Below the pieces are notes generated by a model. It had not been told where the DNA came from. It ran no database searches and was given only the letters and a program-made list of their open reading frames with translations. 24,367 bases of DNA from a virus: IMG/VR virus record IMGVR_UViG_3300022890_000642, positions 1 to 24,367 of that record; one strand, written 5' to 3'. Made by a program: the position numbers and the translations under genes. This document shows positions 1 to 24,367 of this stretch, one piece after another. Each line of letters opens with the position of its first letter. Position 1 is the first letter of the stretch.

Positions 1-1
1 T

Positions 2-796
2 GCTCGGTCCTGGTACAATGCTAGGGTTAGAGCATTCCTAGATGCACTTGCCCTGGACATTCTCGATTCGGTGACACTAAACATTCCGGCCCTAGGGCTT
101 CCGGAAGTCACAACGGTGACTCAACACGTTGCACATGATACAGTTCAACACTTGATCGCATTGGAACTCTGGACACCAGTCGAGGCAGGAACTCAAGTGG
201 CTTCGGCTTATGCTTGGGTGGATGATTCAGGAGACGTTGCACCAGACGATCCATCCATTGGAGTCAACCCAGCTCCGGAAGAGACTCAATCAGTTCCACC
301 CCTTATCATCAATTCCCCATTTGCGGATGGGTTGAAATCACAAACTGTTCCGGCCAAGGTAGATGTTGAAACCGGAACAGGTGAGTTCAGGGTTGTAACT
401 TATCCTTCGGGATATAGTGGAGCGGCTGGGGACACAGTTATTGTTTCCCAGATTGGCGACACTGATCTTGAGGACGATGATGAAATCCTAGCAAGTCAAA
501 CCCCAGACGGGAGTTGGTTTGCTACCAAGGGTGGTGGCAGTAGCGGTAGTCGAATGGCCGTTGGTCAAGTAATATCTCATTCAGGTACTGGACCAACGTC
601 TACTTACTTAGTATACATCTATGACAACGGCATTGACAAACCTACAACTGAATCGATTACGGCTTATCCATTGACGATTGCTGTTGGACACTCATTCAAA
701 GCAGGGACTTGGGCACTCTTTGTCTGGATAGAACTTGCCAATGGGGGCAATGGTAGATGGTACTTCCAGCCGCCAGTGTGGTTGCCGGAGACGTAA
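2..796 (+). CDS. Unrecognised protein, 5' end cut by window edge (possible virion protein)
   Basis: The reading frame is open to the left edge: codons from position 2 read ARSWYNARVRAFLDALALDI and run without a stop into the part beginning with the GTG at 71. The GTG is therefore probably internal and the gene starts outside the window. The visible 264 residues are rich in Gly, Thr, Pro and Val with few Lys, have no signal peptide or membrane segment, and look beta-rich. It ends directly before the ATG of the next gene (TAA-ATG), so the two are co-translated. Both this protein and its neighbour end in a Trp-Pro-rich strand (PPVWLPET here, KNPIWN there), which hints at a shared fold. No family was recognised; a tail or capsid-decoration protein is a guess from composition and position. 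Confidence 0.75.
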   Translation, partial: ARSWYNARVRAFLDALALDILDSVTLNIPALGLPEVTTVTQHVAHDTVQHLIALELWTPVEAGTQVASAYAWVDDSGDVAPDDPSIGVNPAPEETQSVPPLIINSPFADGLKSQTVPAKVDVETGTGEFRVVTYPSGYSGAAGDTVIVSQIGDTDLEDDDEILASQTPDGSWFATKGGGSSGSRMAVGQVISHSGTGPTSTYLVYIYDNGIDKPTTESITAYPLTIAVGHSFKAGTWALFVWIELANGGNGRWYFQPPVWLPET

Positions 797-1357
797 ATGT
801 CAACTGAATACGTTGCTGAACCATTAGACACTACACCAATGGAAGGTGGATACGGTGAAGACTGGGTAGGTGTTCCGATGTCTATTGAACATGCTAAGGA
901 CATTGCTGAACAATGGCGTAGACAAGGTATTGCTATCTCGTTTCCATTGGCAGGATCTCTTTGGTGGGGTCGAGTAGACTATCCTGCTCGTCTCGTCTTG
1001 GCTCAATTGACTCAAGGAATCAACACCGCATTTTGGGCTCGAAACTCAGAACCACTTGACTTGTCGGCGTACTCACCCTACCCCAGGCTTCCTCATCCGT
1101 TTTGGTCATGGCGAATTGTAGTCGAACCAGCAAACCTTGTTGGGATGATCTATTTCGTTCAGAACCCATCAGCCCCAATAGGGCAAGGGGGCTCTGTTAT
1201 GGCTGAAGGATTGTTGACAAAGGATGGTGTCTATACCGGGTTGCCTGTACCTTTTTCTGCACCGTTCCCCAATTGGAACTTCACCGGTAACCTACAGCTT
1301 TCAGTTACCACTGATGACGGAACAACTCTCCTTTGGAAGAACCCGATATGGAATTAG
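797..1357 (+). CDS. Unrecognised protein, possibly virion-associated
   Basis: This 186-residue protein starts at an ATG immediately after the stop of the preceding gene. The N-terminal ~40 residues are acidic and Gly-rich; the rest is Trp/Pro/Phe-rich and predicted beta, with no membrane segment. Its C-terminus (TLLWKNPIWN) resembles the Trp-Pro ending of the upstream protein. The next gene starts 10 bases before this stop. No family was recognised. The three-gene plus-strand block is the only rightward part of the window, and its likely role in the particle is inference only. Confidence 0.75.
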   Translation: MSTEYVAEPLDTTPMEGGYGEDWVGVPMSIEHAKDIAEQWRRQGIAISFPLAGSLWWGRVDYPARLVLAQLTQGINTAFWARNSEPLDLSAYSPYPRLPHPFWSWRIVVEPANLVGMIYFVQNPSAPIGQGGSVMAEGLLTKDGVYTGLPVPFSAPFPNWNFTGNLQLSVTTDDGTTLLWKNPIWN

Positions 1358-2079
1358 TTGGGGCAACTCAACGGATTCGACCCACCCCAGATGGTAAAGG
1401 ACTCTGGATCCCTAGGGCAGATGGGGTAACAGAGCTCCTATTGGATAAGAAATACCCCCGATTAAAGGGCCCGAAGGAGTTGAAATGGGCAGTGATCGAA
1501 TCGGGAAACGAGTTGTGGGCTAATCAATTCATCAATCAATACCACGGTCGACGAGCAATCCTATTCGGGAAGGGACCTTCGCTGGACCGTTTCGACTTCA
1601 GTCAGTTCCCCACTTCGGGAGTCGTAAGCGCCTGCCTGAATGAAACAGTTCACTTGGTTCCTTCCCCCCAATACGTCTTCTTTGTAGATGCCCACGTTGG
1701 GCAAGGGATGCGATTACCCAATCATTGTTCAGCCGTAGTGCCCCCAGCTATCCAGCACCTCCCCCTGTGCAAGAGCGAACTCAATCAACGTCGAATCCTT
1801 TTCCATTGGACTCCCGAATGGGTAGTTCCCGGCTACGCTACGGCTGCTATTGCCCTAGCAATCCTAGCCATGTGGGGAATAAGAGATGTAACCTTAGTAG
1901 GGTTTGATGGGTACGACGGGAATCATTCCCCAGACGGGAAAAAAGTTTACGCCGAAAGACTCCAACCCCACGTCACAAGGCCCCGAGCTGACTCGGATTA
2001 TGGACCAATCAACCGCCAAATAGAACAAGTATTAACCAAGTTCTATGACCGATTCTCGTTCTGGCACCGGTCCAATTGA
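1348..2079 (+). CDS. DUF115 / sialyltransferase-like protein (glycosyltransferase fold)
   Basis: The ATG at 1348 is preferred over an in-frame TTG at 1333, because GGAAGA at 1335-1340 lies 7 bases before the ATG. The start overlaps the upstream gene by 10 bases. Visible motifs are AILFGKGPSLDRFD (a nucleotide-sugar-type G-x-G-x-S-L-D loop), then ACLNETVHLVPSPQYVFFVDAH, and near the C-terminus GYATAAIALAILAMWGIRDV followed by LVGFDGYDG. This order matches the DUF115/MAF-like and GT29/Cst-like sialyltransferase superfamily, which uses CMP- or NDP-sugars. Phages carry such genes, but the acceptor is usually unknown; lipid, virion protein or DNA base are all possible. Length (243 aa) fits the family core. 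Family assignment is by motif recall only. Confidence 0.6.
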   Translation: MELVGATQRIRPTPDGKGLWIPRADGVTELLLDKKYPRLKGPKELKWAVIESGNELWANQFINQYHGRRAILFGKGPSLDRFDFSQFPTSGVVSACLNETVHLVPSPQYVFFVDAHVGQGMRLPNHCSAVVPPAIQHLPLCKSELNQRRILFHWTPEWVVPGYATAAIALAILAMWGIRDVTLVGFDGYDGNHSPDGKKVYAERLQPHVTRPRADSDYGPINRQIEQVLTKFYDRFSFWHRSN

Positions 2080-2180
2080 GCCCTGTCGACGCCCCTTTTT
2101 GACTCTAGGTCTTTCTATTGTTTCTCATTAGAGTCACCCGCCTGCGAGCACTTATACGAGCGCTGTCGACATACGCAAAA

Positions 2181-2216
2181 GAACCTATAAAAGACCTAAA
2201 GTCTTTTTGAAGGTTC
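2181..2216. terminator. Nested stem-loop between convergent genes, possible bidirectional terminator
   Basis: Outer arms GAACCT (2181-2186) and AGGTTC (2211-2216) enclose inner arms AAAGAC (2190-2195) and GTCTTT (2201-2206) with a 5-base loop. The inner hairpin is flanked by A-rich and T-rich runs, so it could work on both strands. It lies between the plus-strand gene ending at 2079 and the minus-strand gene ending at 2296, where a bidirectional terminator is expected. GACTCT (2101-2106) and AGAGTC (2130-2135) form another weak inverted repeat nearby. No gene was found in 2080-2295. Confidence 0.5.
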
Positions 2217-2295
2217 GCTCGTTTGGAGGCTCCAAGAAATCTAATGCGCCCTAACCCCTTATATATCATAGGGTTATAGCTGGGGGTTAGAGCCT

Positions 2296-2463
2296 TCATT
2301 GGCCATAAACTTCCTTGGCCACATCGAGACATTCCGGCGACTCCCCAGTATCATTCATTGTCTTAAACAGGCTATAGAAAGCCTGTTCAGCCCAGCCCTC
2401 ATCCCGAGTTAGTATCGCTTCCATCAAGCGCTTCATGGCCAGATTAACTTCTGTATTCTCCAT
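2296..2463 (-). CDS. Small acidic helical protein, unknown function
   Basis: This 55-residue open frame begins MENTEVNLAMKRLMEAILTR and ends ECLDVAKEVYGQ. Its ATG directly follows the TAA of the upstream gene (TAAATG on the minus strand), which points to translational coupling, and the composition is that of a soluble all-helical protein (Glu, Leu, Ala, Met rich). It is the last gene of the unit driven by the promoter at 3455-3483. An inverted repeat CTAACCCC...GGGGTTAG lies just downstream, before the likely terminator. No family recognised. Confidence 0.6.
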   Translation of the reverse strand: MENTEVNLAMKRLMEAILTRDEGWAEQAFYSLFKTMNDTGESPECLDVAKEVYGQ

Positions 2464-3111
2464 TTAGTCCTCCAGATATAATGCGGCTACGTATGGGGTT
2501 GAATGGAAGTGAACCCCGAATGACATTAATCTCAAAGTGAAATCAATCCCCGCACAGGGGTGGATTGAATTGATTTGCCCAATCCCCCCAGTGGCCATGT
2601 AAAGGCTTCTATGTATACTGAGTCCATACATAATAGGAACTGGCCTTACGACGCCACAAAGAACATCGCTCTCAGCCAACGGGGGCTGTGTTAGCTGCAT
2701 CGTATTACGATCCCATGTTGCGCATCTACCGCCCACAAGGGCAGCTCTAGCCCGCGTCTTATGCGGTGGTATAACGGCGCCGTCTAGCGCGCTACAACGC
2801 AGGGTAGAAGCGAAACAAACATGGTGGCCTGAGCGTTTCGGGAAACAAATTCCACCCCTCATGGCCCTGATCGTGTACCCTAGATGGACTATTCTGGCAC
2901 TAGCCAAATGGAGAAACTCCCCTGTCGTGGACCCTAGGGCTTGTTTCAATTCATCCGGACTCGAGATGGCATGTATCGAATCGGGAATCTGTTCTTCTAT
3001 ACTGGCCCTAGAGAGGGGGTATACGAATTCATCCCCAGGGGTCCGGAATAAAAATACATCCACCCCTTGGCTCGTATTGGGAATTGGTTTTGCCCCGGCA
3101 ACCCTTCTCAT
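2464..3111 (-). CDS. Unknown protein, weakly glycosyltransferase-2-like
   Basis: This 215-residue protein starts 8 bases after the stop of the 34-residue membrane peptide gene. The N-terminal third (VDVFLFRTPGDEF, then LSRASIEEQIPDSIHAISSP, then GEFLHLASARIVHLGY) follows the rhythm of a GT-A family 2 domain, where the strand before GEFLHLAS would carry a D-x-D; here that position reads ASAR, so the metal motif is not evident. The C-terminal half contains many Cys and His residues scattered rather than in a zinc-finger pattern. It may be a divergent or inactive glycosyltransferase-like protein. The nearby DUF115-like gene is the only contextual support. Confidence 0.55.
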   Translation of the reverse strand: MRRVAGAKPIPNTSQGVDVFLFRTPGDEFVYPLSRASIEEQIPDSIHAISSPDELKQALGSTTGEFLHLASARIVHLGYTIRAMRGGICFPKRSGHHVCFASTLRCSALDGAVIPPHKTRARAALVGGRCATWDRNTMQLTQPPLAESDVLCGVVRPVPIMYGLSIHRSLYMATGGIGQINSIHPCAGIDFTLRLMSFGVHFHSTPYVAALYLED

Positions 3112-3118
3112 ATCGGGA

Positions 3119-3223
3119 TCACTTTCCCCATGTGAGAATCCAATCAGTCAGGGCCAAAGTTGCCAGGGAAATAAGTATTCCCGATACGATACTTATCCAA
3201 ACGAGAGTTCCCAGTCTACGCAT
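3119..3223 (-). CDS. 34-residue single-pass membrane peptide
   Basis: The frame begins MRRLGTLVWISIVSG and continues ILISLATLALTDWILTWGK. A hydrophobic span of about 20 residues follows a short basic N-terminus (Arg2, Arg3), so the N-terminus should face the cytoplasm by the positive-inside rule. Its ATG overlaps the TAG of the upstream gene (ATGCGTAG), which suggests coupling. Phage holins, spanins and superinfection-exclusion peptides can look like this, but the sequence alone does not distinguish them. It is short enough that a chance frame cannot be excluded; the overlap and clean topology favour a real gene. Confidence 0.5.
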   Translation of the reverse strand: MRRLGTLVWISIVSGILISLATLALTDWILTWGK

Positions 3224-3425
3224 CTTTTGCCATTTCCCCATATAGGATTATGTCGGCAACGATTTCCCGATCCGACATATTGTGATAAACCAGCGGCTCG
3301 AAGCCACATTCCAAATCATCCAGATACATCTGGCGGAGTTCAACTGAGACCTTAGTGGCTGAGTTGATCACAGCCACCACACGCCGGTATACTCTTTCGG
3401 TCCACGGCAACGTGCATCCTGCCAT
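3216..3425 (-). CDS. Small protein, unknown function
   Basis: This 69-residue protein (starts MAGCTLPWTERVYRRVVAVI) has a strong ribosome site, AAAGGAG, 6 bases before its ATG and lies 29 bases downstream of a consensus promoter. The body is helical and mixed-charge. It is the first gene of a four-gene unit (69-residue protein, membrane peptide, 215-residue protein, 55-residue protein) linked by overlaps or near-zero spacing. No family recognised. Confidence 0.7.
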   Translation of the reverse strand: MAGCTLPWTERVYRRVVAVINSATKVSVELRQMYLDDLECGFEPLVYHNMSDREIVADIILYGEMAKDA

Positions 3426-3454
3426 CGTCGGCTCCTTTCGAATCTTCTACTACT

Positions 3455-3483
3455 ATTATATCATACCATTTGGCAACAGGCAA
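3455..3483 (-). promoter_or_regulatory. Promoter P1 (TTGCCT-17-TATAAT)
   Basis: On the minus strand TTGCCT (3478-3483) and TATAAT (3455-3460) are 17 bp apart. Just upstream of the -35 is TTTTCAGAATTCCC, preceded by another TTCAGAA, so TTCAGAA occurs twice. The strong ribosome site and ATG of the 69-residue gene follow. Confidence 0.85.
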
Positions 3484-3512
3484 GGGAATTCTGAAAAGTT
3501 CTGAAGGTTTTT

Positions 3513-3640
3513 TTCGGCGCTATACTTCGCGTAGAGGCTCCGGCAGATCGGATGCGACCTATACCATGCAGGCAAAGGTTGCCGCGGCCAATGGCGCAGT
3601 ATACATAGCTAGATTTTACCCTGCGGATAGGGTAAAAAAT
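3513..3640. repeat. Palindromic element E1a plus adjoining TTTTACCCT hairpin
   Basis: The core at 3553-3572 reads, on the minus strand, CCTGCATGGTATAGGTCGCA and matches cores at 4266-4287, 5629-5650 and 5900-5919. On the same strand it is preceded by AGGGTAAAATCTAGCT, as is the copy at 5900. The hairpin TTTTACCCT (3614-3622) / AGGGTAAAA (3629-3637) lies between this element and E1b (3641-3740), which points the other way, so the pair forms an inverted dimer. No open frame with a ribosome site covers it. Confidence 0.65.
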
Positions 3641-3740
3641 AGCTCGCATAGATCGCGTTTAAGCTACGGCAAAGCGGTTGCGCATAGTAACCCACGCATG
3701 ATTCCAAGCGCCGGCTCTACGCGATCTATGCGCGCGTCAT
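3641..3740. repeat. Palindromic element E1b with 14-bp perfect outer arms
   Basis: CGCATAGATCGCGT (3645-3658) pairs perfectly with ACGCGATCTATGCG (3719-3732). A small inner hairpin TGCG...CGCA (3679-3698) contains GCATAGTAACCC, a variant of the core seen in the other copies. Positions 3715-3740 are an exact 26-base repeat of 4303-4328. Together with E1a it fills most of the non-coding gap 3484-3752. Confidence 0.75.
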
Positions 3741-3752
3741 GGCGAAGGTCAC

Positions 3753-3896
3753 CTAGCTCCTCTTAGACCTCCGGGAGCTACGCAGCCGCAGTCGGCTGAA
3801 TTCGATCAGCAACCGGTCTATGGCCCTTGCCTTCGCCGCCTCCAACTCTGCCATGCGTAGCAGCATTGAACGCATCCCTTCAGGGCTGGTTTTCAT
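3753..3896 (-). CDS. 47-residue protein with an Arg/Lys-rich tail
   Basis: The frame begins MKTSPEGMRSMLLRMAELEA and ends LRLRSSRRSKRS. Its ATG is 1 base after the TGA of the upstream 72-residue gene, with which it forms a two-gene unit from promoter P2. A Leu/Ala helix (about residues 10-37) is followed by a strongly basic tail, as in small nucleic-acid-binding or accessory proteins. No family recognised. Its 3' end abuts the palindromic element E1b. Confidence 0.5.
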   Translation of the reverse strand: MKTSPEGMRSMLLRMAELEAAKARAIDRLLIEFSRLRLRSSRRSKRS

Positions 3897-3897
3897 C

Positions 3898-4116
3898 TCA
3901 GCCTTCCTTGGCTGTGATCATGCATCCGATCATTTCAATCTCGCCCGCGGGGTCTGAAAGGCAATCGAACCGGAGGTGGCTGAATACCTCGTCCTCGAGT
4001 TCCAACCCGACCGCGTCGGTCTGAATTTCAAACTCAGCGTGCCTGGGCTGAGATGGTTCATCCGATCCCGGCCCACCCCAGAGGGTATAGTCGATTGCAA
4101 CCTCGTAGGTTTTCAT
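3898..4116 (-). CDS. Small acidic protein, unknown function
   Basis: This 72-residue protein (MKTYEVAIDYTLWGGPGSDE start) has a clear ribosome site, AAAGGAG, 6 bases before its ATG and sits about 26 bases downstream of promoter P2. It contains a Gly/Pro loop near residues 14-24 and acidic beta-type strands (FEIQTDAVGLELEDEV). The leader GATTCGAAAGGAGC is nearly identical to that of the 69-residue gene at 3425, so both leaders may share an origin. No family recognised. Confidence 0.7.
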   Translation of the reverse strand: MKTYEVAIDYTLWGGPGSDEPSQPRHAEFEIQTDAVGLELEDEVFSHLRFDCLSDPAGEIEMIGCMITAKEG

Positions 4117-4142
4117 CGCCTGCTCCTTTCGAATCTACATTA

Positions 4143-4171
4143 ATTATACCCTCCACCCTGCGCCAAGGCAA
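4143..4171 (-). promoter_or_regulatory. Promoter P2 (TTGCCT-17-TATAAT)
   Basis: TTGCCT (4166-4171) and TATAAT (4143-4148) on the minus strand are 17 bp apart, with TTTTTAGATTCGCCC just upstream of the -35. It drives the 72- and 47-residue genes. Confidence 0.85.
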
Positions 4172-4198
4172 GGGCGAATCTAAAAACTTCTGCAGGGT

Positions 4199-4328
4199 AT
4201 TTTCACCCTACGGGTAGGGTGAAAATTAGCTCTCATAGATCGCGTAGAGGGCGCGGTGGCAGATGCCTGCATGGTATTCGTCGCAGGGATTCTACCCGCG
4301 CCCTCTACGCGATCTATGCGCGCGTCAT
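4199..4328. repeat. Palindromic element E2: 13-bp hairpin plus 23-bp perfect inverted repeat
   Basis: A 13-bp hairpin, ATTTTCACCCTAC (4199-4211) / GTAGGGTGAAAAT (4214-4226), has a 2-base loop. It is followed by perfect 23-bp arms, 4234-4256 and 4296-4318, around a 39-base centre. In the centre, CCTGC (4266-4270) pairs with GCAGG (4283-4287) across the conserved loop ATGGTATTCGTC. Positions 4303-4328 repeat 3715-3740 exactly. It would form a long stable cruciform or RNA hairpin and is not in a gene. Confidence 0.85.
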
Positions 4329-4340
4329 TTCAAAGAGAGC

Positions 4341-4364
4341 GCCCAGGGGCTTTTGCCCCCGGGC
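4341..4364 (-). terminator. Rho-independent-type terminator
   Basis: GCCCAGGGGC (4341-4350) and GCCCCCGGGC (4355-4364) form a 10-bp GC stem with one mismatch and a 4-base loop. On the minus strand it lies about 15 bases after the stop of the winged-helix gene ending at 4379 and is followed by a short T-containing run (CTCTCTTT). The T-tract is weak. Confidence 0.6.
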
Positions 4365-4378
4365 TTCGCTGATCCGAA

Positions 4379-4672
4379 TTAGGCCGCGACGCGGATGAAT
4401 CCCTTAACCGTGGACTGAATCTGGCCCTCGGTGGCCTCGACCGAAACATATCCGGCCTTCAGTAGCCGCTTCATCGCGCCGTAAACCAGCCGCGTCCGGG
4501 GCTGTATCGGAAGCAGGTTGAAACGGGCGAGCTTGGAATCAATCCAGCTACGCATGGTGGCGATGGTGAAAACCGTGTTGGGGTAGTAGCGCAGGATACT
4601 TTTGACCGCGGCGAAAACTTCCGGGCGCGCGTTGCGGAGTTCGGCGTTGACCTTTTCGTTTGTACTCGACAT
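4379..4672 (-). CDS. Winged-helix-like DNA-binding protein
   Basis: The start chosen is the ATG at 4672 (MSSTNEKVNAELRN). The longer frame up to 4747 would place promoter P3's -10 inside the coding region, and AAAGG lies about 9 bases before this ATG. The 97-residue protein is mostly one domain: helices RPEVFAAVKSILRYY and TIATMRSWIDSKLARF, then TRLVYGAMKRLLKAGYVSVE followed by a short beta wing (STVKGFIRV). This is the pattern of winged HTH domains in which a pair/selection helix is followed by a hydrophobic 'LLKAGYV' turn. Codon choice is GC-rich compared with the operons further right. It is a lone gene between its own promoter and terminator. It may bind the nearby repeats; that is inference. 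Confidence 0.7.
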   Translation of the reverse strand: MSSTNEKVNAELRNARPEVFAAVKSILRYYPNTVFTIATMRSWIDSKLARFNLLPIQPRTRLVYGAMKRLLKAGYVSVEATEGQIQSTVKGFIRVAA

Positions 4673-4724
4673 CGTATCGACCTTTCTTTTTGGAGAAGCC
4701 GTTTGCTCCTCCTTAACTATATGT

Positions 4725-4753
4725 ATTATACGATCCACCGAGGGCAAAGGCCA
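4725..4753 (-). promoter_or_regulatory. Promoter P3 (TGGCCT-17-TATAAT)
   Basis: TGGCCT (4748-4753) and TATAAT (4725-4730) on the minus strand, 17 bp apart, with AAAAAGGATTTGGCGC upstream. It precedes the winged-helix gene by about 50 bases. An AAGGAGGAG lies in the leader with no start codon at a usable distance. Confidence 0.75.
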
Positions 4754-4796
4754 GCGCCAAATCCTTTTTCTTTTGGTCGGTGTTTGGTCCGGTACT

Positions 4797-4957
4797 CAGC
4801 CACAGGCGGCCGGTATCGAACTCAGACACTCGAGGCTGCGATGGCAATTCAGACAGACAAGGCCGGTTGTAGTATCTCAGCCAGCGTTGGCCAGTCTCAA
4901 CCAACCAGCCCTAGGGGTCTGAGTTAGAACAACTCAGCCCTGTCGGGATGAATCTCC
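4797..4957. repeat. Tandem array A1, six degenerate units of 26-29 bp
   Basis: Units start at 4797, 4823, 4850, 4878, 4906 and 4935. Each begins CAGCC or CAGAC, usually has GG or GGCC about 6 bases later, then (C/A)GGT or AGT and an A/T-rich end, commonly ACT. The first reads CAGCCACAGGCGGCCGGTAT. Unit lengths 26, 27, 28, 28 and 29 show drift. It shares its unit with the larger array at 6019-6310. It occupies the non-coding gap 4754-4968 upstream of promoter P3. Confidence 0.7.
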
Positions 4958-4968
4958 AGGCACAAAAG

Positions 4969-4995
4969 AAACCCAACCCCGGAAGGGTTGGGTTT
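4969..4995 (-). terminator. Rho-independent terminator
   Basis: A perfect 11-bp stem, AAACCCAACCC (4969-4979) / GGGTTGGGTTT (4985-4995), with a 5-base loop. On the minus strand it is followed by CTTTTGTG. It lies about 20 bases beyond the stop of the gene ending at 5017. Confidence 0.85.
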
Positions 4996-5016
4996 CGATT
5001 GCTGACCTCGTTGGGT

Positions 5017-5430
5017 CTACTTCTCGTCCTTGATCTCGGCCTTCGCGAGCTGCTTGGCGGCGATGACTTTCAGCTGCATCGGGCCGGTTTCGTCGACCTG
5101 GTAGATGTAACCGACCCCGTCCGTATCGGAACGGCGAAGGTTGCCCTCGTTCAGCATCTTGTTGATGTGAGTTCGGACCGTTGCCGGGGCACATCCGGTC
5201 TCTTCGACCACCGCCTTGATGATGTGTTTCGGGGCGAATGGTTCCGAACGAACGAAGTCGAAGAGCGATTGGCGACACGTCTTGCCATCGGTCTTCTTCC
5301 GCTTGTCGACTTTCGGGAGCTCCTGCGGCTTGTCGGCACCTGCCGGCTTCGCATCGGACTCGACAGTCGGCTTCGCGGCAACCTGGCCCTTGTCGGCCGG
5401 CTTCGCGTCTTCCTTCTTCGCGCCTGCCAT
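5017..5430 (-). CDS. Winged-helix protein with Ala/Lys-rich N-terminal tail
   Basis: The ATG at 5430 is chosen because AGAAAGG lies 8 bases upstream; the longer frame to 5496 has no ribosome site. The 137-residue protein has a disordered, Lys/Ala/Asp/Pro-rich tail to about residue 50 (MAGAKKEDAKPADKGQVAAK), then a winged-HTH-like domain: RQSLFDFVRSE, KHIIKAVVEETG, recognition-type helix PATVRTHINKMLNEG and wing NLRRSDTDGVGYIYQV. This resembles small bacterial and phage histone-like or regulator proteins. It is monocistronic, between promoter P4 and the terminator at 4969-4995. GC-rich codon use matches the gene at 4379. Its DNA target is unknown. Confidence 0.75.
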   Translation of the reverse strand: MAGAKKEDAKPADKGQVAAKPTVESDAKPAGADKPQELPKVDKRKKTDGKTCRQSLFDFVRSEPFAPKHIIKAVVEETGCAPATVRTHINKMLNEGNLRRSDTDGVGYIYQVDETGPMQLKVIAAKQLAKAEIKDEK

Positions 5431-5530
5431 GGGTAAGCCTTTCTGGCCCTCGCGGGCCGAATAGAGTTGGCAAGTTTGAGTTGCGACCGTATTCACTTTT
5501 CAAAGTCGGTTCGTTCTTAACTCTGAATGT

Positions 5531-5559
5531 ATTATATCATACACCTGCGAGCAAGGCCA
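5531..5559 (-). promoter_or_regulatory. Promoter P4 (TGGCCT-17-TATAAT)
   Basis: TGGCCT (5554-5559) and TATAAT (5531-5536) on the minus strand, 17 bp apart, with TTTTTCTGATTTGGTTC immediately upstream. It drives the tailed winged-helix gene through a leader of about 95 bases, unusually long for this window. Confidence 0.85.
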
Positions 5560-5593
5560 GAACCAAATCAGAAAAACTTTCCGGTCACATCGA

Positions 5594-5687
5594 CTCGCAT
5601 ACTTCGCGTTTAAGCGCCGGGTCTCATGCCTGCATAGTATCCATCGCAGGCGATAGACTCCGCGCCTTGCTGCGCAGTATACGCGAG
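5594..5687. repeat. Palindromic element E3
   Basis: Core hairpin CCTGC ATAGTATCCATC GCAGG (5629-5650) has the same stem as E2 and a related loop. Flanking arms pair imperfectly: CTCGCATACTTCGCG (5594-5608) with CGCAGTATACGCGAG (5673-5687), and AGCGCCGGGTCT with AGACTCCGCGCCT. It lies between promoters P5 and P4, so a P5 transcript would contain it. Confidence 0.7.
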
Positions 5688-5745
5688 GTTATTTCGATGT
5701 CAGAGAGCTCAGACTTGTTCAGCTTGCTTCTCTTCAACTGTATAT

Positions 5746-5774
5746 ATTATACGACATCTCCAGGCGACAGGCAC
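5746..5774 (-). promoter_or_regulatory. Promoter P5 (GTGCCT-17-TATAAT) with no gene directly downstream
   Basis: GTGCCT (5769-5774) and TATAAT (5746-5751) on the minus strand, 17 bp apart, with TTTCTGATTTTTTCC upstream as in P4. The next ~180 bases to P4 hold element E3. The only frame there (TTG start, about 37 residues, no ribosome site) is unconvincing, so P5 either makes a structured non-coding RNA or is a second promoter for the gene at 5430. Confidence 0.7.
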
Positions 5775-5849
5775 GGAAAAAATCAGAAATATTTTGTTCG
5801 TGTCTTGGTAGGTATAGGATCACCGGACCAGGACACGACCAAACGAGCG

Positions 5850-6010
5850 ACTCAACATAGCGCGCGTTTGAACGCGCATACACATGCGGCAACGGCGCAT
5901 GCGATATATACCATGCAGCGCGCCTCGACAGGCGCTATACGGCGCGGTTATGAGAGCTAGATTTTACCCTGCGCAGGGTGTTATCACCCTCTCGCGCAGG
6001 GTGATTTCAC
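5850..6010. repeat. Palindromic element E4 with ACCCTG/CAGGGT hairpins
   Basis: The core at 5900-5919 reads GCTGCATGGTATATATCGCA on the minus strand. The adjoining AGAGCTAGATTTTACCCTGC (5955 onward) matches the sequence next to E1a. The block then has alternating CACCCT and AGGGTG segments (about 5966-6013) that can pair with each other. It fills the space between P5 and array A2. The gene-free stretch 5431-6258 contains in order P4, E3, P5, E4 and most of A2. Confidence 0.65.
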
Positions 6011-6018
6011 CCTCAACC

Positions 6019-6310
6019 CGGCCTCGCGTAGCCGGTATCTAACGCAGCCCTGTGAGGCCGGTATAGCGAACTCAGCCACGCGTAGCCAGTATACAATCAC
6101 AGCCTCGCTCGGCCAGTATCCAACTCAGCCAGCCGTGGACAGTTTACATTATCCCAGCCACGCAAGGCCTGTATACAAATACAAGCCGCGCGAGGCCAGT
6201 ATAGGAATACCAGCCCTGCGCGGCCCTGATTGAACTCAGCCCTGTGCGGATGCGATCGCTACTCAGCCACCTCGGGCTGAGTTGAATCCAGCCCTCGCCA
6301 GCCCTGTTCA
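6019..6310. repeat. Tandem array A2, about eleven degenerate units of 25-29 bp
   Basis: Unit starts are near 6019, 6045, 6073, 6100, 6126, 6155, 6184, 6211, 6237, 6264 and 6289. The typical form is CAGCC-N5/6-GGCCAGTATA-CAA-T/ACT, for example CAGCCACGCGTAGCCAGTAT and CAGCCTCGCTCGGCCAGTAT. Many units can form a short GCC-N6-GGC hairpin. On the minus strand each carries TATACTGGCC or similar. The last three units lie inside the 3' end of the MazG-like gene. Confidence 0.8.
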
Positions 6311-6816
6311 TGTAGCAAAGCTCCCGTTCTGGGAGCCTTCCAATCCGGGGGCTTGATCCATTTGCCGGCATCATCTTTGTGGCCACCGGGGCCAAACTTG
6401 GCCAGGTTACAAACATCCACCATCCGTTGGTGCTCCAGATCGGGAATTCCCAACGCGCTCAAGGTGCCCGTAGTCACCACCTTAATGTCACAGCAACCGT
6501 CGACAATCTCGATCATATCGGGAGGATGTGTCTCGTCTAGAGAATCCATTACCATTTTGAAACCCACCCCCATGTAGTGGGTTTCTTTCCCACATCGAAT
6601 TCTCACTTCGAACCCTAGGCCGTATACCGTTTCGAGAGCCTCTTCGAGAATCAATCCTGCCCTCAGCCGCCGGGTTTCGACTGGGGGCATCTCGGGTTGC
6701 CGTGGCACAACCTGGCCAGCGTTGGCCATGAATTCATCAACACGTTGCTGATGTCGACTTCTCATCTTGGGATTATTGGGCACGTATACCCACTCTCTAG
6801 GGCGCCTATCCGCCAC
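6259..6816 (-). CDS. MazG-like / phosphoribosyl-ATP pyrophosphohydrolase-like NTP pyrophosphatase
   Basis: This 185-residue protein starts at a GTG with AAGGA 9 bases upstream. The all-alpha NTP pyrophosphatase core shows RAGLILEEALETVYGLG (metal-binding E-E-x-x-E type helix) and DMIEIVDGCCDIKVVTTGTL (second acidic helix, E-x-x-D), followed by the phage-type ending NLAKFGPGGHKDDAGKWIKP. Such enzymes hydrolyse (d)NTPs to (d)NMP and PPi and usually act in pool sanitation. It is the last gene of the polymerase/ThyX operon, 27 bases after thyX. The last ~17 residues (HEQGWRGLDSTQPEVAE) are encoded by units of tandem array A2, so the original 3' end may have been replaced by repeat DNA. Confidence 0.8.
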   Translation of the reverse strand: MADRRPREWVYVPNNPKMRSRHQQRVDEFMANAGQVVPRQPEMPPVETRRLRAGLILEEALETVYGLGFEVRIRCGKETHYMGVGFKMVMDSLDETHPPDMIEIVDGCCDIKVVTTGTLSALGIPDLEHQRMVDVCNLAKFGPGGHKDDAGKWIKPPDWKAPRTGALLHEQGWRGLDSTQPEVAE

Positions 6817-6843
6817 TGTTATAAGTCCTTATCTATCAACAGG

Positions 6844-7485
6844 TTACAGCTGTTCCAATTCGAGAATCAGGTCTTCGAAGATCACCGGGGCTAGTTCAAA
6901 CATTGACCGTAGGAGCCCTTGCATGATCCCTTTTATTTGCCACTGGGCGTGGGGATTGAGTGCTCGCTCTTTCAATACCCACCTCCACTGGCGGAGATTG
7001 AAAGTCGTTACCACTTCCGTTTTGGTTGCATTGGGCAAAACGGATCTGGCGTCTTCGGGCGGAGTTCCCCCTTCGAGAAGCCAAAGGTAACATTGATAGG
7101 AATCATTGATCTGATCAGCCCACAATGTTTTCAATCGATCATTGGAACCAATTGATGGGGGGAGAATTACTTCCAAACCCTTCTTCCCGTAGTTACAATA
7201 CCTTTGACTTTCCTGAGAATAAGACGCAAGACGATGGCGAACTAATTGATGAGACATTGAACGATCCCCGACAATGCGGGCAGTGATTGAACAATGTTCA
7301 ATGACTGAATGGTGTCCGGATTTCATTATCATCCGGATGAATCGATCTGCCGAATCGGGGGTAAGATTCTTTTCACTCTTGTAGCACGTTCGCCCAGCCA
7401 CTTCGAGACGTCGGGGGAAGTCTCGAATCTCTTCTGCTGGTGTTAGAATCATACCGTAGGGTTCGACGATTGTGAAATTGTTCAT
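6844..7485 (-). CDS. thyX: Flavin-dependent thymidylate synthase ThyX
   Basis: ThyX methylates dUMP to dTMP using methylene-tetrahydrofolate, FAD and NADPH. The signature RHRLASYSQESQRY (about residues 83-96) matches RHR-x7-S, with the flanking GHHSVIEH and a C-terminal NLRQW...ALNPHAQW. The start chosen is the ATG at 7485 (MNNFTIVEPYGM), which overlaps the upstream stop as ATGA; an in-frame ATG at 7515 would extend into the upstream gene. That gives 213 aa, normal for the family. It lies between a 79-residue unknown gene and a MazG-like gene in the polymerase operon and fits with the uracil-DNA glycosylase domain on the polymerase. Confidence 0.95.
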   Translation of the reverse strand: MNNFTIVEPYGMILTPAEEIRDFPRRLEVAGRTCYKSEKNLTPDSADRFIRMIMKSGHHSVIEHCSITARIVGDRSMSHQLVRHRLASYSQESQRYCNYGKKGLEVILPPSIGSNDRLKTLWADQINDSYQCYLWLLEGGTPPEDARSVLPNATKTEVVTTFNLRQWRWVLKERALNPHAQWQIKGIMQGLLRSMFELAPVIFEDLILELEQL

Positions 7486-7721
7486 GCCAATTTTCTCATT
7501 GGGATCTTTCGCCATGCGGTGGCTACATCGTGACGAGCCAACCGTAGGCAACAATTCCATTTGCCTTCACCCAGTCGATAGCGAGGATGGATTGGAAAAA
7601 CCCCAGCCGCTCTCGAATGGGTACAGACAACGTAGAGGGGAAACGTCTCCATGTATTCTTTTGCCAACGTTCGGGCGAAAACGGATTCAGCCCTTGACAG
7701 ATGGATTTCGTTTTCGGTCAA
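7482..7721 (-). CDS. Small basic protein, unknown function
   Basis: A TTG start at 7721 is preceded by GAGGAGGG about 6 bases upstream, one of the best ribosome sites in the window, so the start is credible despite the rare codon. The 79-residue product begins MTENEIHLSRAESVFARTLA and ends in a basic stretch (RHDVATAWRKIPMRKLA). It lies 13 bases after the polymerase stop and overlaps thyX by 4 bases (ATGA). It contains three Cys without a clear metal motif. No family recognised. Confidence 0.65.
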   Translation of the reverse strand: MTENEIHLSRAESVFARTLAKEYMETFPLYVVCTHSRAAGVFPIHPRYRLGEGKWNCCLRLARHDVATAWRKIPMRKLA

Positions 7722-7734
7722 TCGATTCCCTCCT

Positions 7735-10182
7735 CTAGGCTACCCAAGTTTTGACTTGACCCCAACTGGGACCAACGTCCACGTCAACCTCAAACGTGGC
7801 ACATGTTTCAAATGGAGAAGTGCACATGATGTCGACAATGATTGGAATCACTTCCGGCAAACGATGAGTCCAGATCTCGAATTGAATTGAGTCATGAACC
7901 GGGAACAAAGGATAACCCCAACCGTTTGTTCGTAGCAATTGGTTGAGTTCAATGAACTTGTATGTGTTGAGATCAGATGCCAAAGACTGGACAGGAAAGT
8001 TTACAGCCTGGTTCTTTACATCACGAATGAACTCAGGCATGATTAGATTCCAATGTCTACGTCGACCGATTGAAGTTTCTAACCATCCATTGGCGAGTGC
8101 ACCGTCCTGAGCATTCCGCCACCACCGATGATAGTCGGGATACTTTGTCCAGAACTCATCGACATAAGCCCTAGCTTTCTTCATCGGCCAACCGGTTGCT
8201 AGGGCGATTGAGAATGCAGTACGATTATACATCATGCCGAAGGTGATAAACTTCTGGGCGAACCTATCCATCTTTGTTATGGTGTCAAGGGGTTTGCCTG
8301 TAACTCGAGATGCCATTGTTGCATGCAAGTCTTGAGTCAAACAATCATTCCCTAGGTTGACGTCTCCGGAATAGTGCCAAGCGATCCTGACTTCAAGTTG
8401 CTTGTAGTCAACCGAGACCCAACTCATCCTCGGAGAAGGAATGAACATTCGTTTCAGGTTAGGGAAACCTTTCTCTTCAACGACATCGTCTTTGGGAATC
8501 GTTTGAAGAGGGGGATTCTTAATCGCCAGCCGACCTGTCTCGGCCCCTTGAACTAGAATGTCTGGATGGATCCTACCGTCAGCCGCAATGTCATCTACGA
8601 TCCCATTGACATAAACGGATAACATATGATCCCAGTCTCGGAAGAATTGAACCTTCTCAACGAATGGTTTGTCAGCATGCTTCTCTAAGAACGTTTTATC
8701 CGTTGTAGGTTTCTTCGTTGACTTAGACTTAACAATGGGCCGAAGCCTCATTGTCTCATATGCACAATGACGTAGTTGAATTGGTGACCTAGGATCCAAA
8801 CTTCCGTCAGGATACTTAGACGGTTTCTTGATACAGTCATGTGAATCGAACCCTGCCTCTCGGGCAAAGTCCTGGAGAACTACAGTTGCATCTACTAGTC
8901 CTTGTTCAACTTCGGGACGTAGTTGATCAATGTAGTCTGTATCAATTAAGACTCCTCTGGTCTCAGCATCAGCAAACGCACCCTGTGCAGGCTGCAATAG
9001 GCTCTCGACAACGAATTGAGTTCGACCTTCTTGGGCAACTAAACCTTTCAAGATGGGAAGGAGACGATGAGTAGCTCTAGTGTCCCGAGCATTCCTAATC
9101 GCTCTCAATTGAACCGGGACGTTACTAAACGGTTTCCCACCCTTCAAGTACTGTTTCGTTTCATCCTTCCACCCAGGTTCATTCAATATCTTTTGGGACA
9201 ATACCTCGAGACCAATTCCACCTTGTCTCTCGGTAAGAGCCATCGCCCAACACATTGTGTCTTCAAACTTTGGAGGAACCCCTAGGCCTTCTCTTTCAAG
9301 GAACTGTTGATCGAACTTCTTGTTATGAGCAACCCAAACGATATTAGGATCGGTAATCAATTCCCGCCAGGCTGCTTTTGCTTCTGGACTTGAAACTAAT
9401 GTAGCATGATCCAGGACCCAAGAAGTGTCTCCATCGGAAACACCTAACTCAAGTACTGGATCAGATACAACATCAAAGCCATTGGTCTCTAAGTCAATTG
9501 AAAGGTGCTCTCGACAGTTGGCTTTGAGGGTATCGGCGAGCTCAATCATCGGACCCGGAGTGGACAGATAGAACCATTCGGAACCTTCACGGAACACATG
9601 AACCTTCTTTGGGAATGGTACTTCGCTGAACAGGAGCCGTTTGGCCCTTTGCAAAGCGTCGTAGATCCTGTCGAAGTTTCCGTAGCCACCATGAAGAACG
9701 GAAGCCGGATGGAACGTAGGGATCACCCAACAGTTGTAAATAGGTGACCAAGTAATCTGACCAGCTAGGGAGTTGATGGTTTCATTCGTCTCCAAAACCG
9801 TTCGGCTGGCGAGAGCACCTAACGTTACAATGATCTTCGGTTCACGTAAACGAATCTCTGCTACCATTCGTTGATAGCAACATGCCAATGTTTCGTCAGT
9901 AGGGGGTGAGTTCTTTTTCCCTTGCTCAGGAACCGGACGACAGAGAACAGTATTCATAACATAACATCTGTCACGATCCAATTCAATGTCTTCAAGTGTT
10001 GCGTCTAGGAGTTCACCCGATCGACCAATGAAAGGAATTCCCTTATGGTCATCTTGAACTTCCGGAGCTTCCCCGACTAGAACTAAACCAGTCTTGTCTG
10101 GTCCATTCCCCCATACTTGAGTACGATTCAATCCTTGCAAGGGACATTGATCGCACTTGCACAGTGGCTCAAGTTCTTTCAA
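7735..10182 (-). CDS. Uracil-DNA glycosylase domain fused to family A DNA polymerase
   Basis: Residues ~1-185 are a family 4-type uracil-DNA glycosylase: C10-x2-C13, C81 in VLCRP and C101/C102 can hold a 4Fe-4S cluster, with GEAPEVQDDHKGIPFIGRSG (38-56) and FHPASVL (157-163). Residues ~225-380 are the DEDD 3'-5' exonuclease: LSIDLETNG (D230, E232), AHNKKFD (D291) and RNARDTRATHRL (D367), where the usual exo III Tyr is Arg363. The polymerase follows: motif A DYKQLEVRI (D592), motif B R640-x3-K644-x3-F648-x3-Y652, motif C VHDSIQFE (D764, with Ser instead of the common Glu next to it). It is the replicative polymerase of the phage. SPO1-type polymerases carry a comparable N-terminal UDG domain. 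The start is TTG, overlapping the upstream stop (TTGA). Confidence 0.95.
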   Translation of the reverse strand: MKELEPLCKCDQCPLQGLNRTQVWGNGPDKTGLVLVGEAPEVQDDHKGIPFIGRSGELLDATLEDIELDRDRCYVMNTVLCRPVPEQGKKNSPPTDETLACCYQRMVAEIRLREPKIIVTLGALASRTVLETNETINSLAGQITWSPIYNCWVIPTFHPASVLHGGYGNFDRIYDALQRAKRLLFSEVPFPKKVHVFREGSEWFYLSTPGPMIELADTLKANCREHLSIDLETNGFDVVSDPVLELGVSDGDTSWVLDHATLVSSPEAKAAWRELITDPNIVWVAHNKKFDQQFLEREGLGVPPKFEDTMCWAMALTERQGGIGLEVLSQKILNEPGWKDETKQYLKGGKPFSNVPVQLRAIRNARDTRATHRLLPILKGLVAQEGRTQFVVESLLQPAQGAFADAETRGVLIDTDYIDQLRPEVEQGLVDATVVLQDFAREAGFDSHDCIKKPSKYPDGSLDPRSPIQLRHCAYETMRLRPIVKSKSTKKPTTDKTFLEKHADKPFVEKVQFFRDWDHMLSVYVNGIVDDIAADGRIHPDILVQGAETGRLAIKNPPLQTIPKDDVVEEKGFPNLKRMFIPSPRMSWVSVDYKQLEVRIAWHYSGDVNLGNDCLTQDLHATMASRVTGKPLDTITKMDRFAQKFITFGMMYNRTAFSIALATGWPMKKARAYVDEFWTKYPDYHRWWRNAQDGALANGWLETSIGRRRHWNLIMPEFIRDVKNQAVNFPVQSLASDLNTYKFIELNQLLRTNGWGYPLFPVHDSIQFEIWTHRLPEVIPIIVDIMCTSPFETCATFEVDVDVGPSWGQVKTWVA

Positions 10183-10682
10183 AGGTTCCCGGTCATGATG
10201 TCAGTAGCCAACTCAATGGCTGAACCTCGAGACTGAATCGGAACACCCCTGATCAATTGAGTACAAGCTTTCCCAAGACAAGATCCCAGGACAGCTGGAT
10301 CATATCGACTCGAACGTTGAGTTCTTCCAGCCTGCTTCAGGTAGAATAACATCTGTGCAGCCTTGGACACTACACCAAGTAACTCGGAATGGTTGGGAAG
10401 TCCCCAAGCAATGTGGTCAAGGTCCGTAGGCAGGAAGTATTCGATCCGGGCCTTGGCACCTTCGCAGGCTGCGATGAAGTGAACAACTGATGCCATTGCC
10501 GATTCGGTTCCAGAGGCAGTCGAGCCCCAACCGATGGCTTGGTGAATCTGATACAGTCCAATGGTGAATCGATCAATTGGATCCGTACCCTGGTGACTGT
10601 TGAAACGATGACACCAATCAATCAGTTCGATTGTATCGGTCGTCTTGATCCCTCTATCCATGGCTTGTCCACTGAATCTCAT
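10179..10682 (-). CDS. Unknown helical protein, first gene of polymerase operon
   Basis: This 167-residue protein is rich in helices (IELIDWCHRFNSHQG, ASVVHFIAACEGAKARI, LLGVVSKAAQMLFYLKQAG) with no recognised domain. The ATG at 10682 lies where transcription from promoter P6 would begin (the -10 ends 7 bases upstream), so the mRNA would be leaderless if this ATG is used. A second in-frame ATG at 10661 (MDRGIKTTDTIEL) has only a weak AGTGGA before it. Its stop overlaps the TTG start of the polymerase. A nucleotide-pool or replication accessory role is suggested by position only. Confidence 0.75.
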   Translation of the reverse strand: MRFSGQAMDRGIKTTDTIELIDWCHRFNSHQGTDPIDRFTIGLYQIHQAIGWGSTASGTESAMASVVHFIAACEGAKARIEYFLPTDLDHIAWGLPNHSELLGVVSKAAQMLFYLKQAGRTQRSSRYDPAVLGSCLGKACTQLIRGVPIQSRGSAIELATDIMTGNL

Positions 10683-10688
10683 TATCCT

Positions 10689-10717
10689 ATTATACCTTAA
10701 TGCCGAGGAGACTTCAA
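10689..10717 (-). promoter_or_regulatory. Promoter P6 (TTGAAG-17-TATAAT)
   Basis: TTGAAG (10712-10717) and TATAAT (10689-10694) on the minus strand, 17 bp apart. Upstream AACCTTTAGAAGTCTTCAGA then ATTTCC matches P1 and P7, and contains a CTTNAGAA direct repeat. It starts the polymerase operon and overlaps the last codons of the upstream DpdA-like gene in its upstream element. Confidence 0.85.
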
Positions 10718-10734
10718 GGAAATTCTGAAGACTT

Positions 10735-11568
10735 CTAAAGGTTTTCTTCGGCCACAGGTACGTAGTTCAATGAAGCAGACAGGAGAGCAATGTTCTCACC
10801 AATGGCTTCTTCCATTTCGGAAGTGAGATCAGTCTCGGTCAGTGACATGAAACCATCCGGTCGAGGACCATCGGTCTCAATGATTGGAACCTCGGGGTCA
10901 AGAACCTTTAGGTCCATTCCCATTCGTACATGCTTCGAGGTATCGACTCCCCGAACAATGTTTCGGACAGCAGGATCGATGTCCAATGGTTGAGTCATTC
11001 CCAGGAGATGAATCTCGACTCGGTGACCGAACTTCTCTGCCCGGGGAATGAGAACTTCGTTGTACAAACGAAGAGTCAATTCATCCCTCGAGATCCCTAG
11101 TGCCTCGGCTGCGATGAAAGGAACACCGACACAATTGAGTCCGGGAAGTGCAACCATCAACTCAGCACACTCTAGGTACTGAGTGATCTCGGAAGCATGG
11201 GGAACGCCCATGAACAATGAATAGGGCCAAAGCTCCCGTAGTTGATATGCGGCTTGAGTTGTTGCGTAAAGGGTTTCGACAGCTCGTCCAGGTACGTCGG
11301 GAAGAACGATCTCAGCCGGGAGAAGACCCAATGCATTGACTGCTTGAATGATTGAGTCAACGTCTGGGTTGTAAGGTTCCCCGTACGCATGGGCTTCGTA
11401 GGCACCATTGTCAAGTATGATGAAATGACTCTTCTCGGCCCTGGCACGATACGCTTCCCGGTACGTTGAATCATTCAAGACTCTGGGGACAAGAATAAGA
11501 TGATACTTGTCTTCGTCCCCTTGAAGTCTATTGATCCATCCACTGGGTACAATGGAAGCAAGTCTCAT
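10735..11568 (-). CDS. dpdA: DpdA-like DNA transglycosylase (7-deazaguanine insertion)
   Basis: This 277-residue protein belongs to the tRNA-guanine transglycosylase-like superfamily as seen in phages with 7-deazaguanine DNA. Visible motifs: YHLILVPRVL (22-31), FIILDNGAYE (49-58, with the Asp that corresponds to the base-binding/acid Asp), LPDVPG (89-94), MGVPH (120-124), VGVPFI (147-152), HLLGMT (187-192) and RGVDTS (206-211; Asp209 fits the catalytic Asp in TGTs). A queuosine-type zinc site is not obvious. The family exchanges guanine in DNA for preQ0. It overlaps folE by 4 bases (ATGA), so the precursor and insertion steps are co-translated. Which DNA sequence it targets cannot be read from the protein. 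Confidence 0.85.
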   Translation of the reverse strand: MRLASIVPSGWINRLQGDEDKYHLILVPRVLNDSTYREAYRARAEKSHFIILDNGAYEAHAYGEPYNPDVDSIIQAVNALGLLPAEIVLPDVPGRAVETLYATTQAAYQLRELWPYSLFMGVPHASEITQYLECAELMVALPGLNCVGVPFIAAEALGISRDELTLRLYNEVLIPRAEKFGHRVEIHLLGMTQPLDIDPAVRNIVRGVDTSKHVRMGMDLKVLDPEVPIIETDGPRPDGFMSLTETDLTSEMEEAIGENIALLSASLNYVPVAEENL

Positions 11569-12167
11569 GAATGAACTCCGTTCATCCGAACGAGATGAAG
11601 GAACTCGTCCTTGGATCCTTTCTCATTGGACAGGAAGCAACCACGGACTGCGGATGTGATTGTCGTAGCCCCTGGCTGCTTGACTCCACGAATCGCCATG
11701 CACTCGTGTTCAGCTTCGACAACAATCATGACACCTTTGGGTTCGAGTACCTTTGACAAGGCCTCGACGATGTCCCGAGTGATGTCTTCTTGAATCGTTA
11801 TCCTGTGAGCGAAGTACTCGACTGCCCTGGACAGTTTCGAAAGACCAACGATCTTTCCAGCCGAACCAGGAACGTATGCGACATGAGCCATCCCCCGAAA
11901 AGGAAGAAGGTGATGTGCGCACAAGGCCGTGAATCGAATGTTGGTAACTGCGACCATCTCTTCGAACCCAGATCGGAAAGAAGTCTTAACGATCTCCTCG
12001 AAGGGTCTTGGGTCCGGAAGAAACTCCATCAGGAACTTGGTGAAACGATCCGGAGTCCCTTGAAGATGTTGATCGTCGTCAATCTCTCCCGGAGTACACT
12101 TGTTCAACATTGCAAGCATCCAACGGACCTTGTCCGCTATCGCCTCCTGGCGTTGCCCCAAATCCAT
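11565..12167 (-). CDS. folE: GTP cyclohydrolase I FolE
   Basis: FolE converts GTP to dihydroneopterin triphosphate, the first step to preQ0 (and folate). Motifs in order: TPDRF, CAHHLLPF (zinc Cys and His near residues 83-86 of the chosen start), GKIVGLSKLSRAVEYFAHR, EAEHECMAIRGVKQPG (third zinc ligand Cys at about 156). The ATG at 12167 is preferred because GAGG lies 8 bases upstream; the ATG at 12194 has AAGAGG directly abutting it with no spacer. The N-terminus overlaps the 3' end of queE either way. About 200 aa, typical of the family. Next to queE and dpdA it serves DNA modification rather than folate supply. Confidence 0.95.
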   Translation of the reverse strand: MDLGQRQEAIADKVRWMLAMLNKCTPGEIDDDQHLQGTPDRFTKFLMEFLPDPRPFEEIVKTSFRSGFEEMVAVTNIRFTALCAHHLLPFRGMAHVAYVPGSAGKIVGLSKLSRAVEYFAHRITIQEDITRDIVEALSKVLEPKGVMIVVEAEHECMAIRGVKQPGATTITSAVRGCFLSNEKGSKDEFLHLVRMNGVHS

Positions 12168-12823
12168 GTGTGCAGCCTCGTTGTTATGTTCCATCCTCTT
12201 AGGATAACCCCTTCAACCAAGTCTTGAGTCCTGTCATGAATGGTTGTACCATCAATGCCTTCGGGCATGATGTAGACATAGTTGTCCGGGATCCCTACTT
12301 CGTCTACGATCATTTGGACCTCGGCCAAGTCTTGTTTCGTTTGAACCACGAACTTGAATCGACTGTTGGCATTGAGGACGTAAGACTTGAGCACCTCGGG
12401 CTTGAATCGTTTGTCCAGATCCACTCCACTATTCTCTAGCTTCGGGGACACGATGTACCATTGGTTACTGTAGTTGCCTGGGAAGAGGGGAATGGTTCCA
12501 TTGGTTTCGTATTCGAAATCCCATCCAGGCATCATGTCCCGAAGTTCATTCAACTCCGGAGCATGAATTAGAGGCTCTCCCCCTGTGCAGACGAGTAGCT
12601 TGGTACAGCCCATTGACATTGAACGAACTGTTTCAATCACAGCGCCAAGAGGCATGTGAGCTGGGTGTTCAGTTCCATTGTAGGTGTACTTCGAATCACA
12701 CCAACTGCATCTGAGGTTGCAACCTTGAAGCCGAAGGAACACAGCCGGACGACCTATCGATGGGCCTTCACCTTGAATCGTTGGACCGAAGATTTCGTTG
12801 ACTGCAAGAGTCGCAGCAGGCAT
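12137..12823 (-). CDS. queE: 7-carboxy-7-deazaguanine synthase QueE (radical SAM)
   Basis: The radical-SAM cluster is CNLRCSWC, with C35, C39 and C42, preceded by EIFGPTIQGEGPSIGRP and followed by the SAM-binding CTGGEPL. The enzyme contracts 6-carboxytetrahydropterin to 7-carboxy-7-deazaguanine. The C-terminus RLHTWIWGNARRR matches the usual RLH-x-x-x-W-G ending, so the overlap with folE is real. GAGGAGA 3 bases before the ATG supports the start, although this lies 56 bases inside the upstream zinc-finger gene. 228 aa, normal size. Confidence 0.95.
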   Translation of the reverse strand: MPAATLAVNEIFGPTIQGEGPSIGRPAVFLRLQGCNLRCSWCDSKYTYNGTEHPAHMPLGAVIETVRSMSMGCTKLLVCTGGEPLIHAPELNELRDMMPGWDFEYETNGTIPLFPGNYSNQWYIVSPKLENSGVDLDKRFKPEVLKSYVLNANSRFKFVVQTKQDLAEVQMIVDEVGIPDNYVYIMPEGIDGTTIHDRTQDLVEGVILRGWNITTRLHTWIWGNARRR

Positions 12824-12962
12824 AGTTCTCCTCTACAAGTCCACAACCATTGTGGAACTTTCGTTTGCATTCATCACATCTTGGTTTGAATTGAACATAG
12901 TCAATTGGCTCTTCACAGACTGGACAGAAAGGAATTCCTTCTCCGAAGTCAACGTTGACCAT
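12768..12962 (-). CDS. Small C4HC3 cross-brace zinc finger protein (PHD/RING-like)
   Basis: In 64 residues there are C-x2-C (13, 16), C-x2-C (29, 32), x4-His (37), x2-Cys (40) and C-x2-C (50, 53), i.e. CPVC...CDECKRKFHNGC...CDSC. This spacing is the C4HC3 pattern of PHD fingers and related RING/treble-clef folds that bind two zinc ions. Its ATG directly follows the queD stop, and it overlaps queE by 56 bases, so it is embedded in the preQ0 cluster. A zinc-ribbon DNA- or RNA-binding role, or a partner of the modification enzymes, is possible; no function is assigned. Zinc spacing is seen directly; the fold is inferred. Confidence 0.75.
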   Translation of the reverse strand: MVNVDFGEGIPFCPVCEEPIDYVQFKPRCDECKRKFHNGCGLVEENYACCDSCSQRNLRSNDSR

Positions 12963-13406
12963 TCAGACAGGTTCCTCTTCGAGTTCCTTCTTGGTCAAGT
13001 AGGGGAACTCAACTCCAACCTGGTCACCGATCCAAATGGTGGCAGAGCCGGATGCTGTTTCCCAAAGACGGATCTTGTGAACCGGAAGATGAGACATCTG
13101 CTTCAACCGATTCAAGATCCAAAAGCACATGTTCTCGGCAGTCGATCGCACAGGGAGAACGTCGTTCAGGTGGGCGTGGTCCAGAACTGAATCGATCAGT
13201 TTAAACCAGACGTGTTTGATGTCACCGAAGTCGACAACCATTCCTTCGGATGAACCCTCTTGAATCAGATTCCCTCGAAGGGTTAGTTCGACTATGTAAC
13301 TATGCCCATGAACGCGAGCACACTTACCATTGTGTCCATACAATTGGTGACTCGACTCGAATCGAAAGGTCTTGGTGACCTCAGCTATCGGAAGCTGCTG
13401 CATCAA
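12963..13406 (-). CDS. queD: 6-carboxytetrahydropterin synthase QueD
   Basis: QueD converts dihydroneopterin triphosphate to 6-carboxytetrahydropterin. The PTPS/QueD fold is shown by zinc ligands H20 (FESSHQL) and H33/H35 (VHGHSY), the catalytic Cys29 (GKCARVHGH), the D76-H77 relay (LDHAHLND) and the substrate-binding Glu116 (WETASG). AGGAGGTGAT 2 bases before the ATG gives a perfect ribosome site. It overlaps the upstream ribbon-helix-helix gene by 26 bases. 147 aa, slightly longer than E. coli QueD by an acidic tail. Confidence 0.95.
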   Translation of the reverse strand: MMQQLPIAEVTKTFRFESSHQLYGHNGKCARVHGHSYIVELTLRGNLIQEGSSEGMVVDFGDIKHVWFKLIDSVLDHAHLNDVLPVRSTAENMCFWILNRLKQMSHLPVHKIRLWETASGSATIWIGDQVGVEFPYLTKKELEEEPV

Positions 13407-13581
13407 TCACCTCCTGCGTGGGCTTGTATTCATCGTCCAGAAGACCTCGGGCCTGGAGATCCTTGAAGATGACCAGTCGGCAGTAAGCTGCCACAGGTCT
13501 CATCTCCAATGCCGCAGCCCTTTCGATCGCCGGGTACACTAGTGGATCAACGGGAACTGATACCAACTTGTGCTGAGCCAT
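13381..13581 (-). CDS. Ribbon-helix-helix-like small protein
   Basis: This 66-residue protein begins MAQHKLVSVPVDPLVYPAIE; a short strand (KLVSVPVD) is followed by two helices (LVYPAIERAAALEMR and VAAYCRLVIFKDLQARG). That is the Arc/CopG arrangement, in which the strand pairs with its dimer partner to contact DNA. The start is 1 base after the resolvase stop. It overlaps queD by 26 bases. A repressor of the preQ0 cluster or a DNA-binding accessory are both possible; the C-terminal tail is acidic. Confidence 0.6.
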   Translation of the reverse strand: MAQHKLVSVPVDPLVYPAIERAAALEMRPVAAYCRLVIFKDLQARGLLDDEYKPTQEVIDAAASDS

Positions 13582-13582
13582 T

Positions 13583-13984
13583 TTACTCCCACTCGTCGTA
13601 ACCTAGTCTCTCTAGGTATGAATACACATGGGCCAGGGCGTCTTTACAGTGACGTTCCTTGTGAACCCGAAAATGCATTTGGGCTTTGTCCAAGAATGCT
13701 TTCCGCCATTGGGGTGGTTGAACAATCAACTCAAGACCCATTAGGTGACAGCATCCCTCGACGAAACCCAAGAGCTTGATCGTGAAGATGGCGTCTGCGG
13801 AACGAGGACCTGACCCAAGGAAATCTTCCATGACCACTACAGTCGTTTCAGAATCCAATTGATGAAGGAACTCGACAATGTCCTTGTGATCTCGAGCAGC
13901 TAGGGCACAGAGAACTTTGCCCGAGTTTGAACAGTGTACAAGTCCCGTCGTCCTGCCAGGATCAATTCCGCAGACACTCATCAA
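13583..13984 (-). CDS. RuvC-like Holliday junction resolvase / RNase H-fold nuclease
   Basis: RNase H-fold motifs: GIDPGRTTGLV (Asp8), TVVVMEDFLGSG (Glu53) and HCKDALAHVYSYL (Asp115). This acidic triad and their order match RuvC-like and poxvirus A22-like resolvases in phages. 133 aa, compact. It sits beside the DUF669-like, Sak4-like and Cas4-like genes, a common phage recombination group. The N-terminus has two adjacent ATGs; either may start it. Confidence 0.85.
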   Translation of the reverse strand: MMSVCGIDPGRTTGLVHCSNSGKVLCALAARDHKDIVEFLHQLDSETTVVVMEDFLGSGPRSADAIFTIKLLGFVEGCCHLMGLELIVQPPQWRKAFLDKAQMHFRVHKERHCKDALAHVYSYLERLGYDEWE

Positions 13985-13990
13985 TGGTTC

Positions 13991-14488
13991 CTAGTAGCCG
14001 CCCGTTGCCTTCTTCTTGCCCTTGTTCGGAGTCTTCTCCTTGGTCTTGGCCTTGGCGATTGCCTTCTTGGGGTCGAGAGCCTTCGGCTCCTTCATCCCGG
14101 CCGGAGGACCTTCGGTGCCCCAGATGTCCAGGACTTCGTTGATCGTTCCGTCGCCGAAGTCCTCGTTCGGGGCTCCGACACTGACGACGATCTCGACACC
14201 GAGCATCGCCTTTTCGTCGATCGTTCCTTCACCGATGTAATCGGTTGCATCCTTGCCCTCGATGCGGGAGAGGACTTGACGAACTCTCCACATCGTGGAC
14301 GGAATGAGAGTGAGATTGAACCAGAGCCGCCGGCGTTCGAACGGCTTCAGGAGCTTCAGGGTCAATCGAAGGTAGGTGTTTCCCTTCTGGGATTCCCTTT
14401 CCTCGATCTCGAAGATGTTTGCCCGGTAGTCACCAGGCTCGAGGGGGAGGAAATCACTCCCGTCCCCATAGTCAACCTTTACGACCAT
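13991..14488 (-). CDS. DUF669-like single-strand DNA-binding protein
   Basis: The start is the ATG at 14488 (MVVKVDYGDGSDFLPLEPGD), one base after the upstream stop; the longer frame to 14605 overlaps the ATPase coding region. Residues ~15-75 form the OB-type strands (PGDYRANIFEIEERESQKGN, TYLRLTLKLLKP, RRLWFNLTLIPSTMW) seen in DUF669 proteins, which accompany Sak4-like recombinases and likely coat single-stranded DNA. The C-terminal ~30 residues are very Lys-rich (KAIAKAKTKEKTPNKGKKKA) instead of the acidic tail usual in SSBs, which suggests DNA contact by the tail rather than partner recruitment. 165 aa. Confidence 0.7.
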   Translation of the reverse strand: MVVKVDYGDGSDFLPLEPGDYRANIFEIEERESQKGNTYLRLTLKLLKPFERRRLWFNLTLIPSTMWRVRQVLSRIEGKDATDYIGEGTIDEKAMLGVEIVVSVGAPNEDFGDGTINEVLDIWGTEGPPAGMKEPKALDPKKAIAKAKTKEKTPNKGKKKATGGY

Positions 14489-14489
14489 G

Positions 14490-15395
14490 TTACTCTTCCT
14501 TCCGGTAAATGATGTCGAGGATTTTCCCCATGTCGGGATCATCCAATTGGCCTGGGAGGATGGGACGTTCCTTTGTTCCCTTTCTTGGCTGACGAACCTT
14601 GGCAATGTTCACACCCTTCTGGGCGAAGTGTAGAACTCGTCCCCCGGACTTGTCTCCAATGTCCAAGAAGCCTACACAATCCATCAAGCCCAGAACCATC
14701 TCAGCACAACCTGGAGTCATCTTCGCTCGACCCACGATTGCACCTGTCGACTCGTCTTTCTTCTCCGTTACCAGGGCCGTGAATAGAATGTTCCAACCCC
14801 GATCACGAGCAAAGTTTCGCCAGGCCTTAACCATCTTCTGCATGGCGGAGTTCGTTCTACCCCAATCACCTAGATTGGGTAGCTGCGGAGTCTTCGAAGA
14901 ACGCATCACGTCTTCGAGGGCCAGCTCCTGCACTGCTGTCAATGAGTCCATTACAATCGTCTTGAATGGATGCTCACCGTGGGCAAGGAACTGATAGATC
15001 CGGAAGATCTGTTCCCATGCCGACTCCACAACGTCACCATCGTCATCCCGAACGGTGGTGGGATGAAAAATCTTGATGTCGTCTCTGTCGGCAATGGATC
15101 GGGTTCCACCTTCGGCATCAATGATTAGAACATCCCTTCCGTGGGGATGATCCTGAGCTGATGCACAGAAGGTAGTCTTCCCGATACCCGGATTGCCATA
15201 GACGAGACAATCGAATCCCCATTCATCCGACAGCTCACCGGGAGTCGAGAAGCTCAACCCTTCCGGCAGCGCCAGGACTGGAGATCCTGTCTTGTCTACT
15301 TTGACTTCTTCTTCCTCGTCGACTTCTTCTTCGACGGCTTCGACTTCTTCTTCAACGGCTTCTTCGCCACCGTCGACGACTTCTTCTCGAGACAA
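14490..15395 (-). CDS. Sak4-like RecA-fold ATPase (recombination)
   Basis: A phage nucleotide-binding ATPase of the AAA_24/Sak4 type: Walker A GNPGIGKTT (67-75), DVLIIDAEGG (88-97) and Walker B TIVMDSLTAVQEL (Asp150). Sak4 proteins anneal or exchange strands with a partner SSB. The first ~34 residues are almost all Glu/Asp/Val (EEEVEAVEEEVDEEEE). The start is TTG with GGGAGGAGAT upstream. This start lies 100 bases inside the preceding gene, whose Lys-rich tail is read from the same DNA in another frame. About 300 aa including the acidic extension; the core alone is of usual size. Confidence 0.85.
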   Translation of the reverse strand: MSREEVVDGGEEAVEEEVEAVEEEVDEEEEVKVDKTGSPVLALPEGLSFSTPGELSDEWGFDCLVYGNPGIGKTTFCASAQDHPHGRDVLIIDAEGGTRSIADRDDIKIFHPTTVRDDDGDVVESAWEQIFRIYQFLAHGEHPFKTIVMDSLTAVQELALEDVMRSSKTPQLPNLGDWGRTNSAMQKMVKAWRNFARDRGWNILFTALVTEKKDESTGAIVGRAKMTPGCAEMVLGLMDCVGFLDIGDKSGGRVLHFAQKGVNIAKVRQPRKGTKERPILPGQLDDPDMGKILDIIYRKEE

Positions 15396-15778
15396 TCGAT
15401 CTCCTCCCGGGGCTCAGTCGTGCCCCTTTGTTGGGTGTAGCCGTATGTGGCTAGTTGAATTTCCATTCTCAGTTTTGAAACCCGAGCCATGTGTTTTTCG
15501 TACGCAGGTCCAGATGTGCCTACTTGTTCCAACTGTCGAAGCCACATGTTGACATCAATGAGAACAGCGTAACGTTCGAGAGCCAGTTGAAGGATGCCGT
15601 CAACCTTTGGACCATGCGTTGCGGCATTCAACATGGTCTGAAGTGCTCCGGCCTTCTTCATACTTGGTTCGATTGGATCCATTGGTGTCCGTTGGATCGT
15701 GTCCGGAAGACTTTTCCAATGAATCACGGACGAAGCCAAGGCTTCATACCGAATCTGATAGAGTTGTTCGTTACTCAT
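15296..15778 (-). CDS. Unknown helical protein with Lys-rich C-terminal tail
   Basis: This 160-residue protein is predicted helical through residue ~130 (for example LEQVGTSGPAYEKHMARVSK, then LRMEIQLATYG) and ends in a strongly basic tail (KKSSTVAKKPLKKKSKPSKK then KSTRKKKSK). The ATG has AGGG before it. The tail is encoded by the same 100 bases as the acidic N-terminus of the Sak4-like ATPase in another frame. Its place in the recombination operon between a Cas4-like nuclease and Sak4 suggests a DNA-associated helper; no family recognised. Confidence 0.65.
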   Translation of the reverse strand: MSNEQLYQIRYEALASSVIHWKSLPDTIQRTPMDPIEPSMKKAGALQTMLNAATHGPKVDGILQLALERYAVLIDVNMWLRQLEQVGTSGPAYEKHMARVSKLRMEIQLATYGYTQQRGTTEPREEIDCLEKKSSTVAKKPLKKKSKPSKKKSTRKKKSK

Positions 15779-15886
15779 TGTACCCTAAACATGGATAGAC
15801 CAGAGAGAGGTGCGTTGGAGAAAAGGGGAAAATGGGGTTGTGAGGTTGACGCAACACTCCCCCTGGTCTTGTTCCATGGCAGTGGA

Positions 15887-17020
15887 CTATTCGTTGGCCA
15901 GTTCGACGAGGCCGTCGACACTGGAGACGATTCCGGGCTTCAATGTCCGGACCTTTTTCAGCGTTGGAGGCTCGGTCTTGATCCAGAACCGAAGAAGCTC
16001 TTCTGCGTCTTTCAGTTCGGACTCGTCTCGGGCTCCGTTGAAAGCTTGACAAGCTTGACGAGTCTTCGTGTCACAGTCCCAACATCCTTCCCAACGTCTG
16101 TTGGGATAGATTGCGGGATCCGACTCGTCGATATAGGCCATGTCTTTGAAGATGGCCGAAGTGTTTCGTTCCCAGGAACGAATCTCTCCCCAGTCGGCAG
16201 GGATCATGATACGTTTGAAGAACGGGTTCTCGGGACTCTTGTCTCGGCTGCGTAGTCTCTCGACGAAGTCAGCGTACTCGGGATCGTTTGGATCCATTCC
16301 AGCCTCAACCAGTCTCTTGATGTAGAGACCAGCCGTGGTCTTGATCCATCTCTTGGACATGGCTCCGTTCTTGAGCAGCTGGGGTTCGGTCGGTTCACCT
16401 TTGTAGATGCCGTCGTAGATACATCCACCCAAGACATCGTCTGGGAACAAACGAGCAAAGGCCCATTCATACCCGACGAATTGTTCGTTCAAGTTGACGA
16501 TGAACTCTGGGTTTGGTGTCTGGGAAAACGTCTTGTGATCAACCAACCAGTAGGCATTGGTTAACTTGTTTCGAATGAGCATGTCCCAGGTGCCCACATA
16601 GAACATGTCGTCGTAGGTTCCCGGCATTGGAATCTTGAACGGTTGTTCGACGACCAGGATCTCGAACTCATCCCCGAAGGGAGGAATTCCATAGTGATCC
16701 AGGTAGAGTTCAGTGTACAGTCGAGCCCTTGCAGCTGACTCTTCTACTCGGTCGTCTTCTTCCTGGCCCCAACTGGTTCCAATCTGCTTGGCATAAGTCT
16801 CAGCCATTGAAACCATTTCGGCATGGATCCATTTGTCCAATGCCGGCTGCAACTCTTGGCCACTGGACACAATGGCAATGCCCTCATGGGCAACTGAACC
16901 CAACCAAAGGGCAGTTGCAGGAGCACCTGGTGTTCGAAGGGATCGTCGACTGGGACTTGTTAAATCCCATTTGAATCGACAACGTTTGAACGCCTGCATG
17001 TCTGAATGACTGATGTCCAC
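15887..17020 (-). CDS. Cas4-like PD-(D/E)XK nuclease with 4Fe-4S site
   Basis: Motifs in order: C14 in FKRCRFKWDL, GSVAHEG (His45), GTWDMLIRN (Asp146), WLVDHKTF (Asp161-x-Lys163), and the QxxxY motif Gln180/Tyr184. Near the C-terminus GCWDCDTKTRQAC (C313, C316, C324) completes, with Cys14, the 4Fe-4S site of Cas4/AddB nucleases. Such phage enzymes process 3' overhangs for recombination. The GTG start at 17020 is chosen: AAGGAG lies 6 bases upstream. It is the first gene of the operon that ends with dpdA, about 35 bases below promoter P7. No CRISPR array or other cas gene is near, so a Cas role is unlikely. Confidence 0.85.
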   Translation of the reverse strand: MDISHSDMQAFKRCRFKWDLTSPSRRSLRTPGAPATALWLGSVAHEGIAIVSSGQELQPALDKWIHAEMVSMAETYAKQIGTSWGQEEDDRVEESAARARLYTELYLDHYGIPPFGDEFEILVVEQPFKIPMPGTYDDMFYVGTWDMLIRNKLTNAYWLVDHKTFSQTPNPEFIVNLNEQFVGYEWAFARLFPDDVLGGCIYDGIYKGEPTEPQLLKNGAMSKRWIKTTAGLYIKRLVEAGMDPNDPEYADFVERLRSRDKSPENPFFKRIMIPADWGEIRSWERNTSAIFKDMAYIDESDPAIYPNRRWEGCWDCDTKTRQACQAFNGARDESELKDAEELLRFWIKTEPPTLKKVRTLKPGIVSSVDGLVELANE

Positions 17021-17054
17021 TGCTGACTCCTTATGATCCTCGATTGCTACCTCT

Positions 17055-17084
17055 ATTATATAACGACCCCTATGAGACCTTCAA
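17055..17084 (-). promoter_or_regulatory. Promoter P7 (TTGAAG-18-TATAAT)
   Basis: TTGAAG (17079-17084) and TATAAT (17055-17060) on the minus strand, 18 bp apart. Upstream AACCTGAAGACCTTTATAGA then ATTTCT matches P6. It starts the recombination and preQ0 operon, immediately after the stop of the phosphoribosyltransferase gene. Confidence 0.8.
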
Positions 17085-17103
17085 AGAAATTCTATAAAGG
17101 TCT

Positions 17104-17700
17104 TCAGGTTTTCTCATACCGGATAACGTACGGGAGATGACGATACTCCCCATTGTAATCAAGGCCGTAGCCGACAATGAACTCACCAGGTTCAACGTCC
17201 AGGCCCGAATGGATTTGACGAACGAATGCTTTCTCCGGATGCCTGATCAGGGCTCGAGCAATCCTGTATGCTTCCGCCATCGTCTTCGGAATAACTTTTC
17301 GGAAGAGGCATATGGTTCTGGTTGAACTATTACCCCTCCCACTTAACCAACGGTGAATGGCTAAGATCGTATCGCCAGAGTCAATGATGTCATCGAGTAC
17401 TATTATTCGTACTCCAGCCAGGTTGGGAGTTGGCCCAACGAAATCAATCTTGACATGTCCAGATGAAACGTCCCCTGTGTAGCTAGTAGCCTTAATGAAA
17501 TGAACAATGACCCCGGCATCATGTTCAAAGTACCTGATGAAGTCAGAGGCGAAGACGAAAGCCCCATCCATTACAACTAGGATATGGATTGGTGTATCGT
17601 TTCCCGGGTAAGTGTTTAAGTGGTCAATCGTTTCCTTTGCCAACCGAGACACTGCTGTCTGAATTTGTCTCTCGGTATAGATAACCTGATCACTCAGCAT
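17104..17700 (-). CDS. Hypoxanthine/guanine-type phosphoribosyltransferase
   Basis: Type I PRT fold: LVVMDGAFVFASDFIR (41-56), flexible loop IKATSYTGD (69-77), PRPP motif VLDDIIDSGDT (101-111), C-terminal purine-binding EFIVGYGLDYNGEYRHLPYV. This matches bacterial Hpt, which salvages hypoxanthine/guanine to IMP/GMP with PRPP. The ATG at 17700 (MLSDQVIYTERQIQ) has GGAAG 3 bases upstream and overlaps the helicase by 11 bases; the frame to 17793 lacks support. 198 aa, normal. In a preQ0 phage it may supply guanine nucleotides or handle the guanine released by DpdA; that is inference. Confidence 0.85.
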   Translation of the reverse strand: MLSDQVIYTERQIQTAVSRLAKETIDHLNTYPGNDTPIHILVVMDGAFVFASDFIRYFEHDAGVIVHFIKATSYTGDVSSGHVKIDFVGPTPNLAGVRIIVLDDIIDSGDTILAIHRWLSGRGNSSTRTICLFRKVIPKTMAEAYRIARALIRHPEKAFVRQIHSGLDVEPGEFIVGYGLDYNGEYRHLPYVIRYEKT

Positions 17701-19045
17701 CGTCTTCCTCCAGTGTGAAAACTTCCTCGAGTAGTGCTTGAAGTTTATGTTCCAATCGTTTCCCTTGGACTTTGAACACACCCTCATCGACACTCTTCTC
17801 GACTCGTAGGTACCAAGACAGCACTTGATCGAATTCAGACCCTCGACGGATGAATCGTCCTAGTGCTTGTTCAATTGTTTTCGGTACCCAATCCTCTTCG
17901 TAGAAGACAACCTGGTTACAGAATTGTAGGTTGGCTCCTTCGGTTAGTGATCCCAACGTAGCAACGAGCACCCCTGTGCGAGATGCTTTCCAGTCCTGGA
18001 CTATGTCGTCACGTTTCATTGGATCAATTGAACCGGTAACAAGAAAGGAATCTCGACCAGTCACCGCTTCTTGAATCACTCGAGCCGTTTCCTTGTACCA
18101 ACAATACACTGCGACATGCCTTGTCGTTCGGTCGGTTAGGATCCCTTTCAGGGCATCAAGCTTCGGGTTTTTATTCCCAGGAGGTGTTCCTGTTAAGCCC
18201 CGAAGGTGATGTATTAGGGCTCCACCGTTCTTGACATAGATTGCCTTGGGCAAGTCGTCATGTTCAACTCGCCAGTTCTCTTTTGCATCCCGATACGTCT
18301 TCCTGATTGAAGGTGGCATCTCGACAGTGATCGTTGTCGGCATCTCGGGTGGGAATTCTAACCCTACCTCATGAGGTAACCTTCGAAGCATGTGTCGAGA
18401 CAACATCTTATTGAACCCTTTAGGATCGAATAGGTCACCAACCTTATTGGCCCAAGGTGTCCTATGTATTCTACAGTGGTGACCTACGAACCTCCAATAG
18501 GATGTGAACTCTTTCGGGTTGCAAAGTCGGAGTAAAGGAAACGTGTCACCAGCATCTTTGACAATTGGATCAGCTGTCAGGAGAAATAGATACGGTGTGT
18601 TCAACTTGTACGCAGCCTTGGTTGCTTTTGTTCCTCGACCCCTAAGACGATGAGCTTCGTCACAGATAACACAATGCCATCTCCGACGAAGTAGTTGAGT
18701 GTAACCTTTACTCGGGGCCAATGCATAGGCCAAGATGGCATAGGAAACAATCAACCAGTCAACGTCTTCAGCATTGACAGCTGCCTGCTTTTCATGCTGA
18801 GCCCCTTGAGCAACATAGATCGTGGGCTCGTTTGGATCCTGATACATCTCTCGAATGTACCTGATCCAATTCTTAATCAGGTACGCTGGGCAAACAATCA
18901 ACTTGGGCCCAGCTCCGGCTACTTGCCAAGCAGCCTCAATGGCAGGGTACGATTTTCCTACACCGTAATCGTCCCCTAGGATGTGCCGACGTTTAGACTT
19001 AAGGATCTCGACAGCCTCATCCTGATATGGATCAAGAGTAATCAA
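17690..19045 (-). CDS. SNF2-like superfamily 2 helicase
   Basis: SF2 motifs: Q-like LDPYQDEA, motif I GDDYGVGKS (near residue 25-33; usually D-x-G-x-G-K-T), Ia LIVCPAYLIKNW, II CDEAHRL (DEAH at ~130), III LTADP (usually LTGTP), IV HVAVYCWYKE, V EGANLQFCNQVVF and VI QALGRFIRRGS. DDYGVGKS with DEAH and the EEDWVPKTIEQALGR arrangement indicate an SNF2/UvsW-like translocase. The second of two TTGs (19045) is chosen because AAAGGG lies 7 bases upstream, and it overlaps the preceding stop as TTGA. About 451 aa. It is in the primase-helicase operon, so replication fork or recombination remodelling is plausible. Confidence 0.9.
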   Translation of the reverse strand: MITLDPYQDEAVEILKSKRRHILGDDYGVGKSYPAIEAAWQVAGAGPKLIVCPAYLIKNWIRYIREMYQDPNEPTIYVAQGAQHEKQAAVNAEDVDWLIVSYAILAYALAPSKGYTQLLRRRWHCVICDEAHRLRGRGTKATKAAYKLNTPYLFLLTADPIVKDAGDTFPLLRLCNPKEFTSYWRFVGHHCRIHRTPWANKVGDLFDPKGFNKMLSRHMLRRLPHEVGLEFPPEMPTTITVEMPPSIRKTYRDAKENWRVEHDDLPKAIYVKNGGALIHHLRGLTGTPPGNKNPKLDALKGILTDRTTRHVAVYCWYKETARVIQEAVTGRDSFLVTGSIDPMKRDDIVQDWKASRTGVLVATLGSLTEGANLQFCNQVVFYEEDWVPKTIEQALGRFIRRGSEFDQVLSWYLRVEKSVDEGVFKVQGKRLEHKLQALLEEVFTLEEDDAE

Positions 19046-19254
19046 TCCCAATCCCTTTCAAGACTAACTCGAAGGTAATCGGTGACAATGTCATTTGTCA
19101 GGAAGAAGGTGGCGGTGATCAAATTGAACTCAGCCACACGGAGCTGGATTACTCCTGCGTTATGTAGAGTGAACTCTTCGAAGCCCAGGAAGAACGTAAC
19201 ACTAATGCGATTGGGCCCTTGAGTTGCTCTCAACTTCAAATGGAATCGTTTCAT
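19042..19254 (-). CDS. Small protein, unknown function
   Basis: This 70-residue protein (MKRFHLKLRATQGPNRISVT start) is predicted beta-rich with mixed charges. The ATG follows the upstream stop by 1 base and its stop overlaps the helicase start. No recognised domain. Confidence 0.65.
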   Translation of the reverse strand: MKRFHLKLRATQGPNRISVTFFLGFEEFTLHNAGVIQLRVAEFNLITATFFLTNDIVTDYLRVSLERDWD

Positions 19255-19255
19255 G

Positions 19256-19531
19256 TTACCACCCAGGATCTTCTAACGTCCCCATGTCAGTGACAATATT
19301 CAACATCCCATTGTCCATTAGCTGGGCAGGGAAGTATGCTCGAACCTTCCCTTCCATAACGTCAAGGATTCTTTCATGAGTCTTGGGTTGTTCTTCCCGA
19401 TGAATGAACATAGGACCAATCTGAGACATAGGAGGCCCGTATATAAGTAGAGGTCCTTCGCCGTATCCTGTACCCATTTCAGCATCAGGTTTGACTGGGA
19501 CTTGAATCTTGACTACTACATTCAATGGCAT
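19256..19531 (-). CDS. Small acidic protein, unknown function
   Basis: This 91-residue protein begins MPLNVVVKIQVPVKPDAEMG and has Gly-rich loops (MGTGYGEGPLLIYGPP) and a C-terminal DMGTLEDPGW. It starts 4 bases after the stop of the 42-residue membrane protein gene and ends one base before the next ATG. No family recognised. Confidence 0.65.
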   Translation of the reverse strand: MPLNVVVKIQVPVKPDAEMGTGYGEGPLLIYGPPMSQIGPMFIHREEQPKTHERILDVMEGKVRAYFPAQLMDNGMLNIVTDMGTLEDPGW

Positions 19532-19535
19532 TGAT

Positions 19536-19664
19536 TCACCACAGTATTGCTAAGGCTACAGCAAGGAACATGAGAAGGTAACTAAGCCACATGAACCATG
19601 GAGTCTTTACCCTTGGGGCTAGATACCCCGTACCACAACAACGCCAACATATTCTATTTGCCAT
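19536..19664 (-). CDS. 42-residue protein: CxxC zinc motif plus one membrane segment
   Basis: The frame begins MANRICWRCCGTGYLAPRVK, giving a C-x2-C-C-G-T-G-Y knuckle like those of DnaJ-type or zinc-ribbon repeats, then a ~20-residue hydrophobic segment ending FLAVALAILW. The start chosen is the ATG at 19664; the longer frame upstream is the reverse-frame shadow of the neighbouring gene. AGG lies 6 bases before the ATG. It follows the stop at 19672 by 7 bases. Function unknown. Confidence 0.5.
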   Translation of the reverse strand: MANRICWRCCGTGYLAPRVKTPWFMWLSYLLMFLAVALAILW

Positions 19665-19671
19665 TGGGAAC

Positions 19672-19875
19672 CTAAACGGTAACGAATTCCCTCGACTTGA
19701 GATCGAGTCCGTACATGCCAGTGATCTCCGGAAGCCCGTGGACAAGAGCCAACTCGTGGCACCTTTTCTGAGGGGACTTCGGCATTCCACACTGGAGCAT
19801 GATGAGTGGAGTCTGCATTGACTTCTTCAATGACTCCACTTCTTCTTCCGTTGCGAACACTCCTGTCTTCGTCAT
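19672..19875 (-). CDS. Small protein, unknown function
   Basis: This 67-residue protein (MTKTGVFATEEEVESLKKSM start) is helical at its N-terminus and overlaps the queC stop by 4 bases (ATGA), so it is translationally coupled to queC. It has Cys residues in LQCGMP and KRCHEL, without a full zinc pattern. No family recognised. Confidence 0.6.
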   Translation of the reverse strand: MTKTGVFATEEEVESLKKSMQTPLIMLQCGMPKSPQKRCHELALVHGLPEITGMYGLDLKSREFVTV

Positions 19876-20600
19876 GATGTTGACTCCAAGTAGACGGTTG
19901 TGTCAATGTAACTTGACTCGGCGAATGCTTCTTTTCTCTCGACACACGTTCCACACCTACCACAATGGAATTCTTTACCTTCGTAACAAGACCATGTGTG
20001 GACACCTAGGAAACTAGCCATGGCTTGTTCGGATCTGAAACCCAAATTGGCCCAGCTATTGGTAATCGTTTGACTCAACAACTCAGCCTTGGACAGCTGA
20101 ACGAATGGACGTTGAATCATGACTGGTTCGTAATGGCAAACCCCAAGGGCTCGATTCATTGCGTCCAGGAACTCCTGACGACAGTCAGGATAGATTGCAT
20201 GGTCACCTGCATGGGCTGCGATGACTACATTGCCCACACCTTGTGCGATCGCATAGCCGCCAGCCAGGGCCAGAAGGATCATGTTGCGATTGGGTACAAC
20301 CGTTGCCTTCATTGTCAGGTCTTTGTAATGACCCTTCGGGATCTCTGCACAGGGGGAGAGTAAAGCGCTTCCCGCAAGAAGTCCTCCGAGTTGTGTTAGG
20401 TCCAGGACTTTGATTGGAATCATAAGGGCTTGGGCTATTTCAATAGCCTTGGCCACTTCATTGACATGTCTCTGACCGTACTGGATCGAGAGAGCATAGA
20501 CTGCACCAGTGAAGTCTAGTTTTGTTTGGATGAGGGCACAAGTTGAATCCAAACCCCCTGAGAGCAAGACGACTGAACTACTATAGTCCAATGACTTCAT
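19872..20600 (-). CDS. queC: 7-cyano-7-deazaguanine (preQ0) synthase QueC
   Basis: The PP-loop is VVLLSGGLDST; the zinc site is CYEGKEFHCGRCGTC, with four Cys near the C-terminus. QueC amidates and dehydrates carboxy-deazaguanine to preQ0 with ATP. The ATG at 20600 (MKSLDYSSSVVLLSGG) has GGGAGAGA about 8 bases upstream; the longer frame to 20690 belongs to the overlap with the upstream gene. 242 aa, close to the usual ~230. There is no fused amidotransferase domain. It is 7-10 kb away from queD/queE/folE/dpdA, in the replication operon. Confidence 0.95.
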   Translation of the reverse strand: MKSLDYSSSVVLLSGGLDSTCALIQTKLDFTGAVYALSIQYGQRHVNEVAKAIEIAQALMIPIKVLDLTQLGGLLAGSALLSPCAEIPKGHYKDLTMKATVVPNRNMILLALAGGYAIAQGVGNVVIAAHAGDHAIYPDCRQEFLDAMNRALGVCHYEPVMIQRPFVQLSKAELLSQTITNSWANLGFRSEQAMASFLGVHTWSCYEGKEFHCGRCGTCVERKEAFAESSYIDTTVYLESTS

Positions 20601-21042
20601 CGATTGATCTCTCCCTACACAGTACGACGTCAAAGACAATGATTCTGAACTTGAAGGGTGAACCTCGATTCGCACACATGACGTGTTCAACTACGATTTC
20701 ATAACCCCATCGTTGAAGCATCTGGTGCATCTCGGGTGTGTCGAGGACACAGCCAAGAGTGATTCCATTCATCTTTGCCAGTACAGTGTCTCGATTGAAA
20801 CGATCTCCCATGGAATCAAGTGGACGATAAACCCACTCGGGGCCTTCGTACCAATTGACCGTAGCAATCTCATCAAGGACCAGGAACATCTCCTTTTCAG
20901 TCCACCAGTCTGCGAGGATATCACCCTTCTTGAGACCATCCTTACCATAGAACTCTGGAGGTGGTCCTTGTCTGTTTGCATAAACAACCATTGCATCCAT
21001 CAATGCCCTATTCATATTGGGGTGATGTGTTAATTGTCCCAT
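20581..21042 (-). CDS. Unknown protein between primase-helicase and queC
   Basis: This 153-residue protein (MGQLTHHPNMNRALMDAMVV start) begins at an ATG overlapping the primase-helicase stop as TGATG and overlaps queC by 20 bases. It is acidic with Trp/Tyr-rich middle (ADWWTEKEMFLVLDEIATVN) and a basic-acidic C-terminus. No domain recognised. Coupling on both sides suggests a role in replication or modification. Confidence 0.7.
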   Translation of the reverse strand: MGQLTHHPNMNRALMDAMVVYANRQGPPPEFYGKDGLKKGDILADWWTEKEMFLVLDEIATVNWYEGPEWVYRPLDSMGDRFNRDTVLAKMNGITLGCVLDTPEMHQMLQRWGYEIVVEHVMCANRGSPFKFRIIVFDVVLCRERSIDEVIGL

Positions 21043-23471
21043 CAGTCACCACCTTCGTCGTCAATCCGGAAGAAGACATAGAGCCTACCGCCACCGTGAT
21101 GCGGTTGTCTGAAACGTAGTTCGTACCCTTGGGCAGCTAGAACAGGTACAACTTCCTGAAGCTTCTGCCCTAGTTTGATTGAAGACGAGATGACCTTTGT
21201 GAACTCAGGGTCATCGGATAGGATGGCTAGTTTCCTGTACAGTTCGGATGGTTTGATTCGAAGCCCTAGGTTCTTTTCCATACTCAACCAGTTCAGGAGT
21301 GCTTGCATGAACACATCCCGTTCAAGGACAGCTTGAGTCTGAGCCTTCTTCATGAATCGAATCAAGTGTTTCGGGTTTCGGTTATGGTGCCTGCAGGCTG
21401 CGATGAGGAGTGGAGCGAAATCAGCCATGCGTAGCTGTTCTTCGACTTCCTCTTCTTCCCTCAACAGCTTAACCACCTTGTGCAGATCCCAAATGATCTC
21501 ATGCCATAGTTGATTTCTATGGTGTAGGATCTCAGCCTTCAATGCACCCTCAGGTTTGAATGTTTCCCGAGCCCGAGTGGCTAGAATGATTGCTCTGTCA
21601 GCAATATCATCCCTCATGAACTGAGCAGACATGGTAGTGATTCCAAACGAGCATTGGAGTCGGTACTCAGCCATGTCATTGTTGGTGTAAAGGATACGTC
21701 TTCTCTCCCTAACACCAGTTGCAATTGTCGACAAGGCATTCGGTAACCATCTCAGAGAGTTATCAATCCCATCCAAAAAGAGGTGGCTTTGGTTACGACA
21801 CATCTCCTTGAACTGAGCCTCTTCAAAGGGTACATCCGAAACGGATCCCGAAGGGCCATAGAGTAACCAAGCCATTGACTTGAACAGAGTCGTCTTCCCG
21901 GATCCTTTATCCCCTTCAAGAATGAGCATGGGTTTGGTCTCGAGCAGGTCGGCAAAGAACAATGAGTAGAACCAAACTCGTACCAGGAATTGAGCATCGT
22001 CCGGATTCAATAGGTGAGCATTGAACTTACACTTGGTGAAGATCAATTCATCCAGCAGACTGAATCCTTCTTCGGTCCCTGTGTAGTTGTATCGAATTGG
22101 GGTGTAAGGTCTCGATGACTTTGGTGTCAAGAAGTAGACACCATCTAACCCATTGACTTGAATGTCTTGTTCAATACCATTAGTCCTGTGGTATTGGTCG
22201 TTGTGATCAGAGATGTATAGTGTCCCTGATTCAACATTGAAATGGGCTAATGTTCTTAGGGTTACTTTCGTTCCTTCATGACAAGCCCGGGCTTGGAAGT
22301 GCTGTCGCAGGTAATTGTATTCTCCTGTCGTAGCATTCAACCCATAAAGTAGGTACAAAAGGTGACCTGTTTCGACTTTGCCTTTGGAAAGGTCGTAAAG
22401 TCTCTTGTTGTAATGGAATGCGGACATGATCTCATCGTCGATGTAGTAGAATCTACCCCTAACTTCCATGTCCTTAAACAACATGTCAGCTAGGAGTTCA
22501 GTCCGTTGTTGATGAGGCATCTTGGTCTTGCGTAAGTCGTCAATGCGTCGAAGGATTGGTCTCTCGTCCTCGGGCAATTGGTGCTGCGAATGGGCTCTAC
22601 CACAATCATGCCACAAGTCAAGAGACTGATTGTATCGACGAATGGTAAACTTATTGTTCACCGACTCGAGAGCAAGTGCAAAGACTTCGTCTCTCGTCAT
22701 CCCCATTCGGAAGCATTGATTGTATAGATACCAAAGAGACCCTGAACGGTCCTTTGACCTTCTATCAAGGACATCGTCTAGCTTCTTTGGCCACTGTTCG
22801 GAGAACTTATCCTTTAGGTTCCTCCGCTTGGGTAGAGTATCCTCATCAGGAGTGGGAAGTTCTTGTGCAGCCATGTCAGCAGGTGCCTGGGGAATATCGA
22901 TGAAATCGTCAGGGGTGTATCGAGTCATTGGTGAAGCTACGTCAACGACCTTGACACTTTGGACGGGATCGTACTTGGTGTTGCTGAATCCAGGGATGCG
23001 AAGGAGTTGGCTTCGATCCCAACCGCCTCGGTCAACAGACAAGTAGTGATAGGCGAGGGCTTTGTTTAGCCTTTCAGCTTCTGTTGTCTCTATTGGTTCC
23101 TCGAGGAGCCAATAACAATGGTGTTTCTTCTTGGATGTTTCAACTACTATTGAAGGGGGTGGTTTGAAGCCGGCTGGAGATATGTCTTCGTCGTCGCAGT
23201 CCATGTACAGGCATTGAGTCATGAGGGCTGCGTTATCCTTACGCCAGTCGCCAGCTTCCTGGTAAGGATGTGGTGTGAAGAAGAAGTTGTGTAGTCTATC
23301 GACTTCAATGTCGAACTCGATATCCTCACCCCTGTGCAAAGCTGCGATTGGAAAGGATCCATGTTTCGGTCTGAATCCTTCTGGAGATGGTGTTGCTATT
23401 GCGATGCGAACAATACCCTCTAGTGAGGGAGGGAATATTTCCCTGAGGAAGTCAGTAGGAATCGTGTACAT
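21042..23471 (-). CDS. Primase-helicase: AEP-type primase fused to AAA+/SF3-like helicase
   Basis: The N-terminal part resembles archaeo-eukaryotic primase (RepB/Prim-Pol type): hDhD motif LYMDCDDED (Asp91/Asp93), HHCYWLLEEP (His117/His118) and SQLLRIPGFSNTKY (154-167). The C-terminal part has Walker A GDKGSGKTT (520-528) and Walker B HLFLDGID (Asp567), then a sensor-like LYTNND. A D5/SF3-type replicative helicase fits. 809 aa. It lies in the operon of promoter P8 after a 70-residue gene, and the next gene overlaps its stop. This and the family A polymerase form the replication core. Confidence 0.9.
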   Translation of the reverse strand: MYTIPTDFLREIFPPSLEGIVRIAIATPSPEGFRPKHGSFPIAALHRGEDIEFDIEVDRLHNFFFTPHPYQEAGDWRKDNAALMTQCLYMDCDDEDISPAGFKPPPSIVVETSKKKHHCYWLLEEPIETTEAERLNKALAYHYLSVDRGGWDRSQLLRIPGFSNTKYDPVQSVKVVDVASPMTRYTPDDFIDIPQAPADMAAQELPTPDEDTLPKRRNLKDKFSEQWPKKLDDVLDRRSKDRSGSLWYLYNQCFRMGMTRDEVFALALESVNNKFTIRRYNQSLDLWHDCGRAHSQHQLPEDERPILRRIDDLRKTKMPHQQRTELLADMLFKDMEVRGRFYYIDDEIMSAFHYNKRLYDLSKGKVETGHLLYLLYGLNATTGEYNYLRQHFQARACHEGTKVTLRTLAHFNVESGTLYISDHNDQYHRTNGIEQDIQVNGLDGVYFLTPKSSRPYTPIRYNYTGTEEGFSLLDELIFTKCKFNAHLLNPDDAQFLVRVWFYSLFFADLLETKPMLILEGDKGSGKTTLFKSMAWLLYGPSGSVSDVPFEEAQFKEMCRNQSHLFLDGIDNSLRWLPNALSTIATGVRERRRILYTNNDMAEYRLQCSFGITTMSAQFMRDDIADRAIILATRARETFKPEGALKAEILHHRNQLWHEIIWDLHKVVKLLREEEEVEEQLRMADFAPLLIAACRHHNRNPKHLIRFMKKAQTQAVLERDVFMQALLNWLSMEKNLGLRIKPSELYRKLAILSDDPEFTKVISSSIKLGQKLQEVVPVLAAQGYELRFRQPHHGGGRLYVFFRIDDEGGD

Positions 23472-23474
23472 TGA

Positions 23475-23687
23475 TTAGATCACTTCCTCGACTATGCCAT
23501 TGAGTAGGCGTGCTCTCGCATACCAGGTATGTGGCTCGGGTGAGTGAGGCCCTTCGATAGAGACTTCTCCATCGGTCGTATTGGCTGAGGGGAAAAGCGA
23601 ATTGGGTTGAAAGGCGATGATTCTTTCTCCCCTTACTAGGGCTGCTTTGAGTGCTGACTTTGACTGGAAGTTAGGTCGAACGTACAT
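23475..23687 (-). CDS. Small protein, unknown function, first gene of replication operon
   Basis: This 70-residue protein (MYVRPNFQSKSALKAALVRG start) has AGGAGA 4 bases before its ATG and follows promoter P8 by about 23 bases. It has a basic N-terminus and a beta-rich middle (RIIAFQPNSLF, HTWYARARLLNG). The primase-helicase starts 3 bases after its stop. No family recognised. Confidence 0.7.
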   Translation of the reverse strand: MYVRPNFQSKSALKAALVRGERIIAFQPNSLFPSANTTDGEVSIEGPHSPEPHTWYARARLLNGIVEEVI

Positions 23688-23710
23688 GTCTTCTCCTATC
23701 GTGATGATCT

Positions 23711-23739
23711 ATTATAACTGATTCAGCATGAGACATCAA
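23711..23739 (-). promoter_or_regulatory. Promoter P8 (TTGATG-17-TATAAT)
   Basis: TTGATG (23734-23739) and TATAAT (23711-23716) on the minus strand, 17 bp apart, with TCTCAT after the -35 as in P7, and a pyrimidine/A-T-rich upstream stretch (CCCTTATTTTCTCC). It starts the replication operon. Confidence 0.85.
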
Positions 23740-23807
23740 GGAGAAAATAAGGGAAACCTTCGACTATCATTACACTCTTGGGTGCTTTATGTTTAACTAC
23801 CACAATA

Positions 23808-23911
23808 GTCAACCCCCCCGGAGAGGCGCTCGTTGAGCTATCTTATATCAATAAATTGTCTAAAATCATCTCTAAAGAAATACAGATTCACGGCTCTCCT
23901 GGGGGGGCGAC
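23808..23911. repeat. Poly-C inverted repeat around AT-rich DNA
   Basis: The left arm GTCAACCCCCCCGGAGAG (from 23808) and the right arm CTCTCCTGGGGGGGCGAC (to 23911) pair imperfectly, each with a run of seven C or G. Between them are about 62 bases of A/T-rich sequence. No gene covers it convincingly. Origin, packaging or regulatory function cannot be decided. Confidence 0.6.
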
Positions 23912-23970
23912 TAATCCCATAAAACGCAGACAGTTTAAGACTGGATTGTGCTCTCCCTGTGCTGGTCGCG

Positions 23971-24360
23971 CTGTGGAGGCTCCAAAAAACAACCGGTGCG
24001 TATATGACGTCTAGAGTGCGTTGAGCGCGGTTAGAGAGGGGGTGCGCAATAGTCAAGCCATTTGTGGTGGTCGAAGGGCCTGTTCGATGCTAGCATTTGG
24101 TCGGTTTATGAGGGAATTAGCTATTGGGCGCATGGTTTACCTAGATAACCCTGTGTTTTATGGGTTTTAGGCTCATATCCGTGTGGAACGCGGTCTGGTT
24201 TGGAGCTCTGTGGAGCCTCCAGGAAACAGGTGCGCGTTAGACAGCGTCTACTGGCCGTTGTGAGGGCTTCTAGAGCGGTGGGGCGTTTGGGTAGCCATCG
24301 GCAGATTGGAACGGAAATGCTAGCATTTGTCGGTTTACCGAGTGGCCAAATGCTAGCATC
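23971..24360. repeat. Non-coding end: diverged ~230-bp duplication with ATGCTAGCAT palindromes
   Basis: The stretch 23740-24367 has no supported gene. CTGTGGAGGCTCCA at 23971 recurs as CTGTGGAGCCTCCA at 24208; ATGCTAGCATTTGGTCGGTT at 24087 recurs at 24317 with one base missing. The second copy forms a perfect 13-bp inverted repeat (24317-24329 with 24347-24359), each arm containing the palindrome ATGCTAGCAT. These could be operators for a repressor or replication initiator sites. Confidence 0.6.
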
Positions 24361-24367
24361 TCCCCCC

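Follow-up and report, generated by a model that had tools for sequence, protein, structure and literature searches.

A 705-bp candidate replication origin between the divergent operons of an uncultured tailed phage

A non-coding gap separates leftward replication genes from rightward packaging and head genes

The DNA analyzed here (the window) is an entire IMG/VR virus contig of 24,367 bases from an uncultured virus that is a tailed phage, with bacteria probably its host group; two scans of bacterial genomes for a host gave no relative. Two other contigs overlap it. Contig IMGVR_UViG_3300023246_000619 (G001, metagenome 3300023246) matches window positions 15037-24367 at 98.8%, is 100% identical over 22599-24367 and extends beyond the right end of the window, and contig IMGVR_UViG_3300022858_000548 (G002) matches positions 1-19242 at 99.6%, with its first 7142 bases forming the reversed start of G001 at 99.99% identity. 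The overlaps of the three contigs give a ring of ~52.4 kb (39,001 + 5,125 + 8,269). Word counts for the whole phage given below are based on 51,729 bases read, and those for the window alone on its 24,367 bases.

The leftward genes code for a primase, helicase, DNA polymerase, Sak4-like protein, QueC- and QueE-like proteins and GTP cyclohydrolase I, and comprise a replication and preQ0-pathway set, while the rightward set codes for packaging and head proteins (TerL, portal, Mu F-like protein and capsid). Between the two sets is an 828-bp non-coding gap that runs from the start of a leftward 70-aa ORF (position 23687) to the start of the rightward terS gene (window-equivalent 24516). Extension of the contig to the right, a check called for by an initial annotation of this DNA, was provided by G001, which reveals that terS begins 149 bp past the window end and that terL is the next gene.

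The first gene of the leftward operon is the 70-aa ORF (23475-23687, minus strand), which is without a family match and has a codon score of 0.061, close to the lower limit of the phage genes (0.056-0.268) and exceeded by that of the best wrong-frame ORF (0.139). The adjoining gene codes for an 809-aa primase (21042-23471, minus strand) that is a candidate initiator. Its N-terminal region matches the AEP-type RepB_primase family above the cut-off (Pfam PF16793, E 3.9e-6, 27.3 bits against 24.3), the C-terminal region has a weak VapE-like match that falls below the cut-off (PF05272, E 6.9e-5, 22.8 bits against 25) as well as several P-loop AAA matches near residue 513, and the protein also matches PHROG primase families. 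Neither Pfam nor NCBIfam revealed a DNA-binding domain in the primase, and a sequence search of the PDB gave no relative; AlphaFold models of two parts of the protein had a mean pLDDT of 37-38 and were unusable.

Promoter-like sites are present at both edges of the gap, neither overlapping the repeats described below. The leftward sigma-70-type site TTGATG-17-TATAAT (23711-23739, minus strand) agrees at 10 of 12 positions, and the rightward site TTGCTT-17-TATAAT (24445-24473, plus strand) has a -35 box that agrees at 3 of 6. An automatic promoter scan listed the leftward site alone, with 1.3 sites expected in shuffles, and TATGATATAATA of the rightward site recurs at three places in the phage. 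Inside the gap there is no promoter-like site. Four ORFs of 72-90 aa in the gap score -0.20 to 0.005 per codon, as compared to 0.056-0.268 for 15 training genes and to a mean of -0.18 (sd 0.12, maximum 0.14) for 98 wrong-frame ORFs. Two of the four are 1.5 sd above the wrong-frame mean, and coding content in the gap is not convincing by this score.

The least stable DNA of the phage lies within a C7/G7 inverted repeat

The initial annotation described a C7/G7 inverted repeat flanking AT-rich DNA, and this is indeed present at 23806-23913, where the centroid fold has a 20-pair stem and a 62-nt A+T-rich loop. The C7 (23813-23819) and G7 (23901-23907) runs pair within this extended inverted repeat, and the DNA between the arms (23825-23889) is 68% A+T. 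When folded as single-stranded DNA the repeat has a z score of -4.9, with none of 200 shuffles equally stable. Phage-wide it is tied for fifth among repeats with loops of at least 20, and 10 of 25 joined-piece shuffles contained a best inverted-repeat score as high as or higher than its own; the C7/G7 repeat alone is therefore not beyond chance genome-wide. The identity of G001 with the window across this region also indicates that the poly-C runs, for which the initial annotation had named an assembly artefact as a refuting outcome, are not an artefact of the window contig alone.

Enclosed by these arms is a 60-bp segment (23832-23891) with the lowest duplex stability of the phage map, ranking first among 51,489 60-bp windows, which we consider a candidate DNA unwinding element. 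The two promoter-like sites fall within the second and fifth entries of the non-overlapping list of least stable segments.

A diverged tandem duplication carries palindromic words

To the right of the C7/G7 repeat is a diverged tandem duplication of ~210 bp (~230 bp by the earlier estimate), with copy 1 at 23916-24121 and copy 2 at 24140-24357. The local score of 94 compares with a mean of 31 and a maximum of 53 in 1000 dinucleotide shuffles, none of which was as good, so that the reported duplication is real. Palindromic words are among the best-preserved parts of the duplicated blocks, and both of the repeated sequence pairs noted earlier were recovered in each copy. Specifically, the GGAG-N-CTCC palindrome occurs as TGGAGGCTCCA in copy 1 (23974-23984) and as TGGAGCCTCCA in copy 2 (24211-24221), and ATGCTAGCATTTG with (G)TCGGTTTA is likewise found in both copies, with sequence inspection and word search placing ATGCTAGCATTTG followed by GTCGGTTTA at 24087-24108 (plus strand) in copy 1. 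There are exactly three occurrences of ATGCTAGCATTTG in the window, all of them in the gap region. The last pair, as had been claimed, forms a perfect 13-bp inverted repeat (24317-24329 and 24347-24359), which sits within 17-nt arms that are 94% complementary and constitutes a cruciform-capable inverted pair of ATGCTAGCATTTG around CGGTTTACCG (24313-24363).

A third word, CCCTGTGC, was identified by word count and occurs within CTCTCCCTGTGCTGG at 23955-23962 (plus strand). The C6 run at the contig end (24362-24367, plus strand) continues in G001 as CCCCCCTGTGCTGG, which supplies another CCCTGTGC copy, oriented like that at 23955 and 410 bp away from it. Two direct CCCTGTGC copies thus frame the duplicated block. 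Overall, the order of words in the gap is CCCTGTGC, TGGAG palindrome, ATGCTAGCAT, TGGAG palindrome, ATGCTAGCAT, inverted ATGCTAGCAT and CCCTGTGC.

We considered whether the duplication could represent two modules of one or more structured non-coding RNA genes, an explanation that we regard as very improbable. The fold of copy 2 together with the contig end is indeed more stable than those of shuffles (plus strand z -2.2, minus strand z -5.2), but this signal comes largely from the inverted pair at 24313-24363, and copy 1 has z scores of just -0.8 and 0.0. Furthermore, no Rfam family matched at gathering scores, the lack of an internal promoter-like site also speaks against an RNA gene, and the TGGAGSCTCCA palindrome has a centre of 1 nt that is not an RNA loop.

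A DNA word search for relatives sharing the region returned G001 alone. Searching the region with blastn gave no match to phages at 1e-5, with six records and matches of 24-27 bases appearing at E values up to 1, and gave no relative sharing the region among plasmids. Searches of viral contigs with the primase, TerS, DNA polymerase, helicase and capsid returned contigs of the same phage plus one contig with a 37% capsid match. Since no relative sharing the region was found, conserved and incidental sequence are told apart by the internal duplication alone. A strain comparison between the window and G001 is uninformative on constraint because there are 0 mismatches over 20001-24367.

The words of the gap recur across the phage

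The initial annotation had named random scatter of these sites through the genome as a refuting outcome. This is not the case for ATGCTAGCAT, which occurs 4 times in 51,729 bases against ~0.02 expected, three times in the gap and once in a 410-aa head-region ORF. The other two words do also occur elsewhere, far above expectation. There are 6 copies of TGGAGSCTCCA in 51,729 bases (~0.04 expected), of which two are in the gap, one is at 2224 where transcription units converge and three are within ORFs to the right. No 8-mer of the phage is more strongly over-represented than CCCTGTGC, which has 18 copies against 0.9-1.3 expected, or 19 (13 on the plus strand, 6 on the minus strand) when the copy across the contig end is counted. 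The window alone contains 10 copies (0.66 expected; none of 100 shuffles had as many), for example at 1763, 8981, 12581, 23330 and 23955, and many copies are inside ORFs. Position -2 is A or C in all 18 full contexts, the three bases after the word are purines in 15, 16 and 15 of 18, and MNCCCTGTGCRRR describes a looser 13-bp frame of this word. Note that these expectations are post hoc, as TGGAGNCTCCA and ATGCTAGCAT were tested since they had been seen in the region and CCCTGTGC was obtained by ranking words of the same sequence. Literature searches with long words listed matches that, by title, are not about phages, and searches with the 8-mer as a whole word gave none, as did those with the metagenome identifiers.

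Of the parts of the region, the dispersed word CCCTGTGC is explained least well. One explanation, which we think unlikely though worth stating, is that CCCTGTGC in its MNCCCTGTGCRRR frame is a genome-wide DNA signal, and that the gap is a hub where this signal together with the two palindromic words would start replication and perhaps packaging. In that case CCCTGTGC could serve, for example, as a Chi-like or boundary site specific to this phage or as the recognition site of its RepB-type primase, and the phage would illustrate how a short DNA signal can shape a genome. CCCTGTGC is close to TGGAGSCTCCA in more than the gap alone, because both words meet again around 2 kb, where CCCTGTGC (plus strand, 1763), TGGAGGCTCCA (2224) and CCCTGTGC (minus strand, 2559) are present within 800 bp. 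This segment (1763-2559) is where rightward and leftward genes converge and is near the cumulative GC-skew maximum (at about 1 kb of the window). It may be a terminus-like counterpart of the gap region. A putative 75-aa ORF (2105-2332) overlaps the TGGAGGCTCCA palindrome at 2224.

The dispersed words also bear on a transcription-control role, in which the palindromes would be operators for a phage regulator of early versus late expression, either immunity-like or stoperator-like. The divergent promoter-like sites at both edges and the duplicated palindromic sites would suit such a role, and the dispersed TGGAGSCTCCA and CCCTGTGC recall the stoperators described in PMC9283540; like mycobacteriophage stoperators, CCCTGTGC is a short word repeated over the genome. 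However, no candidate operator touches a promoter-like site, as the nearest palindromic word is 85 bp from the -35 box of the rightward site and 234 bp from that of the leftward site. The proteins searched, which cover part of the ORFs of the map and include many without a match, contain neither a recognizable integrase nor a repressor. The lack of a repressor among them differs from the stoperator systems, as does the fact that CCCTGTGC copies, many of them inside ORFs, ignore the direction of transcription, being sense in 9 cases and antisense in 8 relative to their own transcription unit outside the gap. We therefore consider transcription control improbable, and the earlier suggestion of an immunity-type control region finds no backing in these results.

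The neighboring terS gene makes a packaging site a serious rival

Since terS begins just 149 bp beyond the window, a terminase recognition or packaging site (cos, pac or direct-terminal-repeat ends) immediately upstream of terS is a serious rival that we regard as possible, but less probable than an origin. Under this explanation TerS would bind the duplicated palindromes, and cutting might fall at the two direct CCCTGTGC copies or elsewhere in the gap. As in phage cos and direct-terminal-repeat (DTR) regions, the gap is non-coding, located where early and late genes diverge and beside terS; a physical end at the gap is here a candidate only. Consistent with packaging, terL follows terS, and the 241-aa TerS protein weakly matches the terminase small subunit of a Streptomyces phage (32%, covering 43% of the protein). 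The second CCCTGTGC copy is also interrupted by the end of the window contig (CCC|TGTGC). Furthermore, a distant TerL relative (26.8%) belongs to Paenibacillus phage Unity, whose cluster is described in PMC6070908 as having 377-378-bp direct terminal repeats and 50-56-kb genomes, sizes that are near the 410-bp CCCTGTGC spacing and the ~52-kb map observed here. The deposited Unity record has no exact terminal repeat of 21-600 bases, so this record is not usable as a template.

Several observations weigh against a packaging site. Contig G001 crosses the end of the window contig without a break, and the three long contigs together have six ends at six different map places, just one of which is in the gap, itself 1.6% of the map. 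Among named phages the best TerL matches (35-39%) are to Mu-like phages rather than DTR phages, and in a 12-row TerL tree the TerL of this phage is outside both the Mu-like and the DTR groups, which favors neither packaging type. With 19 copies over the phage, CCCTGTGC cannot alone mark an end. The terS gene itself was named from its place before terL, the weak terminase match and helix-turn-helix matches, and these last are below their cut-offs. A packaging site would also leave the stability minimum unexplained. 

In the search for relatives sharing the region, TerL yielded six other contigs (L007-L012) at 32-52%. The three whose ORFs were compared (L007, L008 and L010) have another gene, or the end of the contig, upstream of the gene that precedes terL. 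In L007 (511-2775) the TerL ORF is 754 aa long with an extra ~300-aa block that is intein-like by eye, and an HNH-like ORF is present on the other strand.

The gap is most likely a replication origin

Easily melted DNA, two old block copies and rare repeated words together make a replication origin the most likely function of the gap. Specifically, we tentatively assign the main replication origin of the phage to the 705 bp between the two divergent operons (23740-24444, window numbering continued into G001), a reading that we hold with somewhat less than even confidence. In its favor are the top-ranked stability minimum enclosed by the C7/G7 repeat, the duplicated palindromes and over-represented words, the adjoining operon of a RepB-type primase with an AAA+ region, the location of the promoter-like sites outside the repeats and the fact that no ORF in the gap is clearly coding. 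Against it are the lack of an array of many short iterons, a C7/G7 repeat that does not exceed chance map-wide and is 5' of the replication gene, the weak AAA+ match of the primase and its lack of a recognized DNA-binding domain, the failure of the searches made to give a relative sharing the region, and the proximity of terS, which also suits packaging. The cumulative GC-skew minimum (~21.9 kb) is near the gap, which favors an origin, but it falls within the primase gene, ~2 kb left of the gap, and GC skew also tracks gene direction so that it is confounded. Thus, of the initial proposal of an origin or immunity-type region next to the replication operon, the origin part is supported, short of proof, by position, stability minimum and repeats, and the immunity part is not. 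The gap could also serve as both origin and packaging region.

The anatomy, duplication, word enrichment, stability minimum and gene order are computed, and on this basis we propose protein binding and a replication start as follows. Transcription from the leftward promoter would supply two proteins, that of the 70-aa ORF and the 809-aa primase with its RepB-type and AAA+ regions. The primase, or a partner, may then bind the sites within the duplication, TGGAGSCTCCA and ATGCTAGCATTTG-GTCGGTTTA, each present once per ~210-bp copy, as well as the inverted third ATGCTAGCATTTG. The A+T-rich 60-bp segment enclosed by the C7/G7 arms would then melt, with the G+C-rich arms either limiting the bubble or forming a stem-loop. 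The exposed strands could then be primed, with forks departing both ways.

This candidate origin has several features in common with known stem-loop systems. In PMC4234260, the AEP primase-SF3 helicase of pRN1 (ORF904) is described as needing a ~100-bp stem-loop close to its gene, with a 21-nt stem and a 58-nt loop at 75 C; this stem-loop is required for replication, although those authors lacked direct proof that it is the origin. The same paper describes a similar protein and a similar stem-loop near the replication gene of phage BIP-1. The phage studied here likewise has a ~100-bp DNA stem-loop (stem ~20, loop ~60) near the gene for an AEP-type primase with a helicase-like region and, as with orf56 in pRN1 (PMC4234260), a small ORF ahead of the replication gene. 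In contrast to pRN1 and BIP-1, the stem-loop is 5' rather than 3' of the replication gene and has duplicated palindromes beside it, and where the pRN1 protein has an SF3 helicase, the AAA+ region here is weakly VapE-like below the cut-off, with no winged-helix match in Pfam or NCBIfam. A second comparison is with RSF1010, whose RepB' primase recognizes the hairpin initiation sites ssiA and ssiB (PMC4434180). Shared with the RSF1010 oriV are a RepB-family primase domain and inverted hairpin-forming elements, and the GTG inside CCCTGTGC recalls the GTG proposed there as the RepB' start (PMC4434180). Unlike RSF1010, no RepC-like iterons were seen here, and primase and AAA+ region are parts of one polypeptide. 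Because of these differences from known stem-loop origins, we state that the gap may work like, not that it is, a pRN1- or RSF1010-type origin.

The origins of SaPIs and P4 have repeats near an A+T-rich stretch beside the gene for a primase/helicase initiator. Their iterons are short and many, unlike the two long diverged copies observed here. If the origin assignment is true, then the gap would provide a compact 705-bp candidate origin from a phage without a close relative found. It would also justify asking whether RepB-type primases of phages, as has been proposed for pRN1 and BIP-1, act at stem-loop or A+T-rich origins next to the operon that encodes them.

Additional features of the phage contigs

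Several observations outside the gap were also made. The segment at 3420-6020 of the window is G+C-rich, with small leftward ORFs, TATAAT-like sites and large inverted repeats that share ACGCGATCTATG. The strongest inverted repeat of the map is at 4223-4330 (score 73; none of 25 shuffles as high), and positions 6020-6300 contain many near-copies of a CAGCC...CCAGTAT-type unit that by eye form a degenerate repeat. Two contigs, L020 and L021 (metagenomes 3300022858 and 3300022890), have an identical first base that is inside a glycosyltransferase-like ORF. Finally, mismatches between the window and G001 cluster in two ~1-kb patches, at 19001-20000 (100 mismatches) and 10001-11000 (40 mismatches), and this patchiness suggests local recombination or hypervariable genes.
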